Source: Jiella marina | Lineage (GTDB): Bacteria; Pseudomonadota; Alphaproteobacteria; Rhizobiales; Rhizobiaceae | Assembly: GCF_024359545.1 (NCBI RefSeq) | Contig: NZ_JAKQZG010000001.1 | Location: forward strand, 434,001 to 498,000 | Length of the DNA stretch: 64,000 bases | Direction: 5' to 3' | In this document: piece after piece, positions 1-64,000 of the stretch | How the letters are laid out: every line of letters starts with the position of its first letter | How positions within the stretch are numbered: the stretch's first letter is position 1 | Made by a program: the position numbers and the translations under genes | The notes under the pieces: model-generated | Database searches by the model: none | What the model saw: the letters and a program-made list of their open reading frames with translations, nothing else | Told to the model about the DNA's origin: nothing

Positions 1-440
1 GTGCGCCCCTTGCCGTCCTTGATCAGGCCGCGAAGCATGCCCAGCCGGAGATATTCCCGGGTGATCGAGTGATGGCGGCGGATCGACAGCAGCTTCCGCG
101 TGGTTTCCCGGATCAGGGAGCGCTCGGTGATCTGACCGTTGACGACCTCCAGATTGCCTTGAAGGTCATCCACCCGGATCGCCTCGAGATGCGGAAAATG
201 CGGGATGGTCACGATCACGCCGGTTTCGGTGTCGTCCGGCGTCAGCTGCGACGGGCCACCCGGCACCTGCGCGGCCAGCACAACGAGCTCTCCGTCACGA
301 AAGTCGATCCGCACCATGCGTGACGCCTTGGGTTCCGAAGGTGCCAGGTTCAGAGCGTTCAGAAGGCCGAAGGTGTTCGGAATGCGATTGACCTCCTGGG
401 TCAATTCCACATTCGTGTAAGGAAACAGGAGTTCGGGCAT
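1..440 (-). CDS. Phage major capsid protein E (partial, C-terminus off left edge)
   Basis: This leftward reading frame starts at an ATG at 440 and stays open to the window edge, giving about 146 N-terminal residues. The protein begins MPELLFPYTNVELTQ and continues with a stretch rich in short beta-like segments. It matches my memory of the lambda gpE major capsid family, which usually opens with a similar motif about conditions of equilibrium with the decoration protein. It is the last visible gene of the head module, directly after decoration protein D, which is the lambda gene order. Frame and position are seen directly; the family call rests on recognition plus context. Confidence 0.8.
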   Translation of the reverse strand, partial: MPELLFPYTNVELTQEVNRIPNTFGLLNALNLAPSEPKASRMVRIDFRDGELVVLAAQVPGGPSQLTPDDTETGVIVTIPHFPHLEAIRVDDLQGNLEVVNGQITERSLIRETTRKLLSIRRHHSITREYLRLGMLRGLIKDGKGR

Positions 441-474
441 GTCGGGCGCCTTTCGCCTCGCGGACTCGCCGCTG

Positions 475-508
475 AAAAAACAAGGGCGCCCGCTTCAGCC
501 GAGCGCCC
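475..508 (-). terminator. Intrinsic-terminator-like hairpin between D and E
   Basis: On the leftward strand the arms GGGCGC and GCGCCC (508-503 and 489-484) enclose a 13-nt loop and are followed by TTG and six T residues. This has the form of a rho-independent terminator, but it lies inside the head operon between D and E, so it may be a partial terminator or attenuator. Confidence 0.6.
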
Positions 509-535
509 GGTTTGGGGATGCCTGCGCGGCAAGCC

Positions 536-1243
536 TCAATCGCGCAGAAGAATGCCCTGCTGCTTGAGAGAGGCGACGGCCTGCGCTTTCTGGTCGGAAG
601 TGACGCCATCCGGCCATTGGATAGCGCCAATGAACAAAATCGAGTCACGGCGCGAGAAGAGCAGATCCGTGGTGTTGTCGGCCCCATCCGCGGCTGTGGC
701 CTCTACCAGGCTGACGGCGTAGACTTTCTCCGACCCGTCAGTGGCATCGGGGGCCCATGCGACCAGTTTGCCGTCATCGTCGTCGGCAGCGATCGAAACC
801 GTCACCGAAAACGCGTCGCCCTCCACAAAGGCGGCGCTACCCCCCGCGATGGTGAACTTGATCTGCTTGGCAAAGGCAGTCCCGCCCGTCGCCGTGCCGA
901 CCTGGACACCCTCGGGATCCTCGACCCGGAACTTCGACGTCCCGTCACCGCCGCCCGTCGTGCAGACCACGCGATAAATGCCGGCTTTCGCCGCGGTGGT
1001 CGTCGAGGGGCTGGCCATCGTCATCGTGCCGTCGCCGGTATTTCCGGCATCCGCAGCGGCGACGGCCGACATGGCTCCCCCGGCGGTGATCATGCCGAGA
1101 ATCGTGCCGATCTTCACGATCCGCGCAGCACCGTCGCCAGCGAGGAGCGTGCCGGTTTCGCGGCAGAATTCGGGGTTCGATTCCCACTTGAGCAGCCCCG
1201 AGAGGATCGGCGGACGGCTCATCTTGTAGACCGGCATTGTCAT
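536..1243 (-). CDS. Head decoration protein D (lambda gpD-like)
   Basis: The product is 235 residues and starts at the ATG at 1243, with a weak purine-rich site (TGGAGA) ahead of it. The N-terminal part (residues about 15-75) has the decoration-protein pattern of a conserved patch on accumulating tags such as GTLLAGDGAARIVKIGTILGMIT. The middle (about 85-155) is a Gly/Thr-rich beta region that looks like an inserted or fused domain, because lambda gpD is only about 110 residues. The C-terminal part (SEKVYAVSLVEATAADG and FSRRDSILFIGAIQW) reads like the second half of the gpD fold. It sits between the protease/scaffold gene and capsid E, as in lambda. Decoration proteins stabilise the expanded capsid. 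Confidence 0.8.
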   Translation of the reverse strand: MTMPVYKMSRPPILSGLLKWESNPEFCRETGTLLAGDGAARIVKIGTILGMITAGGAMSAVAAADAGNTGDGTMTMASPSTTTAAKAGIYRVVCTTGGGDGTSKFRVEDPEGVQVGTATGGTAFAKQIKFTIAGGSAAFVEGDAFSVTVSIAADDDDGKLVAWAPDATDGSEKVYAVSLVEATAADGADNTTDLLFSRRDSILFIGAIQWPDGVTSDQKAQAVASLKQQGILLRD

Positions 1244-1292
1244 GATCTTGATCTCCAGAAACAGCTTGCAGGTTGGCGTACCGTCGCGAGCT

Positions 1293-1715
1293 TCAGTCGC
1301 GCTTCATGCGCGCGACCGCGGCATCGATTGAAGCGGAGAGCCCAGAGCGTTGGGGCTTGATGCCAGCATCCGCTGCGGGCAGATCGCCGCCATGCTCAGC
1401 TGCCTGCCGCTGTGCAAGGGATGCCTTCGGCTCGCTTGGGGCCGTCTGGGTTGCACCCACCCGTTCCGTCACGAATCCGGTGACCGCCTCGGCTGCCATG
1501 CCGGGCGACTGGATCGCGAGATCGAGCGCCGCGGCCATGCGGTTGGCGTCGCCCCTGACGCCCTCGGCGCCGATGATCGCCTGGAAGCGGTCGCGCTCGG
1601 CCTGCGCCCCGGCAGCCTCGCCCTCGCGGCGCGCCGTCGCGACCGCCGCCTCGTGGTCGCTCCTCGGAATGCCCGCGCTTTCGACGGCAGCGGACGTGCC
1701 GGTGTTCTCGCTCAT
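1293..1715 (-). CDS. Nested scaffold protein (Nu3-like), internal start in protease gene
   Basis: An in-frame ATG at 1715 lies 5 nt after a strong GGAGGA site (1726-1721) inside the protease gene. It would give a 140-residue protein that starts MSENTGTSAAVES and is rich in Ala, Glu, Gln and Arg. This is exactly the arrangement of lambda C/Nu3, where the scaffold is translated from an internal start in the protease gene. The start and ribosome binding site are seen in the sequence; actual use of the start is inferred. Confidence 0.65.
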   Translation of the reverse strand: MSENTGTSAAVESAGIPRSDHEAAVATARREGEAAGAQAERDRFQAIIGAEGVRGDANRMAAALDLAIQSPGMAAEAVTGFVTERVGATQTAPSEPKASLAQRQAAEHGGDLPAADAGIKPQRSGLSASIDAAVARMKRD

Positions 1716-2624
1716 GGAAATCCTCCGTGCTGGCGAGTTGGGGCGGCCCGCTGCCGGGCCCCCGGAATGGCTTGAGAGTTCCGCGAGCACGCTTTCGAAC
1801 GTGCCCACGCGATCGGCGACGCCGGCGGCGACGGCCGCCTGGCCGATGAAGACGCGCGCTTCCGTGCCTCGGGCCGCCTCGGCCGAAAGCCTCGGGCCCC
1901 GGCCCTTCGCGACCGTGGAAAGAAAGGCTTCGTAAAGCGCGTTGACCTCGCCCTGCAGGTCCTCGCGCACCTCGGGCCCGAGCGCCTCGAACGGATTGCC
2001 GTCGGCCTTGTGCGCGCCGGCGAAGATCATCGTCGGCTTGACCCCCTCCTTGGCGAGGTAGGCCGAATAGTCCGCATGGACGAGAATGACGCCGATGGAA
2101 CCGGACACCCCGGTCTCGGTCGTGACGATCTCGCTGGCGCCGGACGCGATCGCATAGGCCGCCGAAGCCGCCATGCCGTTGACGACGGCCACCGTGCGCT
2201 TCGTCGCCGCCAGATCCCGCACCGCCTGCGCTGTCTCGAACGCGCCGATCGCCTCGCCCCCCGGCGACTGGATGTCGAGGATCACCGAAGAGACCTTCGG
2301 ATCGGCCCCGGCCTGCTGCAGCTGGAACTTGATCCCTTCGTAGGATTGCAGGCCGGACGAGGCGCCGACCCACGCACCGCGATTGACCAGCGAGCCGGTG
2401 ATCGAAACGATCCCGACGCCTTCGGCCGTGCGCCGATAGGGCAGCGCCCGACCGCGACCGTTCGCGTCGACCTCGTAGGAATCGCCCACGAAGCGCGAGG
2501 CCTCGAAGTCTTCGGATACTCCGATCCGGCCGCCCAGCACCGACAGGATCACGGCGGCCTTGTCGCGCGTCACCAGGAGCGGCCGGTTGAGGAGCCGGTC
2601 GGCAATGTGGACAAGCGTCGTCAT
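1293..2624 (-). CDS. Capsid maturation protease, S49 family (lambda gpC-like)
   Basis: The 443-residue product starts at the ATG at 2624, just after gpW. It has a ClpP/SppA-type S49 core: SPGG at 120-123 and the nucleophile serine, probably Ser154, within GMAASAAYAIASG. The C-terminal 140 residues are Ala/Glu-rich and helical, typical of a fused scaffold. In lambda-like phages this enzyme cleaves the portal and scaffold during prohead maturation. A longer upstream reading frame exists but overlaps gpW and the portal, so the ATG at 2624 is preferred. Family and role follow from motif plus gene order. Confidence 0.9.
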   Translation of the reverse strand: MTTLVHIADRLLNRPLLVTRDKAAVILSVLGGRIGVSEDFEASRFVGDSYEVDANGRGRALPYRRTAEGVGIVSITGSLVNRGAWVGASSGLQSYEGIKFQLQQAGADPKVSSVILDIQSPGGEAIGAFETAQAVRDLAATKRTVAVVNGMAASAAYAIASGASEIVTTETGVSGSIGVILVHADYSAYLAKEGVKPTMIFAGAHKADGNPFEALGPEVREDLQGEVNALYEAFLSTVAKGRGPRLSAEAARGTEARVFIGQAAVAAGVADRVGTFESVLAELSSHSGGPAAGRPNSPARRISMSENTGTSAAVESAGIPRSDHEAAVATARREGEAAGAQAERDRFQAIIGAEGVRGDANRMAAALDLAIQSPGMAAEAVTGFVTERVGATQTAPSEPKASLAQRQAAEHGGDLPAADAGIKPQRSGLSASIDAAVARMKRD

Positions 2625-2632
2625 GGCAGGCC

Positions 2633-2908
2633 TCAGTAGCGCCGGAAACCGGCCTGGATGGCAAAGCGCGCCGGGCGGCCGCTGGTCTTCGCCTGGCATT
2701 GCTGCTGCAGATGCCGCAGCTCGGCGTCGAGCGCCTTCATGCTCGCGGCCGAATAGCGCACGCGCCGATTGGTGATCGCCGAACGGATCTCGACCTCTTC
2801 GGCGAGTGTGCCGTCGAGCATCTTCAGCTTGGCCTGATAGAGCGCCGCATAGAGCGCGCAGGGATCGTCGGCGTCGACCTCCTGCCCCGCGATCGTCACC
2901 ATCGCCAT
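2633..2908 (-). CDS. Head-tail joining protein gpW-like
   Basis: This 91-residue protein starts at an ATG at 2908 that overlaps the portal stop as TGATG. It opens MAMVTIAGQEVDADDPCALY and has the gpW pattern: short size, a helix with YQAKLKMLDG, a central basic patch (TNRRVRYS) and a C-terminal helix. gpW plugs the head-tail connector in lambda. In lambda gpW lies between the terminase and portal; here it follows the portal, so the position differs slightly. The C-terminal tail after residue 70 (KTSGRPARFAIQAGFRRY) is typical of the Hyphomicrobiales versions as far as I can judge. Confidence 0.7.
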   Translation of the reverse strand: MAMVTIAGQEVDADDPCALYAALYQAKLKMLDGTLAEEVEIRSAITNRRVRYSAASMKALDAELRHLQQQCQAKTSGRPARFAIQAGFRRY

Positions 2909-4524
2909 CAGGCAGCCTCGTCTCTCTGGTCGTCGTCCTCGTCCGCAATCGCGGGCCCGCCATTGTGACCGATCATCCGCGAGCGCGGCTCGATCGGCGG
3001 CAGTCCGGCCTCTGCCCTCAGCTCGTTCTCGAGCATCTCCTCGTCGACCCGCTGCCGGATGACCTCTTCGTGGTCTGCGCCGAGATCGTTGCAGATCTGC
3101 TCCCGGCTCATCACGCCCATTTCGAACCAAGTCTGGTGCGCCTTGGCCGCCTTGGCGTCGTCCGCCTGCGGCTTCGGCGGCCCCTTCCAGTCCGCCTTGC
3201 ACAGCGAGGTCCGGTTGGCAACGAAGGCGTCGATGCCGCCCGGAATTTCGATCCGGCCCGCGTCGATCTCCTCTTCCAGCCAGGCCTCGAAGAGAGCCTG
3301 CGTGAACCGCCCGGGAATGACGCGGCGGCGATATTCCATCAGCGGCCATTTCTTCGCGATCCCCATGCGGATCGACGAATAGGTCGCGCCGCGATAGTCG
3401 CCGGTCAGATCCTCGAACATCACGCCGAGACAGGAGGCGATTTCCCGCAGGAGGAAATTGGCAAACGCCTCATAGGTCGCGTTCGGATGCTCCGATCCGT
3501 GCAGCTTCAGCTTCTCGCCCATCAGGAGATGCGCGATCTTGCCGTGCCGCCCGAGATCGATATTGACGTTCTTGTGCCAGTCCGCCGTCTGGTTGAGAAA
3601 CGCGTTGAACGCGCCAGCCAGCTCGTCCCTCTCGCCTTCGCCCTGCAACGCCTGCAGGACCTGTTCGGTCGGATAGTCGCTCTCGATCGTCGCGGCGAAG
3701 ATTGCGTGGATCATCGCTGCCGTCAGCGTCGCATCGGCCAGCTGGTCGAACTGCCGCACGATCTTCAGCGCCGGCGCCAGCGGCGTGATGCCCCGCACCT
3801 GGTTGCCGACCCCGTCGAAGACGTGGACGATCTTCGGCCGCCCGAACCCGTCCCGTGCCCGCTTCTCGACCTCACGGCAGAACCCCATCGGATCGCGGGT
3901 CTCGAACAGATAGGACACCGGCTCGGGATCGCGCAGGCCCGAGCGCACACCCTGGTAGAGATTCGTCAGCGGGTCGGTCTTTTGCGACAGCCAGTGCGAT
4001 GGGATCAGGCGAACCTTGGTGCCGGTCTCGCATCCCGCCCTCGGGAGCCAATCGATTTCTGCGGGAACCTCACCGGTTCCAAACCACTGCCGCACGACGG
4101 CTGCTTGCAGCTGCCCGAGCGTATAGCGCCCATGGGCGTCGACCTCACGCGGCTGGGACCCGTAGATCCGGAAGCGGCCCTCGACGCGACTGGCGAAGGC
4201 CCGTGTCTGCTTCGCGTCCCAGCCGAAGGCGGAACAGTCCGGCTTGTAGGACAGCCGGAGTTCCGAACCGATCATCAGCGCGACGACCTGCTCGACACAG
4301 CCGGCGATCCAGCCATTGTTGATCAGCGCGTCGTCGGCCCGCGCGTTCACCTGCGGCCAGGCCGCCCGGATGTTGTCGGCCCGGTCGCGCAACACGGGCC
4401 GGGGCATCGCCAGCGACACGCCCATCCCGGGCTCGCCGCGCAGATAGCCGGCGGACGGCGCAGGCCGCTCCACCGGTGATCCGCGCACCGGCACCAGCGA
4501 ACGCAATGTCGACAAGAGCCCCAC
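2908..4524 (-). CDS. Phage portal protein, lambda gpB family
   Basis: The product is 538 residues, close to the 533 of lambda gpB. It has an N-terminal patch with LRDRADNIRAAWPQVNARADD followed by VEQVVALMIGSELRLS, and a long helical C-terminus. The ending SRMIGHNGGPAIADEDDD is a tail common in alphaproteobacterial portals. It forms the dodecameric ring at the capsid vertex through which DNA is packaged. It begins 3 nt after the large terminase stop and its own stop overlaps the gpW start, which points to one operon. Confidence 0.92.
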   Translation of the reverse strand: MGLLSTLRSLVPVRGSPVERPAPSAGYLRGEPGMGVSLAMPRPVLRDRADNIRAAWPQVNARADDALINNGWIAGCVEQVVALMIGSELRLSYKPDCSAFGWDAKQTRAFASRVEGRFRIYGSQPREVDAHGRYTLGQLQAAVVRQWFGTGEVPAEIDWLPRAGCETGTKVRLIPSHWLSQKTDPLTNLYQGVRSGLRDPEPVSYLFETRDPMGFCREVEKRARDGFGRPKIVHVFDGVGNQVRGITPLAPALKIVRQFDQLADATLTAAMIHAIFAATIESDYPTEQVLQALQGEGERDELAGAFNAFLNQTADWHKNVNIDLGRHGKIAHLLMGEKLKLHGSEHPNATYEAFANFLLREIASCLGVMFEDLTGDYRGATYSSIRMGIAKKWPLMEYRRRVIPGRFTQALFEAWLEEEIDAGRIEIPGGIDAFVANRTSLCKADWKGPPKPQADDAKAAKAHQTWFEMGVMSREQICNDLGADHEEVIRQRVDEEMLENELRAEAGLPPIEPRSRMIGHNGGPAIADEDDDQRDEAA

Positions 4525-4527
4525 CGA

Positions 4528-6489
4528 TCACCCGTTCAGCTTGGCCGAGATTTCCGAGAGCGACAGCCGCGCCTTGCGCGGGGCCGGCTTGTCAGGCGAC
4601 GCGACCGCTGCAGCGGCAGCCGGAGCCGCAGCCTGCATCGCCGCAGGCGACAGGAGATCGGTCTCCGGCGCCGGCAGAAGCCGGGCCCGCAGCTGCGCCC
4701 AGCCCTCCGGCGTCAGCCGCGACAGACCCAGATGCTCGGCCATCGCCATGGCGTAGATCCGCGAGTCGAGAAAATGGTTTTCCCGGCGGATCGGCCGCCA
4801 TTCCTCGATCCGGCGACCGCGCTTGATCTCGTCGACAAAATACTCCGCCGTCAGCTGCTTGAAGAACTCGGCATCGAGCCATTTGCCGAAATGCGGATAG
4901 CCGGGCGGGTCGATCTCGGCCCCGGCGCTGACGCCGCTCTTGTGGAGGTGGGCGTAGAGTTCCGACTTCAGACCCCATGTGCCGACCGGCCATTGCTTGG
5001 CCGAGCCGTATTTCTTGCGCTTGCCGCCCTTGGTGATGGACTTCTTCGAGGGCAGACCGATCGCCGGAACGCCGCGTCCGCCCACGCCCTTGATCGCATA
5101 GGCGCCGGGTTGCTGCCGGCACCATTCGAGAACCTGGCTCGTGCGACCGCCATCGCCGGAATCGACGGCCAGCGCCTCGATCATCCGATCCTGGCCATAG
5201 ACGTCGGTGAAGCGCTTCGCCCGGAACGCTTCGAGCAGCGGCCAGGCGCCCGCCTTCGGATCGTCGGTTGCTCCCTCCAGAAACGCCGCGTCGATCGACC
5301 AGCTCTGCCGGTCCTCGGCAAAGGCGACCGCCTCCACATAGATCCCGTCATGCTGGACATCGGCCCCCGCGACGAAGATCAGCCCGCGCGCGTCGATGAC
5401 GCCGCGCTCGTAATTCTCGCGGCGCTCCATCAGCCGTTCCCACTCGGGCGCGTTGCCGCGCATCTCGTGCGAAAGACCGAGCCAGAGATTGCGGAAGGTC
5501 TTCTCCTTTGCCTCGCTCGTGCCGGCGGCGACCGCCGCCTCGGCCAGCTTGTCCCAGGTCGTCAGCTGAGAGATCAGGGCGTCGACGTGGAAGGAGGGAT
5601 AGAGCCCCTTGGGGTTGGTCGCGACGAAGCGACCGCCGCGCACCAGTGAAGCCTTCTCGTGATGCTCGATCACGGTTCCGCAGCAGGGCGCCACGTAACA
5701 GGCCTGATAGGGCGGGTGGTCGTTGTGCTTCATGTGCTCGTAGCTGAAGACGATCTCGTCGTCGCAGCCGGGACAGCGGACGTGCCAGTAGCGCTGGTCA
5801 CCGTCCTGGAACAGCTTGTCGATCCGCGACGTCGCGGCGAGCGTCGGCGTCGACAGCGCCAGCACCCGCCAGTCCCCGGTGGCATGGAACGCCGTGAAGC
5901 GGCCGAGGAAGAGGTCGAAGGCATCGCCCTGCCCGTCGAGATCGAACGACCACTCGTCGACCTCGTCGCCGACGCCTACCTTGAGCGTCTTGGATTTCAG
6001 TTCCGTCGCGACACCGGCATTGAGAAGTTTCAAAGACCCGCCCGGAAAGCGCTTCGACGTCTGCGTCGAGCCCTCGCCGGAGCGCGACATCTGACCACGA
6101 ACCTTCGTCTTGAGGCTCTTCGTTCCGGCGATCGCCGGGCCGAGCTTTTCGCGGTTGAACTCGCCGACATCCTCCTGCCGCGGCACGGCATAGGCGATCC
6201 TGCAGGGCGCCAGCGCAATGTATGAGCCGACCAGCGCGATGCCGGCGACCGAGATGCCGGTCTGCTGGCTCTTGCGGACCGCCACCATGTTGTGGGGCGA
6301 ATCCGGGCCGAGCGCGTCGATGATCTCCGGCACATAGGGCGTCAGCGAGACGTCCCAGCGCGACCCGGCTCGCGGGCCGTCCGGCACCACGAGGTCCTTC
6401 GCCCAGGCGGACGGCGTCATCGGCGGCTGCGGCGCGAGGATCCCCGCGAAGATGCCGGCGATCAGGACGAGGGCGTTCGGATGTTTCAT
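4528..6489 (-). CDS. Phage terminase large subunit, GpA family
   Basis: The 653-residue product is of the lambda gpA type. The ATPase motor has the adenine/Walker-A-like VRKSQQTGIS at about 71-80 and an acidic Walker-B-like patch (GVGDEVDEW) near 175. A C-terminal nuclease region starts near FVAGADVQHDGIYVE. It packages DNA into proheads and cuts at cos. The start at 6489 overlaps the small-subunit stop as ATGA, which supports this start even though the first 20 residues look like a hydrophobic leader. The last 50 residues are Ala-rich (LSPAAMQAAAPAAAAAVASP) and probably a flexible linker. Confidence 0.93.
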   Translation of the reverse strand: MKHPNALVLIAGIFAGILAPQPPMTPSAWAKDLVVPDGPRAGSRWDVSLTPYVPEIIDALGPDSPHNMVAVRKSQQTGISVAGIALVGSYIALAPCRIAYAVPRQEDVGEFNREKLGPAIAGTKSLKTKVRGQMSRSGEGSTQTSKRFPGGSLKLLNAGVATELKSKTLKVGVGDEVDEWSFDLDGQGDAFDLFLGRFTAFHATGDWRVLALSTPTLAATSRIDKLFQDGDQRYWHVRCPGCDDEIVFSYEHMKHNDHPPYQACYVAPCCGTVIEHHEKASLVRGGRFVATNPKGLYPSFHVDALISQLTTWDKLAEAAVAAGTSEAKEKTFRNLWLGLSHEMRGNAPEWERLMERRENYERGVIDARGLIFVAGADVQHDGIYVEAVAFAEDRQSWSIDAAFLEGATDDPKAGAWPLLEAFRAKRFTDVYGQDRMIEALAVDSGDGGRTSQVLEWCRQQPGAYAIKGVGGRGVPAIGLPSKKSITKGGKRKKYGSAKQWPVGTWGLKSELYAHLHKSGVSAGAEIDPPGYPHFGKWLDAEFFKQLTAEYFVDEIKRGRRIEEWRPIRRENHFLDSRIYAMAMAEHLGLSRLTPEGWAQLRARLLPAPETDLLSPAAMQAAAPAAAAAVASPDKPAPRKARLSLSEISAKLNG

Positions 6490-7064
6490 TCGTCCTCCTC
6501 CTCTTCCGCCTCGGCCGTCAGCCGCATGTTCTCGGACAGGTTGGTCTTGAGGTCCCGCGCCATGACCTTCAGCGCGTCCCGGACCCCGGCGACGCCGCTG
6601 CGGCTGAACGCGGTCGCGATGTCGTCGGCCTTGGTCGGCAGCTGGTCGATGCCCCGCAGCATGCTTTCTGCGCAGCGTTCCATCGCGCGCTGAACGTCTT
6701 CCAGCGGCAACAGCCGCCCCATCCGCTCTTCGAATTCGAGCTTGGCGATCTTCGACCGGTATTCCTCGGTGACCGTCTTCGCCGCCGTCAGGCCGCTGGA
6801 CGAAGACGGCCCCACCTGGGCGCGGGCCCCATCCTTCGCGATCTCGCCACCGATTGCCGACGCCTGCGGCGGTGGCGCGTCGGGATAGTCCCGCCCGACA
6901 TCGATCCGCTCGCGGTTCTCGCCCAGCCTGAAGTCCGCCTCGGCCGGGTCGATCAGCTTGCGCCCCTGCGGCCCCGCCACGGTCGGGATCTTCCCGCTGG
7001 AGACCATCTTGCCGACCGCCTGCTTCGAGACGCCACGATGCCGGGCATACTCGACCTGCGTCAT
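6486..7064 (-). CDS. Terminase small subunit, Nu1-like
   Basis: The product is 192 residues from the ATG at 7064; earlier TTG (7088) and GTG (7079) codons in the same frame are possible. It begins MTQVEYARHRGVSKQAVGKM, a winged-helix DNA-binding start typical of Nu1, followed by the wing KIPTVAGPQGRKLIDP. A central coiled-coil-like segment (YRSKIAKLEFEERMGRLLPLEDV) probably binds the large subunit. The small subunit recognises cos-type sites, often upstream of its own gene; repeats there are listed separately. It is translationally coupled to the large subunit. Confidence 0.88.
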   Translation of the reverse strand: MTQVEYARHRGVSKQAVGKMVSSGKIPTVAGPQGRKLIDPAEADFRLGENRERIDVGRDYPDAPPPQASAIGGEIAKDGARAQVGPSSSSGLTAAKTVTEEYRSKIAKLEFEERMGRLLPLEDVQRAMERCAESMLRGIDQLPTKADDIATAFSRSGVAGVRDALKVMARDLKTNLSENMRLTAEAEEEEDE

Positions 7065-7083
7065 CAGCCCGTCGGTCACCCGC

Positions 7084-7122
7084 GTCAACCCTTCGTCGTC
7101 AACCCGGTCAACCCGGTCAACC
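7084..7122. repeat. Short direct repeats upstream of terminase (possible packaging site)
   Basis: Four copies of GTCAACC lie at 7084, 7098, 7107 and 7116; the last three are spaced exactly 9 bp apart. On the leftward strand they read GGTTGAC. They straddle the alternative start codons of the small terminase. Terminase small subunits bind repeated sites near their genes, so this is a candidate terminase-binding or cos-adjacent site, by inference. Confidence 0.45.
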
Positions 7123-7244
7123 TTCTGTTTTCACTAAAAAACTAGCGCTTTCCCGCGCGCGGCCCGCACCGCTGGTGAAGGGGCGCGGGGTACGGTCCCT
7201 AGACCTCGATCCGAGGCCGAAAGGGCGGCGGGGGGCTGGCCGGG

Positions 7245-7784
7245 TCAGAGGCGGCCGAGCATGTAGGAGATGCCGCGGGAGAGCTCGGCGAAGAACGTGC
7301 CGCGCGCGATCTCGGTCAGCATCTGTTCGTAGACCTTGGGATTGCGCGTCGCCTCGCCTGCCGGGTTCGGGCCGAACAGCCGCATCGTCGGAAAACGCGC
7401 CGCGCCCTTGCGCTTCAGCACACGCCCGCGCCCGACGCCGCCCGTCGCGATGAAGGCCGAGCGATAGGTACCGCGCTGCGGCACGAACACGCCCCGCGCC
7501 CGCTGCTTCGCATTGAGTTCGTCGAGAGGGATCTGCCGCGAGCGCACGATCAGCGTGAGATCGCCGCCGCTGACGTGGGAGCGCATCCGCGCCTTGACGT
7601 GTTTTTGCGCAATGTCCATCCGCGCCGAGGCGAGCCGGGCATAGGTCCGCTCGACCACCGAGCGCGAGCGCCCGAAGGCGCGGGCGAGCACCTGGCTCTG
7701 CATTTTCTCCGGCAGCTGCCGGAACGCCCGCGCCAGACGGTCGTAATCGGCACTGTCGATCCTGAATTCGACCCCTGCCGCCAC
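7245..7784 (-). CDS. Minor tail protein, gpZ-like
   Basis: The preferred start is a GTG at 7784, with GGAGGA six nt upstream, giving 179 residues that begin with VAAGVEFRIDSADYDRL. The helical N-terminus (LARAFRQLPEKMQSQVLARAFGRS) and following basic, beta-rich part resemble lambda gpZ-family tail-completion proteins. A role in tail completion or joining is inferred from that. It lies upstream of the terminases, whereas in lambda Z follows the head genes, so the placement is unusual. An ATG within the frame (at MQSQVL) would give a much shorter protein and has a poorer ribosome site. Confidence 0.6.
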   Translation of the reverse strand: MAAGVEFRIDSADYDRLARAFRQLPEKMQSQVLARAFGRSRSVVERTYARLASARMDIAQKHVKARMRSHVSGGDLTLIVRSRQIPLDELNAKQRARGVFVPQRGTYRSAFIATGGVGRGRVLKRKGAARFPTMRLFGPNPAGEATRNPKVYEQMLTEIARGTFFAELSRGISYMLGRL

Positions 7785-7921
7785 GGCCAATCCTCCAACG
7801 AAAAACGCCCCGCGGGGGGTCCGCAGGGCGTTCTGATCTTCTTCAGCCTGCTTTGTATCCGCCAAATCATTCCCGCAAGTCAATCCGCGCGGCGATCCTG
7901 CCTGTGGAAAACCGCCTCGCT

Positions 7922-8776
7922 TCAGCCCGCAGCGCGCCTGTGGCGCGCATCCGTGTCGTTTTCCACGATTTCGCATCCCGCCGCGAAGCGCTCGCCCTCG
8001 GCCTCCCACGGCCAGAGTGCGCGCGGCGAGCCCTCGACACGGTGCGCCGTCAGGTCGCCGCACGTGCCTGCCTGAAGCCGCGCGGTCAGTTCGGCCAGCG
8101 CCACCAGATAGGCCTGATAGGTCAGCCGATCGCGCACGAGCCGGGCCGGATCCGGCGCCAGCACCGTCTTGCGATAGGCGCCGGGGAACGGCCGCTGCCG
8201 GCGACGATCATAGCCGTCGATCTCGATCGTGATCCCGGGACGCCCCTCGCCGTCGCAGCGTTCCGCTTGGCGGAACCACGCCGTCCCGCCTTGCGCATTG
8301 CGCACGAACACGCGACGGACCGGCCCGTAATCCAGCCACTCCGGCGCCCCGCCGAGGATCGCGTGGCGCACGATCAGCCCCGGCATCCGGCCCGCCCGTG
8401 TGTCGAGCGCCATCGCCCTGCCGCGCGCGTGGCAATCCGCCCGCTCCGCTCCGGTGAGGGGCGATCCGTCCGAACATCTGAGATCGGCGAGCCCGTCCCA
8501 GTCCTCGGCGACGGCGAAGTCGATCCCGGCCATCGCCTGGACCGTCCGCCCGACGATCAGCGCGTCGGGATGCGGGTCGCTCTCGGCCGAGAGATCGGCG
8601 ACGCAGCCCCAGGCGTTGCGCCCGTCATCGTCGACCACGGTCAGAAGCCGCTCGTAGTCGTTCATCGGTCCCCAGCCATTCATCGCCACGGCGCTGCGGA
8701 CCGTCCCCGACCCCGCCTTCGGCAATTCCTGCCGATAGGCCCAGCGCAAAAGCTCCTCGATTTCGATCGGTTTCAT
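7922..8776 (-). CDS. Phage protein of unknown function (284 aa)
   Basis: The start at 8776 follows a GAGGAAA-type site. The protein begins MKPIEIEELLRWAYRQELPKA and contains several Trp/Asp-rich stretches (VAEDWDGLADLRCSDGS, GAPEWLDYGPVRRVFV) and a late Tyr/Arg segment (ITIEIDGYDRRRQRPFPGAY). I do not recognise a catalytic motif. Proteins with this opening are, in my experience, common in prophages of Hyphomicrobiales near replication genes, but no function is known to me. It precedes the gpZ-like gene with a gap of about 137 bp. Confidence 0.65.
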   Translation of the reverse strand: MKPIEIEELLRWAYRQELPKAGSGTVRSAVAMNGWGPMNDYERLLTVVDDDGRNAWGCVADLSAESDPHPDALIVGRTVQAMAGIDFAVAEDWDGLADLRCSDGSPLTGAERADCHARGRAMALDTRAGRMPGLIVRHAILGGAPEWLDYGPVRRVFVRNAQGGTAWFRQAERCDGEGRPGITIEIDGYDRRRQRPFPGAYRKTVLAPDPARLVRDRLTYQAYLVALAELTARLQAGTCGDLTAHRVEGSPRALWPWEAEGERFAAGCEIVENDTDARHRRAAG

Positions 8777-9346
8777 CGCCCCGTTTCCTCTCTTCGCGCG
8801 CTTGCGTCCCTGATTTTCGCCTTGCGTCCCTGATCCGGCGTCTTGCGTCCCTCATTCCGATTTTTTGTCATTCCTTCAAACCTTTGATCTTTCGAGGAAA
8901 AATTCCAATGGTTGAAAACACAAGGGACGCAAGGGGCGCTAGGGACGCAAAGTCTCGCCTTACGTGTAGAGGGGAACGCCCTTGCCTCTTCATCATGGTT
9001 TCACGCAGACACAGGAACGCGCGCGCCCCCACGCGCCCGCATGCATGCGAAACCTGCCGGCTTGCGTCCCTAGCGTCCCTAGCGTCGCAAGCCCTTGAAA
9101 CCCCACACCCTTTGTCAGGGGCGCAAGCGCGCAAACGGCCGATCTTGCGTCCCTCGCGGCCCTGAAACGGACCGCGAAAGGGCGCAATCGGGCCGAGCCG
9201 CGGGCAGTTCGGCAAAGGGTACGGGTTCGACACGGGAGAAGGGAGGCGGCTGCCTGGCCGACCACGCGAAACCGTGGACCGGCCGGTGACTCGACGGGTC
9301 TCCCGCGATTTGCTTTGCTGGTGCAATCGCAACGGGAGGAATGGCG
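8777..9346. other. 570-bp gene-poor region with repeated CTTGCGTCCCT words
   Basis: No convincing gene is seen here; short frames on both strands have low-complexity translations created by repeats. The word CTTGCGTCCCT occurs at 8801, 8821, 8842, 9061 and 9144 on the top strand, and as AGGGACGCAA at 8923 and 8941 on the other, with shortened copies at 9072 and 9083. A short AT-rich patch (8856-8920) lies between the two orientations. The setting, between an SF3 helicase region and a lone gene, would fit an origin or a regulator-binding array. Confidence 0.6.
8801..9154. repeat. Iteron-like array, word CTTGCGTCCCT
   Basis: Three top-strand copies start at 8801, 8821 and 8842 (spacing 20 and 21 bp, two helix turns). 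Two copies in the other orientation start at 8923 and 8941. Two more full top-strand copies start at 9061 and 9144, with partial copies between. The first three share the longer form ending in TGAT or TCAT. Helical phasing suggests repeated binding of one protein. Confidence 0.65.
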
Positions 9347-9958
9347 ATGGATGACGCGTTCAAGAACCGGGTGGGTGGCGACCGGATCGCCTCGCGGCAG
9401 ATCGACGAACTGGTCGGCATTGCGCGCGGCGTCGCCGCCGACGGGCGGATCAATCAGGCCGAAGCCGAATTCCTGCAGAAATGGCTGGCGGCGAATGCCG
9501 ATGTCAGCGCACAGCCGCTTTTTCAAACGCTCTATCGGCGGATCGGCGAGATGCTGGTCGACGGCGTGCTCGACGATGACGAACAGGCCGAGCTGCTCGA
9601 TACGCTGAACCGCTTCGCCGATCGCAGCTTCGAGCTGGGCGAGGCGCTGAAGGCGACGACCCTGCCGCTTTGCGATCCCGCACCGGTCCTCAGCTTCGAT
9701 GGCAAGGCGTATTGCTTCACCGGCACGTTCGTCTTCGGAAAGCGCAAGGATTGCGAGGCGGCCGTCAAGGATCGCGGCGCGACGGCCGGGAGCCTTACCC
9801 GATCGACGTCGGTCCTGGTGATCGGCGCCTACGCGACGGAGTCCTGGAAACACTCGGCCTTCGGCAACAAGATCCTGAAGGCGGTGGACATGCGCACGGC
9901 CGGGCTGCCGATCTCGATCGTCTCCGAGCAGCACTGGACGCAGCATCTGACGGTCTGA
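9347..9958 (+). CDS. BRCT-domain protein with TerB-like N-terminus
   Basis: Two in-frame ATGs exist at 9341 and 9347; the second sits 6 nt from the GGAGGA site and is preferred (203 residues). Residues about 15-85 form a helical part (DELVGIARGVAADGRINQAEAEFLQKWL) like TerB-type or tellurite-resistance helical domains. Residues about 105-195 read as a BRCT domain (GKAYCFTGTFVFGKRKDCEAAVKDRGA, followed by TSVLVIGAY), of the sort found at the C-terminus of NAD-dependent DNA ligase and in DNA damage proteins. The gene runs rightward among leftward genes, so it may be an independently expressed cargo gene. Function is not known. Confidence 0.75.
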   Translation: MDDAFKNRVGGDRIASRQIDELVGIARGVAADGRINQAEAEFLQKWLAANADVSAQPLFQTLYRRIGEMLVDGVLDDDEQAELLDTLNRFADRSFELGEALKATTLPLCDPAPVLSFDGKAYCFTGTFVFGKRKDCEAAVKDRGATAGSLTRSTSVLVIGAYATESWKHSAFGNKILKAVDMRTAGLPISIVSEQHWTQHLTV

Positions 9959-9975
9959 CATCGAGACGATCGCGA

Positions 9976-12159
9976 TCATCCGCCATACCCCGCCGGATAA
10001 TCGCCGCCGCTGCCCTCGCTGCCCGGTGCCTGGAACTCGGCGCGCAGGGCGAGGCCCTTGTAGACGGTGGTGCCGACCTTGGCCTTCCAGAAGCTGCGCA
10101 TCTGGCCGTCCGCGCCCTCCCAGCTCTTCAGTGCGTAGTCGGGAAAGCGCCGGGCGAAGGTCGCCTGCTTGAACTCCGCCGCGCCCTCCCGCGCCGCCCA
10201 GCGCGAATAGGCGTCGAAGAGTTCGCCCGGCCAGACCATGTCGTGCTCATGCCCAGTGACGATGCAGGCGCTGCGCACGAAGGCGCCGATCGGATCGCTC
10301 TCCTCGCGATAGCTCTGGGTCGCCGCCAGCACCTTTTCCGGCGGGTTCAGCCCGAAATTCAGATAGTCCAGCGCCCCGGCGAGCAGCCAGACGAAGACGC
10401 CCGCGGCCTCGCGTTTCAGCTTGATCGGCAGCGCCCGGTCGACGTCCTCCTTGGCCACCTGGACGTCGAAGGGCACGAGATAGACGCGCCGCCAGATGCC
10501 GTCCGACGTGTCGTCGATCCGCGGCTTGTGATTGCCGGACAGGACGATCTTGAACTGCGGATCGACCTCGAAGAAGTCCTGGTGCAGGCGCCGCACCGGC
10601 ATCTTCTCGCCGCCGGTCAGCTGCTTGATCAGCGCGTCCTTGAGCTTGACCCCCATTTCCGGCTCGGCCGCGAAGACGACCCGCGCCCCCGGCAGCCGCG
10701 CCAGATCCGGCGTCGCCTCGGACCCGCCCCTTCGCGAATCGCCGGCGAAGGAATCGATCGAGAGCGTCACCGCGTAATCGTCGAAGACGTGGCCGATCAG
10801 ATCGGTCAGCGTCGACTTGCCGTTCCGGCCGATGCCGTAGAAGAAGACCAGGCACTGCTCGGAGGTCAGCCCGGTCAGGCAGTAGCCGAAGAAGCGCTGC
10901 AGGAAGCTGCGCAGCTCCGGGTCCGGCTGGATCGTCTTCAGAAACCGGTCGAGCGTCGGCGCCATCTCGCGCCAGTCCGGCAGATCGGCCGATGACAGGG
11001 CGCCATCCCGCCCCGGCGCGTCGAAGGGCAACAGCTTGGTGATGAAATCGCCTTGCGAATGGCCGCGCCGCTCGATCCGCCAGACGAAGCGCGGATCGTC
11101 CGGATCGCTCTCCTCGTCCTCCCCCTGCACGAAGCGCAGCGTGCCGTTGTTGCAGTTCAGCGCCAGCCGGTCGGTGTTGAGATCGCCGACGAGGCGCGAG
11201 CAGTGGGGCGCCGCCTCGGTCAGCATGTTGTTGATCTTGGTGGTGCCGGCGGCGGATTTCGCGTGGCGGAACCGCGCGGACATCCGCCCCGAGATCGCTT
11301 CCTTGGCCTCCTCCATCGCCGCGATCCGGTCCTTCAGCGCCTCGGCCTTCGCGCTTTCCTCCAGCGTCCAGCCCTCGCCCCGGCGCTCCTTCTGGGCCGC
11401 CTCGATCGCCTTCAATTCCCGCGCCGCCCGCTCGCCGGCCTCGACATGCGCCTGCAGCCCGGCATGCAGCGCGGCCTCCTCGTCGGAAAACCCCTTGGCG
11501 CCTCGCGTCTTGCGCTCGAAATTGAGGCGCTTGAGCGTCGCCTTGGCCGCCTCGGCCTGGGCGGACACCAGCGTCCAGGCCTTGAGCGCGGCGCGTTCCG
11601 CCTTCGTCGGCGCCGCCGCCTCGCGCTGGCGCGCCGCGACCGCCCGGCCGAGTTCCTTCAGATCCTGGCGCGCCTCCTGACCCGCCGTGATCGCCGCGCG
11701 CTCCTCCTCGCTGCCGTCGAGCCCGTAGGCCTCCTCGACGATCAGCTCGGCGGTCTTCTGGGCGAGCGGCCGGACGATGGAATCCGCCTCGTCCTCCTTC
11801 CAGCGTCGCCCGTCATAGCCATGCCAGCCGATCCGGGCCACGTGGAGGATCCGGTCGCCGTAGCGGATCAGCAGACGGCGGGCATTGCCGATGTCGGTTT
11901 CCGGTTCGAGCCGGCATTCCTCGAGGAGCTCCTCCGGCGAGAGCACCGGTTCGGGCTCGGGCCGCGGGTCGGAAGCGCCCCTGGCGGCGCCCGGATCGAA
12001 GGAAGGGGATGGGGCCTTGGTGCCGGTCTGGACCCCTCGTCCTTCGCCCCTCGACAGGCTCGGGGCCTCAGGATGAGGGGCGTCGGCGCCGTCCGCCGAA
12101 AGCCCCGCCTTTCGCAGATAGGCGAGCACCGCCTCGCGTGGATCGTTCCCCCCAGCCAT
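9976..12159 (-). CDS. Phage/plasmid primase-helicase, P4/D5-type (SF3 helicase)
   Basis: The product is 727 residues. The C-terminal half has a superfamily 3 helicase with Walker A GIGRNGKST (Lys448), the B motif VVFAAEPEMG and the sensor-like KIVLSGNHKPRI, followed by the D5-type C-terminal helix. The middle contains a long coiled-coil-like region of Glu/Ala/Lys repeats (about 160-310), absent from standard P4 alpha. Residues 27-42 are encoded by a REP element (PHPEAPSLSRGEGRG). The N-terminus lacks a recognisable prim-pol active site; the primase function is probably in the neighbouring gene. It would unwind DNA at the phage origin. Confidence 0.9.
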   Translation of the reverse strand: MAGGNDPREAVLAYLRKAGLSADGADAPHPEAPSLSRGEGRGVQTGTKAPSPSFDPGAARGASDPRPEPEPVLSPEELLEECRLEPETDIGNARRLLIRYGDRILHVARIGWHGYDGRRWKEDEADSIVRPLAQKTAELIVEEAYGLDGSEEERAAITAGQEARQDLKELGRAVAARQREAAAPTKAERAALKAWTLVSAQAEAAKATLKRLNFERKTRGAKGFSDEEAALHAGLQAHVEAGERAARELKAIEAAQKERRGEGWTLEESAKAEALKDRIAAMEEAKEAISGRMSARFRHAKSAAGTTKINNMLTEAAPHCSRLVGDLNTDRLALNCNNGTLRFVQGEDEESDPDDPRFVWRIERRGHSQGDFITKLLPFDAPGRDGALSSADLPDWREMAPTLDRFLKTIQPDPELRSFLQRFFGYCLTGLTSEQCLVFFYGIGRNGKSTLTDLIGHVFDDYAVTLSIDSFAGDSRRGGSEATPDLARLPGARVVFAAEPEMGVKLKDALIKQLTGGEKMPVRRLHQDFFEVDPQFKIVLSGNHKPRIDDTSDGIWRRVYLVPFDVQVAKEDVDRALPIKLKREAAGVFVWLLAGALDYLNFGLNPPEKVLAATQSYREESDPIGAFVRSACIVTGHEHDMVWPGELFDAYSRWAAREGAAEFKQATFARRFPDYALKSWEGADGQMRSFWKAKVGTTVYKGLALRAEFQAPGSEGSGGDYPAGYGG
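12033..12080. repeat. REP-type palindrome inside the SF3 helicase gene
   Basis: A variant of the element whose core is TTCGACAGGCTCAGG, here with ctcgacaggctcgggg. It encodes helicase residues 27-42 without breaking the frame. Confidence 0.8.
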
Positions 12160-12162
12160 GCG

Positions 12163-13698
12163 TCAGGCGGCCTTCGATGCTTGCAAGAGAACATCGCAGA
12201 AATCCGCGCCCTGCGGCGGCCAGGCCGTGGCGACGGTCCTGCCGGCCTGCCCTCGCCCTTCGACAGGCTCAGGATGAGGGCAGACGGAAAGCCGAGACTC
12301 GGCGCGCATCATCGCGGCGGCCGTCGCAACGATCTCGGAATCGCCGTCGGCGACGAGCAGGATCTCGGTGACGCTCGCCGGCGCCTGACAGGCGGCGTCC
12401 GGCGGCTCGTCCGGCTTCGGCTCGGGACCGGCGACCCGCAGCGGCGCCTTGCCGCCCTTGTTCTTCAGGGTCGGGTGGGGAAAGGTGCCCGCCGCGCGGC
12501 CCGCCAGATTGCCGAGATCGCCGGCGGCGGCGTAGATTGTATCGGCCGGGCAATCCTCCGAAACGGCGACGGCGAGCACGTTCTCGATCCCCTCCCCGAT
12601 CACCAGCCGCGGCCGCGCCGGGTCCGGCAGGATCAGCCCGTCCCGCGCGACGAAGCCGGTCAGCGGGATCAGCCCGCCCTTCTTCGTGCCGCGCATCTTC
12701 TTCGTCGGCAGCTTCTCGACGGATTCCTCACCCGCGCTCTTGCCCGACACGGTCACCGCCCGCAGCCAGACGCTGGGGCGCCCCTTCGGTCCGTGCGGAT
12801 CGAGAAAGGTCAGATGGCAGCCGACGACGGCGCCCGAGGGATCGACGAAAGGCAGGACCATCGCCGGCGCTTCGAAGATCGCCTCCATCCGCCCGTCGGC
12901 ACAGACCTCGCGCCAGGCCGCCTCCGGCCCCGGCCGCGCCGCGCCGAAATGAACGAACAGCCGCTTGCCCGCCTGCGGCTGCAGCCAATAGGGCTCGAAA
13001 GCGATCGCCCGGGCAAACGGCAGCACCGGCGGCGCGAAACCGCCGAGGCGGCGGGTGAGGTAGGCAAGGACGGCCGCCGCAGCGCTGGAACTGGGTTTTC
13101 CCTCATCCTGAGCTTGTCGAAGGGCGGGGGAAAACCCACCCGCCGACGACTGACCGCCCGCAATTGCCCCTCGCCCTTCGCCCTTCGACAGGCTCAGGAG
13201 CTCAGGATGAGGAGCAATCGCTACCGCCTTTTCCCACTTGCCCCGCGCCTTGGCGATCTCGCGTTTTCGGTAAGCGTTCTGCTTCGCCTCGTCCTGCACG
13301 CGGGCCGCTTCGGCCGCTGCCCGGCGCTCGGCGAGCCGCCCCTCCCGCGCCTCCCGCTCCTCCTCCGTCTCCGGCGCGTCCCCCGGCACCGCCCGCCCCA
13401 GCACTTCCGCGCAGGCCTGCAGAAAATCTTCGCGCCGCGAGACGTCGAGCGCCAGAAGATGGGCGGCGAGCGAGATCCCGTCGCGGCCGCCATCGGCGCC
13501 CCGGCAGTTCCAGGCGCCCCGGCCGCGATTGATCGCAAACCGGTCGGTTCCGCCGCAGACCGGGCACGGCCCGGCCTCCTCGCTCTTCGAAATGCCCTTC
13601 AGCCCGGCGACGCCCAGCCGGTCCGCCGCCTCCGACACCGTCACCAGCCGCGCCTCCTCGACAAAGGCGTCGACGGCGGCCTTGCGTTCGTCAATCAT
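12163..13698 (-). CDS. Phage primase, zinc finger plus Toprim-like
   Basis: The start at 13698 overlaps the preceding stop, giving 511 residues. Residues about 38-75 have a zinc-finger pattern (CPVCGGTDRFAI then WNCRG), with only three clear Cys. A central part is Ala/Glu-rich. The C-terminal third has a Toprim-like domain, with LVIGEGIENVLAVAVSE at the Glu motif and VTEILLVADGDSE as the Asp-x-Asp motif. It would make primers for the adjacent SF3 helicase. Three REP elements lie inside the gene at residues about 162-177, 190-200 and 473-483, in linker-like stretches that keep the frame open. Confidence 0.85.
   Translation of the reverse strand: MIDERKAAVDAFVEEARLVTVSEAADRLGVAGLKGISKSEEAGPCPVCGGTDRFAINRGRGAWNCRGADGGRDGISLAAHLLALDVSRREDFLQACAEVLGRAVPGDAPETEEEREAREGRLAERRAAAEAARVQDEAKQNAYRKREIAKARGKWEKAVAIAPHPELLSLSKGEGRGAIAGGQSSAGGFSPALRQAQDEGKPSSSAAAAVLAYLTRRLGGFAPPVLPFARAIAFEPYWLQPQAGKRLFVHFGAARPGPEAAWREVCADGRMEAIFEAPAMVLPFVDPSGAVVGCHLTFLDPHGPKGRPSVWLRAVTVSGKSAGEESVEKLPTKKMRGTKKGGLIPLTGFVARDGLILPDPARPRLVIGEGIENVLAVAVSEDCPADTIYAAAGDLGNLAGRAAGTFPHPTLKNKGGKAPLRVAGPEPKPDEPPDAACQAPASVTEILLVADGDSEIVATAAAMMRAESRLSVCPHPEPVEGRGQAGRTVATAWPPQGADFCDVLLQASKAA
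12250..12280. repeat. REP-type palindrome near primase C-terminus
   Basis: A 31-bp element of the form CCCTCGCCCTTCGACAGGCT... with the complementary end GATGAGGG. It encodes PHPEPVEGRG, residues about 473-483. Confidence 0.85.
13100..13214. repeat. Inverted pair of REP-type palindromes in primase gene
   Basis: One copy at 13100-13130 is in the CTGAGCTTGTCGAAG orientation. A second, longer copy at 13167-13214 is in the opposite orientation and carries a partly doubled core. They are 36 bp apart, like a REPIN or BIME unit. Both are read through in frame. Confidence 0.85.
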
Positions 13699-14072
13699 CG
13701 CGCCATCGCCTCCCGCAACCTGTCCTTGCCCGTCAGCCGGTAGCCGACCCGGCGCGTGGCCGAGATGCCGCCACCATGGGGCCTGATCTTGCGCCGCAGC
13801 CGGCAGATGTGAACGAAGACCGACTGCTCTGGCGCTTCCGGCGGATCGAGCCAGAGCGCGGCGACCAGCGCCTCCATCGGCACCAGCTCGCGCCGCATCA
13901 GCATCTGCAGCACCATGATCTCCTGCCGGCACAGGCCCCATTCCTCCGGCGGCACGACATCGGCGAAGAGCATCCGCCGCAGAGCCCGCACCTCCTCGCG
14001 CGCCGCGTCCCGCTCGGCGATCAGCCGTTCAACGATCCGCCGATCGAACGTCGATTGCGCGGCCGCACTCAT
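13695..14072 (-). CDS. Winged-helix DNA-binding protein, OmpR-type domain only
   Basis: The 125-residue protein starts at an ATG at 14072 that overlaps the methyltransferase stop as ATGA. The N-terminal half (RRIVERLIAERDAAREEVRALRRML) is a coiled-coil-like helix. The C-terminal half is an OmpR-type winged helix with VFVHICRLRRKIRPHGGGI and ending ATRRVGYRL. There is no receiver domain, so it is not a classical response regulator. It is probably a phage regulator that dimerises through the helix. It is coupled to genes on both sides. Confidence 0.75.
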   Translation of the reverse strand: MSAAAQSTFDRRIVERLIAERDAAREEVRALRRMLFADVVPPEEWGLCRQEIMVLQMLMRRELVPMEALVAALWLDPPEAPEQSVFVHICRLRRKIRPHGGGISATRRVGYRLTGKDRLREAMAR

Positions 14073-15406
14073 TCCGCCGCCTCCGATAGAAAAAACGAGA
14101 ACCCGTCGACCATCTCGATCCGCCGAGAGACCCAGCGCATGAAATTGACGGTGAAGCCGTTGCCGAGCGCGCGATAGCGCGGTCCGTCCGCCGCAGACCT
14201 GCCGCGATGGGTGATGGCCGTGTAGCCGTCCGGCAGGCCCATCAGGCGCTCGCATTCCAGCGGCGTCAGGCGGCGGACGGCCCAGCCCTGGCATATGTTG
14301 CGCTCCTGCGCCCGACTGCCGCCGCCGGGAGACAACAGCGCGTAAGAAACGTCACCGCCGATTTCCAGCGATCTGCCTCCGGACCTTTCACGCTCCTGAA
14401 AGGCTACCGCTGGCGGGTGCGCCCCGCCTTTCGGCGTGTGGCAAGGATCGCCCGCCTTCGGCTTGCTGTAGTTGGCAGCGCTTGTGATCTGCGTCGTGTC
14501 GAACGGGATCGGCACGATCGGCGTGCCACGTCCCGTCCCGTCCTCGCTGGCGTCAAAGCCTTCGGCGCGCAGGGAATGGGCGACGAAGAGAGGGCAGCCT
14601 TGATTGACGTGCTGATTTTCAAGCCCTTGCTTGTCGCCAAAATGGCTGTCGAGGGTGGACGCTACGTCTGTGATATGGCGACCGCCTCCAAAGCCGACTT
14701 GAGCATCGGCGGCAGTTCCTTCCCTCGCGCTTCGGCGCGGCGCAGGATTCCCAGACAGGCTTTCGCGCTCAAGAAGAACCGCAGCGGCACGCTGCCAGGC
14801 GCCTCCAGAATGTCCGACAACGATGACACGCCGTCGTCTTTGAGGGACAGCCCGTCCAAACCCGTCCACTCGGATATACTGAGCGTCAATGACGCGCCAT
14901 GCGAGGCCGTAAGCCCCTTCGTAGCCGACGACATACCCCGCAGATTTCCATCCGTTCTGCGGGACTTCGACCCTGACGCCCGCGAGCAGTCCCAGAATGC
15001 TTGCAAAGCTTCGTCCGCCGTCGTGCGAAAGGACGCCGGCGACGTTCTCCCAGACCAGCCATCGGGGCCGATATCTGCGAGCAACGGCAGCATAGACGAG
15101 GGACAGCTCGCCACGCGGATCATCCAGTCCCTTTCTGAGACCCGCGACGCTGTAGGCCTGGCAGGGCGTTCCTCCGACGAGAACATCGATATCTGCATCC
15201 GGCCATTCCTGGAAATCGTTCATGTCGCCGAAGTTCGGGACACCATTCATTGAGAGCGGTTCACCCGGCAGATTGGAGCCGTAGTGATGCGCGAGAACGG
15301 CGCAGGGGAACCTGTCGATCTCCGCGAAGAACTGCGGCGTCCAGCCGAGCGGTTCGACCGCGACGGACGCGCATTCGATGCCGGAACAGACGGAACCGTA
15401 TCTCAT
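14069..15406 (-). CDS. DNA (cytosine-5) methyltransferase
   Basis: The start at 15406 (MRYGSVCSGIECAS) overlaps the previous stop as ATGA and is better than an upstream start. The 445-residue protein has motif I (GSVCSGIECAS), motif IV with the catalytic Cys82 in GGTPCQAYSVAG, motif VI (WENVAG, about 117-122), motif VIII-like QRRRRV and motif X (YRALGNGF) near the end. A long variable target-recognition region lies between about 230 and 390. It would transfer methyl groups to C5 of cytosine. No restriction enzyme is adjacent, so it is probably a solitary phage enzyme for protection or regulation. Confidence 0.93.
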   Translation of the reverse strand: MRYGSVCSGIECASVAVEPLGWTPQFFAEIDRFPCAVLAHHYGSNLPGEPLSMNGVPNFGDMNDFQEWPDADIDVLVGGTPCQAYSVAGLRKGLDDPRGELSLVYAAVARRYRPRWLVWENVAGVLSHDGGRSFASILGLLAGVRVEVPQNGWKSAGYVVGYEGAYGLAWRVIDAQYIRVDGFGRAVPQRRRRVIVVGHSGGAWQRAAAVLLERESLSGNPAPRRSAREGTAADAQVGFGGGRHITDVASTLDSHFGDKQGLENQHVNQGCPLFVAHSLRAEGFDASEDGTGRGTPIVPIPFDTTQITSAANYSKPKAGDPCHTPKGGAHPPAVAFQERERSGGRSLEIGGDVSYALLSPGGGSRAQERNICQGWAVRRLTPLECERLMGLPDGYTAITHRGRSAADGPRYRALGNGFTVNFMRWVSRRIEMVDGFSFFLSEAAE

Positions 15407-16002
15407 TCCGCCGCCTCCGCGTTCGCCGGTGCCGCCAGTTCGAGGTCGGTCAGATAGTCCGGCCCCCACGCATTCTTGCGGATTTCGTGGCCGCGCGCCC
15501 GGGCGAAGGCGAGGACGTCGCGGTGGGAGAGGCCGGCGGCGTCGGCCGCCTGCTTGACGGCTTCGAGGCTGACGAGGCCGCCGGCGCGGTCGCGAAAATG
15601 CGCGGTGAAGAAGACTTCGAGCGGGTTCGCCTCGCCCCGCCCCGCCCGGTGCAGCATCGCGCGGGCGGCAAGCTCCGGCGTCGGCGGATCGAGCACCGGC
15701 GCGATCACCTGCCCGATTTCCGAGGGGCGAACGAGCCGCGCCCGGTTTTCCAGCCAGGCGAGCCCGGTGATCGCTTCGCCCGCGCGAAACCCGCCGACGC
15801 CCTTGGCCATCTGCAACAGCACCGCCCCGAACTGCGCCCGCGGCAGCGCCGCATCACGCCCGCCGGCGCCGCGCCCCTTGGCGAAGTCGCAGAAGGCGGC
15901 ATAGGCGTTCTCGACATTGATCCGGCCCTTCGGATCGGCCACCAGCCGCGCCCGCGCAAACGCCGCGACGACCGGCTGGTCCTTGAGAAGATCGGGGGTC
16001 AT
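15403..16002 (-). CDS. Phage protein of unknown function with C-terminal helical domain (199 aa)
   Basis: The product starts MTPDLLKDQPVVAAFARARLVADPKGRINVENAYAAFCDF and is coupled on both sides (ATGA overlaps). The first 70 residues resemble the helical, winged-helix-like part often attached to phage primases. The last 50 (VSLEAVKQAADAAGLSHRDVLAFARARGH) also have a helix-turn-helix-like feel. I cannot assign a function. Because it sits between two DNA methyltransferases it may assist DNA recognition, but that is inference only. Confidence 0.7.
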   Translation of the reverse strand: MTPDLLKDQPVVAAFARARLVADPKGRINVENAYAAFCDFAKGRGAGGRDAALPRAQFGAVLLQMAKGVGGFRAGEAITGLAWLENRARLVRPSEIGQVIAPVLDPPTPELAARAMLHRAGRGEANPLEVFFTAHFRDRAGGLVSLEAVKQAADAAGLSHRDVLAFARARGHEIRKNAWGPDYLTDLELAAPANAEAAE

Positions 16003-17123
16003 TCGGCGGCCTCATTCGCAACAACCGCTTCGAACAGCGGGCCCAAATCCGAAGAACTTGGCGGCCGAACCGCCCGCCATTCGCCTTCGATCCGGCGCCG
16101 TGCCAAGGCGGCATAATCGGGGTTCAGCTCGATCAATTCGCTGCGGCGACCGTGCCGCAACGCGACGAGAGCCGTCGTGCCGGCTCCGCCAAACGGGTCG
16201 AGCACCACGCCTCCCTTCGGGCAGCCTGCAAGAATGCAGCGCTCGGCCAGTTCCGGGGGGAATGTCGCGAAGTGGGCGTCTTTGAAGGGCTGGGTTGATA
16301 TCGGCCAGACAGCCAGCGGTGCCGGTTCGTAGTTACGGAGATTCCGCGAGCCGCGCGGCGTATCTTCAATCCCTGTGTGATTAACGTGCCCGCTATGCCG
16401 GGGGCTACTAACGTCTGCCGCGCGGACCTTCGCGCGCGGACCTCCGACGGCTTTCATTGTGCCGTTCGTTTTCCTGCCACCATTTCCCCGAGTCGAGCCG
16501 TTCTGAGCTTCGACGTTTTGCCGCCAGCGCACCTCGGAGGAAGACGCGGACACTTGTCGTACCGCTGCGGCATCATAGAGATATCGCGCCGATTTCGTCA
16601 GGAAAAATATCTTTTCGTGGCTCGTCGCGGGCCGATCACCGATACTTTCCGGCATCGGGTTCCGTTTTCCCCACACGATTTCGGAACGCACCCACCATCC
16701 GGCATCCTGCAGAGCGATCGCTAGGCGGTTGGGGACCATGCAGAGATCTTTGGGCTTCAGACCACCGCCGACGGTCGAGAACGGCTTGTCCCGAAACGTT
16801 CGGTCATCGACCCCGGCCGCCTTCGTGTCGGCTGCACTGCGACCGTTCGGACTGGTCGCGTAGCAGTCGCCGTAGTTGAGCCACAGCGTGCCCGTCGGCT
16901 TCAGCACCCGCCGCACCGCTTCGAAGACCTCGACCATGACGGCGAGGTGTTCTGCGAGCGTGGGCTCGAGGCCGATCTGACCCTCGACATTGTAGTCGCG
17001 AAGCCCCCAATACGGGGGCGAGGTGACGACGCAATCAATCGAATCTGCCGGCATACTCGCCAGAACCGCACGGACGTCTCCGATGCGGATCGTCACCCGG
17101 CCGTCGAGGAAGCTCTCGCTCAA
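15999..17123 (-). CDS. DNA methyltransferase, N4-cytosine or N6-adenine type
   Basis: The product has 374 residues. The start is a TTG overlapping the upstream stop as TTGA. Motif IV is TSPPYW at 34-39, which is more usual in N4-cytosine or beta-class enzymes, and motif I (DPFGGAGTTALVALRHGR) lies near residue 325, the late position expected in beta class. The target-recognition region lies between. Like the m5C enzyme it lacks a restriction partner. Phages often use such enzymes against host restriction or for regulation. The specificity cannot be read from sequence. Confidence 0.9.
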   Translation of the reverse strand: MSESFLDGRVTIRIGDVRAVLASMPADSIDCVVTSPPYWGLRDYNVEGQIGLEPTLAEHLAVMVEVFEAVRRVLKPTGTLWLNYGDCYATSPNGRSAADTKAAGVDDRTFRDKPFSTVGGGLKPKDLCMVPNRLAIALQDAGWWVRSEIVWGKRNPMPESIGDRPATSHEKIFFLTKSARYLYDAAAVRQVSASSSEVRWRQNVEAQNGSTRGNGGRKTNGTMKAVGGPRAKVRAADVSSPRHSGHVNHTGIEDTPRGSRNLRNYEPAPLAVWPISTQPFKDAHFATFPPELAERCILAGCPKGGVVLDPFGGAGTTALVALRHGRRSELIELNPDYAALARRRIEGEWRAVRPPSSSDLGPLFEAVVANEAAE

Positions 17124-18292
17124 TTCCCCCTCCCCGTCCGCGCCAGCTCAAGGGCGAGATGCGCCGGGCACCAGCACGGCTTGCCGCTCTCCTTGCGGGC
17201 GCGGCTCACCGGCGCGTCGCAGAAGAGCTGCGGGCCGCGGTGCCCGGCGGGATCAACCGGCCAGGTGCAGCCGCGACGCTCGAGGAGCGGCATCGGCCGC
17301 GTGCCCGGCAGCGGCGCAAAGGCCGACGCGCCGCGCGGAGCGGCGGCGAGGTCAGGCGCCCCACCTCCCCCTTGTGGGGAGGTCGACGGCGGAGCGAAGC
17401 CTCCGACCGGCGGGTGGGGGGTCGACGACACGCCCTGCGATAATTCACCTGGGGCGAGACTCGCGCCTCGCCCCTTCGTCCGGCTCTCAGGGGATCGACC
17501 GGCTGCCTGCCCGTGAACCTCCGCCCTGCCTTCCAGCGTACAGTCATCATCGCCACGGGTCGGTTCCGGATGATGCTGGGGACCTTCCACCGCGTCGCGG
17601 CTGATGATCTCGTCTGCCCGGTGCGATCGGCCGGGCTTTGCCTGCAGGCTATCAGGAGGCGTGACGCACACCCCCGACGACCGCTGCAGCGGGGAAGCGC
17701 TATCCGTGGTCCGGCCATCGCCAGCCGGCGTTGCATTTTCGCGCTTCCTCTGCCTCATCGACTTGTCCACGGACGGCAGAGTTTCGGAATGGGAGACCCG
17801 CACCTCGCGCCCGCGCGGCGGGCAGAGGTCGCGGTGGCGGTTGACGAAGCCGATGATGGCGTTGCGGGTGCGGTGGAGCTCGACCGCGATCTGCGCGGCC
17901 GAATGGCCCTCGTTCCAGAGCTCGCCGATCCGCTGCTTTTCCTCTTCGGTGTAGGGCCGGTTCCAGAAGGCGTCGATCGCCACGTCACGGCTCGGCGCCT
18001 TCTGGAGCCCTCGCCCTTCGACAGGCTCAGGGTGAGGGTGTCGAGTAACGGCGTCGCCTTTGCCTGAAACGTCGGCGGCACCAGCGTCGCGGGAGAGCGC
18101 GGCGCCTCTCTCAAGCCCCTCATCCTGAGCCTGTCGAAGGGCGAGGGGCGCCCGCGCCGACCTCGAACCAGCGTCTTCCTTCTGCGCGCCGGCCACGGAA
18201 CGCAAGGCCGCCTTCGATTTCTCGATCGCCACCCGCATCTCCGGCGATGCCTCGTGCTCTCGCTCGTCGATGTCGAAAAAAACCCGGCTCAC
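17120..18292 (-). CDS. GcrA-like DNA-binding protein with REP insertions
   Basis: The start is a GTG at 18292 that overlaps the upstream stop as GTGA, giving 390 residues. Residues about 108-155 match the GcrA helix-turn-helix pattern (TEEEKQRIGELWNEGHSAAQ with TRNAIIGFVNRH). GcrA is a cell-cycle transcription factor of Alphaproteobacteria that binds promoters with methylated adenine. Here the domain is flanked by low-complexity Gly/Pro/Ser-rich text, including two REP copies at residues about 49-59 and 85-95, and a C-terminal Cys/Pro-rich end with GCTWPVDPAGHRGP, which also recalls the GcrA C-terminal motif. Most of the middle is probably disordered. Confidence 0.75.
   Translation of the reverse strand: MSRVFFDIDEREHEASPEMRVAIEKSKAALRSVAGAQKEDAGSRSARAPLALRQAQDEGLERGAALSRDAGAADVSGKGDAVTRHPHPEPVEGRGLQKAPSRDVAIDAFWNRPYTEEEKQRIGELWNEGHSAAQIAVELHRTRNAIIGFVNRHRDLCPPRGREVRVSHSETLPSVDKSMRQRKRENATPAGDGRTTDSASPLQRSSGVCVTPPDSLQAKPGRSHRADEIISRDAVEGPQHHPEPTRGDDDCTLEGRAEVHGQAAGRSPESRTKGRGASLAPGELSQGVSSTPHPPVGGFAPPSTSPQGGGGAPDLAAAPRGASAFAPLPGTRPMPLLERRGCTWPVDPAGHRGPQLFCDAPVSRARKESGKPCWCPAHLALELARTGRGN
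18008..18148. repeat. Inverted pair of REP-type palindromes in GcrA-like gene
   Basis: Copies lie at 18008-18038 and 18116-18148 in opposite orientation, about 77 bp apart. Both are open in the reading frame of the gene. Confidence 0.85.
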
Positions 18293-18720
18293 GGCTGCCC
18301 CACCTTGTCGCGCATCGCGGCGACGGCTTCGGCGACGTCGTCGAGCTCGCGGCGGATTTCGGCGCGGTCGGCGGCGCAGATGCGTCCGTCTTCCAGCGCC
18401 CTGACCACGGCGAGCTGCGCCTCGGCGCCCTCGCGGGCGAACAGCGCCACGTCGGCGAGCGCCAAGGCGCCGGGATCTGCCGGCGCGCCGATCTGCCGGC
18501 ACATCCACTCCGAGACGATCGCCCGCCCGCACAGCCGTTCGAGGGTCCGCACGTCGTTCAGCGGCATGAAGCGCTTCGGCTCCGACTGCAGGCAGTAGCC
18601 AGAGATCAGGCTCTGCGCCTTTGACAGCACGTGCGAACAGGCCGACGCCCCGCCGCAGGCCTCGACCAGCGCGGCGGTCACCACCTTCAGCGCCTTGTCT
18701 TCGGGGGCGAGGTCGGTCAT
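18289..18720 (-). CDS. Phage protein of unknown function (143 aa)
   Basis: The start at 18720 (MTDLAPEDKALKVVTAALV) is favoured over an earlier ATG at 18777, whose first residues are encoded by the inverted repeat. The protein is mostly helical, with a Cys in GGASACSHVLSKAQSLISGYCL and a C-terminal helix with DRAEIRRELDDVAEAVAAM. I do not recognise it. It is the first gene of the leftward operon in this control region and is coupled to the GcrA-like gene. Confidence 0.65.
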   Translation of the reverse strand: MTDLAPEDKALKVVTAALVEACGGASACSHVLSKAQSLISGYCLQSEPKRFMPLNDVRTLERLCGRAIVSEWMCRQIGAPADPGALALADVALFAREGAEAQLAVVRALEDGRICAADRAEIRRELDDVAEAVAAMRDKVGQP

Positions 18721-18741
18721 CGCTGCGCGTCCTGCTCCGAA

Positions 18742-18773
18742 CCGGAGGAGGAAACACCCCGTTCCTCCTCCGG
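18742..18773. promoter_or_regulatory. Perfect 12-bp inverted repeat in divergent promoter region
   Basis: CCGGAGGAGGAA (18742-18753) is followed after 8 bp by its exact reverse complement (18762-18773). It lies between the divergent genes at 18720 and 18819. It could be an operator, or a hairpin that holds a GGAGGAGG ribosome-site-like sequence. Confidence 0.5.
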
Positions 18774-18818
18774 CCATGCTACCGTGGAAGTTGCAACCCC
18801 ACCCACGGAGACGGGACG

Positions 18819-19130
18819 ATGAAACCCTTTACGCAAGACCAGATCGACGCATGGGAAGCAGCGGGTCAGCGCAAGCCGCCGCGCATTCCGGACGATGCGT
18901 TTGAACGCTTCGCGCAGATTCGATCCTTCGAGATCGGCCTTTATCCGAATGCCGTTCTTCTGCGCATGCTCAGCCGCAACGGGGACATCGCCGACGTGAT
19001 GCTCAACCCGCACCTCGCCCGACAGATCGCCGCAACGATCATCACCGCCGGCCAGAGCGCCGGATGGCTGGACGCCAATGGGCGCCTGATCATCCCTGAA
19101 ATCGACGAGGACCCCGGGAACGAGACCTGA
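18819..19130 (+). CDS. Small phage protein of unknown function (103 aa)
   Basis: The ATG at 18819 opens MKPFTQDQIDAWEAAGQRKPP, and the frame ends at 19130. The middle is helical with RMLSRNGDIADVMLNPHLARQIAATII, the C-terminus acidic (IPEIDEDPGNET). No domain is recognised. It is divergent from the leftward operon and separated from it by the perfect inverted repeat, so it is probably co-regulated. A moderately good purine-rich site (ACGGAGACGG) lies ahead. Confidence 0.6.
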   Translation: MKPFTQDQIDAWEAAGQRKPPRIPDDAFERFAQIRSFEIGLYPNAVLLRMLSRNGDIADVMLNPHLARQIAATIITAGQSAGWLDANGRLIIPEIDEDPGNET

Positions 19131-19246
19131 CCGCACCGCAACCGGCGCGGCGCCGGCCAACAGTCCCGGCGAAAACCGGAAGGCGGCCAAATCCAGGTCG
19201 CAAACCCGCATCAGCCGGCACCCGGGCAAGGGTCGCAATTGCTCAC

Positions 19247-19822
19247 TCACGCCGCATCCTCCCCGGCCGCCTTGGCGACCGTCAGCTCGTGTGATGGTTT
19301 CGTTTGAGAAATCACAGGACGGCTGCGGCGTTCGGCCGCATTTTCGCCGTCATGGAAGATGTCCCCGCCCTTTGCTGCGTCCGCGCCGGACTGGAGCCCT
19401 CGCCCTCGCCCTTCGACAGGCTCAGGGTGAGGACGAGGGTGTCGGGCGGCGTCGCCGTTCGAGACTGCGCCACCCTCTCCGTCAGCGACGTCCGGACAAA
19501 GCCCCTCATCCTGAGCCTGTCGAATGGCGAGGGGCGCCCCGGCGTCGCCCTCGCACCCGCCAACGACCGCCGCGCCAGCCTCCGGCTGCGGACGGGTGAC
19601 GCCCTGCGGCCAAGCGAGGCCCTCGGGCCAGTTGTCGGAAAACCAGACGACGGCCCGCTCGAAGGAGCGGGTGCCAATGTCGGCGCCGGCGGCGATCTCG
19701 TCGAGGCGGCTGCCGCGCCTCAGGACGACGGCGGAGACCGTGCCGCGCCGCTTGCCGGTCGCTTCGCAATAGCGGTCGGCGACGGCAAGGAGCTGGTCGC
19801 AAAGGGAAAGGGTCGCGTTCAT
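19247..19822 (-). CDS. Small DNA-binding-like phage protein, possible Cro analogue
   Basis: The 191-residue product starts MNATLSLCDQLLAVADRYCE and faces the S24 repressor gene across a shared control region. Residues about 20-65 (GKRRGTVSAVVLRRGSRLDEIAAGADIGTRSFERAVVWF) have the look of a helix-turn-helix, as in other small regulators that face a CI gene. The C-terminal half is low complexity and includes two REP elements at residues about 97-107 and 131-140. A Cro-like role is inferred only from its place. Confidence 0.6.
   Translation of the reverse strand: MNATLSLCDQLLAVADRYCEATGKRRGTVSAVVLRRGSRLDEIAAGADIGTRSFERAVVWFSDNWPEGLAWPQGVTRPQPEAGAAVVGGCEGDAGAPLAIRQAQDEGLCPDVADGEGGAVSNGDAARHPRPHPEPVEGRGRGLQSGADAAKGGDIFHDGENAAERRSRPVISQTKPSHELTVAKAAGEDAA
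19403..19534. repeat. Inverted pair of REP-type palindromes
   Basis: Copies lie at 19403-19432 and at 19502-19534 in opposite orientation, 69 bp apart. Both lie in the C-terminal half of the Cro-like gene and leave its frame open. Confidence 0.85.
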
Positions 19823-19827
19823 GACGG

Positions 19828-19873
19828 CGGAAAATGCGGCATTAATTCCGCAGTGTCAACGGCATTTCTTCCG
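19828..19873. promoter_or_regulatory. CI-type operator cluster, left control region
   Basis: CGGCATTAATTCCG (19837-19850) and CGGCATTTCTTCCG (19860-19873) share the same pattern and are 23 bp apart. A reverse, shortened copy (CGGAAAATGCGG) lies at 19828-19839. The cluster covers the start of the leftward gene at 19822 and abuts the repressor start. The same 14-bp word recurs at 21224 and 21253. Confidence 0.65.
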
Positions 19874-19874
19874 G

Positions 19875-20621
19875 ATGACTGACGACGTGTCGCGGCATAT
19901 GTTCCGCGATATGGCGGAAACCCTGCAGGACAGACTGCGGCAGCGGATGGAAGAGCTGCGCACCAACGGACGGAAGGTCTCGATCAAGGCCGGCCTCAGT
20001 CCGGACTATGTCCGGGGCGTGCTGCGCAACGAAGGCTCGTCGCCGCGCGGCGCGAATCTGGCGGCCGTCGCGCGCGTCCTGGGCACGACGGAAAGCTGGC
20101 TGCTGCACGGCGAAGAGCCGAAGGCCGCGCTGACCGGAAACCGGATCGTCGGGGCGGCGGTCGGCTCGGCCACGCCCCGTCTCGACAACATCGGCGACGC
20201 CCTGCCGGCGAACCTGCCCATCTACGGCACGGTCGCCGCCTCCCTCGCCTTCCACCACGAGGGCGCCTTCGAGATGGAAACGCGGGTCATCGAATATGTC
20301 CGGCGGCCCCCGAGCCTGGTCAGCGTGCCGGACGCCTACGCCTTCTACGTCGCGGGCCATTCGATGGTGCCGGTGCACAATCCCGGCGATCTGCGCTTCG
20401 TGCACCCCTACAAGCCGGCGCGCCAGGGCGACACGGTCGTCGTCCAGGCGCAATATGCCGAGCATCGGGGGATCGAGGCCTTTCTCGGCCTCTACGAACG
20501 CCGCAACGCCGACAAGGTCTACATCCGCAAGCTCAACCCGGAAGCCACCGTCGAGTTCACCCTCTCCTACGTCAAGGCGATCCACCGGGTGCTGACGGTC
20601 AACGAGATGTTCGGGGTCTAG
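19875..20621 (+). CDS. CI-like repressor, HTH plus S24 peptidase domain
   Basis: ATGs at 19875, 19899 and 19911 are all in frame and none has a good ribosome site; 19875 gives 248 residues. The N-terminus has a helix-turn-helix (KVSIKAGLSPDYVRGVLRN) with an appended LGTTESWLLHGEEP segment common in rhizobial phage repressors. The C-terminal half is a LexA/S24 domain with Ser in GHSMVPVHNPGDL and a following Lys in KVYIRKLNPE. It probably holds the lysogenic state and is inactivated by the SOS response. The operator word near its start suggests autoregulation. Confidence 0.88.
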   Translation: MTDDVSRHMFRDMAETLQDRLRQRMEELRTNGRKVSIKAGLSPDYVRGVLRNEGSSPRGANLAAVARVLGTTESWLLHGEEPKAALTGNRIVGAAVGSATPRLDNIGDALPANLPIYGTVAASLAFHHEGAFEMETRVIEYVRRPPSLVSVPDAYAFYVAGHSMVPVHNPGDLRFVHPYKPARQGDTVVVQAQYAEHRGIEAFLGLYERRNADKVYIRKLNPEATVEFTLSYVKAIHRVLTVNEMFGV

Positions 20622-21154
20622 GCCGGGCCGCGATCGGCCACCGCGAGGAAGGCCGCCAGCGCCTTGGCGTAGTGGCGGAAGGTGCGCGTCGTCAGATCCC
20701 GGCCCGCGACCGTCCAGGGTCGCTCGCTCACGATCTGGATCGAAGGGGTCTTCAGAAACGCCTTGCCGTCCTTGCGGCGCCGATGCAGGCCGAGGAAGAA
20801 GAAATCGCCCTCGTCGCCGCAGGCGACCCGCCAGCCCAGCGCCTCCCAGGCCGCCCGGCGATCGGCGCAGATGTCGCCGGAACAGGCCGGATCGGGCGGC
20901 GCGGCGACGGCCTGTCGCGACCACAGATCGCTTTCCTCGCCAGAAACCGGCCGCGCGCAGAGCTCGATCTTGGCGAACAGGAACTGCTTGACCGCGCCCG
21001 AGGTCGTGCAGCGCGCCCGCAGCTTCGCGTCGCTCTCGATCTTGATCGGCAGGATTTCCCGCAGCGAACCCGGCCTGCTGCCGCCGTGATACCGGATCGA
21101 CAGCACCTCGCCCGTGCCGATCGCGGCCGCGATCATCGATCGAACATCGCTCAC
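20618..21154 (-). CDS. WYL-like phage protein
   Basis: A GTG at 21154 lies 5 nt after a strong GGGAGG site and is the better start (178 residues); an ATG at 21229 lies inside the operator repeat and would add 25 residues. The first half (GEVLSIRYHGGSRPGSLREILPIKI, with RARCTTSGAVKQFLFAKIEL) resembles a WYL-type sensor domain, which binds nucleic acid or nucleotide ligands. The C-terminal part (ACGDEGDFFFLGLHRRRKDGK) is unassigned. It converges with the repressor (stop codons overlap) and shares the right control region. Confidence 0.6.
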   Translation of the reverse strand: MSDVRSMIAAAIGTGEVLSIRYHGGSRPGSLREILPIKIESDAKLRARCTTSGAVKQFLFAKIELCARPVSGEESDLWSRQAVAAPPDPACSGDICADRRAAWEALGWRVACGDEGDFFFLGLHRRRKDGKAFLKTPSIQIVSERPWTVAGRDLTTRTFRHYAKALAAFLAVADRGPA

Positions 21155-21223
21155 CGGAACCTCCCGCAATCCCTGCGGGCAAAGCTGCCGCCAACGCTCC
21201 GGAGGCGCAAGCGGAACGTTCTC

Positions 21224-21266
21224 CGGCATTTTTTCCGTTAACCCCGTTGACGCGGAAAAAATGCCG
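21224..21266. promoter_or_regulatory. Operator pair: perfect 14-bp inverted repeat
   Basis: CGGCATTTTTTCCG at 21224-21237 and its exact complement CGGAAAAAATGCCG at 21253-21266 are 15 bp apart and flank the gap between the WYL-like gene and the rightward operon. The word matches the copies near 19837 and 19860. It is probably bound by the repressor or Cro-like protein. Confidence 0.75.
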
Positions 21267-21324
21267 TTCTAATTTCCGCTCCCATTCGAGGCCGATCCGG
21301 CCACCACCCGATGGGAGCTTTTCC

Positions 21325-21927
21325 GTGTTCGAAGCCGACACCGCCGATCGCGAGACGATCGCGCTTCCCCCCGCCGCCCGCAACGACGCCGCCTCCGGGA
21401 CCGCCATATCCCCGGAGCCCGGCCGCGGCGCGGCGACGCGGCCTGCGCTGCCCCCGGCGCAGGCCGCACTTTCCCGCGTCCCCGTTCGGCCTGCGGCCTC
21501 ACCGCCTGCTTTTTCTTTCCCTGTTCGGCCTGCGGCCTCACCGCCCGCTTCTTCCTTCCCTGTTCGGCCTGCAGCCTCACCGCCCGCTTCTTCCTTCCCC
21601 GTTCGGCCTGCGGCCTTACCGCCTCTTGCCGATCCCATCGCCGGCACGTCCTCCCACGCGCGGGCGACAGGGCGTTCCGGCCGGTCTTCCTTCCTCCTCC
21701 CGGGGGACCGGTCGGACGCCCGCTTTCCGGCGGCTCCGCACAATCCCGAGACGGTGCTGCGCTCTGGCGGGTTCGACGTCGCGGCGGCGCGGGCCGCGCG
21801 GCGGCGGGGCGATCTGAAGTTCCGCCTGTCCGTGCTGGCGCTGGTGGCCGCCTGCGCGCTCGGCGCCTGGCTCGCCGGCTACGGCGTCGCGGTCGGCTTC
21901 ACCCGCTTTCCGTTCCTGGGAGGCTGA
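21325..21927 (+). CDS. Pro-rich tandem-repeat protein with C-terminal membrane segment
   Basis: The likely start is GTG at 21325 after GGGAG, giving 200 residues. Residues about 54-98 are a 13-residue tandem repeat (PVRPAASPPASSF type), three full copies and one shortened, encoded by a 39-bp DNA repeat. The C-terminus has a basic patch (AARAARRRGDLKFR) followed by one hydrophobic segment (LSVLALVAACALGAWLAGYG), a tail-anchor-like organisation. It is the first gene of the rightward early operon. No family is recognised. The Pro/Ala linker would project a short N-terminal region from the inner membrane. Confidence 0.6.
   Translation: MFEADTADRETIALPPAARNDAASGTAISPEPGRGAATRPALPPAQAALSRVPVRPAASPPAFSFPVRPAASPPASSFPVRPAASPPASSFPVRPAALPPLADPIAGTSSHARATGRSGRSSFLLPGDRSDARFPAAPHNPETVLRSGGFDVAAARAARRRGDLKFRLSVLALVAACALGAWLAGYGVAVGFTRFPFLGG
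21484..21630 (+). repeat. 39-bp tandem repeat, about 3.8 copies
   Basis: Units start at 21484, 21523, 21562 and 21601 and each begins GTTCGGCCTGC. Units two and three differ at only a few bases. The repeat is a multiple of three and encodes the PVRPAASPPASSF motif. Confidence 0.85.
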
Positions 21928-21929
21928 GG

Positions 21930-22370
21930 ATGATCGAGTTCACGACAGCCGATCGCCAGCGTCTGGGCGCGCTGCACCGCCGGTGCCGCGACGGGGCGGC
22001 GGCACAGGCCGGACCCCATCCCCTCGCCCTTCGCCCTTCGACAAGCTCAGGAGCTCAGGATGAGGGGATGGGACGTCGCGACAGCTGTGGCAATCACCCG
22101 CGACACCCTCATCCTGAGGTGCGCCCGCAGGGCGCCTCGAAGGGCGAGGGCTCCAGAGCGCACACCACCCTGCCCGAGGGCAAGGCGATCCCCGACGTCT
22201 CGGAGACAGCCGAGCGGATGGCGGCGGTGATGATCGAGCGCGCGTCGATCGCCGGCGCCTGCACCGACGCCGAGCTGATCGAGGCCGGCTTCACCCCCCA
22301 CGACCTCGCCCGCGACGCCGAGACCGCCCGGCAGCTCGCCTACGGGCAGAGCGAGAGGAGGGTGTCGTGA
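21930..22370 (+). CDS. Small phage protein with two REP insertions (146 aa)
   Basis: The product starts MIEFTTADRQRLGALHRRC 3 nt after the previous gene. The end (TAERMAAVMIERASIAGACTDAELIEAGFTPHDLARDAETARQLAY) is helical, like a small DNA-binding or regulatory fold. The middle (residues 31-74) is largely encoded by two REP copies. Without them the protein would be roughly 110 residues, so the ancestral gene was probably interrupted without harm. No function is assigned. Confidence 0.6.
   Translation: MIEFTTADRQRLGALHRRCRDGAAAQAGPHPLALRPSTSSGAQDEGMGRRDSCGNHPRHPHPEVRPQGASKGEGSRAHTTLPEGKAIPDVSETAERMAAVMIERASIAGACTDAELIEAGFTPHDLARDAETARQLAYGQSERRVS
22020..22150. repeat. Inverted pair of REP-type palindromes
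   Basis: A long copy at 22020-22067 and a variant at 22106-22150 in the other orientation. The variant has a different central hairpin (GGTGCGCCCGCAGGGCGCC) between the same outer arms. Confidence 0.85.
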
Positions 22371-22579
22371 GATATTCAGGCCTTCTCGCCGCCATCACCT
22401 CGCTGTCCGTCTCGTCTGGACCATGGATGTTTCCGGTCCGGCAAAATCCGGGGCACGCGGCTCGCGAATCCGGCTTCAAGCCGCGCAAGCCGAGCCGCTA
22501 CGTCCCGCATCAGGGCGAGCAGGAGAAGGCTCGCCGCCGCCGTCAGATGGCACGAAGCGCGGAAAGGGCCGCATCATGA
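22367..22579 (+). CDS. Small basic phage protein (70 aa)
   Basis: A GTG start at 22367 overlaps the stop of the previous gene (GTGA) and its own stop overlaps the next ATG (ATGA), which argues that it is translated. The product is short, basic and Arg/Lys/Ala-rich at the end (KARRRRQMARSAERAAS) and has GPWMFPVRQNPGH earlier. No domain is recognised. Confidence 0.5.
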   Translation: MRYSGLLAAITSLSVSSGPWMFPVRQNPGHAARESGFKPRKPSRYVPHQGEQEKARRRRQMARSAERAAS

Positions 22580-22920
22580 CCACGCAAACCACCGCGCCCG
22601 CCTTCGAAGGCTGGGCGATTCTCGAACTGATGGGCCACCGCGTGCGGTCCGGCTACGTCAAGGAAGTCGAGATCGCGGCGTCGAAGATGCTGCGGATCGA
22701 CATTCCGGTCGGCGCGGAGGGGCCGAACGGCGAGCCGAGCCAGGACTACGTCACCGAATATTACGGCGGCGGCGCGGTCTACAGCCTGCGCCCGACCACC
22801 GAAGAGATCGCCCGAACCTCCGCCCGCGAGCGCTACGGCGCCGACCCGCGCCCGGTCCGCCCGGTCGACTACCGCCCGCAGATCACGGCCGAGGAGGACG
22901 TAGACGATGTCGGCTCCTAG
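22576..22920 (+). CDS. Small phage protein of unknown function (114 aa)
   Basis: The product starts MTTQTTAPAFEGWAILELMGHRVRSG. Its middle (VEIAASKMLRIDIPVG) and later YVTEYYGGGAVYSLRPTTEEIAR form beta-like strands. This opening is common in Hyphomicrobiales phages, as a guess, but I know no function. It is coupled to the genes on both sides. Confidence 0.65.
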   Translation: MTTQTTAPAFEGWAILELMGHRVRSGYVKEVEIAASKMLRIDIPVGAEGPNGEPSQDYVTEYYGGGAVYSLRPTTEEIARTSARERYGADPRPVRPVDYRPQITAEEDVDDVGS

Positions 22921-23098
22921 GCCCCGGCGCGCGGCGCTGCAGGCCGCAACGCCGCCCGTCGTCTTCCGCGTCCACTATTCCGACGGCACCAGCCGCCTTG
23001 TCGAGGTGGCGGACGCCGACGCCGCGCGCGCCACGGCGAAGCGCCCGGGCGTCCTCATCACCAAGGTCAAGCGCGACAGAACGGGAGTTCGGCCGTGA
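22907..23098 (+). CDS. Small phage protein (63 aa)
   Basis: The start at 22907 has a GAGGAGG-type site upstream and lies 14 nt inside the previous gene. The product is basic, with VVFRVHYSDGTSRLVEVADADAARA and ends KVKRDRTGVRP. The stop overlaps the next GTG start. No known domain is seen. Confidence 0.55.
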   Translation: MSAPRPRRAALQAATPPVVFRVHYSDGTSRLVEVADADAARATAKRPGVLITKVKRDRTGVRP

Positions 23099-24009
23099 GC
23101 GAGACACCCCCATCCCGCCGCTACGCCCCGGGCGGAAAGCTGCGCGAGACGGCGATCCTCGCCTATGAAGGTGAGAAGGCGGTCGACACGATTGCCTGGA
23201 CGGCGACCCCCGACAAGGCGCGCGAGGTCGCCCACGCCCTGAACTGTCTGGCGAAGGACCGCGCCGCCCTCGCCGCCGAACTCGCGGCGGGGATGAATGC
23301 GGCGCCGGAGCCTGCGGCGGAAACCCGGGCGGCGGCCGCCTTCCTGCGGTCCGCCCTCGACGACAGCATCAGCGCTCTCGGATCGCTCAAGACGATGTTC
23401 GCCAACGTCGCAGCGGGGTTGGAGGAGGCGGATCCGAGTTTCGCCCCGGAGCTCAAATCCGCCTTGCGCCAGCTGGCCGAGGGGCTGAGCGGTTTCGCCG
23501 AGAAACTGCGTGCGCAAGGACAGCGCTGCGACGCCCTCCTCGCCGGACATGCGGGGGCTTCCCCCACCCTTCGACAGGCTCAGGATGAGGGAAGCACGGG
23601 CGGCACACCTCCGGAAGGCGGTGCCGTCCCGTGCCCGCCCACGGCCATGAAGGTCGAGGGGCCGATCTATCTGGTCTGGAACACCACGGAGAGCCAGTGC
23701 GTCGGATTTCTCGACGCGGCGGATGCCCTGTGGACGGCAACGGGCGCCGACGTCTACGCGCAGGCCGGCAAGCCGACGATCGGCGCGGATTTCCGGCACC
23801 TCTACGCACGCCGCCCCGGTCAAGCCCTGCCGATGCTGACGATCGACGGCGACCATTCCCCCAACGCCCCTCACCCTGAGCTTGTCGAAGGGCGAGGGCT
23901 CCAGAGGACGGCAACGGGTGCTTCCCCCACCCTTCGCCCTTCGACAAGCTCAGGATCTCAGGATGAGGGAAGCACGGGCAGCGGCACCTCGACCGGAGGT
24001 GCCGCGTGA
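23095..24009 (+). CDS. Phage protein of unknown function with three REP insertions (304 aa)
   Basis: A GTG start at 23095 overlaps the previous stop. Residues 10-60 (AILAYEGEKAVDTIAWTATPDKAREVAHALNCLAKD) and the helical next part (AAAFLRSALDDSISALGSLKTMFANVAAGL) are conserved-looking. REP copies lie at residues about 157-166, 258-268 and 277-292. The segment between the first and second (MKVEGPIYLVWNTTESQCVGFLDAADALW) may be a separate small domain. No function is recognised. Confidence 0.55.
   Translation: MSETPPSRRYAPGGKLRETAILAYEGEKAVDTIAWTATPDKAREVAHALNCLAKDRAALAAELAAGMNAAPEPAAETRAAAAFLRSALDDSISALGSLKTMFANVAAGLEEADPSFAPELKSALRQLAEGLSGFAEKLRAQGQRCDALLAGHAGASPTLRQAQDEGSTGGTPPEGGAVPCPPTAMKVEGPIYLVWNTTESQCVGFLDAADALWTATGADVYAQAGKPTIGADFRHLYARRPGQALPMLTIDGDHSPNAPHPELVEGRGLQRTATGASPTLRPSTSSGSQDEGSTGSGTSTGGAA
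23564..23591. repeat. REP-type palindrome
   Basis: A single copy with the core TTCGACAGGCTCAGG, in frame in the 304-residue gene. The surroundings (GGGGGCTTCCCCCACCC...GGAAGCACGGGC) match those of the copy at 23924. Confidence 0.8.
23867..23969. repeat. Inverted pair of REP-type palindromes
   Basis: Copies lie at 23867-23898 and 23924-23969 in opposite orientation, about 25 bp apart, in the last part of the same gene. Confidence 0.85.
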
Positions 24010-24686
24010 GCGTCTTCGCCGCCACCGTCACCGGCCGCCTCGTCGATCTGACGGCGCCTGAGATCGCGCCGGAGCATCTGTGGAGCGAGGTGGCGCACGG
24101 GCTGTCGCAGCTGGCGCGCTTTGCCGGGCAGACGGCGACGGCCTACTCGATCGCCCAGCATTGCGTCCTGATGGCGGAGGCCGCCGAGGACGAGACCGGC
24201 GATCCGGCGCTCGCCGCCCACTGCCTGCTGCACGACGCCCACGAGGCCTTTCTCGGCGACAAGACGAGCCCGCGCAAGCGGCTGGAAGAGGCGGAGTTCC
24301 GCGCGCTCGCCGCCGACAACGCCATCCCCGATCACATCGTCACGGCCTGGATCGCCCGGTGGCGCGGCGACGGCCGCCGGGGCGAGACTCGCCTCGACCG
24401 GGCGATCTGGCGCGCCGCCGGCCTCGCCGAGCCCGACGCGGCGATGGAACGGGCGATCGCCGCCTATGATCTGCGCGCCCTCGCCACCGAAAAGCGCGAC
24501 CTCTTTTCGGGATCGAAACCCTGGCCAGGCCTTCCCGCCGACACCGAACCTCTGCCGCTCCGCGCCGGGCGCATCCGCCCCTGGCCCCCGGGCCGCGCCT
24601 TCGAGCGCTTCAGCCAGGCGCTCGGCCGCCTCTGCCCCGACGCCGCCGCGGTGGCCGGAAGAACCCTCGAAGGAGATGCCGCATGA
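24006..24686 (+). CDS. HD-domain phosphohydrolase
   Basis: A GTG at 24006 overlaps the preceding stop, giving 226 residues. The HD motif is seen as [12 protein letters not shown] (His) and [12 protein letters not shown] (His-Asp), with a following helix bearing [11 protein letters not shown]. The family (YfbR/YedJ-like) removes phosphate from nucleotides or deoxynucleotides; phage versions are thought to adjust nucleotide pools. The C-terminal Pro/Arg-rich 60 residues ([17 protein letters not shown]) are not part of the domain. Nucleotide specificity cannot be told. Confidence 0.85.
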
Positions 24687-25186
24687 GCGACGTTAACGGT
24701 GTCGCGCGCGATCAGCTGAAGTCCTTCGTCGAGCGGATCGAACGGCTCGAGGAAGAGAAGAAGGACGTCAGCGACACGATCAAGGACGTCTACGCCGAGG
24801 CCAAGGGCAACGGCTTCGACACCAAGGTGCTGCGCAAGGTGGTCAGCCTGCGCAAGCAGGATCAGAACGAGCGCCAGGAGCAGGAGGCGATTCTCGACCT
24901 CTATCTCGACGCGCTCGGCATGCGGCCGGACCTGCCCTTCGGGGACGACGAACTGCCGATCCAGCGCAAGGGGCGCGCTGCGAAGCCCGGCACCGGCCGC
25001 CGTCGCGACAGCGACGACACCACGGTGTCGATGTCGTTCACCGACGAAAACGGCGAGACGGTCACGACGCCGCCGGTCGACCTCGCGACGTTCCGCAGCG
25101 CGGTCGATGTCGTCAAAGGCGGCGCGCCCCGCAGCAAGGGCCGATCCGACGGCGACGCGTCGCGGGAAGACGGGGACGCGGCCTGA
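24683..25186 (+). CDS. GapR-like DNA-binding protein, DUF2312 family
   Basis: The product is 167 residues. Residues about 4-85 match the DUF2312 pattern: [21 protein letters not shown], then the conserved [22 protein letters not shown] and [24 protein letters not shown]. In Caulobacter GapR binds overtwisted AT-rich DNA ahead of replication forks and helps topoisomerases. A phage copy beside a clamp and helicase would be useful in replication. The C-terminal 80 residues (after [14 protein letters not shown]) are low complexity and absent from the usual 85-residue GapR. Confidence 0.9.
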
Positions 25187-25190
25187 TCTG

Positions 25191-26405
25191 ATGACCCTCG
25201 CCCTCACCGCCTCCCGCTCCGCGCTTCTGCCCCTCGTCGCCCGCACGCTGAAGGTGGTCGAGCGCCGCAACACGATTCCGATTCTCGGCCATCTGGTGCT
25301 CACCGCCGCGGCCGACGGCACGGTCGAGATCATGGCGACCGATCTCGACATCTGGTGCCGCGAAACCCTGCCCGCCGCGCGCGCCCGGGCCGAGGTCGCG
25401 AGCGCGGGCCGCGTCGCCCTGCCGGCGCAGCTCTTCCATGACGTCTTGCGCAAGCTTCCCGACGGCGCGGTCAGGCTGACGCTCGACAAGGCCGGCGCCC
25501 GCGCCACCCTGTCGGCGGGCCGGGCCCGCTTCGCCATGAACGGACTGCCGCCGGAGGATTTCCCCGACCTGCCCGCGGTCGAGGCGCCAAGCTTCGACAT
25601 CGCCCCCGCGACGCTGACCGAAATCGCCGCCGCCGTCGGCTTCGCTATCTCCACCGAAGAAACCCGCTACTACCTCAACGGCATCTTCCTCCACCGCGCC
25701 GAGCCCGCAAGCCACCCTCACCCTGAGGTCCCGAGCCTGTCGAGGGGCGAAGGGTCGGAAGGAGGGCAAACCCTCACCGCCGTCGCCACCGACGGCCACC
25801 GCCTCTCCCGCCTCGACCTCGCCCCGCCGGACGACCTGCCGGACTTTCCCGGCGTCATCATTCCGCGAAAGACCGTCGGCCTGTTCGGCCTCCTCGCCGA
25901 GAGCGCCGGCGAGGCTCCCGTGTCGCTGGCGATCACCGAGCAGAAGATCCGGTTTTGCGCCGGCGATCTGACGATCGTCTCCAAGCTGATCGACGGCACC
26001 TTCCCGGACTACGGCCGCGTCATCCCGCAGACGGCGCCGCTCTCGGCGACCTTCGATCGCGAGGCGCTGGCCGCCGCCGTCGACCGCGTCGCCACGGTCT
26101 CCAGCGAGCGCGGGCGCGGCGTCAAATGGACCCTGACGCCGGGCGAACTCCAGCTGACGATGGAAAGCGCCGACACCGGCACCGGCGACGAGACCCTGCC
26201 CGCCGGGACCGAAGGCGAACCATCCACCTGCATCCTCGAGGGCGGCTTTTCGATCGGCTTCAACGCCCGCTACCTCGCCGACCTCCTGGGCTCGCTCGCC
26301 GGCCCCGAAGTGGTCTTCCGCCTCACCGACCCCAGCGCCCCGGCCCTCGTCTCCGACCCCGCCGATCCCCGCCGCACGCTGGTCCTGATGCCGATGCGGG
26401 TGTGA
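25191..26405 (+). CDS. DNA polymerase III beta subunit paralogue (phage DnaN)
   Basis: The product has 404 residues against about 370 for cellular DnaN. Three clamp domains are visible: the N-terminal TIPILGHLVLTA and ATDLDIWCRETLPA, a central YYLNGIFLH...LTAVATDGHRLSRL, and the C-terminal IGFNARYLADLL ending VLMPMRV. A REP copy encodes residues about 175-188 and falls in the tip of the beta hairpin before AVATDGHRL. An acidic insert (TGTGDETLPAGTEG) near 335 may be another loop. It probably competes with or replaces the host clamp in phage replication. Confidence 0.93.
   Translation: MTLALTASRSALLPLVARTLKVVERRNTIPILGHLVLTAAADGTVEIMATDLDIWCRETLPAARARAEVASAGRVALPAQLFHDVLRKLPDGAVRLTLDKAGARATLSAGRARFAMNGLPPEDFPDLPAVEAPSFDIAPATLTEIAAAVGFAISTEETRYYLNGIFLHRAEPASHPHPEVPSLSRGEGSEGGQTLTAVATDGHRLSRLDLAPPDDLPDFPGVIIPRKTVGLFGLLAESAGEAPVSLAITEQKIRFCAGDLTIVSKLIDGTFPDYGRVIPQTAPLSATFDREALAAAVDRVATVSSERGRGVKWTLTPGELQLTMESADTGTGDETLPAGTEGEPSTCILEGGFSIGFNARYLADLLGSLAGPEVVFRLTDPSAPALVSDPADPRRTLVLMPMRV
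25715..25754. repeat. REP-type palindrome inside phage dnaN
   Basis: A variant copy (ACCCTGAGGTCCCGAGCCTG and the complementary end TCGAGGGGCGAAGG) that encodes PHPEVPSLSRGEG at residues about 175-188 of the clamp. Confidence 0.85.
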
Positions 26406-26407
26406 CG

Positions 26408-26929
26408 ATGACTTACGACGACATCATTCAACGGATTGCGGACGCGACCGAGCCGAACCGCGAACTGGACTGCCGGGTCTACGCGGCGCTCTACGGCTAC
26501 GAGGTTTCGATCGAGGAGCACAGGACATTCGGGCGTCAGGTGGTCGGCCGAAGGATGCCGGAATCCAACTGGTGGATGGATCACCCCGATTCGCCAGTGC
26601 CGAACTTCACCGCCAGCGCCGACGCCGTGAAGACCGAGGCCGAAAGACAGGTGCCGGGCGTATTCTACCACGCTGCGAAGGGGCGGATTCGAGCGGGTGA
26701 ACCGCTCTACGCCGCGGTCTTCCTGTTCGGCACCGACGAGGCCCTGGGCGCCGGCGAACACGACACCGGCGAAGCCTTCTCCCTGCTTCTCGCGCTCTTC
26801 CGATCCCTGAAGACCGTCTCTGCGCTGCGCAGCCCTTCGCACAGCACCCCTCACCCTGAGCCTGTCGAAGGGCGAGGGCTCCAGGAGGCGCCGGCGGGGG
26901 CGGCAATTCCAACGGAGGACATCCGATGA
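26408..26929 (+). CDS. Phage ABA-sandwich-domain protein
   Basis: The 173-residue protein starts 3 nt after dnaN. It shows the pattern of the small alpha/beta/alpha domain common in phages of this group: IADATEPNRELDCRVYAALYG, a Trp patch (NWWMDHPDSPVPNFTASADA) and a helical end (AFSLLLALFRSLKTV). The role is unknown. The last 25 residues include a REP element. It overlaps the next gene by ATGA. Confidence 0.65.
   Translation: MTYDDIIQRIADATEPNRELDCRVYAALYGYEVSIEEHRTFGRQVVGRRMPESNWWMDHPDSPVPNFTASADAVKTEAERQVPGVFYHAAKGRIRAGEPLYAAVFLFGTDEALGAGEHDTGEAFSLLLALFRSLKTVSALRSPSHSTPHPEPVEGRGLQEAPAGAAIPTEDIR
26847..26878. repeat. REP-type palindrome near ABA-sandwich gene end
   Basis: One copy in the CTGAGCCTGTCGAAG orientation, encoding PHPEPVEGRG, residues about 147-157. 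Confidence 0.85.
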
Positions 26930-27402
26930 CGACGCGCCAATGGCTTCCCAGCGAATGGATGGACGAAATCGTCCCCGGCCTCGCCGACGACCCGTCGGAC
27001 TTCATCGAGCAGGACGCCGACGGCTCCTGGCATCTGCGGCCGAAAAACGAGTCCGATCGCGACAACGACTTCTTTCACGAGGTGCTCGAACCCGGCCGCG
27101 TCGTGAAGTGGCGCTTCTTCGAGGATTACGGCGAGGTGCGGGTCACCGTGGGCGAGGCGCCGGACGAGTTCACCGTCCACGATCCGGTGCCGGACACGAC
27201 CACGCATTTCGTCGCCAATCACGACATCGAGACGCTGGCCGATTCGATGGAGGGCCTCGTCGACGGTTACGGCTGGGGCGAACCGCTGAACAAAGGCGAA
27301 CATCAGATTCAGATCTACCGCTGGTCCGATTCGCTCCCCTTTCGCTTCGAGATCGACCAAGACGGCAAGGGCCGGTTCGTCTGTTGCGCGGGCGCGAATT
27401 GA
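26926..27402 (+). CDS. Phage protein of unknown function (158 aa)
   Basis: The product starts MTTRQWLPSEWMDEIVPGLADDPSDF. It is acidic and rich in Trp, Asp and His (VVKWRFFEDYGEVRVTV and HDPVPDTTTHFVANHD), ending GRFVCCAGAN. The paired Cys near the end could bind metal. No known domain recognised. It overlaps both neighbours. Confidence 0.6.
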   Translation: MTTRQWLPSEWMDEIVPGLADDPSDFIEQDADGSWHLRPKNESDRDNDFFHEVLEPGRVVKWRFFEDYGEVRVTVGEAPDEFTVHDPVPDTTTHFVANHDIETLADSMEGLVDGYGWGEPLNKGEHQIQIYRWSDSLPFRFEIDQDGKGRFVCCAGAN

Positions 27403-27566
27403 TGCGCGACTGCCTCGATCAGATCCGGCTGGCGATCGCCGAACAGCTCATCTTCCTCGCGCGACGCGTCGCGCCGAAGAACCATCCCGACACGCGGGCG
27501 ATCCTCAAGGCCCACTTCATCGTTGCCTCGCGCATTCCGGCGCCGCGGGACTGGCGGCAAAGATGA
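27402..27566 (+). CDS. Small phage protein (54 aa)
   Basis: An ATG at 27402 overlaps the previous stop as TGATG, and the stop at 27566 overlaps the next ATG. The product (MRDCLDQIRLAIAEQLIFL...) is helical and basic. Its overlap on both sides is the main support. Confidence 0.5.
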   Translation: MRDCLDQIRLAIAEQLIFLARRVAPKNHPDTRAILKAHFIVASRIPAPRDWRQR

Positions 27567-27931
27567 CCCGCCCCGCCCGCCTCCGCCTGTCCCGCGCCCG
27601 GGGCTTCGACCTCCAGGCCCTGTCCCGCGAGACCAACGGCCTGCCCGCGATCGTCGTCGCGCGGCCGACGAAATGGGGCAACCCCTTCACCGTTCCCCGC
27701 AACGGCTCGGCCGCCGAATGCGTCGACCTCTACGCCAAGCTGATCGGCGCGAGCCTGATCGCCTGCGTCGCCCAGCCGACGACGGAGGAACAGGAAGACG
27801 CGATCGTCGCCTTCCGCGCCGACTGGCGCGAGCTTGCCGGCCACAACCTCGCCTGCTGGTGCCAGGCCGGCCAACCCTGCCACGCCGACGTGCTCCTCGA
27901 CGCCGTCGCCGAAATGGAGACCCGCGGATGA
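27563..27931 (+). CDS. DUF4326 family protein
   Basis: The 122-residue protein has the DUF4326 signature: IVVARPTKWGNPFTV in the first third, an EC segment (NGSAAECVDLYAKL), and the Cys-rich end LACWCQAGQPCHADVLLDA. These small proteins are found widely in phages and are suspected to be nucleotide- or sugar-processing enzymes, but the chemistry is not established as far as I know. It is coupled to the gene before and after. Confidence 0.88.
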   Translation: MTRPARLRLSRARGFDLQALSRETNGLPAIVVARPTKWGNPFTVPRNGSAAECVDLYAKLIGASLIACVAQPTTEEQEDAIVAFRADWRELAGHNLACWCQAGQPCHADVLLDAVAEMETRG

Positions 27932-28170
27932 AAAACCGGATGCTGGCCGCCCTGTCGCAGGCGGCGACCCGGCAGGAAGCGGCCCGCGCCGCCGACTGCG
28001 AAAGACTGCGGCGCGACGAGGCCGAGACGATCGGATTTGCCGCCGAACACAAGCAGCACCTGGCCGACAGCTACTGGCACGAGCGCCACCGCGCCGAAAG
28101 CCGCCTGACCGCGGCAAAGGCTGTCCGCAGCGCGATCGCGGAGATCGCCGGGGAGGCGCGCCGTGGCTGA
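27928..28170 (+). CDS. Small helical phage protein (80 aa)
   Basis: The ATG at 27928 overlaps the previous stop (ATGA). The product is helical and charged, with RQEAARAADCERLRRDEAETIGFAAEHKQ and HERHRAESRLTAAKAV. It resembles a coiled-coil protein but no family is recognised. Confidence 0.55.
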   Translation: MKNRMLAALSQAATRQEAARAADCERLRRDEAETIGFAAEHKQHLADSYWHERHRAESRLTAAKAVRSAIAEIAGEARRG

Positions 28171-28435
28171 CCGACCGAACCAGGGGGTGCTGGCTTTGGC
28201 TTGCATCGTCGCAGCGGCCGGTTTTGCCGTCGCAGCCTGCACCGCCGACGCGGCCCGGCGCGACGCCGAGGTCTGGCAGGACATCGTGGAGGGCTATCGG
28301 ACGGTCATCGCGATCCAGAAGGCGACGATCGAGACACAGGAACAGACCCTGGCGACCCAGAAGGCGACGATCTGCCTTCTGAGACCCGAACTGGGCGATT
28401 GCGCAGACCCGGAAAATGAGGGTGATGATGGCTGA
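28163..28435 (+). CDS. Small lipoprotein or membrane-anchored protein (90 aa)
   Basis: A GTG start at 28163 overlaps the previous gene by 8 nt. The N-terminus is hydrophobic, and the segment VAAACTADAAR type (AGFAVAACTADA) suits a lipobox with Cys at about 27. The rest is a helical stretch with repeated TIETQEQTLATQKATI, a coiled-coil-like pattern. Possibly a small phage envelope protein, perhaps a spanin-like or exclusion factor; this is a guess. Confidence 0.5.
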   Translation: MADRPNQGVLALACIVAAAGFAVAACTADAARRDAEVWQDIVEGYRTVIAIQKATIETQEQTLATQKATICLLRPELGDCADPENEGDDG

Positions 28436-29087
28436 GAAGACGAACGAGGAGATCGCGGCAACCCTCGATCGCCCGACGACTGCGATTGATCGGCTGCGGC
28501 TCTGGCATCACGACCCGGAGACGTTTGACCCGATCTCTCACGAAGACGCCGACGAACTCCTGAAGCAGATCGACGCTGTCCTTCGGGTGAACGTGAAACC
28601 TCTTCAGTTCGAGCATCTCGGCGGTGACTTTTGGCGAGCACCAGCGCCGCTCTTCGGAAACATTCGCGTCGATCATTACGGTGAGGACTACGCAGTCACG
28701 TGGTCGGTGCCAGGGATCACGGACACGCTCGTTCCGGGCAGCTGGCCTACGGCAAATGAAGCCAAGACCGCAGCGCAAACCCATTACGAGGGCGTCGTCC
28801 TTGCCTGCCTTCAGGCAGCGCCCGCACAGACGGAAATCGATCCTGCCAAGGCCTCTCTGCAAAGCGATGTGGGTATGGCTTACGCGCGGGGAGTTGCGGC
28901 GCAGAGCGAAAGCGTTCGGCAGATGAAGCGAGAGCGCGATGACGCCCGCGAACAGACCGAGATGCTGCGCGCGGCACTAGAGCGAATAGCCACAGGTTCG
29001 AACGACCGGGTTTCAAAGAGGTACGCATCCAAGACGCTGCGTACCCTCGCCGGTCTCCCCAACAACGGAGGCAGCGACGATGGCTGA
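28428..29087 (+). CDS. Phage protein of unknown function with C-terminal coiled coil (219 aa)
   Basis: Of three ATGs (28416, 28425, 28428) the last is best spaced from GAGGG. The protein has a helical N-terminus (EEIAATLDRPTTAIDRLRLWHHDP), a beta-rich middle (LGGDFWRAPAPLFGNIRVDHYG) and a coiled-coil end (ESVRQMKRERDDAREQTEMLRAALERIA). No catalytic motif recognised. Confidence 0.6.
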   Translation: MAEKTNEEIAATLDRPTTAIDRLRLWHHDPETFDPISHEDADELLKQIDAVLRVNVKPLQFEHLGGDFWRAPAPLFGNIRVDHYGEDYAVTWSVPGITDTLVPGSWPTANEAKTAAQTHYEGVVLACLQAAPAQTEIDPAKASLQSDVGMAYARGVAAQSESVRQMKRERDDAREQTEMLRAALERIATGSNDRVSKRYASKTLRTLAGLPNNGGSDDG

Positions 29088-30159
29088 CCACACCAGCATC
29101 GAATGGACCGACGCCACCTGGAACCCGGTCACCGGCTGCGCGGTCGTCTCCCCCGGCTGCACGAACTGCTACGCCATGCGGCTCGCCGGCACGCGCCTGC
29201 AGCATCACCCGTCCCGCGCGGGCCTGACGCGGCCGTCGAAGGCCGGACCGGTCTGGACCGGCGAGGTGCGCTTCAACGAAGAATGGCTGGACCAGCCCCT
29301 GCGCTGGCGCCGCCCGCGCCGGATCTTCGTCTGCGCCCACGGCGATCTCTTCGCCGAGGGGGTCGAAGACGCCTGGATCGACCAGGTCTTCGCCGTCATG
29401 GCGCTCTGCCCGCAGCACGTCTTCCAGGTGCTGACCAAGCGGCCGGAGCGGATGCGGGAATACCTCAAAGGCACTCCGTCGAACATTCCTTACCTGGGCA
29501 GAATGCCGCTGGAGCGCATCCATTTGGCAGCCGCCGGTCACATGGAAGGAGACGGCGGATTCATGGACGCGCTGAAAGAGCACGGCAACATATACAGCCT
29601 TTATTGCTCGGTGCCCTGGCCGCTCCCCAATGTCTGGCTCGGCGTTTCTGTCGAAGACCAGACCCGTGCCAACGAGCGCATCCCGATCCTGCTCGACACG
29701 CCGGCGGCGGTGCGCTGGGTCTCGGCCGAGCCGCTGCTCGGGCCGATTGATTTCAGCAAGTTCATGTGGCCGGTCCATGGATGGTGGAGAGGCCCGCATA
29801 AGAGCTACGCTGAGGCGAAGGCCGCCGGCGCCGAATGCGGCCTGAAGCGTCAAGCACTTGTCGGGGCGTGGTGCACCTTTCTCGACTGGGTCGTCCTCGG
29901 CGGCGAGAGCGGTCCCGGCGCCCGGCCGATGCATCCCGACTGGGCCCGCGCGATCCGCGACCAATGCGCCGCCGCCGGCGTGCCGTTCCTGTTCAAGCAG
30001 TGGGGCGAATATCAGCCGGAAGAGATTGGCCGAGAAGACCCACGTTGGATCTCGCTGCCGCCGGGTCACGTGATCTACCACCGCGTCGGCAAGACCGCCG
30101 CAGGTCGCGCCCTCGACGGCGTCGTCCACGACGCCTGGCCGGAGGCGCGCCATGGCTGA
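29080..30159 (+). CDS. DUF5131 family protein (Gp37/Gp68-like)
   Basis: The 359-residue protein opens MADHTSIEWTDATWNPVTGC, the very typical start of the family. Cys positions CAVVSPGCTNCYAMRL form a radical-SAM-like CxxxxCxxC pattern, followed by IFVCAHGDLFAEGV and FQVLTKRPERM. The final part shows VVLGGESGPGARPMHPDWAR and FLFKQWGEY. The family is common in phages and is thought to be related to radical SAM enzymes; the substrate is unknown. It overlaps the preceding and following genes. Confidence 0.92.
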   Translation: MADHTSIEWTDATWNPVTGCAVVSPGCTNCYAMRLAGTRLQHHPSRAGLTRPSKAGPVWTGEVRFNEEWLDQPLRWRRPRRIFVCAHGDLFAEGVEDAWIDQVFAVMALCPQHVFQVLTKRPERMREYLKGTPSNIPYLGRMPLERIHLAAAGHMEGDGGFMDALKEHGNIYSLYCSVPWPLPNVWLGVSVEDQTRANERIPILLDTPAAVRWVSAEPLLGPIDFSKFMWPVHGWWRGPHKSYAEAKAAGAECGLKRQALVGAWCTFLDWVVLGGESGPGARPMHPDWARAIRDQCAAAGVPFLFKQWGEYQPEEIGREDPRWISLPPGHVIYHRVGKTAAGRALDGVVHDAWPEARHG

Positions 30160-30568
30160 CCTCCCCGAAGCCCTGCGCGCCCGCCTCGACGCGGCCTTCC
30201 GCGACGCGCCGCTGGTGACGGAGGCCGAGGCGGCTCGCATCATCGGCTTTTCCCCCGCCAGCTTGCGGCGCGAGCGAAAAGCGGGGAACATCGGCTTTCG
30301 CCTGCGCGGCAAGCGTCGGGTCTACGCCCGGGAGGATCTCGAGGCCTATTTCCGGAGGGATGCGGCGTGTCCGTCTACAGACCCAAAAACAGCGACGGCA
30401 GCTTCAAATCGCCGTACTACCACTTCGATTTCACGGTCAAGGTCGACGGCGAACGTCGTCGCTTTCACGGGTCGACAGGGGAGCGAACTCCTCGAGCAGC
30501 TGAAGCGTTCGAAAAGAAGGAACGCAAGCGCGCGCTCCGCGCCGGGCCGAACGACCACCTCACCCTGA
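30152..30568 (+). CDS. Excisionase-like helix-turn-helix protein, unusually long 3' overlap
   Basis: The N-terminal 70 residues contain a MerR/AlpA-type helix-turn-helix (VTEAEAARIIGFSPASLRRER followed by FRLRGKRRVYAREDLEAYFRR), as in phage excisionases. The reading frame does not stop there, but runs 202 nt into the integrase gene in another frame, ending with Ser/Thr/Arg-rich text. Either the stop was lost or the extra residues are tolerated. The overlapping part is low confidence as protein. Confidence 0.6.
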   Translation: MADLPEALRARLDAAFRDAPLVTEAEAARIIGFSPASLRRERKAGNIGFRLRGKRRVYAREDLEAYFRRDAACPSTDPKTATAASNRRTTTSISRSRSTANVVAFTGRQGSELLEQLKRSKRRNASARSAPGRTTTSP

Positions 30569-31476
30569 CCGACGCCATCGAGCGCTACGCCCGCGAGGTC
30601 CTCGCCGACAAGCCGGGCGGCCTCGACACGGTGATCGGCCTGCAGCATTGCGAGCGACTCTTCGGCGGCGATCGCCGCCTCGCCAACATCACCGCCAACG
30701 ACATCGCCGAGGCCGTCCTGCGCCGCGCGGCCGAGACCCACGGCAAGACAAACCCGAAGCTCGTCTCCGGCGCCACCGTCAACCGCAACGTCATCGAGCC
30801 GATGCGCGCCCTGATGTTCCGCGCGGCCCGGGTCTGGGGCGTCGGCTGCGAGCCGCACCGCATCGACTGGCCGAAGCTCAGGCGCCGCGAGGCGCCGCCG
30901 CGCGAGCGCGAACTTTCGGACGAGGAGGCGGCGAGCTTCTGGCGCGAACTGCGCGCCGACTTCCACCCCTTTACCGCCTTCCTGCTCGGCCGGGGCCTGC
31001 GCCTCAACGCGGCGCTCGCCCTGACGAAGCACGACGTCGACTTGCCCCGCCGCCGCATCCGCGTCTGGATCAAGGGCAAGGGCATGCGCTGGGTGCCGAT
31101 CTCGAACGACGACGCGGCGCTGATCGAAGGGGAAATGAAGAAGTCACCGCTGCCGGAGGTCTGGACATACGAGGTCCAGCGCGGCCGCGAAAAGGGCATG
31201 CGCCGCCCGCTGACGCTCAACGGCTACCGCCGCAGCCAGGAGACGGCGCTGCGCAAGGCCGGCATCACCGATTTCCGCCGCCACGACATGCGCCACGACT
31301 TCGCGACCAAGCTCCTGCGCGCCACCCGCGACATCGCCCTCGTCCAGAAGGCACTCGCTCATTCCTCGATCACCTCGACGATGCGCTACGCCCACGTTCT
31401 CGACGACGATCTCTTCGAAGGCCTGAACGCGCCGTCCCGGAATAGTCCCGGAAACCGCCTGAAGAAAGCCGAGTGA
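30367..31476 (+). CDS. Tyrosine-family site-specific integrase
   Basis: The start is a GTG at 30367 with GGAGGG 7 nt upstream (369 residues). The N-terminal part binds arm sites; the catalytic domain has Arg212 (GRGLRLNAAL), Lys236 (WIKGKG), His306 and Arg309 (RRHDMRHDF), His332 (LAHSSIT) and the nucleophile Tyr341 (MRYAHV), a full set. It integrates and excises the prophage with the HTH protein upstream. The end of the gene lies about 50 bp from the truncated tRNA-Pro, its probable attachment site. Confidence 0.95.
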   Translation: MSVYRPKNSDGSFKSPYYHFDFTVKVDGERRRFHGSTGERTPRAAEAFEKKERKRALRAGPNDHLTLTDAIERYAREVLADKPGGLDTVIGLQHCERLFGGDRRLANITANDIAEAVLRRAAETHGKTNPKLVSGATVNRNVIEPMRALMFRAARVWGVGCEPHRIDWPKLRRREAPPRERELSDEEAASFWRELRADFHPFTAFLLGRGLRLNAALALTKHDVDLPRRRIRVWIKGKGMRWVPISNDDAALIEGEMKKSPLPEVWTYEVQRGREKGMRRPLTLNGYRRSQETALRKAGITDFRRHDMRHDFATKLLRATRDIALVQKALAHSSITSTMRYAHVLDDDLFEGLNAPSRNSPGNRLKKAE

Positions 31477-31526
31477 AGCGCGCAAGCCATTGAAGGAAAT
31501 CAAGATTTCCGCGATGGCATCGGAGC

Positions 31527-31565
31527 TCCCAAACCAGATGCGCTACCAGACTGCGCTACGCTCCG
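31527..31565 (-). other. 5' half of tRNA-Pro, probable prophage attachment junction
   Basis: Read leftward from 31565, the 39 nt match the 5' part of tRNA-Pro from the first acceptor base to the end of the anticodon loop, with anticodon TGG in the loop TTTGGGA. The D arm (GCGC AGTCTGGTA GCGC) is intact. The 3' half is missing; prophage-side sequence follows. Its place between integrase and chromosomal genes marks a likely att site in the anticodon loop. It is not a functional tRNA as it stands. Confidence 0.75.
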
Positions 31566-31682
31566 AATGCAGTGACCCGCACACAGACTGCGATCTGCCG
31601 GGCTTTGCCCGCCAAGTCAAGCCGAGCAGGCTGCGAAAAACCGCAAGTGCGGACGGAAGCCATGGCTTGCCGTTCTTGATGA

Positions 31683-32144
31683 TCACTCGGCCGGAATGAT
31701 GTCGTGCTCGAGCGTGTCGCCGACCGACGCGCCGTATCGCGCAGAAGCGCCGCCGTTCAGTTCCAGAACGTAGCGGACCGGCTCGCCCGACGGGATGATG
31801 TCGAGCGAAAGCGGTTGGGCGTTGGTGTGGATCCGCCTGACCGTGCCGCCTTCGTCAAGAAACAGCATATCGAGCGGGATCAGCGTGTTCTTCATCCACA
31901 TGGAAACCGGCCGGGTCTCGTCGAACTCGAACAGCATGCCCTGCCCTTCGGGCATCGATTCCCGGTTCATCAGTCCGACCTGGCGCGCTTCGGGCGTGCG
32001 GGCGAGTTCGACCATGATCTCATGCCGTCCACTATCCGTCACCAGCGTTGCCGGAGACAGATCGCCTGCGGCGAACGCGAAATAGGCTGCCATGAGCGAG
32101 GCCAGAAGCACCGCTGCGCCGCCCACAAGCTTCTTCGGAGCCAC
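31683..32144 (-). CDS. DUF192 family secreted protein
   Basis: The 153-residue product has an N-terminal signal peptide (KKLVGGAAVLLASLMAAYFAFA). The DUF192 core follows with VELARTPEARQVGLMNRESMPEGQGM, a hydrophobic segment with RPVSMWMKNTLIPLDMLF and the end VRYVLELNGGASARYG. The family is widespread in Hyphomicrobiales, usually periplasmic, with unknown function. It lies on the chromosome side of the junction. I recall DUF192 beside cold-shock genes in related genomes, which fits. Confidence 0.92.
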   Translation of the reverse strand: MAPKKLVGGAAVLLASLMAAYFAFAAGDLSPATLVTDSGRHEIMVELARTPEARQVGLMNRESMPEGQGMLFEFDETRPVSMWMKNTLIPLDMLFLDEGGTVRRIHTNAQPLSLDIIPSGEPVRYVLELNGGASARYGASVGDTLEHDIIPAE

Positions 32145-32324
32145 CAGAACACCTCTCCCTCTGCGCGGATCCCGGCCCTGCCGCTGCCGGGCGCGCGAAC
32201 CAGTGCTTGCAATGGGTCAAGGCATAGAGGGCGGCGGCCTTGCGCGCAATCGCTTCGTCCCGGGCGGACGTCACCTTCCCCGCCGCGCCACGGCCCAACG
32301 GAAGCTTCGTCGGGAACCTGCGGC

Positions 32325-32903
32325 TCAGTGCGTCGCCTGCCCCGGCGCCCCCTCGCGCGGCTGCACCTCGGCGGCCATCAGCCCCTTGGCGCCGCTTCCA
32401 TATCGAACGAGCACTTCCTGGCCGGGGCGCAGTTCCGTGAGGCCGAACCGACGCAATGTCTCCATGTGCACGAAGATGTCCTCGGTACCCTCGCCGCGCG
32501 TGAGAAACCCGTAGCCCTTGGTCCGGTTGAACCACTTGACCGTTGCGGGCACCAGCTCACTCGACGGCACGACGGTCACATGGGTCCGGGAGGGGGGCAG
32601 TTGTGACGGATGGACAGCCGTGGAGGAATCGAGCGACAGGATCCGGAATGCCTGCCGGCCCTTTTCGCCCCTCTGCACTTCGCAGACCACGCGCGCGCCC
32701 TCTGGCGCGGTCGAGATCCCGTCCCGCCGCAGGCAGGTCACATGGAGGAGAATGTCAGCTCCCCGGTCGTCGGGGATGATGAAACCAAATCCCTTCGAAG
32801 CATCGAACCACTTGATATGCCCCGATACCACGTCCAGCCCGACCTCGGCGCTGTTAGCCGTATCGCGGCCGGTTCGCGTCCTTGCATAGAGTCTTTCCGG
32901 CAT
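32325..32903 (-). CDS. Cold-shock protein with two CSD domains
   Basis: The ATG at 32903 gives 192 residues; a TTG at 32945 in frame is less likely. Two cold-shock domains are present, at about 28-95 ([28 protein letters not shown]) and about 118-180 ([28 protein letters not shown]), each with RNP1/RNP2-like KGFGFI/DIFVH motifs. The protein binds single-stranded nucleic acid and probably acts as an RNA chaperone. The double-domain version is common in Hyphomicrobiales, so not unusual. Confidence 0.92.
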
Positions 32904-33223
32904 TCGGGGGTTCCGCCTTTTACGCCAACCGAATCGCGAGAACAAATCTTAGCATTAACTGTGCCATGTCGGGCAAGGGGCCGCAGCGGAAAAGTGCTTA
33001 TTCAAATAGAAATCGTACGGATGCGTAACCGTCGCAAGCACAGATCACGCCACGGTGGATGAGCGGAAACACTAATGACTACAAAACGCTTGCGTAAGGA
33101 TGATCCTCAGACTGCGCACAGACGATGGCCAAAGGTGACCGGCCCCAGAAATTGGGGAACAATCGGCCGGGTCACGACTTTCACCGGCGGAACACCACAA
33201 CGCACAACAAGGGAGAAAACGCT
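32904..33223. other. 320-bp divergent intergenic region
   Basis: Between the cold-shock gene (leftward) and a secreted-protein gene (rightward). It should contain both promoters but no clear -35/-10 pair stands out. No gene is seen. Confidence 0.4.
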
Positions 33224-33778
33224 ATGAAACAGTTCAAGATTTTCGCTTCCGCCGCCACCATCGCCGCTGCGACCTTCGCTTCCGGCACCGCTCTGGCGGA
33301 CTGCGCCTCGGAGCTTTCCGCCCTTCGTGACGGCGGCAGCCAGATGCAGTCGGCCGCAACGCAGACCGACGGGATGACCTCTCAGGACTCGCAGAGCGGC
33401 AAGATGCCTGCGGACAAGACGCCTGCCGACTACGATCAGGACGCTGCGGCCGGGCATGGTGATGTGGCCATGAACCAGGACACGCCACTTGATCCGACCA
33501 AGAAGGAAGGCGCCACGCGCGAATTGACGGGGATCGAGCCGGCAGCAGCCATGGAAAAGGCCGCCGGCGGTATTCAGGCTGACAGCGAGTCGTCTCAGGA
33601 CCAGGCGAGCGCCGCCTCGGACGATGCCGAGATGACCACGGCTTCTACCAGCCCGGACTCCGGCCAGAACAACAATGAAATGGTGTCCGAGCACCTTGCG
33701 GCCGCACAGGACGCTCTGGACGCCGGTAACGAAGAGGCCTGCATGAAGGCCGTCGAAGCCGCGCGGATGGCAATGTAA
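33224..33778 (+). CDS. Small secreted protein, Ser/Asp/Gln-rich
   Basis: The start at 33224 follows GGGAG and begins a signal peptide (MKQFKIFASAATIAAATFASGTALAD), giving 184 residues. The mature part is low complexity and acidic, with EHLAAAQDALDAGNEEACMKAVEAARMAM at the end, reminiscent of a small helical repeat seen in periplasmic proteins. It has two Cys near the mature N-terminus and one late. A strong terminator follows. Function not recognised. Confidence 0.75.
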   Translation: MKQFKIFASAATIAAATFASGTALADCASELSALRDGGSQMQSAATQTDGMTSQDSQSGKMPADKTPADYDQDAAAGHGDVAMNQDTPLDPTKKEGATRELTGIEPAAAMEKAAGGIQADSESSQDQASAASDDAEMTTASTSPDSGQNNNEMVSEHLAAAQDALDAGNEEACMKAVEAARMAM

Positions 33779-33827
33779 TCACGGCGGGGTCTCACCTGCC
33801 CCGGACTACGAAACGGTTTTATTAGGA

Positions 33828-33856
33828 GCGGGCGTCCTCGGGACGCCCGCTTTTTT
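33828..33856 (+). terminator. Rho-independent terminator
   Basis: GCGGGCGTCC (33828-33837), 3-nt loop, GGACGCCCGC (33841-33850), followed by six T residues. A perfect 10-bp stem, 50 bp after the secreted-protein gene. Confidence 0.93.
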
Positions 33857-34060
33857 GTGCCCGCACACCGCGACGGCTGCTACAAAGAAGCGCGCCCGCC
33901 CCGACGGGCTTGGCGGAACGCCGCGCCACCCTACCCTCATTTCGCCAGGACAACCCGCAACCGTTCCAACGCACGAAGCCAGGTTTCACAGGCAACCCGC
34001 GACCGCGGGTGAAAGGCGTTATGGGACATCGACGAACTGATAAGTCAGGGAGAGTAAGTG

Positions 34061-34501
34061 ATGCGTTATCTCCACACCATGGTGAGAATTACGGACATCG
34101 ACGAGTCGCTGGATTTTTACTGCAACAAGCTGGGTCTCGTCGAAACCCGGCGCATGGACAGCGAAAAGGGCCGTTATACGTTGATTTTCCTGGCTGCCCC
34201 GGCTGACATGCCCGAAGCGGCCGAGACCAAGGCTCCACTGATGGAGCTGACCTTCAATTGGGACCCCGAGACGTATACCGGCGGGCGCAACTTCGGCCAC
34301 CTCGCCTTCGAGGTCGACGACATTTACGAAACTTGTCAGAAACTTATGGATGCCGGGGTGACGATCAACCGTCCACCGCGCGATGGACACATGGCTTTCG
34401 TAAAGTCGCCGGACAACATTTCTTTCGAACTTCTGCAAAAGGGCGAATCCAAGGAGCCGGCAGAACCGTGGGCTTCGATGGAAAACACCGGATCGTGGTA
34501 A
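34061..34501 (+). CDS. gloA: Lactoylglutathione lyase (glyoxalase I)
   Basis: An ATG at 34061 (a GTG at 34058 is adjacent) gives 146 residues. Metal ligands fit glyoxalase I: His5, Glu62 (LMELTFNWD), His80 ([10 protein letters not shown]) and Glu123 (ISFELLQKG). The protein converts the methylglyoxal-glutathione adduct into S-lactoylglutathione in the cytoplasm. Length is standard (E. coli 135). It is probably monocistronic. Confidence 0.95.
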
Positions 34502-34775
34502 AAGAACTTGCAAGGCCGGCAATCGTCCGGCACTCTCCCTAGGCCACATTTCAGCCATGTAATGAAATAGTGGAAGAAGCGGGATCGGTCCGGCTGCGAG
34601 TTCAGGCTCGCAGCCTTTGATGGGGATCAGGACCGATCGACGCTTCCAAGGGGCGGCAAGCGGGACGCTGGGTTCACATTCTACGATTTGTCCCGGCAAA
34701 TGAAATAAGCGGCGAATGCCGCGAAAAAGGGGGCAGACGGGCCCGTTGCAGGTTCGTCGCGGAGAGGGTGGCAGT

Positions 34776-35780
34776 TTGACGACCAATCAACAGGTCGCGT
34801 CCGTCGAAAATGTCGGCCGCAAACTCCTTGCAGGAATGCTGGTTGCGGCGATTCCGCTGATGAGTTCCTGCGTTTCCGCGATCGACGACACCACGGCGTT
34901 CGGCTTTTCTCCCACTTCGACAACCGAACTCGCCGACGCTGCATCGTCCAATTCCGGGGACGCGGACGTTGCGGCTTCGGCCGACACGGAGGCCTCCGCC
35001 GCGCAGATCGCGGACGCCGCCGCCTCGGCGACACAGGTTGCCGCCGCCGAGCCCTCCGCAGAGCCCGAGCCTGTCGATCAACGCCTGACCGAAGCACGCC
35101 CGGTCGCGGCCTATGCCGGCGGCACGGTGAGCGAGGGCGATCAGGCCTCGTCGAACTCCGCGGGCCAGCCGCAGAAATCCCTCTTCGCCTCCCTGTTCGC
35201 ACGCTCCGAGGCCCGAACCCCGATCAAGAATGCCGAGCGCAGCAAGAGCCGTCGCGTCATCCTGAAGCGCGAGGCGGCGAGCGAAGGCGGAAGCGATCTT
35301 CCGGGTGTCGACCCCTCCTCCCTGTTCGAAATCGGTCAGCGTGCCTCTGCCGATGATGAGGATGCGATCGACGATGTGGTAAGCTCCTACAAGGTGGCTT
35401 CGCTCGGCGGATTTGCTCGCCTCGCGCCCAACGGGTTGAAGGTCGCACGTGAGGAAGTTCAGACTTCCTGTTTCCCGGCCAAGCTGGTTCAGCACATCCG
35501 GGCGATCGAGCAGCGATTCGGCACCAAGGTGGTCATCACCTCGGGCTATCGCAGCCCCACCCACAACCGACGTGTCAACGGCGCCAAGCGTTCCCAGCAC
35601 ATGTCCTGCAAGGCGGCGGATCTGATCATTCCGGGCGCCGACCGTTTCAAGGTCGCGGCGTTTGCCCGCTCGCTGCCAGGGCGTGGCGGTGTGGGCACCT
35701 ACTGCCATACCCAGGCGATTCACGTCGACGTCGGCCCGAAGCGCGACTGGAACTGGCGCTGCCGCCGCCGCGGCAAGTAG
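34776..35780 (+). CDS. M15A/YcbK-type peptidase with N-terminal membrane anchor
   Basis: A TTG at 34776 after GAGAGGGTGG is proposed (334 residues); upstream ATG at 34716 in frame is another option. The N-terminus has a hydrophobic segment ending LMSSC, perhaps a lipobox. A long Ala/Ser/Asp-rich region follows. The C-terminal 120 residues carry the Peptidase M15A/DUF882 signature: VVITSGYRSPTHN, SQHMSCKAADL (His, Asp) and HVDVGPKRDW (His, Asp). The family cleaves or binds peptidoglycan cross-links. Probably an envelope protein. Confidence 0.85.
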   Translation: MTTNQQVASVENVGRKLLAGMLVAAIPLMSSCVSAIDDTTAFGFSPTSTTELADAASSNSGDADVAASADTEASAAQIADAAASATQVAAAEPSAEPEPVDQRLTEARPVAAYAGGTVSEGDQASSNSAGQPQKSLFASLFARSEARTPIKNAERSKSRRVILKREAASEGGSDLPGVDPSSLFEIGQRASADDEDAIDDVVSSYKVASLGGFARLAPNGLKVAREEVQTSCFPAKLVQHIRAIEQRFGTKVVITSGYRSPTHNRRVNGAKRSQHMSCKAADLIIPGADRFKVAAFARSLPGRGGVGTYCHTQAIHVDVGPKRDWNWRCRRRGK

Positions 35781-36129
35781 GGGGCCACTTCTCCAACGGG
35801 CGGGGATGAGATCTCGGCATTCGTGGCCGAATCGGAGTTCGAAGATCATCATTCGGCGGTTTGCGCCCGCGATGACGTGGCATCGCGGCAAGAGTGCACG
35901 GCGAGTCGGCCTGTTTCGCGCCCACTTCGAAAGAACCATACCCGAGTGCATGGCTTGGGCAAGCCGGTGCGAAGCGCTGAAAACCGTGCCTCCTGCGGCG
36001 GATCAATGATCGCCAGGCCCGAAAACTCCGCGCCTCTGCGACCGAAAATCGCCGCGACGAAATTGATGCAGAAAAACCGCCGATCCTCGCTTGCGATCCC
36101 AGACGAAGCACCGTATACACCGCCCCGCC
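35781..36129. other. 349-bp gap before tRNA-Glu
   Basis: No gene is supported; frames on either strand are short or overlap the tRNA. It should carry the tRNA promoter, but none is obvious. Confidence 0.4.
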
Positions 36130-36205
36130 GCGCCCATCGTCTAGCGGTCTAGGACGCCGCCCTTTCACGGCGGAAACACGGGTTCGAGTCCCGTTGGGCG
36201 TACCA
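36130..36205 (+). tRNA. tRNA-Glu (anticodon UUC)
   Basis: 76 nt including CCA. Acceptor GCGCCCA pairs with TGGGCGT (first pair G-U), the D arm has GTCTAGCGGTCTAGGAC, the anticodon arm is CCGCC CTTTCAC GGCGG with TTC, and the T arm has GGTTCGAGTCC. All stems fold. Confidence 0.95.
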
Positions 36206-36503
36206 CTCTCCATTCCTGATTTTGATGTCGGAATGGAACCGGCCCCTGCTCCGGCTGTTATCAGCCCAGAGAGCGGTGGCCCCTCAGTCTCACCGAACTC
36301 TGTTGGCTTGCACACAGGAGCAGATTGCGCGTCGCCGTCGCGTGGCAGCGCAGAGACGCTTCTGTAGAGCTGAGCTGTCGAGCGAGACCTGTGATCCAAT
36401 CTCGATCGCGCTCTCTGACCGTGTGGTAGCGTTGCTTTGAGAGAGGACCTGAGGGGCCTTCGAGCGATCTGCCTTGTAACTGCGTATGAAGTGAGGTTTG
36501 AGC

Positions 36504-37427
36504 ATGGCGCCCCGTCCCGTCTGGAAAGGTCAGGTCCGCCTCTCGCTCGTTTCGATTCCCGTCGAGATCTATTCGGCAACCACCTCGGGCACATCCGTCA
36601 GCTTCCGTCAGATCCACCGCGAGAGCGGCAAGCGGGTGCGGAATCAGAAGATCGTGCCGGGCATCGGACCCGTCGACGGCGACGAGATCGTCAAGGGCTA
36701 TGAAACCGGCAAGGACGAGTACATCCTCCTCAGCGACGAGGAGATCGATGACATCAAGCTCGAGACGAAGAAGACGTTCGAATTGGTCCAGTTCGTCGAC
36801 ACGCACTCCATCCCGCCGCTTTATTTCGACAAGCCCTATTACGTCGTCCCGCAGGACGATCTCGCCGAAGACGCCTTTCGCGTGGTTCGTGATGCCCTGC
36901 GCACTTCGCGAAAGACCGGTCTCGGTCAGCTGACACTGCGCGGCAAGGAATATCTCTGCGCGCTGCGTCCCTGCGGAAACGGCCTCCTGCTGGAGACGCT
37001 CCATTACGAGGAGGAGATTCGCAAGTCGAAGACGATCTTCGAGGACATTGCCGACGAGCCGCCCGAAGAGGATCTTCTCGAGGTCGCCACAGCCCTGATC
37101 GAAAAGAAATCCGGCCCGTTCGATGCGAGCGCCTATACCAACCACTACACCGAAGCGCTGAAGCAGCTGATCGCGGCGAAGCGCAAGTCCGGCGGCAAGT
37201 CGTCAGGCGGCCAGAGCGACACCGAGGACGACAGCCAGACGAAGGGCGGCAAGAACCGCGGTGCGTCCGATCTGATGGCGTCTCTGAAGAAATCGCTGGA
37301 GGGCGATGACGGCTCGCCGTCGCGAGAGCGCAAGAGCCAGTCGTCGAGCAAGCGATCCAGCTCCTCCCGCTCGTCGAGCAAGACACGCAAGAGCTCTTCC
37401 TCGAAGAACGCCAAGAAATCCGCGTGA
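36504..37427 (+). CDS. ku: Ku protein, bacterial non-homologous end joining
   Basis: The product is 307 residues from ATG at 36504, after GAGG. It opens MAPRPVWKGQVRLSLVSIPV, the bacterial Ku bridge start, and shows KGYETGKDEYILLSDEEID and YYVVPQ. The C-terminal 80 residues are a Ser/Lys-rich tail (SSSKRSSSSRSSSKTRKSSS), longer than the minimal Ku and likely to bind DNA. It binds DNA ends as a homodimer ring and recruits LigD, whose gene starts 6 nt later. Confidence 0.96.
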   Translation: MAPRPVWKGQVRLSLVSIPVEIYSATTSGTSVSFRQIHRESGKRVRNQKIVPGIGPVDGDEIVKGYETGKDEYILLSDEEIDDIKLETKKTFELVQFVDTHSIPPLYFDKPYYVVPQDDLAEDAFRVVRDALRTSRKTGLGQLTLRGKEYLCALRPCGNGLLLETLHYEEEIRKSKTIFEDIADEPPEEDLLEVATALIEKKSGPFDASAYTNHYTEALKQLIAAKRKSGGKSSGGQSDTEDDSQTKGGKNRGASDLMASLKKSLEGDDGSPSRERKSQSSSKRSSSSRSSSKTRKSSSSKNAKKSA

Positions 37428-37433
37428 GGCGTC

Positions 37434-40040
37434 ATGGCAAGCCGGGCCGACCAACTCCTCAAAACCTATCGACAGAAGCGCGACTTCGCGAAGACCGCCG
37501 AGCCGTCAGGCGACAGTGAGGGAAATCGCCAAGGCGACGGTCTTTATTTCTGTGTCCAGAAGCACGACGCCACCCGTCTGCATTACGACTTCCGCGTCGA
37601 GTGGGACGGGGTGCTGAAGAGCTGGGCGGTGACCAAGGGCCCGAGCCTCGACCCCTCTGACAAGCGCCTTGCGGTGCTCACCGAAGACCATCCCCTTTCC
37701 TATGGCGACTTCGAGGGCACGATTCCCGAAGGCCAATATGGCGGCGGCACGGTCATGCTCTGGGACGCCGGCAGTTGGGAGCCGCGCGAGGACCCGGACG
37801 AAGGCTTCCGACGCGGGAGCCTGAAGATGCGGCTCTTCGGTCAGAAACTGCAGGGCGACTGGGCGCTCGTGCGGATGAAGGGCAAGGAAAAGCGCGAGAA
37901 CTGGCTGCTGATCAAGGAAAACGACGAGGCGGCCGACCGGCGCCGCAATATTCTGAAAGCCGACAAGAGCGTCGGCTCCGGTCGGACCATGCGCCAGATC
38001 GCCAAGTCCGGCAAAAGCCTCGACGATGTCGATCTGGAGAAGAAGAGCGATCCCACGCCTCCCGCCCCGAAGCGTCCCAAGAACAAAGACGGCAAGCCCA
38101 GCGGCGCCCGACCGGCCTTTCGCGAACTCCAGCTTGCGACGCTGGTCGACGAGGCGCCGGAAGGGCGCGAGTGGCTGAACGAGATGAAGTTCGACGGCTA
38201 TCGGGTTCTGATGGCCGTTGGCGGTGGCAAGGCGACCTGCTGGACGCGCAACAAGAAAGACTGGACGGAGAAGTTCGGCCAGATCGCCGACGCCGCGTCG
38301 AAACTCGACTGCGAGAGTGCGCTTCTCGATGGCGAGGTCGTGGCTTTCGATGACAATGGACGCACCGATTTCTCCACCCTGCAGAACCATTTGAGCGACG
38401 GCGGTCCCCTCGCCTGCTTCGTTTTCGACATTCTGGAACTCGATGGCGAGGAATTGCGGAAACGGCCGCTCAAGGAACGCAAGGACGTGCTGCGGGAACT
38501 CATGGACCGTTCCGGCGACGGCGACGTCCTGCTGTTCAGCGAAGATGTCACCGGGAGCGGACCGAAGGTCTTCGCGAATGTGTGCGAGAACGGGCATGAA
38601 GGCATCATCGCCAAGCGGGCCGATGCGCCCTATCGCGGCGGACGGAGCAAGGACTGGCTCAAGGTCAAGTGCACCCGGCGTCAGGAATTCGTCATCGGCG
38701 GATGGTCGCCATCCGACAAGAAGGCGCGCGCCTTCTCCTCGATCCTGGTGGGCGTTCCCTCGAAAGACGGCAAGCTCGCCTATCGCGGCCGCGTCGGGAC
38801 CGGCTTCGACGAGGAGACGCTGACCGCTCTCGCCGAGCGCTTCAAGGACCGCGCGCGCAAGACATCCCCCTTCGATGACCTCCCGGGAAGCATCGCGCGA
38901 AGCGCCCGGTATGTGACGCCGGATCTCGTCGCCGAGATCGATTTTGCCGAATTCACCGCCGACGGCCAGATCCGTCACGGCGTCTTCAAGGGCCTGCGAG
39001 AGGACAAGGCGGCCTCGGCAGTCGTGGACGAGAAGCCGTCCGAGGCGACCGATGCCGAGAACTCAGGAGGCGATCAGGCAAAGACCCGCGGTCATAGGGG
39101 ATCGGAGGCAAGACATGCGTCGAAAGGAGAGCGCCGCATGGCTTCGAACGACACGGTCACCATTGCCGGCATCAGGCTGAGCCATCCCGAACGGGTGGTC
39201 TTTAACGATCAGGGCGTCACGAAACGCGCGCTCGCTGAATACTACGAAGCGGTCGGGGAGCGCATGCTCATGCATGTCGCCGGGCGCCCCCTTTCCCTGG
39301 TTCGCTGCCCGCAAGGACCGGCGAAACACTGCTTCTTCCAAAAACACGCCAAGGAGGGCTTTCCCAAGGAAGTCGGCTCGGTCACCCTGACCGAAAAGGA
39401 CGGATCCAAAGCCGACTATCTGACCGTCGACAGTGTTCCGGGGCTCGTCGGCGCGGTGCAGATGAATGCGCTCGAATTCCATATCTGGGGCGCGCGCAGC
39501 GACCGACTCGAGAGGCCGGACCGGCTGGTCTTCGATCTCGATCCCGACGAGGGTCTCGGCTTTGAGGATGTGCGCGATGCGGCGTTCGACGTCCGCGCCG
39601 CGCTGGACGAACTGGGGCTTGCAAGCGTCGCTCTGGTCACCGGTGGCAAGGGCGTCCACGTGATCGCGCCGCTGGAACGGCGGCAGGGCTGGGACGAACT
39701 CAAGGGCTTTGCCAAGGGCCTTGCCGCACGCTTTGCCGAGGAGGAGCCGCAGCGCTTCACCGCCACCATGTCGAAGGCGAAGCGCAAGGGGCGGATCTTC
39801 ATCGACTGGCTGCGCAACGAGCGCGGCTCGACGGCAATCGCGCCTTATTCGACGCGCTCGCGCAAGGGGGCGCCGGTCGCCTGTCCGGTTTCCTGGGATG
39901 AGTTGCGCGGGCTGGACGCCGCCAACGGGTTTTCGATCGACGCTGTGATCGAGCGTCTCGCCGATCCGGACCCGTGGGAAGAGGCCAGCGAACTGCGCCA
40001 GTCGATCACCAAGCCCATGCTGTCCAGGGTTGGGGCGTAG
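37434..40040 (+). CDS. ligD: ATP-dependent DNA ligase D (three-domain)
   Basis: The 868-residue product has the order phosphoesterase (about 20-190; HYDFRVEWDG, GPSLDPSDKRLA), ligase (about 225-535; nucleophile Lys252 in EMKFDGYRV, and LLDGEVVAFD, KDWLKVKCTR) and polymerase (about 570-868; RLSHPERVVF, LVFDLDPDEG). A Ser/Lys linker joins the last two. Together with Ku it repairs double-strand breaks by processing, filling in and sealing ends. The short spacing after ku indicates one operon. Confidence 0.96.
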   Translation: MASRADQLLKTYRQKRDFAKTAEPSGDSEGNRQGDGLYFCVQKHDATRLHYDFRVEWDGVLKSWAVTKGPSLDPSDKRLAVLTEDHPLSYGDFEGTIPEGQYGGGTVMLWDAGSWEPREDPDEGFRRGSLKMRLFGQKLQGDWALVRMKGKEKRENWLLIKENDEAADRRRNILKADKSVGSGRTMRQIAKSGKSLDDVDLEKKSDPTPPAPKRPKNKDGKPSGARPAFRELQLATLVDEAPEGREWLNEMKFDGYRVLMAVGGGKATCWTRNKKDWTEKFGQIADAASKLDCESALLDGEVVAFDDNGRTDFSTLQNHLSDGGPLACFVFDILELDGEELRKRPLKERKDVLRELMDRSGDGDVLLFSEDVTGSGPKVFANVCENGHEGIIAKRADAPYRGGRSKDWLKVKCTRRQEFVIGGWSPSDKKARAFSSILVGVPSKDGKLAYRGRVGTGFDEETLTALAERFKDRARKTSPFDDLPGSIARSARYVTPDLVAEIDFAEFTADGQIRHGVFKGLREDKAASAVVDEKPSEATDAENSGGDQAKTRGHRGSEARHASKGERRMASNDTVTIAGIRLSHPERVVFNDQGVTKRALAEYYEAVGERMLMHVAGRPLSLVRCPQGPAKHCFFQKHAKEGFPKEVGSVTLTEKDGSKADYLTVDSVPGLVGAVQMNALEFHIWGARSDRLERPDRLVFDLDPDEGLGFEDVRDAAFDVRAALDELGLASVALVTGGKGVHVIAPLERRQGWDELKGFAKGLAARFAEEEPQRFTATMSKAKRKGRIFIDWLRNERGSTAIAPYSTRSRKGAPVACPVSWDELRGLDAANGFSIDAVIERLADPDPWEEASELRQSITKPMLSRVGA

Positions 40041-40192
40041 CGCCGCGCGGTCCGCAGGCACCCAGCCTTTTCGGCCAATCTGCCATTGGCGATGCCGCTG
40101 CCTCTGGATTAAGCTTCGACGACGTGCCCGACTGGGAGACCGGCTCACCTGCGGCGTGGCGCGGTTTGGAAACACATGGCGCTCGTGCAGCA

Positions 40193-41134
40193 ATGAATCT
40201 CAATCAACTCCGCTTTGCGAGCGCGCTGGCGCGACAGGGATCGTTTACGCGAGCGGCCGAAGAATGTGCCGTCACCCAGCCGACGCTCTCCAATGCCATC
40301 GCCTATCTGGAAGAGGAGTTCGGCGAAAAGCTCTTCCTGCGCACGACACGGCACGTGTCGCTGAGCCCGTTTGGGGCAAAACTGATGCCCGAGATCGAGC
40401 GGGTTCTTTCTGCACAGGAGAATCTTCTCCGGCGAGCCGAGGCTCTGCGGCATCCTCAGCCCCGATCTGTGAGGATCGGCACGTCGCCGCTCCTCAGCAC
40501 CCGGTTCCTCGATCTCCTGATCGAACCCTTCCGAGAGAGTTCGCCCGACATCGACCTCATCTTCTACGAAATGAACATGGCGGACCTTCATGCCATGCTC
40601 GAGCGGGAGGAACTCGACCTCATCTTCGGTGTGGCGGAGCCGAAAAAGGAACAGCGCAATCGCGCGTTCCTATACCGCGAGACTCTGATGTACGTGCCCA
40701 AGGGCCGCGAGCAGCCCTTGCCAGGCGGCGCGCTTCCTGTGCGTTTCGACGAGATTGCCGGCGACGTCTTCGTGATGGTTCCCGATGCCTGCGGACTGAC
40801 GCGAACCGTTCGCAACATTTTTCGCAGCCACCGTCGTCCGCTTCACGAGTATCCGGGCGAGGCCCTGAGCTATCAGGTTCTGGAGCAGTGGGCGGCGCTT
40901 GGCATCGGCGCGGCGATCCTGCCCTCCTCGAAGCTCGCTTCGGTGGATCGCGCCCGCGGAATCATCGACAAGCAGGGCCACCCGCTCCTCGTCGAGTTCG
41001 ACGCAGTGTGGAACGCCAACGCGGCGAAGGGCGAACCGGTCCGGCAGTTCATCCGCTATCTGCGCGAAACTGCGCCGGCCGCAGCCGAGCGAATGGTGGA
41101 GCATGTCCGCCCCGCCGTCGAAGCGTCCGCCTGA
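40193..41134 (+). CDS. LysR-family transcriptional regulator
   Basis: The ATG at 40193 gives 313 residues. The N-terminal helix-turn-helix (NQLRFASALARQGSFTRAAEECAVTQPTLSNAI) is classical, followed by a LysR substrate-binding domain (SVRIGTSPLLSTRFLDLLIEPF). Its neighbour on the far side converges with it, so the regulated gene is not evident. It might control the SBP56 pair at 41-43 kb, but it is not divergent from it as LysR partners usually are. Its ligand is unknown. Confidence 0.92.
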   Translation: MNLNQLRFASALARQGSFTRAAEECAVTQPTLSNAIAYLEEEFGEKLFLRTTRHVSLSPFGAKLMPEIERVLSAQENLLRRAEALRHPQPRSVRIGTSPLLSTRFLDLLIEPFRESSPDIDLIFYEMNMADLHAMLEREELDLIFGVAEPKKEQRNRAFLYRETLMYVPKGREQPLPGGALPVRFDEIAGDVFVMVPDACGLTRTVRNIFRSHRRPLHEYPGEALSYQVLEQWAALGIGAAILPSSKLASVDRARGIIDKQGHPLLVEFDAVWNANAAKGEPVRQFIRYLRETAPAAAERMVEHVRPAVEASA

Positions 41135-41164
41135 ACGCTCCGGATCGCGGGCTCCGCTCCAGGG

Positions 41165-41827
41165 CTACACGGCGGCCTCGACCGCGGCGAGCGCGCCCAC
41201 AGCCATGAGGCTGCCGGCCCAGATGGTTTCCAGATTGATCCAGGCCTTCGAGAGAACTCTCAGGCCAAGCCAGGCATGAACCAGAGCGGCGCAGAGGCCG
41301 CCGCCGATCACCATCGCAAGGGTGTGGACGCCCGCCACCGCCAGCGCCTCCCCGGCCCCACCGCTGATGAGGGTCGAGGCAGCCTGGTGGCCCGTGTCGC
41401 CCTCCTCCACCGTGCACAGGCCAAGATAGATCGGCACCAGCATCAACGCCGCGCCATGAGCGAGCGCCACGAGGAAGGACCAGAAGATCAGACGCTGCGG
41501 CGCGACGCGCGCAAGAAAGCGCGGGTGACGCCTTGTGACCATGACCCAGGTTCCGAGTGCGAACACGAAGATGCCGCTCACGATCCGGATCGGCCGTTCC
41601 CACTCGACCAACGCCGTCAGTAGCGCGAAGGGCGCAAGGACGAGAGCCGTCGCCAGGAAATGCCCGATGCCCAGCATCGCGACCGCCTTCATGAGCGCCG
41701 TGCGATTCCGTTCGAACATCGCCGCCGAGACAGCGAGCGGCCAGCCCATCCCCGGGTTGACGCCGTGATAGAGACCGGACGCGACGACGGCCCACCAAAG
41801 GGCCGTCGCGGTCATCTGTGCATCCAT
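41165..41827 (-). CDS. Polytopic membrane protein coupled to SBP56 gene
   Basis: The 220-residue protein has six or so hydrophobic segments. His-containing motifs lie in or beside them: SGLYHGVNPGMGWPLA, GIGHFLATALVLAP, LAHGAALMLVP and GVHTLAMVIGG. The pattern recalls NicO/HupE-like metal or small-compound transporters, but I cannot place it in a family with confidence. The start ATG overlaps the SBP56 stop as TAATG. By context it may carry a sulfur or selenium compound, or a product of the coupled enzyme. Confidence 0.75.
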   Translation of the reverse strand: MDAQMTATALWWAVVASGLYHGVNPGMGWPLAVSAAMFERNRTALMKAVAMLGIGHFLATALVLAPFALLTALVEWERPIRIVSGIFVFALGTWVMVTRRHPRFLARVAPQRLIFWSFLVALAHGAALMLVPIYLGLCTVEEGDTGHQAASTLISGGAGEALAVAGVHTLAMVIGGGLCAALVHAWLGLRVLSKAWINLETIWAGSLMAVGALAAVEAAV

Positions 41828-43233
41828 TACTTCACCGAGGGATAGCAGAAGCTGTCGGTGGAGCAGTCCCCGCCCTCAAGGCGGATCTGGTGGGAGCGGT
41901 AGCCCTTCGGGAAGTCGATGAAGAAGTCCGGGTCGAGCGTGATGCCGCCATTCTCGCCCACGTCGGCCTTCACCATCGCAGCCGGCACGCCGGCGGGATA
42001 GAACTGGTCGTCCCAGGACGAGTAGAGGGAATTGGTCCAGTAGACCCGGCGTCCGTCACGGCTGATCTCCAGCATCTGCGGGCCGCCGGCAAAGACCTGC
42101 CCGCTCGGATGCGCCTCGCGCCGCACGATGCCGCCGACATGGATCGAGCCGGTCAGCTTCGGCTCCATCGGATCGGTGACGTCGTACTGGCGCAATTCCC
42201 CGGTGCCCCAGCAGGCGACATAGAGGAAGCGGTCGTCGAGGCTGAGGTCGATATCCGTGACCAGCGGCGGCACGGCACCGAATCCCTTCAGGAGATCCGG
42301 CAGATCGGAAGGATCGGCAGGCTCGGCCGGGATCGTCGCGGTCTTCTTGGCGTGGAACTTGCCGTCCTTGTCACGCCACCAGGTCCAGATCGATCCCTCC
42401 AGATTGGTGGTGTCGACGACGACTCCGCAGAAGCCGTACTCCTTCACCGGATCGTGGGCGGGACGCACCTCCAGCGCCATCTGATGATTGGCCCCGAGAT
42501 CGACCGTCTGGATGTTGCGGCGTTCGCGCAGATCCCAGAAATGCAGGCGGTGGCCATACTTGTTGGCGAGGAGATCCTCCGGAACGATACCGTTCTCATA
42601 TTGCGGCGGCAGGCCCCATTCGCTGGAGACCATGTAGTTGCGCGGCAGATTCCACCAGAAATCATACTGCTTGTCCTGGACGCCGCGATCCATCTCGTAG
42701 CGGCCGATGACCTCGAAGGTCTCGCAGTCCATCAGGAACATCCCCGGCGGTCCGTCGGTGCCATCCGCACCACCGCCGCCGAGCGTCGAGATGTAGATCC
42801 CCTCCGGCCCGCAATGGACCGTATGCGGCCGTGAATAGCCGGTCTTGGAAAAGATTTCCTCCGGTTCGATGATCTTGTGGATCTTCGCGGCCTTCGGTCC
42901 GCCCTTCACGTCGATCACATAGATCCGCGACGAGCGGATGCCGGGGATGATCAGATAACGCCGCTCGAGAAACGCATGGCCGGACAGCGGCGACAGCGCC
43001 GAAGAGCACGCGTTCCAGCCGAAATGGTGAAACTCGTCGCCCTTGTAGGGCATGATCACCTGATGAACGATCTTGCCATAGTCCGGTGACTTCGGATCGA
43101 CGTCGACGACGGCCAGCCCGTCGGGCTGGGAACCGTCCGGGCTCAGCATGAGCGTGTAGGCGAGCGTTTCCGCCGGCGCCTCCATGGCGAGGCGTGCGTT
43201 GGCGTGAAATGTCGGATCAGGCCTGATGGTCAT
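41827..43233 (-). CDS. Selenium-binding protein SBP56 / methanethiol oxidase family
   Basis: The start at 43233 follows GGGAGGA by 7 nt, giving 468 residues. It has the SBP56 text: HHFGWNACSSALS, HVTVHCG-like PHTVHCGPEGIYISTLG, KQYDFWWNLPRNYMVSSEWG and HFWDLRERRNIQTVDLG. Bacterial homologues (MtoX) oxidise methanethiol to formaldehyde, hydrogen sulfide and peroxide using copper; no clear secretion signal is seen here, whereas MtoX is usually periplasmic. The adjacent membrane protein is not the usual SCO1/MauG partner. Confidence 0.92.
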   Translation of the reverse strand: MTIRPDPTFHANARLAMEAPAETLAYTLMLSPDGSQPDGLAVVDVDPKSPDYGKIVHQVIMPYKGDEFHHFGWNACSSALSPLSGHAFLERRYLIIPGIRSSRIYVIDVKGGPKAAKIHKIIEPEEIFSKTGYSRPHTVHCGPEGIYISTLGGGGADGTDGPPGMFLMDCETFEVIGRYEMDRGVQDKQYDFWWNLPRNYMVSSEWGLPPQYENGIVPEDLLANKYGHRLHFWDLRERRNIQTVDLGANHQMALEVRPAHDPVKEYGFCGVVVDTTNLEGSIWTWWRDKDGKFHAKKTATIPAEPADPSDLPDLLKGFGAVPPLVTDIDLSLDDRFLYVACWGTGELRQYDVTDPMEPKLTGSIHVGGIVRREAHPSGQVFAGGPQMLEISRDGRRVYWTNSLYSSWDDQFYPAGVPAAMVKADVGENGGITLDPDFFIDFPKGYRSHQIRLEGGDCSTDSFCYPSVK

Positions 43234-43649
43234 GTGCTTTTCCTCCCGAGCGCCGTTCTTGGGCGTGCGCATTCGTTTCAAGCGGAAGGAGAAAGCGAAA
43301 AGACGGCTCGCGTTGACAGTTCACACGTGCCTTCTCTTCCGGCAGAGGGTCCTCGGCGATCTTTGGGGCCTTTGTTGGCAGAAGGATCGATCGTGAAACG
43401 ACCGCACTCTCTGCCGGCTCTCTTTGCCTCCGCCAGGATGCTCTGCTTTTCAGATCTCCTCCCACTCAGGGAGGTTACGAGCAGCTGTCATCCCGGGCCA
43501 AATTGTTTTTGCAAATCCAACTTATGCGTTTCGCCAATAAATCCGACGGAACGATGAGGGAGGCATTCACGGGCTTGAGCGAGCAACCGGAGTCGATCGA
43601 GGCATGAAGCCTGCCGACGTGCCGAGCGGCGAAGAAGCACGGTCAGCCA
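43234..43649. other. 416-bp intergenic region, no gene
   Basis: Between the SBP56 gene start and the end of the secreted 545-residue protein. Both flanking genes run leftward, so this should hold the SBP56 promoter; a TTGACA lies near 43313, but on the top strand. No gene or clear RNA structure is seen. Confidence 0.4.
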
Positions 43650-45287
43650 TCACCCGGAAATATGCCACACAGCCCCATCACAGTAGACGAGGCTGCTGGC
43701 CTTGCCGCCTCCGACGGGCCGCCCTCGAAACGCGTTCGGATTGCTGACGCCATCGACGCGGCGCACTTCCCCTTTGCGCTCCCGGTTGCAGGGAAAATCC
43801 GCCGTCAGAGACTCGACCGTGGCCGCCTTCAGGAACTTGAAGAAGGCAAGAGAGGAGACGGCTTCCCCCGACACCCCGCCCGTTGCATCGACGCTGAAGC
43901 CATTTCCTTCGATCTGATAGGAGGAGAAGGTGCCTTCGTCGAGCTTGACGCCGACGGGGGTCGAACTCCTGACATTGACCGCAGCGGTGCTGTTCGAACC
44001 CTCGATCAAGACGCCGCTGGGTGTCTTGCTGGCAGCGCGCACTCCCGCCTCGCTGTTCGTTCCGGCAACGTCGACGCCACGCAAGGAGTTGCCCGTCGTC
44101 CGGAACGCGGCCACCTGGTTCGAACCGTTTGCCAGAAACGCCACCGGCGACATCGTGTCGTCCCGGAATCCTGCGCCTGACTGGGTGCCCTTGTTCCAGA
44201 AGCCGTAGATGGCCTTCGCGCTGTTGCGGAAGGCGGCCTCCCCCAAGGTGATCGCATCCACTCCCATATTGGTTCCCACGTCGACCCCGCGGAGGGCATG
44301 ATTGGCAGCGACCGCGATCGCCGCTCGGCGAACCGGCCACTGATCGAGTGCGGCGGAGACGGACAGACCATCCCGTAGAGCCGGGGTGCCGTCGACCTTC
44401 CGACCGTCCACCGTCCTGTAACGCGGCTGGTTCTTGGTCCCGATCGCGATGGCGTTGGTGGACGTGGTGGCGCCTTTCGGCGTGATGAGGATCACGGTAC
44501 AGGTCGATTCCCTCTCGCAATCCATTCCCGAGTTGTTGGTGAAATCGAACTCATGGTTGACGGCAAGGGGTGACGAATATCCGGACTCCAGATCGACATT
44601 GTGGGCGGCCGCCCAGCCAGGTCCCCCGCCTTTGGCGAAGACGACCGCGTTGTAGATCGATGTCTGAGCCGTGGTGGCGCCGTAGTTGATCCATCTGAGC
44701 TTCACCGTTCCATCGGCAAAGATCTGACCACTCGTGTCGGTGGGAGCCGTGGTTCCCGACGTGCCGCTCTCCTCCACCCTGTAGGTGCGATCGCCCAGAC
44801 CGTCGGCGAAAGAGATCTTGATGTTTTCGCCCCTGCGATAGCTCGTATTCGCCGACCAGCGGCGAACTGCACCGGAATTGACAACGGTCTCGATCCCCAA
44901 AGTGTTCTGCTGGGCCTCCGCGCCGGAGCCCGCCGGATTGTCGGGATCGAGAAGGCGCGTTTCGGAGCTGATTAGCAGAGAGGAAATCATGTGCCGCCAG
45001 CGGCCGTCTCCCGCCGCCTGCGGCGATCCCGTCGGAATGCACCCCAGGACAGAGCAATAGCCGACGGAATTGCCTGGAGCGAGGACGATGAGGTCGTCCA
45101 GCCTGTCGGACTTCGTCCGGCCCTGCGCTCGCTGTCCAAGGCTCCAGTCCACGGGGACGCCGTTCGGCATGAGTATCCGGCCGAGTTTCGTCTCCGGAAG
45201 CAGTTCGACATCCGGCAGTGTCTGCGCGCCAGCGGGCGATACGGCGGCGGCAAGGCTCAAAGTCAGGATCAGGAAGGCGCGAAACAT
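43650..45287 (-). CDS. Secreted protein with tail-fibre/adhesin-like repeats
   Basis: The 545-residue product has a signal peptide (MFRAFLILTLSLAAAVSPAGAQ). Residues about 130-250 hold a carbohydrate-binding-like small beta region (WSANTSYRRGENIKISFADG with YRVEESGTSGTTAPTD). From about 330 to 480 it has imperfect repeats around NSA-AVY-F-type strands (AFRNSAKAIYGFWNKG, LANGSNQVAAFRTTGNSLRGVDVAG, IEGSNSTAAVNVRSS), much like phage tail-fibre shafts. The combination of tail-fibre-like text and a signal peptide is odd. There is no phage gene nearby. Confidence 0.65.
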   Translation of the reverse strand: MFRAFLILTLSLAAAVSPAGAQTLPDVELLPETKLGRILMPNGVPVDWSLGQRAQGRTKSDRLDDLIVLAPGNSVGYCSVLGCIPTGSPQAAGDGRWRHMISSLLISSETRLLDPDNPAGSGAEAQQNTLGIETVVNSGAVRRWSANTSYRRGENIKISFADGLGDRTYRVEESGTSGTTAPTDTSGQIFADGTVKLRWINYGATTAQTSIYNAVVFAKGGGPGWAAAHNVDLESGYSSPLAVNHEFDFTNNSGMDCERESTCTVILITPKGATTSTNAIAIGTKNQPRYRTVDGRKVDGTPALRDGLSVSAALDQWPVRRAAIAVAANHALRGVDVGTNMGVDAITLGEAAFRNSAKAIYGFWNKGTQSGAGFRDDTMSPVAFLANGSNQVAAFRTTGNSLRGVDVAGTNSEAGVRAASKTPSGVLIEGSNSTAAVNVRSSTPVGVKLDEGTFSSYQIEGNGFSVDATGGVSGEAVSSLAFFKFLKAATVESLTADFPCNRERKGEVRRVDGVSNPNAFRGRPVGGGKASSLVYCDGAVWHISG

Positions 45288-45469
45288 TTGCGGAACTCAT
45301 GACATTAGCGACGGCCGCCCATACCGCATCTTGCGATACAGACGAAATCTCCCCGCCGTCAAAACCCCTGGCTTGTGCGAGCGCGAGAGCGCAGGCTTTG
45401 ACGCAAGGCATCGCGAAATGGAGCTTGTGTGTCGGCAGCCGGACGTCGCCCTCGTCCGCGACCCTGTCG

Positions 45470-46252
45470 CTAAACGCGCCCCGTCCCGGGGGACGTTCGG
45501 AAATCTCTCAACCAGTCGAGGCCCGAATCTGTGCCCCCGCGTGGCTTGTACTCGGCGCCGAATGACCCGGCGTAGCCAGCGGCCGCGAGCGCCGGGAGCA
45601 GTCGGTGATAGGCAATCTCTCCCTCGTCCGGCTCGGCGCGTGAAGGGACGGCAGCGAATTGCACATGGCCGATCAGGGCGCGATGGGCCTTGAAGCGTTC
45701 GAGGAGATCGCCGCCGGTGATCTGCATGTGGTAGCAGTCGAACATGATCTTGAGTTCCGGCCGGCCGAGCCGTTCGATGATGGCAACGGCCTTGTCGAGA
45801 CCGATCAGGAAATAGCCGGCGGCATCGCGCGGATTGAGCGGTTCGAGCAGGACGATCATGCCGGTGTCGCGGGCGCGATCGCAAGCGTACAGGAGATTGG
45901 CGTCGAAGACGTCGGCTGCTTGAGGATCGCTGGTCTTGCCGGCCATGACATGCACCGCCTGAGCCCCGATCGCCGAGCCATAGTCGAACGCCTCGTCGAT
46001 GGTCGAGCGGGCTTCCGCCTCGCGGCCGGGCACGGCCGACAGGCCAAAGTCGCCCTCCTTCGAGCCTTTGCGCGTGTTGAGACCCAGCATCGGCAGGCCA
46101 GTCTCCGCGAGCGCCGCCTTCACCGCCTCGCGATCCGCGTCATAGGGCCAATGGCATTCGACTGCGTCGAAGCCGGCCGCCTTGGCGCGGCAGATCGCGT
46201 CCGGCAGAGCGAGTTCGGTCCAGAGAAAGCCGAGATTGGCGGAAAAGCGCAT
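45470..46252 (-). CDS. otnI: 2-oxo-tetronate isomerase (hydroxypyruvate isomerase family)
   Basis: The 260-residue product is a TIM barrel of the Hyi/OtnI family: MRFSANLGFLWTELAL at the start, metal and substrate motifs LLEPLNPRDAAGYFL, MFDCYHMQITGG and GAEYKPRGGT (Glu, Asp, His, Glu ligands). In the D-erythronate route it converts 2-oxo-tetronate into 3-oxo-tetronate. Following OtnC by 2 nt, it closes the operon. Hydroxypyruvate isomerase is a possible alternative; the neighbours favour OtnI. Confidence 0.88.
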   Translation of the reverse strand: MRFSANLGFLWTELALPDAICRAKAAGFDAVECHWPYDADREAVKAALAETGLPMLGLNTRKGSKEGDFGLSAVPGREAEARSTIDEAFDYGSAIGAQAVHVMAGKTSDPQAADVFDANLLYACDRARDTGMIVLLEPLNPRDAAGYFLIGLDKAVAIIERLGRPELKIMFDCYHMQITGGDLLERFKAHRALIGHVQFAAVPSRAEPDEGEIAYHRLLPALAAAGYAGSFGAEYKPRGGTDSGLDWLRDFRTSPGTGRV

Positions 46253-46254
46253 GG

Positions 46255-46902
46255 TCACTCCCACTCCACATCGAATTGGCGCACGACCCGGCTCACCTCT
46301 TCGCCGGTCAGAAGCCTTGGACCCAGACCGCGGGTGATCAGGGCAAGCCGCGCGGTCGCCTCCAGCTCCTCCATGGCGTTGACCGCCGAGCCGAGATCCT
46401 TGCCCGCTACCACCGGCCCGTGATTGGCGAGCATGACGGCCGAGCGCTTGCCGGCAAGGCCGCGGATGGCATCGCCCATCGCCGGATCTCCTGGCAGGAT
46501 GAAGGGCAGAAGCTTCACCTTGCCGAGCTGCATGATCGCGTAAGGCGTCAGTGGCGGCAGCATGTCGTTGGGATCGACGTCCGGCATCATCGACAGCGCA
46601 ACCGAATGGCAAGAATGAAGATGGACCACCGCTCCGACCGTGGAGCGGGTCTCGTAGAAGGCGCGATGGAGCGGCACTTCCTTGGTCGGCTTGTCTCCGT
46701 CAAGGAGATTGCCGTCCCTGTCGAGCCGGCTGAGGCGAGCGGGATCGAGCTTGCCGAAGGAGGAGCCCGTCGGCGAGACGAGCGCTCCGCCATCTTCCAG
46801 CCGCACCGAGATGTTGCCGGTCGAACCATGGGTCAGGCCGCGATCGAAGAGCGAACGCGCGAATTCGCACATCGACTCGCGCAGTCGGGCCATCTCGCTC
46901 AT
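46255..46902 (-). CDS. otnC: 3-oxo-tetronate 4-phosphate decarboxylase (class II aldolase family)
   Basis: The 215-residue product has the class II aldolase/adducin pattern: GLTHGSTGNISVRL, SPTGSSFGKL, the metal-binding HLHSCHSVALS, and LANHGPVVAGKDL. In the erythronate/threonate route it decarboxylates the phosphorylated 3-oxo acid to dihydroxyacetone phosphate. Its start at 46902 overlaps OtnK. Confidence 0.9.
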   Translation of the reverse strand: MSEMARLRESMCEFARSLFDRGLTHGSTGNISVRLEDGGALVSPTGSSFGKLDPARLSRLDRDGNLLDGDKPTKEVPLHRAFYETRSTVGAVVHLHSCHSVALSMMPDVDPNDMLPPLTPYAIMQLGKVKLLPFILPGDPAMGDAIRGLAGKRSAVMLANHGPVVAGKDLGSAVNAMEELEATARLALITRGLGPRLLTGEEVSRVVRQFDVEWE

Positions 46903-48161
46903 TCGGGCCTCCGCTTCAGGACGGCGAGCGCTTCGGCAAAGAAGTCCTCCGCGCCGAAATTTCCGGATTTCAGCGTCAGCCAGAGCGGCCGGTCGCTCGC
47001 CTTCAAGGCGGGGACGCCGGCCGCGATTTCCGGGCCGATTTCGAGCGCCGTCAGACCCAGGCCCTCGACGACGGCGCCCGACGTCTCGCCGCCCGCCACG
47101 ACGAGGCGGGTAATGCCCGTGCTCGTGAGCTGCCGTGCGATTTCGGCGAAGAAGCCTTCGATGGCCGAGGCCACGCGCTCCTTGCCATGGCGTTCCTGCG
47201 CCGCCTTGACGGTCTCGGGATCGGCGGAGGAATAGATCAGGGGGGCGGCCTTCGAGGCTTGCGAGGACGCCCAGTCCGCGACCTCTTCCGGCTTCAGGTC
47301 GCCGGCGATCAGCCTGTCCGCGTCGATCTCGAGGGACGGATGGTCGGCGCGGTAGCGCTCGACCTGCGCCCGCGTCATGGTCGAGCAGGAGCCCGAGAGG
47401 ATCGCCGCAAGTCCGCCATCACCATGCCAGGGCGTTCGGCGCTCTTTCAAGGTCGCCGGATCGATCAGATTGGCCGGCAGACCGAGTGCAATGCCTGAGC
47501 CGCCGGTGACAAGCGCCATGTCACGCACCGCCGTGCCGATCGCGAAGAGATCATCGTCGCGGATCGCGTCGACCACGATGACCGGCCGGCCGGCCCTGGT
47601 CTCGCGGGCGAAGGCCTCTCGGATCGCCTCCGGCCCCGAAAACACCGTTTCCGATGCCACATGGCCGACGCCCTGTTTCGTCTGTGGCGTCAGCCACCGA
47701 CGCAGATCGGCATCGGTCATCGGCGTCAGCGGATGATTTTCCATGCCGCTCTCGCTGAGGAGCCTGTCCTTCACGAAGAGGTGCCCCTGATAGATGCTGC
47801 GGCCGGTGGCGGGAAAGGCCGGGCAGACGATGGTCGACTCGGCGCCGAGCCGCTCCATCAGCGCGTCGATCACCGGACCGATATTGCCTTGGGGCGTCGA
47901 ATCGAAGGTCGAGCAATATTTGAAGACGAATTGCCGGCAGCCCTGCGCGACCAGCCAGTCCAACGCGCGCAGAGATTTCTCCACCGCTTCATGGACGGGA
48001 ATGGTGCGCGACTTGAGCGCGACGACGCCTGCCTCCACGGCCGGGTCGGCCGGGCCGGTCGGAACCCCGCAATACTGCACCACCCGCATCCCGCCCTTCG
48101 CCAGCGTATTGGCAAGGTCGGAGGAGCCGGTGAAGTCGTCGCCGATGCAGCCAAGAAGCAT
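46899..48161 (-). CDS. otnK: 3-oxo-tetronate kinase (DUF1537 family)
   Basis: The 420-residue protein opens MLLGCIGDDFTGSSDLANTL, the conserved start of DUF1537 kinases, and has FKYCSTFDSTPQGNIGPV, CPAFPATGRSIYQGHLFV and the C-terminal VVAGGETSGAVVEGLG ATP-binding motif. It phosphorylates 3-oxo-tetronate at position 4. Close relatives (OiaK) phosphorylate 3-oxo-isoapionate; the sequence alone does not decide between them. Confidence 0.9.
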   Translation of the reverse strand: MLLGCIGDDFTGSSDLANTLAKGGMRVVQYCGVPTGPADPAVEAGVVALKSRTIPVHEAVEKSLRALDWLVAQGCRQFVFKYCSTFDSTPQGNIGPVIDALMERLGAESTIVCPAFPATGRSIYQGHLFVKDRLLSESGMENHPLTPMTDADLRRWLTPQTKQGVGHVASETVFSGPEAIREAFARETRAGRPVIVVDAIRDDDLFAIGTAVRDMALVTGGSGIALGLPANLIDPATLKERRTPWHGDGGLAAILSGSCSTMTRAQVERYRADHPSLEIDADRLIAGDLKPEEVADWASSQASKAAPLIYSSADPETVKAAQERHGKERVASAIEGFFAEIARQLTSTGITRLVVAGGETSGAVVEGLGLTALEIGPEIAAGVPALKASDRPLWLTLKSGNFGAEDFFAEALAVLKRRPE

Positions 48162-48193
48162 GGGAGCGCCCTTTCGTTTCCTTCAATCGAGGC

Positions 48194-49177
48194 TCAGACC
48201 GCCGAGCCCCCGCCCTCTTCTTCCAGATAAACGCGGATGATCTCGTCGAAATCGGTCTCGGCCTCAAAGCCGAGTTCGCAGGCGCGCTGCGCCTCGAAAG
48301 CCCTCGGCCAGCCCGCGACGATCCCGGCAATGGTGGCGTCCGGCTCGCGCCGGATGCGCCCGGCGGCTTCGGGTCCGACCATGCGTTCCAGGGCCGCAAT
48401 CTCTTCGCCGACGGTGGCGGCGAGACCCGGCATGGTCAGATTGCGCCGGGGCCCGACTGTCTCCAGATCGAGCGTCGCGGCGTGAATGAAGAACTCGACC
48501 GCCGCGCGCGGGCTTGCGAACCAGTGACGCACATCTTCGCCCACCGGCAGAACCGCCTCCTCGCCGTTGATCGGTTCGCGCAGGATGTTCGAGAAAAAGC
48601 CTGAGGCCGCCTTGTTCGGCTGGCCCGGTCGAATGCAGATCGTCGGCAGGCGCAGGCCGATGCCGTCGAAGAAACCCCGACGCGAATAGTCGGCCAGCAG
48701 CAGTTCGCCGATGGCCTTCTGGGTGCCGTAGCTTGTCAGCGGCGTCAGATGGAAGGAATCCGGAATGCGCTCCGGGAACGGCGCCCCGAAGACGGCGATC
48801 GAGGAAGCGAAGACCAGGCGGGGCCGGTAGCCGTCCGCCTCATGGGCGCGGCGAACGGCTTCGAACAGTTCGCGCGTGCCGTCGAGATTGATCCGGTAGC
48901 CCTTCTCGAAATCGGCCTCCGCTTCGCCGGAGACGATGGCCGCCAGATGAAAGATCACGTCGGGACGCGCGGCGATCAGCTTCTCGGCCGTGCCTTGCGA
49001 CGACAGATCGGCAACCTCGGTCTCGACGGCCGGTCTGCCCTCATTGACCGGCGGGGAAACCACGTCGACGAGATGCATCGTCCCGATTGGGCTGGCGCCG
49101 ATCCGGCCATCTGCGGCCAGCCGCTCGGCAAGCTTGCGTCCGAGCATGCCGGCCGCGCCAATGATAAGGACTTTCAT
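48194..49177 (-). CDS. denD: D-erythronate dehydrogenase (NAD-dependent epimerase/dehydratase family)
   Basis: The 327-residue product starts MKVLIIGAAGMLGRKLAERL, a Rossmann GxxGxxG motif, with HLAAIVSGEAEADFEKGYRINLDGT and the catalytic Tyr-Lys in SYGTQKAIGELLLADYS. It fits DenD, which oxidises D-erythronate to 2-oxo-D-erythronate with NAD. Placement next to OtnK, OtnC and OtnI supports this. Related oxidoreductases of other sugar acids cannot be ruled out. Confidence 0.88.
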   Translation of the reverse strand: MKVLIIGAAGMLGRKLAERLAADGRIGASPIGTMHLVDVVSPPVNEGRPAVETEVADLSSQGTAEKLIAARPDVIFHLAAIVSGEAEADFEKGYRINLDGTRELFEAVRRAHEADGYRPRLVFASSIAVFGAPFPERIPDSFHLTPLTSYGTQKAIGELLLADYSRRGFFDGIGLRLPTICIRPGQPNKAASGFFSNILREPINGEEAVLPVGEDVRHWFASPRAAVEFFIHAATLDLETVGPRRNLTMPGLAATVGEEIAALERMVGPEAAGRIRREPDATIAGIVAGWPRAFEAQRACELGFEAETDFDEIIRVYLEEEGGGSAV

Positions 49178-49227
49178 ATTCTGAGCGCTCCTTGATGGTC
49201 ACTTTTCCCCAAAACCCAACGGAACAC

Positions 49228-51174
49228 TCAGGAAAGCATGACGCGGGCGACGGCATAGGCGTCGAGATCGATATCGAGATTGGTTCCCGAGGCGGGGACA
49301 AGATCATCCATGAATGAAGGCGATCCGGCGGCCTCCACGAAGTGCTCGGCATCGAGGATTTTCATCGCGGAAATCTGGCCCGGCATCGCCACCGACTGGA
49401 GTTCCGATGTCAGATTGGCGACAAGAAGCTCAAAACCACCCTCGTCATTGCGCGCCGCCACCGCCAGGATGCGGCCGCGGTCGGACGGCGCGGTGGCAAG
49501 GAGCTTGCGACCGCCGAGCCGGGCGAGTGCACGTTCCACATGATAGACGGGGAAGAGCCCGCCTTCGCCTTCGAAATGGGGCTGCGGCCAGTCCTGCTTC
49601 ACCGAGACGACGCCATGGGCGCCGGTGGTGTCGCCGAACGCGATCGCGCTGACACCTTTCTCCGCCATCACGGCATAGTAGCCGAGCGTGAAGGCGGCGC
49701 CGATCAGACCGCGCTGGCGCGGATCGTTGCGGTTCATCGCCTGGCGGATGTTCTTCGGGTTTTCCATCGGCGCGTCGCCATAAGGGTTCATGCGCATGCC
49801 GATGGCACTCGGGCCGACCATGACCGGCTTGTCGCCGGCGATCTCGCGAGCGCTGAGGCCGATATAGGGGAGCGCCTCCAGGCTCTCGAAGACCGTCCGG
49901 TCGTCACCCGCATGGACGATCGCCGAGGTGGTAAAGCCGACGAGATCGAGATCCTCGAGCGGGGGACGCTTGCGATTGAGCTCGGTGAAGTAGGAGAACA
50001 TGCCGCCGCCGATCGCCGCCTTCGTGAAGGCCGTCCGGGCTGCGGTGTAAAGACCGGCAAGCGGAGCCGCCGGCGGCCAGGGACTGCCGGGCAGCGTCGC
50101 CTTCATGTCGGAAGCGGGAGAAACGCGCACGACCGCGAAGGGCTCGCCGATCGCCGCCACCTGCCGGCCGATCTCCGCGACCTGTTCGGCGTATCCGTCG
50201 ACCTCGTCGATCACCAGTTCGAGCCAGGCCTCGGCGCCGATCTGGCTGGCGATCTCGGCGGCTGCGGCGAGTTCCGCCTCGCCGCTTTCGCGGGGATCGT
50301 GATGGTAGACCAGAAAATCGGGTTTCAGCTTGGCGATGGTGTCGAGGGCCGAGCGGGTGGTGAGAATCTCTTCCGCCCTCAGCCCGATGCCGAACCTGGG
50401 CGCCGGCCCCTGGTCTTCCCCGAGTGCGATGCGAACGGGATCGGCGCCGCCCGCAGCCCCGGATCTCGCCGGTTCGCCCTCGACCGTGATCGTGACGGTC
50501 TGGTCCTCCAAGTCGCCGGGCTTCAGCGTATAGGGCCAGGGAAGCGCGAGCGGGCGGACATAGGTCTTGTAGGAGGCATCGGTCCAGTTGCGCTGATCCT
50601 CCATCTCGAAGGTGTCGCCTTCCATCCGACAGATCACCTTGAGACCCTCGACCGGCTCATGGGTCAGGGTTCTGAGCTCCATCATCGGCTGAAGCGGGTC
50701 GATGATCTCGGGAAAGCGCCCCTCCTCGATGCTCCCGTCCACATGCTCGATCGTCACGGGCTGGCCGCTCACGCCCTTGACCGGATGCAGGACGACGAAG
50801 CCCGTGCGGTTGGTGACGAAATCACCGGTCGCTTCGCCCTTGCCATGAAAGGTGAGGATGCGCGGCGTCCCGACGATCTCGGCGGTGTACCGGAACGACT
50901 GGCTGTCATCGCCGGCGCTGGCCTTGTAGCGCACGGTGAAGCGATCGCCTTCCTCCTCCACCGACAGTTCGTCGATGACGGCGTTGTAGGTGCCCCAGTT
51001 CCTGTCGCGAACGATGAAGGAGACGGCGCGGATGATCTCGATCCCATCGTAGCGGATGGCTCGCAGATTGCCGTTGTCCAGTTCCGCCGAGAGCTTGCCG
51101 GCCTTCAGAATGCGGGGCGGAGCGACAATCTCCTCGGTGCCGGTCAGTCGAACGGCAAGGCTCGGTTCGCTCAT
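49228..51174 (-). CDS. apnL: D-apionate lactonase-like protein (ApnL family)
   Basis: The 648-residue product matches the ApnL family as I remember it: an N-terminal beta region (LSAELDNGNLRAIRYDGIEI, then RDRNWGTYNAVIDELSVEEEGDRF and TNRTGFVVLHPVKGVSGQPV), the mark EMEDQRNWTDASYKTYVRP, a TIM-barrel-like middle (about 250-540) and a C-terminal beta domain. ApnL opens D-apionolactone to D-apionate. The neighbouring DenD-Otn genes act on four-carbon acids, so the true lactone may be another, such as erythronolactone. The name rests on family recognition. Confidence 0.75.
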   Translation of the reverse strand: MSEPSLAVRLTGTEEIVAPPRILKAGKLSAELDNGNLRAIRYDGIEIIRAVSFIVRDRNWGTYNAVIDELSVEEEGDRFTVRYKASAGDDSQSFRYTAEIVGTPRILTFHGKGEATGDFVTNRTGFVVLHPVKGVSGQPVTIEHVDGSIEEGRFPEIIDPLQPMMELRTLTHEPVEGLKVICRMEGDTFEMEDQRNWTDASYKTYVRPLALPWPYTLKPGDLEDQTVTITVEGEPARSGAAGGADPVRIALGEDQGPAPRFGIGLRAEEILTTRSALDTIAKLKPDFLVYHHDPRESGEAELAAAAEIASQIGAEAWLELVIDEVDGYAEQVAEIGRQVAAIGEPFAVVRVSPASDMKATLPGSPWPPAAPLAGLYTAARTAFTKAAIGGGMFSYFTELNRKRPPLEDLDLVGFTTSAIVHAGDDRTVFESLEALPYIGLSAREIAGDKPVMVGPSAIGMRMNPYGDAPMENPKNIRQAMNRNDPRQRGLIGAAFTLGYYAVMAEKGVSAIAFGDTTGAHGVVSVKQDWPQPHFEGEGGLFPVYHVERALARLGGRKLLATAPSDRGRILAVAARNDEGGFELLVANLTSELQSVAMPGQISAMKILDAEHFVEAAGSPSFMDDLVPASGTNLDIDLDAYAVARVMLS

Positions 51175-51218
51175 GTTCTCCTCCCAAGGTCATTCGTTTT
51201 CTTGAAGCTCTCGTGGTC

Positions 51219-52241
51219 TCAGCGATCCGTCCGGCTGCTCACCAGGCGCTCGACGAGAAGCGCCAGAATGATGATCGAGCCGATGGCCGACCCCTGCCAG
51301 AAGGGCGAAACGCCCATGAGATTGAGGCCGTTGCGGATCATCACCATGATCAAGACGCCGATCAGCGTGCCGATGATCGAGCCGCGCCCGCCATAGAGGC
51401 TCGCTCCGCCGATGACGACGGCGGCGATCGCGTCGAGTTCCATGAGATTGCCGGCGAGCGGATCGGCCGACAGGATCTGGGCGATCGAGAAGGTGATCGC
51501 CACGGCCGAAAAGGCGCCGGAGACCACGTAAGGCAGGATCGAATAGAAGAGGACGCTGAGCCCCGCCGCGCGCGCCGCCTCCTTGTTCGAGCCGATCGCA
51601 TAGATCGTCCGCCCACCCTTCGTATAGGTGAGGTAGAGCCAGGCCAGCAGGTACATCACGCCGAGAAAGAAGACATTCGCCGGGATGCCGAGGATTGTCG
51701 TGTAGACGATGTCGGAGAGGCTCGACGGAATGCCGGAAATCGCCGTCTGGCCGGAGAGGATGTAGGCGAGGCTTCGCCCGATCGCCATGACACCGAGGGT
51801 AACGACGAAGGCGGCCAGCCCGAAATAGGCGACCAGAATGCCCGACACGAGGCCGATGCCAGCACCCGCCAGGACCGCCATCATGATCGCGACCGGGATC
51901 GGATAGTCCTGCAGCGCCAGACCGAGCACGATGCCCGTCAGCCCCGCGACCGAGCCGACGGACAGATCGATGCCGCCGGTCAGGATGACGAAGGTCATGC
52001 CGATCGCGACGAGCCCGATCACCACCGACTGGTCGAGAATGTTGAAGATGTTGGTCTGGGTCAGGAAGTAGGGCGAAGCGAAGGACAGCGCGACGGCGAT
52101 GAGGAGCGCCAGCGCCAGCATGCGGAATTCGAGCCGTGTGAAGATGCGTTTGAACATGGTGCCCATGTCGAAACCGTTCGTGCTGCTGGCGCCCGCCTGG
52201 CTCCGATCCGCGCCACTCGCGGTGTTGGTCTGTTCAACCAT
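51219..52241 (-). CDS. Sugar ABC transporter permease, RbsC family
   Basis: The 340-residue product has about ten hydrophobic segments and RbsC-type text (VIGLVAIGMTFVILTGGIDLSVGSVAGL and the loop VIGGASLYGGRGSIIGTLIG, with the EAA-like segment). The start at 52241 overlaps the ATPase stop by 8 nt. It forms the import channel with the binding protein and ATPase. The substrate should be the sugar acid or lactone used by the downstream enzymes. Confidence 0.93.
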   Translation of the reverse strand: MVEQTNTASGADRSQAGASSTNGFDMGTMFKRIFTRLEFRMLALALLIAVALSFASPYFLTQTNIFNILDQSVVIGLVAIGMTFVILTGGIDLSVGSVAGLTGIVLGLALQDYPIPVAIMMAVLAGAGIGLVSGILVAYFGLAAFVVTLGVMAIGRSLAYILSGQTAISGIPSSLSDIVYTTILGIPANVFFLGVMYLLAWLYLTYTKGGRTIYAIGSNKEAARAAGLSVLFYSILPYVVSGAFSAVAITFSIAQILSADPLAGNLMELDAIAAVVIGGASLYGGRGSIIGTLIGVLIMVMIRNGLNLMGVSPFWQGSAIGSIIILALLVERLVSSRTDR

Positions 52242-54159
52242 TGAGACTCTCGATCCGTTGTCTGATCTCTTCCGCCGAGTACCCTTCTGCCCCGCCAGGC
52301 ACGGTCAGCCCCACCCAGCCGAAATCATGGCCGCGATGGCTGCGGATGGGGACGATGAGGGTCGAGCGGCTGCCGTCGGCTTCCGTCACGAAGCCCTGCC
52401 CGCGCGAGGCGAGACTCTTGGGAATGGTGGTTTCCTCGAAGCGCTTGGCTTCCCCGGAGGAGAAACCAGGCGCGGCCTCGGGATTGGCGACAACGCTGTT
52501 GAGGCAGATCAGATCGTCCTCATCGATCAGCGCCCAGAAGCCCGCTCCGCCGCAGTCGACGGCGAGCGCGCTCAGAACCGCGGTGTTCTTGCGCATCGAG
52601 GTGCGCGGGGCGGCAAGGAGCGTCAGCTTTTCCTCGTCCAGCGCCGAACTCGCCATGTCCGCAATCGACCGGCCGTCGCTGATCACGACGATGCGGGTCG
52701 ACAGGCCGAGTAGCTCTTCGAAGTCGGACGAGATGACGACCACGGCGACACCTTCCCCCGCAATCTTCTGGAGAAGCTCGTAGATCGCTTGGCGGGTGCC
52801 GATATCGACGCCCTTGGTGGGCTCGTCGAGGATCAGTACCTTGGGTTCCAGCAGCAGCCAGCGGGCGATGATGATCTTCTGCTGCATGCCGCCTGAGAAA
52901 TTGAGCATCGAGGCGTCGAACAGCCGATGGCCGGGAAGGTCGAGAAGCTTTAGGAGTTCATCGACCTTCTTCTGTCGTGCGCCGTAACCGAGGCCAAAGC
53001 CGCGATGGGCGCCGAGATGGGCGAGAAGCAGGTTCTCCTTCACCGACAGGTCCGGCACGATGTTCTGCACCCGCCGGTCTTCCGGCACGAAGCCGACGCC
53101 GGCCCTGACGGCCTGGGCGGGTTTACGGAAATCGACCTTCTTGCTGGCTAGCCACATTTCGCCGCCACTCTTGGGCCTCAGGCCGAAGATCGCCTCGGCC
53201 GTCTCCGACCGCCCCGCGCCGACGAGCCCGCCGAGCCCGAGGATTTCGCCTTTCCTGACGGCGAAGGACACGTCATGGACGACCGGCGGCGCGGCGATGT
53301 TCCTCACTTCGAAAACCACCGGTTCCCCCTCGGCGTCCGGTGCGACTTCGCGCTCGGTGTAGATCGCGCCGAGTTCACGGCCGACCATCAGGCGGATGAT
53401 CTCGGCCTGGGTCAGCGAGTGAGTTTCGAGCCCGGATGCGACCGTCGCGCCCTCGCGCATCACGGTGACCCGATCCGTGATCGCCAGCACCTCCTCCAAC
53501 CGGTGCGACACGAAGATCAGCGAGCGCCCGCTCTCCTTCAGCCGCGCCATCACGTCAAAGAGGCGCTCGACCTCGCCGGCGCTCAAGGAGGCGGTCGGTT
53601 CGTCGAAAATGATGAGTTCGGCATCAAGCGCCAGTGCTTTGGCGATCTCGACGAGCTGGCGCTGGGCGGCGGAGAGCTTGGCGACTTCCATGTCGAGGGA
53701 CAGAACATCGGCCTGGCCGAGGTCTTCCAGAATTGCAGTGGCGCGCCGGCGCATCTTGCCGCGGGAGAGGAAGCCGCTAGTGCCGAGCTCCGGCAGGAAG
53801 ATGTTCTCCAGAACGCTCAGATCCGGGGCAAGCGTCGTCTCCTGCATGACGATTGCGATGCCGGCCGACAGCGCATCGCGAGTGGAGCGCAGATGCAGCG
53901 GTTCACCCTTATGGACGAGCTTGCCGGCATCCGCACGGATGTGCCCGGAGATCACCTTGGAGAGCGTCGACTTGCCGGCGCCGTTCGCGCCCAGAAGCGC
54001 ATGAATTTCGCCTTCACGCAGATCGAACGTGGCGCCGGCCAGCGCCCGCGTGCGGCCGAAGCTCTTTTCGACATCGATGGCTTCGAGCAGCACGGCCGGC
54101 TCGTGCCTCGCTGCGCCGGTTCGTGCCGTCGACATGGCGGCATTCGATGGAGCGGTCAT
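52234..54159 (-). CDS. Sugar ABC transporter ATPase (RbsA type) with GAF-like C-terminal domain
   Basis: Starts at 54198 (GTG), 54159 or 54135 are possible; from 54159 the product has 641 residues, against about 500 for RbsA. Two ATPase halves are seen: Walker A GANGAGKST, signature LSAAQRQLVE, then degenerate second site GLVGAGRSE and NFSGGMQQKIIIARW. After about residue 517 comes a 124-residue extension with AVDCGGAGFWALIDEDDLICL and STLIVPIRSHRGHDFGWVGLTV, resembling a GAF domain. Such an extension is unusual and may sense a ligand to adjust transport. Confidence 0.88.
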   Translation of the reverse strand: MTAPSNAAMSTARTGAARHEPAVLLEAIDVEKSFGRTRALAGATFDLREGEIHALLGANGAGKSTLSKVISGHIRADAGKLVHKGEPLHLRSTRDALSAGIAIVMQETTLAPDLSVLENIFLPELGTSGFLSRGKMRRRATAILEDLGQADVLSLDMEVAKLSAAQRQLVEIAKALALDAELIIFDEPTASLSAGEVERLFDVMARLKESGRSLIFVSHRLEEVLAITDRVTVMREGATVASGLETHSLTQAEIIRLMVGRELGAIYTEREVAPDAEGEPVVFEVRNIAAPPVVHDVSFAVRKGEILGLGGLVGAGRSETAEAIFGLRPKSGGEMWLASKKVDFRKPAQAVRAGVGFVPEDRRVQNIVPDLSVKENLLLAHLGAHRGFGLGYGARQKKVDELLKLLDLPGHRLFDASMLNFSGGMQQKIIIARWLLLEPKVLILDEPTKGVDIGTRQAIYELLQKIAGEGVAVVVISSDFEELLGLSTRIVVISDGRSIADMASSALDEEKLTLLAAPRTSMRKNTAVLSALAVDCGGAGFWALIDEDDLICLNSVVANPEAAPGFSSGEAKRFEETTIPKSLASRGQGFVTEADGSRSTLIVPIRSHRGHDFGWVGLTVPGGAEGYSAEEIRQRIESLNG

Positions 54160-54231
54160 CCCGATCGGTCCCGACAACCCGTCGGCAAAGGGGAACACGA
54201 CACCGAGCGCCCCTTTCCGACAACAGAGAAA

Positions 54232-54256
54232 CCCGGCCGGCTTGCCGCCGGCCGGG
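54232..54256 (-). promoter_or_regulatory. Intercistronic hairpin between binding-protein and ATPase genes
   Basis: CCCGGCCGGC and GCCGGCCGGG (54232-54241 and 54247-54256) enclose a 5-nt loop, followed leftward by TTTCTCTG. Such hairpins often protect upstream mRNA or partly terminate, giving more binding protein than transporter. Confidence 0.75.
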
Positions 54257-54274
54257 AGCCGACGAGCCTCAGGC

Positions 54275-55261
54275 TCACTCCATTTCGTTGGCGAAGACGG
54301 TTTCCTTCACCGTCGGAAGGACGTCCTCGATGTTCTTCGAGGTGACGACCAGGATCGGCACGACGATTTCCTTGTCCGGGGTTTCGCCGTCGAGGTGCTG
54401 GAAGAGAGCCTCGGCCGATTTCTGGCCCATCAGGTAAGGCTGCTGCATGCCCGAGGCGACGATCTCGCCGGACTTCAGGAGATCGACGAATTCCGGAATG
54501 CCGTCGAAGGCCGCGACCAGAACCTCGCCCTGGCGCCTTGCGGCGCGGATCGCCCGGAGCGCGCCGATCGCCGGCTGATCGGTCTGGACGAAGAGACCGC
54601 GCATGCCGGGATTGGCGGTGAGCATGTCCTGCACGAACTTGAAGGTCTCGTCGGCCGTATAGGACTGCATCTGCTGGAGACCGGCCTCCTCGCCGGTCAC
54701 GCCGCCTTCCTGAATCCCGTCACGGAAGCCCTTGGTGCGGGCCTGACCGTTCTTGCGGGCCTGAGAGATGGTGACGAGGCCGACCGAGCCGTCCGCCCAG
54801 TCCTTTTCCTTCATCGCCTCCGCAAGCGCCTCGCCGACGCCCTTGGCGCCTTCATAGTTGTCGGAGATGATGAAGGAGACGTATTCGCCCTCATTGGTGC
54901 CGATGTCGGCGATCACGACAGGGATATCGTTCTGCTTCGCAAGCTGCAGGACGCTCGGTGCCGTGGAGGAATCGGTCGGCGAGATGATGATGCCGGCGAC
55001 CCCGCGGGCGATTGCGTCCTGCGCATTCTGAAGCTGCGTCTGGGCGTTGTTGCGCGAATCCAGCGCCTGGTAGCCGTACCCGTTCTCCTTGGCGACGGAC
55101 TCGACGCCTTTCGACAGGTAGCGCCAGAACGGCAGGTCGAGGCCGGGCGTCAGATAGACGATCTCCTGCGACTGGGCGCTCGCCGGCGCCATGCCTGCGA
55201 AGCCAATACCGGCCGACAGCGCCACAGCGGCCGCCGCCTTCAGGAAATTGCGTTTCAACAT
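54275..55261 (-). CDS. Sugar ABC transporter substrate-binding protein, RbsB type
   Basis: The start at 55261 follows a GGGAGGAG site, and the product has 328 residues with a signal peptide (MLKRNFLKAAAAVALSAGIGF). The periplasmic-binding fold is recognised by ARGVAGIIISPTDSS, IPVVIADIGTN, KGFRDGIQ and FDGIPEFVDLLKSG. It captures the sugar acid substrate for the adjacent transporter. The ending PTVKETVFANEME is ordinary. Confidence 0.94.
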   Translation of the reverse strand: MLKRNFLKAAAAVALSAGIGFAGMAPASAQSQEIVYLTPGLDLPFWRYLSKGVESVAKENGYGYQALDSRNNAQTQLQNAQDAIARGVAGIIISPTDSSTAPSVLQLAKQNDIPVVIADIGTNEGEYVSFIISDNYEGAKGVGEALAEAMKEKDWADGSVGLVTISQARKNGQARTKGFRDGIQEGGVTGEEAGLQQMQSYTADETFKFVQDMLTANPGMRGLFVQTDQPAIGALRAIRAARRQGEVLVAAFDGIPEFVDLLKSGEIVASGMQQPYLMGQKSAEALFQHLDGETPDKEIVVPILVVTSKNIEDVLPTVKETVFANEME

Positions 55262-55314
55262 GTCTTTTCTCCTCCCTTTCGACACGGCTCCTTTGACCGG
55301 GAACCCTCGGCAGA

Positions 55315-56148
55315 TCAGCGCCTCCCCGGCGGCAAGGTGCCACCATCAAGCACCGAAACATCCTGACCGGCGATTCCTCCTCCGGCGGTCAGGATGGTGA
55401 TTGTGGTCTGATAGATGCGATTGAGGTGGATCTCGAAGGCACGGATCGTGCGCTCGGCATCGCGCGACTTCAGCGCTCCGACGATCGCCTGGTGATCGCG
55501 ATAGCTCCTTTCGATCGCACCCGGCTCGGCAACAGCCCGATGGCGGTGCTCCATCATGAACCCGTAAAGATCACCCACGAAATCCGCGAGCGCTGCGTTG
55601 CCGCAGGAACGATAGACCGCCAGGTGGAATTCCCGGTCGATGATCAGAAACCGGACCGGATCTTCCATCGCCTTGCGCTGCGCCTTGAGCGACTCTTCCA
55701 GGAAGCCGATCGTCTGATCCTCGATCCGCGTCGCCGCATCGGCGACCACCTGCCGCTCGACCAGCCAACGCGAGGCATGAATGTCCTCGATATCGTAACT
55801 GTTGATGCGCTTGGCTTCGCGCAGTCCGACGAAATCCGCCCCGACATCGTCGGATATCACCTTGGTTCGGGCGCCATGGACCACGGCCAGCAGACCCTTG
55901 GCGGCCAGAATCTGGATTCCGCCCCTCACCGTCTCGCGGCTCACCTGAAGCGCGGCGGCGAGTTCGCGCTCGCTCGGCAGGGAATCCCCGACCTTGAGGA
56001 GGCCTGAGGCGATCAGCGCCGCGAGCTTTGCAGCCACCACGTCGCGCACGCTGTGGCGCAGGATGGCTTCGCGCAGTTGCGGTGCGTTCTCCAGGACATA
56101 CTCGGTCAGAGACATCAGCGACGAAACTACCTTGATCTTCTGGTCCAT
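55315..56148 (-). CDS. GntR/FadR-family regulator of the erythronate/apionate operon
   Basis: The 277-residue product has a GntR helix-turn-helix (KLAALIASGLLKVGDSLPSERELAAALQVSRETVRGGI) followed by an FCD ligand domain with His and Asp/Arg metal pattern (DREFHLAVYRSCGN, RDHQAIVGALKSRD). It is the first gene of the leftward operon and probably represses it until a sugar acid binds. The start codon lies inside an inverted repeat, suggesting self-control. Confidence 0.92.
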   Translation of the reverse strand: MDQKIKVVSSLMSLTEYVLENAPQLREAILRHSVRDVVAAKLAALIASGLLKVGDSLPSERELAAALQVSRETVRGGIQILAAKGLLAVVHGARTKVISDDVGADFVGLREAKRINSYDIEDIHASRWLVERQVVADAATRIEDQTIGFLEESLKAQRKAMEDPVRFLIIDREFHLAVYRSCGNAALADFVGDLYGFMMEHRHRAVAEPGAIERSYRDHQAIVGALKSRDAERTIRAFEIHLNRIYQTTITILTAGGGIAGQDVSVLDGGTLPPGRR

Positions 56149-56160
56149 CCACCGGACCAG
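56140..56160. promoter_or_regulatory. Probable GntR operator overlapping its own start
   Basis: CTGGTCC, 7-bp spacer, GGACCAG; the start ATG (56146-56148) falls in the spacer and left arm. The TGGT..ACCA ends agree with the FadR-type core, though the spacing is wider. Confidence 0.6.
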
Positions 56161-56471
56161 TGCGGAAACTATCGATCATGGGCCCGGGGGCTGTCAACCG
56201 CGCCCTCCGTGAGCCCGCCCGTCTCCGGGCACAGACCGCCCTCACCCCGTCTGCATCCGATCGCGCCTTCGATTGATGGATTTCACCGGGGAGCCATAGC
56301 GGCCGGAGCACCCGCGGGATTGCCGGAAATGCCATGTTGGAGAGACGCACCGTGCAGTTGTCGATGGAAAGCCCCGTGCGACGCTCGTCGGCCTTGCTGT
56401 CAGCCCGGACGTTCGTCTGTCCGCTTCGGCCTCACCCGAAGGTTATCCAATCTCTCAATGGTCGCGGTGGC
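56149..56471. other. 323-bp intergenic region with promoter for the den operon
   Basis: Between the GntR start and the end of the TetR gene. Beyond the inverted repeat at 56140-56160 I see no second strong site, no gene and no RNA structure. Confidence 0.4.
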
Positions 56472-57104
56472 TCACGCGTCCCGTTCGGCCAGCCTTGCCT
56501 CGAAGCGCGCCATTTCGATCTGCGGCGGGCGTTTGCCCGTGTAGATCTCGACATAGTTCGGAAACCGCTTCAGCCGCTCCTCCAGGGTCTCTTCCGTGCG
56601 CATCGAGATGTAGCCCACCTGGACGAGATAGATCGTGCGAGCCCTGACGTCGGCGTCGTCGCCGTCATGTCCCCAGGCCTTGAGCATGGTCACAAGTCCT
56701 TCGAGGCGCCTGGCATCAGCCTCCTGAACACGATCGAGGACTCTTGCGTCCTGTTGCGCCCAGGCCCGAACGGCGAGTTCCAGACGGGAATCGAAACTCG
56801 TTTCTCCGAGGAAGGTGCTGATCACGTTCAGCATCGCTTCGGTCTCGGTGGCAGCGAATTCTGTCGTTGCAGCCAGCAGACGCCCGGTCGTGCTTTGATC
56901 CCAGCGCTCGAGCAAAGCATCAAGCAATTGCTGCCGGTCCTTGAAAAACCAGTAGAAACTCGTTCTCGACAAATTCAGTCTCTTGCCGAGCGGCTGAATC
57001 TTCACCGCCTCGACACCGCTTTCGATCAGAGCCTCATAGGCCGCGTCGAGCCAAACCTCGCGCGAACCCCGCCAGCCCTTGTCGTCGTGATTCTCGTCAT
57101 TCAT
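56472..57104 (-). CDS. TetR-family transcriptional regulator
   Basis: The ATG at 57104 gives 210 residues; earlier GTG and TTG starts exist. A TetR helix-turn-helix is seen in residues about 12-60 (REVWLDAAYEALIESGVEAVKIQPLGKRLNLSRTSFYWFFKDRQQLLDALL). The C-terminal ligand domain has no recognisable motif. It is divergent from the flavoprotein gene at 57335 across a 230-bp gap and probably regulates it. The ligand may be a betaine or N-methylated amine. Confidence 0.9.
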   Translation of the reverse strand: MNDENHDDKGWRGSREVWLDAAYEALIESGVEAVKIQPLGKRLNLSRTSFYWFFKDRQQLLDALLERWDQSTTGRLLAATTEFAATETEAMLNVISTFLGETSFDSRLELAVRAWAQQDARVLDRVQEADARRLEGLVTMLKAWGHDGDDADVRARTIYLVQVGYISMRTEETLEERLKRFPNYVEIYTGKRPPQIEMARFEARLAERDA

Positions 57105-57266
57105 GGGCCGGTGGATATTCACGTGCGCTCCTTCGGGCAAGCGCGCACGGACGGCGCGCTCCCGCTCTGACAGAAAAGTCGCCCTCGCCTTTCGCGGCGC
57201 TCCCGCGCCTGCGACCGACGGCCGACACGACGTCTTTCAAATCGCGTTACATAGGTGTCTTCTCTC

Positions 57267-57295
57267 TTGACACAAGTGAACATTTTTGGAAATCT
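57267..57295 (+). promoter_or_regulatory. Possible sigma-70-type promoter of flavoprotein gene
   Basis: TTGACA at 57267-57272 and AAATCT at 57290-57295 with 17-bp spacing, 40 bp before the start. The -10 is weak. Confidence 0.35.
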
Positions 57296-57334
57296 CATGA
57301 TCGCTCGCTCTCCGGCTTTGAACAGGAGCCCGTC

Positions 57335-59371
57335 ATGTTCCACGATCCCCTACTGCAGCCCTACCAGCTGAAACATCTCACGCTGAAAAACCGGATCATG
57401 ATCACCAGCCATGAGCCGGCCTATCCCGAAGACGGGATGCCAAAGGATCGCTATCGGGCCTATCACCTGGAACGGGCGAAGGCCGGCGTGGCGATGACGA
57501 TGACGGCCGGTTCGGCCAGCGTCGCCCGCGACAGCCCGCCGGTCTTCAACAACATCCTCGCCTGGAAGGACGAGGTGGTGGGCCACATGAAGGCGCTCAC
57601 CGACGCCTGCCACGACGAAGGCTGTGCGGTGATGATCCAGCTCACCCACCTCGGCCGCCGCACCCGCTGGGACAAGGCAGACTGGCTGCCGGTCGTCTCG
57701 CCCGGCCACGAGCGCGAAGCCTCCCACAAGGCCTTCCCGAAGAAGATGGAAGACTGGGACATCGCCCGCATCATCGAGGACTACGTGGACGCGGCGGAGC
57801 GGATGCAGGCCGCCGGTCTCGACGGCATCGAGATCCAGGCCTACGGGCATCTGATGGACCAGTTCTGGTCGCCGCTGACCAACGACCTCGACGGCGCCTA
57901 TGGCGGCAGCCTCGAAAACCGCATGCGCTTTACCTTCGAGGTGCTGGCCGGCATTCGCGAACGCTGCGGCGAGAACTTTCTGGTGGGGGTCCGCTATACG
58001 GGCGACGAGGACGTGCCGGGCGGCCTCACCCGCGAAGACGGGTTCGCAATCTCGCACATGCTGAAGGAGAGCGGCCTGGTCGACTTTCTCAACGTCGTGA
58101 AGGGGCACATCGACACGGATGCGGGCCTTACAGACGTGATCCCGATCCAGGGCATGCGCAACGCGCCGCATCTCGATTTCGCCGGCGAAATCCGCGCGGC
58201 GACGAACTTCCCGACCTTCCACGGGGCGAAGATCCCGGACGTCGCCACGGCGCGCTACGCCATTGCCAGCGGCAAGCTCGACATGGTCGGCATGACCCGC
58301 GCACACATGGCCGACCCGCATCTGGTGCGAAAGATCCTCGAGCGCCGCGAGGACGACATCCGCCCCTGTGTCGGCGCGAACTATTGTCTCGACCGCATCT
58401 ATCAGGGCGGCATGGCGCTCTGCCTCCACAACCCCTCGACCGGCCGCGAGCTGGAGCAGCCGCACGTGATCGCGAAGGCGGAGACGAAGAAGCGTGTCAC
58501 CGTCGTCGGCGCGGGTCCTGCCGGCCTCGAGGCGGCCCGTGTCGCGGCCGAGCGCGGACATGAGGTTATCGTCTTCGAGGCGGCGGACGAGCCGGGCGGC
58601 CAGATCCGCCTGACTGCCCTTCAGGAGCGCCGGCGCGAAATGTCCTCGATCATCGCCTGGCGCCTCGAGCAATGCGAAAAGCTGGGCGTCTCCTTCCGCT
58701 TCAACACCTTCGCAGAAGCCGAAGACATCTTGGGCAGCGAGCCCGACGAGGTGATAATAGCCACCGGCGGTCTGCCCCACACCGAGGTTCTCAGCGAGGG
58801 CAACGACCTGGTCGTCTCGGCCTGGGACATTCTTTCGGGTGACGTGAGGCCCGCCCAGAACGTGCTGATCTATGATGATGCGGGCGACCATGCCGGCCTG
58901 CAGGCGGCGGACAAGGTTTCCGCGGCCGGCGCGCGGGTGGAGATCGTGACCCCGGATCGCAGCTTCGCGCCGGAGGTCATGGCCATGAACCTCGTACCCT
59001 ACATGCGCAATCTGCAGAAGCGGGACACGACCTTCACCGTGACCTGGCGGCTCATGTCCGTGGTCCGCGAGGGGAACAAGCTCAAGGCCGTGCTCGGCTC
59101 GGACTATGGCGACTTCACCCGCGAACGGCTGGTGGATCAGGTGGTTGTCAACCACGGGACGCGGCCGCTCGACGATGTCTATTTCGATCTCAAGCCGCGA
59201 TCGCGCAATCTCGGCGAAGTCGACTACGAGGCGCTTGTCGCAAGCGCGAGCCAGAGCGTGGAGAAGAATGCCGACGGAAGCTTCCGTCTCTTCCGCATCG
59301 GCGATGCGGTCTCGGCCCGCAACACCCACGCCGCGATCTACGACGCGCTTCGGCTGACCAGAACGCTATGA
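57335..59371 (+). CDS. Dimethylglycine/N-methylamino acid demethylase, OYE-type (DgcA-like)
   Basis: The 678-residue product has an FMN TIM barrel (about 5-350; NRIMITSHEPAYPEDGMPKDRY, QLTHLGRR, GIEIQAYGHLMDQFWSP) and an Fe-S patch with CVGANYC and MALC, lacking the extra Cys of classical dienoyl-CoA reductases but as I recall in DgcA. A Rossmann NAD/FAD region follows (VTVVGAGPAGLEAARVAAERG). It probably demethylates dimethylglycine or N-methylproline, releasing formaldehyde. It is paired with a betaine-type Rieske enzyme next door. Confidence 0.82.
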   Translation: MFHDPLLQPYQLKHLTLKNRIMITSHEPAYPEDGMPKDRYRAYHLERAKAGVAMTMTAGSASVARDSPPVFNNILAWKDEVVGHMKALTDACHDEGCAVMIQLTHLGRRTRWDKADWLPVVSPGHEREASHKAFPKKMEDWDIARIIEDYVDAAERMQAAGLDGIEIQAYGHLMDQFWSPLTNDLDGAYGGSLENRMRFTFEVLAGIRERCGENFLVGVRYTGDEDVPGGLTREDGFAISHMLKESGLVDFLNVVKGHIDTDAGLTDVIPIQGMRNAPHLDFAGEIRAATNFPTFHGAKIPDVATARYAIASGKLDMVGMTRAHMADPHLVRKILERREDDIRPCVGANYCLDRIYQGGMALCLHNPSTGRELEQPHVIAKAETKKRVTVVGAGPAGLEAARVAAERGHEVIVFEAADEPGGQIRLTALQERRREMSSIIAWRLEQCEKLGVSFRFNTFAEAEDILGSEPDEVIIATGGLPHTEVLSEGNDLVVSAWDILSGDVRPAQNVLIYDDAGDHAGLQAADKVSAAGARVEIVTPDRSFAPEVMAMNLVPYMRNLQKRDTTFTVTWRLMSVVREGNKLKAVLGSDYGDFTRERLVDQVVVNHGTRPLDDVYFDLKPRSRNLGEVDYEALVASASQSVEKNADGSFRLFRIGDAVSARNTHAAIYDALRLTRTL

Positions 59372-59578
59372 CCCCGGTGGCTCCCGCGGCTGCCTGGGAA
59401 TCGACGAAGCAAACTGGCTGGCCGAATGCGGAAGATGTTGCCGAAATTTGACCAAGCCGAATACCGATAACCGAAATGCCTGCAGATGTTTGAATATCGT
59501 ACTCGCTGCACAAGACGCGACGCGGATGAAGACGAGCAACAGGGCTAATCCGGAACCTCGTGAGCCTGGGAGGGCGCA

Positions 59579-60832
59579 ATGCTGCAATCACCCAAAGACG
59601 CCATTTCGGGCCTCATCCGCGCCCGCCAACAAGGCTATTCGCTCCCGGCGGGCCTCTATACCCGGACGGAAGTCTATGAGGCGGACCTCGAGGTCATCTT
59701 TCACCGCCATTGGATCGCCGTTGCCGTCGAAGCCGACGTTCCCGAGGAGGGCGACGTCTACGGCGTCGATATCGGGCGGTCCTCGATCGTCATCCTTCGC
59801 AGCGACGACGGCGTCGTGCGCGCCTTCCACAATGTCTGCAGCCATCGGGGCGCCAAGCTCGTCGAAGCTGGGCGCTCGACCGTCGGCAAGCTTGTCTGCC
59901 CCTATCACCAGTGGATCTACGAACTCGACGGCGAGCTCCTGGAAGCGCCGCATATGGGCAAGGACTTCCGCCACGAACTCCATCATTTGCGGCCGGTCAA
60001 TCTGCGCTCGATCGGTGGCATAATCTATGTCTGCCTCGCCGATGAGGCTCCGGCGGACATCGATGCTCTCGCCGAGGTGATGGAGCCCCGGCTTCAGCCC
60101 TACGATCTGAGGAACACCAGGATCGCCTATGAGAGCGAACTGGTCGAGGACGGCAACTGGAAGCTCACGATGGAGAACAATCGGGAGTGCTATCACTGCG
60201 CCTCGAACCATCCCGAGCTCTGCGTCTCCTTCATCGATCTCGATTTCGGTTTCGACCCGGATCAGCTCTCCGACGAGGACCGCGAGGAAGCGGCGCGCCA
60301 CGGGGCGATGTACGAAGAGCGTACCAGGGGTTGGGAGCAGGATGGCTTCCCCTCACGCGCCGTCGAGCACGTGGTCGGCAAGGCGACGAATTTCCGCACC
60401 CAGCGGCTGATCATCGCTGGCGCCGGCGAATCCCAGACGCCGGACGCACGCGCCGCGTCGAAGAAGCTGCTCGGCTCCATGACCCGCAAGGACACGGGCG
60501 ACATCCATCTGTGGGGCAACAATTCCTGGAACCACGTGATGAGCGACCATGCGGTGATCTTCACGATCTTCCCACTTTCGGCCGACAAGACGCTGGTGCG
60601 CACCAAATGGCTGGTCCACAAGGACGCGGTCGAGGGTGTGGACTACGATCTCGACCACCTCACGTCGATCTGGATCGCGACCAACGCGCAGGATGCCCAC
60701 CTGGTCGGCCTTGCCCATGCCGGTGCCCACTCGGCCGGTTATCGTCCGGGGCCCTATTCGCGTTTCACGGAAGGTGCGCTCGACGACTTCGCGACCTGGT
60801 ATTGCGAGCGAATGACAGCCCACGGCTATTGA
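59579..60832 (+). CDS. Betaine-type Rieske oxygenase alpha subunit
   Basis: The 417-residue product has the Rieske cluster ligands Cys87, His89, Cys107 and His110 (NVCSHRG, CPYHQW) and the iron site with His206 and His211 (NNRECYHCASNHPEL), which is typical of glycine betaine (GbcA) or stachydrine (Stc2) demethylating enzymes. It oxidatively removes a methyl group from a quaternary amine. The ferredoxin-type reductase partner is not in this window. The start at 59579 follows GGGAGG. Confidence 0.9.
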   Translation: MLQSPKDAISGLIRARQQGYSLPAGLYTRTEVYEADLEVIFHRHWIAVAVEADVPEEGDVYGVDIGRSSIVILRSDDGVVRAFHNVCSHRGAKLVEAGRSTVGKLVCPYHQWIYELDGELLEAPHMGKDFRHELHHLRPVNLRSIGGIIYVCLADEAPADIDALAEVMEPRLQPYDLRNTRIAYESELVEDGNWKLTMENNRECYHCASNHPELCVSFIDLDFGFDPDQLSDEDREEAARHGAMYEERTRGWEQDGFPSRAVEHVVGKATNFRTQRLIIAGAGESQTPDARAASKKLLGSMTRKDTGDIHLWGNNSWNHVMSDHAVIFTIFPLSADKTLVRTKWLVHKDAVEGVDYDLDHLTSIWIATNAQDAHLVGLAHAGAHSAGYRPGPYSRFTEGALDDFATWYCERMTAHGY

Positions 60833-61065
60833 AAGACCGGTCCGGCGCCAGGGCAGCGGCCTTAAGATGAGCGCGGCGTAAAGGAGCACGCGCTCTTGTT
60901 GAGCGTTTTCCGTCGAGCCGGGGGAGCGTCAAGCATCCGGCAGGCGTCGATTGGCAGGCAACGGCTTCCCTCCCCCTTGCGTTGAACTTGAGACGAACCG
61001 ATCGCATGCAGGCGTCATACGGCACGGCTGCGGCGGTTTCCGATCAGGGACCCAAAGGTGATGCC

Positions 61066-62466
61066 ATGAGATTCTCCCGCCGCGATTTTCTTGCCGGCTC
61101 CGCTGCTGCCGCCGCCATCCTGCCTCGCGTTTCAGTGGCGCAGGAGGCGAGTCCGACAGGTCCGGGCGCGGCTGGCGAACAGTTGCTGCGCGGCGCCTAT
61201 GTCATGACGATGGGACCGGAGGGCGACCTAGCCGAGGCCGACATCAGGATCGTCGACGGGCAGATCGCAGAGATCGGCGACCGCCTGACCGCGGGCGAGA
61301 ACGCCAAGACACTCGACCTCTCGGGCCAGTTCCTGCTGCCCGGTTTCGTCGACTGTCACATGCATCTCTGGCTGACCCAGATGCGCGGTCTTTTTCGCAA
61401 CACGTCCGCATCCGCTTATTTCCCGCTCGTGGAGCGGCTGTCGCGCGGTTTCCGCGCCGATGACATCGCGGCGGGCATCCGCCTCGGCGCCCTCGAAGCG
61501 CTGCATGCAGGCATCACCTTTACCACGCCCTTCTTCGACAACGCCCGCGAACCGGAATTCGCCGACGCGGCCGTCGAGACGCTCGACGAAACCGGAATCC
61601 GTGCCCGCTTCCTCTATGCCGGGCATGATGATCTCGGCGCAGACGAGCCAATGCTCCTCGACCATTTCCTGAGCCTCGCGGACACGCGTCAGGCCACCGA
61701 CCGCGTCCGGCTCGGCCTGGGCTGGCGCGGGCTTTCGCTGGAGAACCCCGACGCCAACGACCTTCTGAAGAGCGAATTGACGGCGGCGCGCGAGCGCGGG
61801 CTGCCGATCGGCGTCCACGCGCGAACGACGACGACGGGCCCCGGCTCGATCGCCGCCCTGATCAAGGCCGGCGTCCTCGGCCCGGACATGCAGCTCATCC
61901 ACGCAACCGGGATCACCCGGGATCAGGTTGCCGTCGTCAACGAAGCGGGATCGTCGATTACGCTGACGCCGGTCACCGAGCAACGCGTCGGTTTCGGCCT
62001 GACGACGCTTCAGGATTTCGCCAATGTCGAGCGACTGTCGCTCGGGATCGACGGCAACGCCTTGGCGGGCACGGCGAACATGTTCGAACAGATGCGTCTG
62101 CTCGCCCTGACGTCATCAGGGGCCGCAGGCGACGAGCTGATCGTCTCGCCGCGCCGGCTTCTGGAAATGGCCACGATCGAGGGCGCGCGGTCGCTGGGCC
62201 TTGCAGATCGGATCGGCTCGATCGAGCCGGGCAAGGCCGCGGACCTCATCGCGATCGATCCAGACGCCATCAATCTGCAGCCCTATGACGGCGGCGATCC
62301 GTCCGCCCTCCTCGTCTACTCCGCGCAACCGCGCAATGTCCGCATGGTGATGGTGGCCGGGGAAAGGCTCAAATCCGACCACGAAATGACGCGGGCCGAC
62401 ATGGATGCGGCCCAGCAGGAAGCCCGGCGATCGATCGAAGCCATACGCGGGCGCGTCGGCGACTGA
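61066..62466 (+). CDS. Tat-exported amidohydrolase
   Basis: The ATG at 61066 gives 466 residues with a twin-arginine signal (RFSRRDFLAGSAAAAAILPR). The amidohydrolase fold shows DCHMHLWL (metal His), IGVHARTTT, LIHATGITRDQ and LGIDGNALAG. The MLEMATIEGARSLGLADRIGSIEPGKAADL end is typical of cytosine deaminase or imidazolonepropionase-like enzymes. The substrate is unknown. Tat export is unusual for this cytosolic-type family and is a point of interest. No clear partner genes nearby. Confidence 0.88.
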   Translation: MRFSRRDFLAGSAAAAAILPRVSVAQEASPTGPGAAGEQLLRGAYVMTMGPEGDLAEADIRIVDGQIAEIGDRLTAGENAKTLDLSGQFLLPGFVDCHMHLWLTQMRGLFRNTSASAYFPLVERLSRGFRADDIAAGIRLGALEALHAGITFTTPFFDNAREPEFADAAVETLDETGIRARFLYAGHDDLGADEPMLLDHFLSLADTRQATDRVRLGLGWRGLSLENPDANDLLKSELTAARERGLPIGVHARTTTTGPGSIAALIKAGVLGPDMQLIHATGITRDQVAVVNEAGSSITLTPVTEQRVGFGLTTLQDFANVERLSLGIDGNALAGTANMFEQMRLLALTSSGAAGDELIVSPRRLLEMATIEGARSLGLADRIGSIEPGKAADLIAIDPDAINLQPYDGGDPSALLVYSAQPRNVRMVMVAGERLKSDHEMTRADMDAAQQEARRSIEAIRGRVGD

Positions 62467-62767
62467 GATCGCAGCCGCGTCAGATTTGACGACGGGCTGC
62501 CCTTGGAACCATCGGAGATGGAACGTTCCGAAAACACCGTGATTGGACTTCGACCCTCGGTGACAAATCACCGATCGACGACGAACGAAGCCTCGTAGCC
62601 GCATTCCAGGCTGTACGCCCCTGATTGTCCGCGAACAGGAGAGAACTCCATACTCACTGGGGCGACCGACGCGACCGAGGACAAGACACGTCCCCAGCAC
62701 TCATCCGTGGCCCTGCCGGAGGTCCGCAACCGATCACCTAATTGGGATGCTGTCTTCGCAAGTCGGG
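62467..62767. other. 301-bp gap between amidohydrolase and LysR gene
   Basis: The two genes converge, so a terminator is expected, but no clear stem with a T run is seen. No gene is supported. Confidence 0.4.
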
Positions 62768-63679
62768 CTACGCGCCGCGCGCTGATGCCCTTCCGAAGTC
62801 CCGCGCCATGTCGACGAAGGCGCGGAACGCAGCGGACGGGTTCTTGCGTCCTGGATAGTAGATGCACAGCGGTGCGGTTGGCGGGGTCCAGTCCTGAAGC
62901 ACGCGTTCGAGGCGCCCGCCCGCAATTTCGTCGCGTATGTCGGCTTCCATGAAGAAGCCGATGCCGATGCCTTCGGCAACGGCGATCCGGGCAAGCGACG
63001 ATTCGTCAAGAGTGATGGGGCCGTCGACGTCGATCTGGATCGGCTCCCCATCCCTCTCGAAGTGCCAGCGATAGGGCGCGCCATTCGGCATTCGGATGCG
63101 GATGCATCGATGAGCCAGAAGATCGGGTGGTACCTGCGGTCTTCCATGCGCCTCGAAGTAAGACGGGGTTGCGACGACGGCGAAACTGCGAGGCGCGCCG
63201 ACCGGGACGGCGATCATGTCGCTCGGCACCAGATCAGCAGCGCCAATGCCCAGATCGAAACCTTCGGCGACGATGTCGACGATGCGCCCCTCGGTGACGA
63301 GATCGACATGGACCTGCGGATAGCGCCGCAGGAAAGTCAGGACGAGCAGCGCCAGGATCTCGCGGGCGCCCGAGGCAAAAGCATTGATGCGCAGGGTTCC
63401 GGTCGGCGTCGCCTGCTGCGAGCGGGCCGTCAGCATCGCATCCCTGATGTCGCGGACGGCCGGCGCCACCTGCTCAACGAAGGTTCGACCGGCGTCCGTC
63501 AGCGAGACGCTGCGCGTGGTGCGGTTGAACAGCCTGACGCCGAGCTCCCGTTCGATCTTTCCGATCGCATTGCTGAGCGCCGTTGTCGAAAGCCCGAGTT
63601 CGGGCGCCGCAGCTCGGAAGGACCCGCGCGCCGCGATCGCCAGCACCGCTTCGAGCTCGATCAGTCCCTGTCGCGCCAT
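62768..63679 (-). CDS. LysR-family transcriptional regulator
   Basis: The 303-residue product starts [40 protein letters not shown], a typical LysR helix-turn-helix, with a substrate-binding domain ([21 protein letters not shown]). It is divergent from the NTF2-like gene at 63814 over a 134-bp gap, the usual layout for a LysR and its target. The ligand is unknown. Confidence 0.93.
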
Positions 63680-63813
63680 TGTCCTGCTTTCCGCAATCTC
63701 ACATCCCGCTTTGTCCCCGTTATTACGACAAAGGTCCAGCCTTAGATTGCTGCCATCGAAGCCGGACCGCCGAGGTTCCGGCCTCCACGATTTCAAAGAG
63801 ATGGAGATTTGAC

Positions 63814-64000
63814 ATGGCCATGCAGCTACCCGAGCCGATCGCCGCCTATTTCGAAGCCGACCGGACAAGAAACGCCGACGCCGTGGCTGAGTGTTTTACC
63901 GAGAACGCCGTGGTGAAAGACGAGCACAAGACGCACCACGGGCGACAGGCGATCCGTCATTGGAAGTCGGAGGCGTCGACCCAGTTTTCCTACACGGTCG
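63814..64000 (+). CDS. NTF2/SnoaL-like protein (partial, runs off right edge)
   Basis: The frame opens [20 protein letters not shown] and continues with [29 protein letters not shown], the start of a SnoaL/nuclear transport factor 2 fold. A GGAGAT ribosome site precedes it. About 62 residues are visible. It is divergent from, and probably controlled by, the LysR gene. The function cannot be told. Confidence 0.8.

Follow-up and report, generated by a model that had tools for sequence, protein, structure and literature searches.

The nine minus-strand genes found between positions 45470 and 56148 of the Jiella marina window (the whole analysed stretch of DNA, 64,000 nucleotides long) may encode a system that imports a small neutral lactone of a four-carbon aldonic acid (D-erythrono-1,4-lactone being the likeliest), opens it, and turns it into dihydroxyacetone phosphate; judging from sequence comparison, we hold the chances of this reading to be about even. 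A dedicated ribose-family ABC importer would bring in the lactone, the ApnL-like enzyme would hydrolyze it to D-erythronate, DenD would oxidize C2 to give 2-oxo-tetronate, OtnI would move the carbonyl from C2 to C3, OtnK would phosphorylate the 3-oxo-tetronate, and OtnC would release dihydroxyacetone phosphate and CO2 by decarboxylation, with the GntR/FCD protein as the putative regulator of the operon. "Ribose-type" here is the name of a protein family and not of a ligand.

The genes are separated by short gaps or overlaps, which bears out the initial annotation of one leftward operon with a regulator, an importer, an ApnL-like lactonase and the DenD/OtnK/OtnC/OtnI set (Table 1). Whole-protein scores against NCBIfam models were compared with the curated cut-offs; the domains of the importer and the regulator were assigned with Pfam. 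The OtnI gene starts at ATG 46252, two bases past the OtnC stop. The open frame of the binding protein starts at GTG 55285, and ATG 55261 gives an N terminus that looks like a signal peptide. The region holds no more terminator-like sites than chance would give (5 observed, 6.6 expected), and a search of 54191-56600 for two simple forms of GntR-type palindromes found no site.

Table 1. Features of the predicted lactone operon in the window.
Feature	Coordinates	Strand	Evidence
OtnI-type 2-oxo-tetronate isomerase, divergent, 260 aa	45470..46252	-	NF043033, 249 bits (cut-off 325)
OtnC, 3-oxo-tetronate 4-phosphate decarboxylase, 215 aa	46255..46902	-	NF043034, 298 bits (over cut-off 250)
OtnK, 3-oxo-tetronate kinase, 420 aa	46899..48161	-	NF043035, 585 bits (over cut-off 350)
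DenD, D-erythronate dehydrogenase type, 327 aa	48194..49177	-	NF043036, 383 bits (over cut-off 325)
ApnL-like lactonase, 648 aa, beta-sandwich and barrel-like domain	49228..51174	-	NF049900, 634.5 bits (cut-off 750)
ABC permease, ribose type, 340 aa	51219..52241	-	PF02653
ABC ATPase, ribose type, with extra C-terminal IclR/GAF-like domain	52234..54198	-	PF00005, two stretches
Stem-loop, 10 pairs, G+C, between binding-protein and ATPase genes	54232..54256	-	
Periplasmic binding protein, ribose family	54275..55261	-	PF13407, gene call
GntR/FCD regulator	55315..56148	-	PF00392 and PF07729

The names DenD, OtnK and OtnC hold at the curated cut-offs; the OtnI and ApnL labels have to be loosened, each protein scoring below the threshold of its own model. 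In the J. marina genome (41 contigs, 99% complete), the operon genes are the sole matches to the OtnK and OtnI models at E<=1e-5, and a second DenD is found on another contig (C12). DenD has a solved relative, 2hrz. There is no L-threonate dehydrogenase (LtnD) over the cut-off in this genome (best match 184 of 350 bits), and an L-threonate route was rejected there on this ground. Likewise, the best match to OiaX in the genome reaches 141 of 700 bits, and neither OiaX nor OiaK is encoded in the operon. Of 10 OtnI proteins tested from other ApnL loci, 9 also fall below 325 (246-295 bits) and the tenth, at L026, is over it with 353; the OtnI of L024 is over the cut-off as well, with 355 bits. Both of these are paired with LtnD; the OtnI of L043 scores 295 despite an LtnD homologue alongside. 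DenD proteins with 62-71% identity also stand apart from ApnL, in some cases near IlvD/EDD dehydratases, and the substrate therefore cannot be read from DenD by itself. The DenD tree was built from the 30 highest-scoring matches in the class, a choice biased away from window-like DenDs, and 17 further loci were inspected.

A D-erythronate pathway running through DenD, OtnI, OtnK and OtnC was reportedly described by Zhang et al. 2016. The window operon shares all four enzymes with it, three of them over NCBI cut-offs, but it also encodes a lactonase and an ABC importer of the ribose family, and its OtnI is divergent. The Brucella erythronate operon of PMC10580937 has a DeoR-family regulator and an mfs gene; the window regulator, by comparison, is of the GntR/FCD type.

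The ApnL-like protein aligns with nearly the whole NF049900 model (residues 8-597 on model positions 3-593), yet its score falls short of the NCBI cut-off, which keeps it from being filed as a D-apionate lactonase; for comparison, 948 bits are reached by a protein encoded at an OiaX/OiaK locus. Neither Pfam (E<=0.001) nor a sequence search of the PDB (E<=1) gives a match to the window protein. The AlphaFold model is of high confidence (pLDDT 93.7), and Foldseek finds a resemblance to the GH36, GH97 and GH51 folds, albeit remote: among the 50 matches listed, TM-scores normalized by query length are 0.23-0.43 and identities 7-13%. The polar residues invariant in the family are all kept, being identical across all 44 aligned rows; they include E190, E192, D193, R195, D199, K203, E398, N400, R401, H421 and D424, among others. 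We know of no published catalytic residues of ApnL. The resemblance to glycosidases raises the thought that a plant glycoside is imported and that this protein releases erythronate, or the lactone of it, from the glycoside, and PMC7321231 describes methyl threonolactone glycosides from a plant, but with so distant a fold and a family that NCBI names a lactonase we consider this highly improbable.

The initial annotation regarded the pairing of ApnL with DenD/Otn genes as unexpected. The pairing recurs in alphaproteobacteria and is not peculiar to the J. marina genome. At least 585 ApnL relatives were confirmed, of which the best 80 loci were kept; the presence of each gene was scored by our own identity thresholds within the DNA stretch examined at each locus. 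The 92 ApnL-bearing rows comprise 33 in the clade of the window protein (SH-aLRT 99), 29 in the D-apiose clade and 30 others. The last count takes in five of the 80 loci (L030, L042, L048, L057 and L063) that stand outside the ApnL tree, the gene having been split or shortened in gene calling. In the window clade, DenD is found in 19 rows and OtnK in 13; within the stretch examined, DenD is missing from 14 of the 33 rows and OtnK from 20, and since some loci are short contigs, a missing neighbour is no proof of absence. The D-apiose clade has OiaX/OiaK in 28 of 29 rows, DenD in none and OtnK in one, so that ApnL is not routinely placed with den/otn genes in D-apionate loci, the observation that would have undone the initial proposal. 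Among the 30 other rows, two have DenD and two have OtnK.

The linkage extends well beyond the genus. Jiella avicenniae (L020), the nearest relative with 77% identity in ApnL, keeps all nine genes, and Jiella sonneratiae (L021), the second at 73%, all but DenD. DenD directly follows ApnL in loci from Hyphomicrobiales, Rhodobacterales and Rhodospirillales (orders checked in one species each). Over 19 loci, pairwise identities of ApnL and of DenD run in parallel (r 0.86, a value reached in none of 1000 permutations). Given the repeated linkage across loci, chance adjacency was rejected. OtnK over the cut-off is present, adjacent or elsewhere, in all 24 examined genomes of the window type vs 49 of the 385 genomes of the class sample; eight of the 24 lack an adjacent DenD, and each of these encodes a DenD over the cut-off elsewhere, compared with 84 of 385 in the class. 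The 24 include the genome of L030 and leave out clade members L023, L034, L036, L038, L039, L044 and L049; the class sample includes the genomes of the window, L132 and L133, and also that of L032 (same contig matches as G340). Within the class sample, OtnK occurs in 7 of 10 genomes with other ApnL types and in 4 of 4 of the window clade (p 0.51), and we therefore gave up the notion that co-occurrence with OtnK at genome level sets this clade apart.

The importer differs from its namesakes at the ligand site. Like RbsABC, it consists of a Peripla_BP_4 binding protein, a BPD_transp_2 permease and a tandem ATPase; unlike RbsABC, it has a longer ATPase and three changed ligand-site residues. In an alignment with 1drj, the positions of N13, R90 and N190, which we take to be ligand-site residues of ribose-binding protein, are occupied by L, I and T. 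Of the 26 importer-clade proteins in which all three sites are present, 25 have these same residues and one, L042, has V, I and T; the L082 binding protein is incomplete. Five binding proteins from apiose loci have N, R and N at these sites. Equivalents of F15, D89, R141, D215 and Q235 are kept, and the loss of three polar residues fits a less hydroxylated ligand.

The C-terminal extension of the ATPase, encoded at about 52234-52610, is conserved among 25 ATPases, which were chosen for a length above 580 residues and do not include that of L030, whose gene call was shortened. It has no Pfam match; its model (pLDDT 83.6) gives Foldseek matches to IclR effector domains. The tail probably senses a metabolite and thereby gates import. 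Among the literature matches listed and judged by title, none was relevant to GAF-tailed transporter ATPases, which does not establish the novelty of the tail. The tail is present in 4 of the 385 class genomes, with ApnL alongside in all four, and the binding protein, ATPase and permease accompany ApnL in 26 of the 33 clade rows. Both counts speak against the ApnL-like gene being a passenger in an ordinary erythronate operon, an idea for which one may cite PMC10580937 and the completeness of DenD/Otn without it, and which we regard as very unlikely.

A more serious, although still unlikely, alternative is import of a tetrose, an erythrose or threose. A dehydrogenase, its gene lying next to the operon in some species and at another place in the J. 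marina genome, would oxidize this sugar to the lactone, which would then pass through ApnL, DenD and the Otn enzymes. In L023-L028 (Kaistia, Bosea and others), DenD is followed by a pair of SDRs, and L031 and L036 have an aldo/keto reductase gene ahead of the importer; these additions suggest a sugar as the imported form in those loci, and the binding protein belongs to a sugar-binding family and keeps the equivalents of F15, D89, R141, D215 and Q235. However, the operons of the window, L020, L046 and L066 have no such dehydrogenase, and the ligand-site residues are alike in loci with and without the extra genes. In favour of the main, lactone reading, L043 (Rhodobacteraceae) combines an ABC importer of the window type with a TRAP-type binding protein, DenD, an LtnD homologue (55% identical to an LtnD over the cut-off) and OtnK/C/I; the presence of both transporters fits ABC import of a neutral form and TRAP import of the acid.

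An oxidative pathway with ApnL for D-apiose, a plant sugar, is said to have been described by Carter et al. 2018 (Nat Chem Biol), which is cited in PMC6302742; a D-apiose cluster is described in PMC11747546. The window operon resembles the D-apiose system in having an ApnL-family lactonase, aligned over nearly the whole model with the invariant polar residues in place, and a sugar-type ABC importer nearby. It differs in that its ApnL belongs to a distinct clade below the cut-off, OiaK and OiaX are missing, and the importer is of another subfamily, with an altered ligand site and an extra ATPase domain. On the strength of the sub-cut-off score and the missing OiaK and OiaX, the reading as a true D-apionate lactonase was rejected for this locus.

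The initial annotation offered two substrates, a lactone such as erythronolactone or a branched acid, and the former is the better supported, every step from lactone to dihydroxyacetone phosphate being accounted for and no known apionate enzyme being present. The latter, which we judge improbable, would have ApnL open apionolactone, DenD and the divergent OtnI replace ApnO, the enzyme of oxidation and rearrangement in known pathways, in acting on D-apionate or a relative, and OtnK and OtnC complete the route. Besides membership of the ApnL family and the divergence of OtnI, it draws on L039, where an ApnL of the window clade, clade-typical at nearly all compared sites, adjoins ApsD-, OiaX- and OiaK-like genes, so that the clade may accept apionolactone. 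L039 also has the clade-typical M164, M165, F414 and A457, which weakens the case for these residues as fixing the substrate. Against a branched acid, OtnK and OtnC pass tetronate cut-offs, OtnK reaching only 133 of 700 bits with the OiaK model; the Oia genes are missing from the operon; the importer ligand site is unlike that of the five apiose-locus importers; and L043 appears to use one OtnK/C/I set for both DenD and the LtnD homologue.

The comparisons establish the genes and their families, the recurring linkage, the separate ApnL clade, the changed ligand site of the importer and the additional ATPase domain; the lactone, the substrate of each enzyme in J. marina and the metabolites sensed by the tail and the regulator we infer from them. 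Rather more tentatively, and at somewhat less than even confidence, we propose a four-carbon aldonolactone system, in which an importer with a metabolite-sensing ATPase domain and a lactonase of ApnL descent would open the erythronate pathway, and which would have been inherited largely as one unit across alphaproteobacteria. No set of catabolic genes for such lactones is known to us, and among the papers listed in literature searches, with most subscription journals outside them, there was neither such a set nor an account of the pairing of ApnL with DenD/Otn. The operon is a predicted entry route for lactones into the erythronate pathway; many members of the ApnL clade of the window protein may be wrongly labelled "D-apionate lactonase", and the IclR/GAF-like domain built into its transporter ATPase would be a possible new way to gate import.

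The initial annotation had described one leftward run in which a regulator and a ribose-family importer are joined to an ApnL-like lactonase and to DenD, OtnK, OtnC and OtnI, and nine genes in this arrangement were indeed found, separated by short spacers or, in several cases, overlapping. DenD (383 bits against an NCBI curated cut-off of 325), OtnK (585 against 350) and OtnC (298 against 250) exceed their cut-offs; the ApnL-like protein (634.5 against 750) and OtnI (249 against 325) fall below theirs, though both match nearly the full model. The stem-loop within the operon could perhaps raise the amount of binding protein; such sites are no more numerous than expected by chance. The protein encoded immediately downstream has no Pfam match at E<=1e-5.

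Features of the window and gene content of related loci (L-numbers; L143 is the window's own genome)
Locus	Position	Strand	Content
Window	45470-56148	minus	Operon, read from 56148: GntR/FCD regulator, ribose-family binding protein, double ABC ATPase, permease, ApnL-like protein, DenD, OtnK, OtnC, OtnI
Window	46252	minus	ATG start of OtnI, 2 bases beyond OtnC stop
Window	52234-52610	minus	ATPase tail
Window	54232-54256		Stem-loop, ten G+C pairs, between binding-protein and ATPase genes
Window	43650-45287	minus	545-residue protein
Window	22119-30159	plus	Series of mainly short genes
Window	25191-26405		DNA polymerase III beta-clamp-like protein
Window	29080-30159		DUF5131 protein
L143, contig C12	8756-15477		Second DenD, two SDRs, GntR/FCD regulator, hydroxyisobutyrate-dehydrogenase-like protein, IlvD/EDD dehydratase
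L020, L046, L066			Full set as in window: regulator, importer, ApnL, DenD, OtnK/C/I
L043			Full set, plus TRAP-type binding protein and LtnD homologue
L045			Full set without OtnI
L041			Full set without importer and OtnC
L021			Full set without DenD
L023-L028			Two SDR-type genes downstream of DenD; OtnC, OtnK, LtnD also close by in L024, L026, L028
L031, L036			Aldo/keto reductase ahead of importer, preceded in L031 by fuculose-phosphate-type aldolase and FGGY kinase
L022, L029, L030, L033, L037, L047, L132			Seven loci with importer and ApnL, no DenD/Otn close by
L050	2541-13330		Outside window clade: different importer, HpaI-type aldolase and 2-hydroxyacid dehydrogenase ahead of ApnL, OtnK-OtnC behind it
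L058	3695-11956		ApnL with different importer, HpaI-type aldolase, 2-hydroxyacid dehydrogenase, as at L050

We surveyed the neighbourhoods of 92 ApnL homologues (the best 80 of at least 585 confirmed relatives, 11 loci from a sample of 385 genomes of the same class, and the window), counting a gene as present when it matched above identity thresholds of our own setting within the DNA stretch around each locus. A tree of 88 proteins separates a 33-row clade containing the window protein from a 29-row clade (SH-aLRT 99 for each). The latter is the D-apiose type, since OiaX and OiaK are present in 28 of its rows and the ApnL model gives one representative 948 bits; PMC11747546 describes a D-apiose cluster of the usual composition. 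The annotation had not expected ApnL and DenD/Otn together, and in the survey their pairing is characteristic of the window clade and all but absent from the D-apiose clade: DenD is found in 19/33 rows of the window clade, 0/29 of the D-apiose clade and 2/30 others (L042 and L063, relatives absent from the tree), and OtnK in 13/33, 1/29 and 2/30, respectively (Fisher, window against D-apiose clade, uncorrected for kinship: 2e-7 and 7e-4). Pairwise identities of ApnL run parallel to those of GntR (r 0.90, 21 loci), DenD (0.86, 19 loci) and the binding protein (0.80, 26 loci), and more weakly to those of OtnK (0.63, 15 loci) and OtnI (0.58, 12 loci), with 0/1000 permutations as high in each case. 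Regulator, importer, ApnL and DenD have thus largely been co-inherited, the Otn genes being tied to them more loosely.

At the level of whole genomes, OtnK exceeds its cut-off in all 24 window-type genomes examined, compared with 49/385 in the class sample, where DenD does so in 84/385. DenD adjoins ApnL in 16 of the 24, and the other eight all carry an above-cut-off DenD elsewhere. Within the class sample, OtnK occurs in 11 of the 14 genomes with ApnL and in 38 of the remaining 371. Such co-occurrence means that the pathway is present; it is not proof of a clade-specific link, because OtnK is found in 4/4 window-type and 7/10 other ApnL genomes, which do not differ (p 0.51).

In the window's own genome, the operon genes are the single matches to the OtnK and OtnI models at E<=1e-5, and model searches found neither L-threonate dehydrogenase (LtnD) nor OiaX above cut-off. 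The second DenD lies on a different contig; among 17 loci viewed, relatives of the dehydratase encoded with it are close to DenD in L146, L147, L155, L161 and L162, hinting at another DenD pathway. The series of short genes in the window looks mobile or phage-like.

The importer is distinctive in two respects. The 25 ATPases aligned were selected for a length above 580 residues, and each extends about 125 residues further at the C terminus; neither of the two tails searched against Pfam gave a match. The predicted fold (pLDDT 83.6) resembles the GAF-type effector-binding domains of IclR proteins (Foldseek, best E 1.2e-5), an assignment that is fair but not certain because TM-scores by query length are 0.41-0.62 among the matches listed, with many gaps. 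A profile of the tail matches in 4/385 genomes of the class, and in all four the match lies about 1 kb from ApnL. When the binding protein is aligned with ribose-binding protein 1drj, equivalents of F15, D89, R141, D215 and Q235 are retained. Those of N13, R90 and N190 are not: of the 26 importer-clade proteins that cover these three sites, 25 have L, I and T there, and L042 has V, I and T. All eight are presumably ligand-site residues. Five binding proteins from apiose loci have N, R and N at the three altered sites, and so the importer clade probably shares a single ligand, probably other than apiose or ribose and with fewer hydroxyls.

The simplest account, which uses every operon gene and needs none besides, would begin with import of a lactone and opening of its ring, followed by C2 oxidation (DenD), isomerisation (OtnI), phosphorylation (OtnK) and decarboxylation (OtnC) to dihydroxyacetone phosphate. 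The established roles of DenD, OtnI, OtnK and OtnC cover these last four steps. Oxidation of D-erythronate to 2-oxo-tetronate by DenD is described in PMC10580937. Three observations lead us to infer that the imported form is a lactone: the operons of the window, L020, L046 and L066 encode no sugar dehydrogenase, the ligand site has the character just described, and L043 carries a TRAP protein separately. Import of a tetrose remains a rival reading, with oxidation by an enzyme encoded elsewhere.

A branched acid as substrate likewise remains a rival. The predicted model of the lactonase (pLDDT 93.7) is remotely similar to GH36, GH97 and GH51 glycosidases, and the protein retains the polar residues invariant across 44 aligned ApnL proteins. 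Window-clade proteins (23 compared) have M165, F414 and A457 where the D-apiose type (8/8) has K, H and T, and F414 and A457 lie at the ends of predicted strands. These residues would fit a branch-free ligand, a lead only, because L039 shares them and yet adjoins OiaX-, OiaK- and ApsD-like genes, the last term denoting here a Gfo/Idh/MocA dehydrogenase beside ApnL. OtnI scores 246-295 bits in 9/10 other ApnL loci tested; the only two loci where it passes the cut-off, L024 and L026, have it adjoining LtnD (295 bits in L043, though beside an LtnD homologue). This divergence may stem from the configuration at C3 of the intermediate derived from erythronate, or from a different substrate.

Among the papers listed in a literature search, none describes ApnL together with DenD/Otn, and we know of no earlier description of this combination, the window clade or the ATPase tail. 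The operon enzymes are all of known kinds, and the proposed chemistry is a plausible short extension of a known pathway. The arrangement at L050 and L058 looks like a further ApnL route, and, given such varied neighbourhoods, the ApnL family seems to serve several routes.
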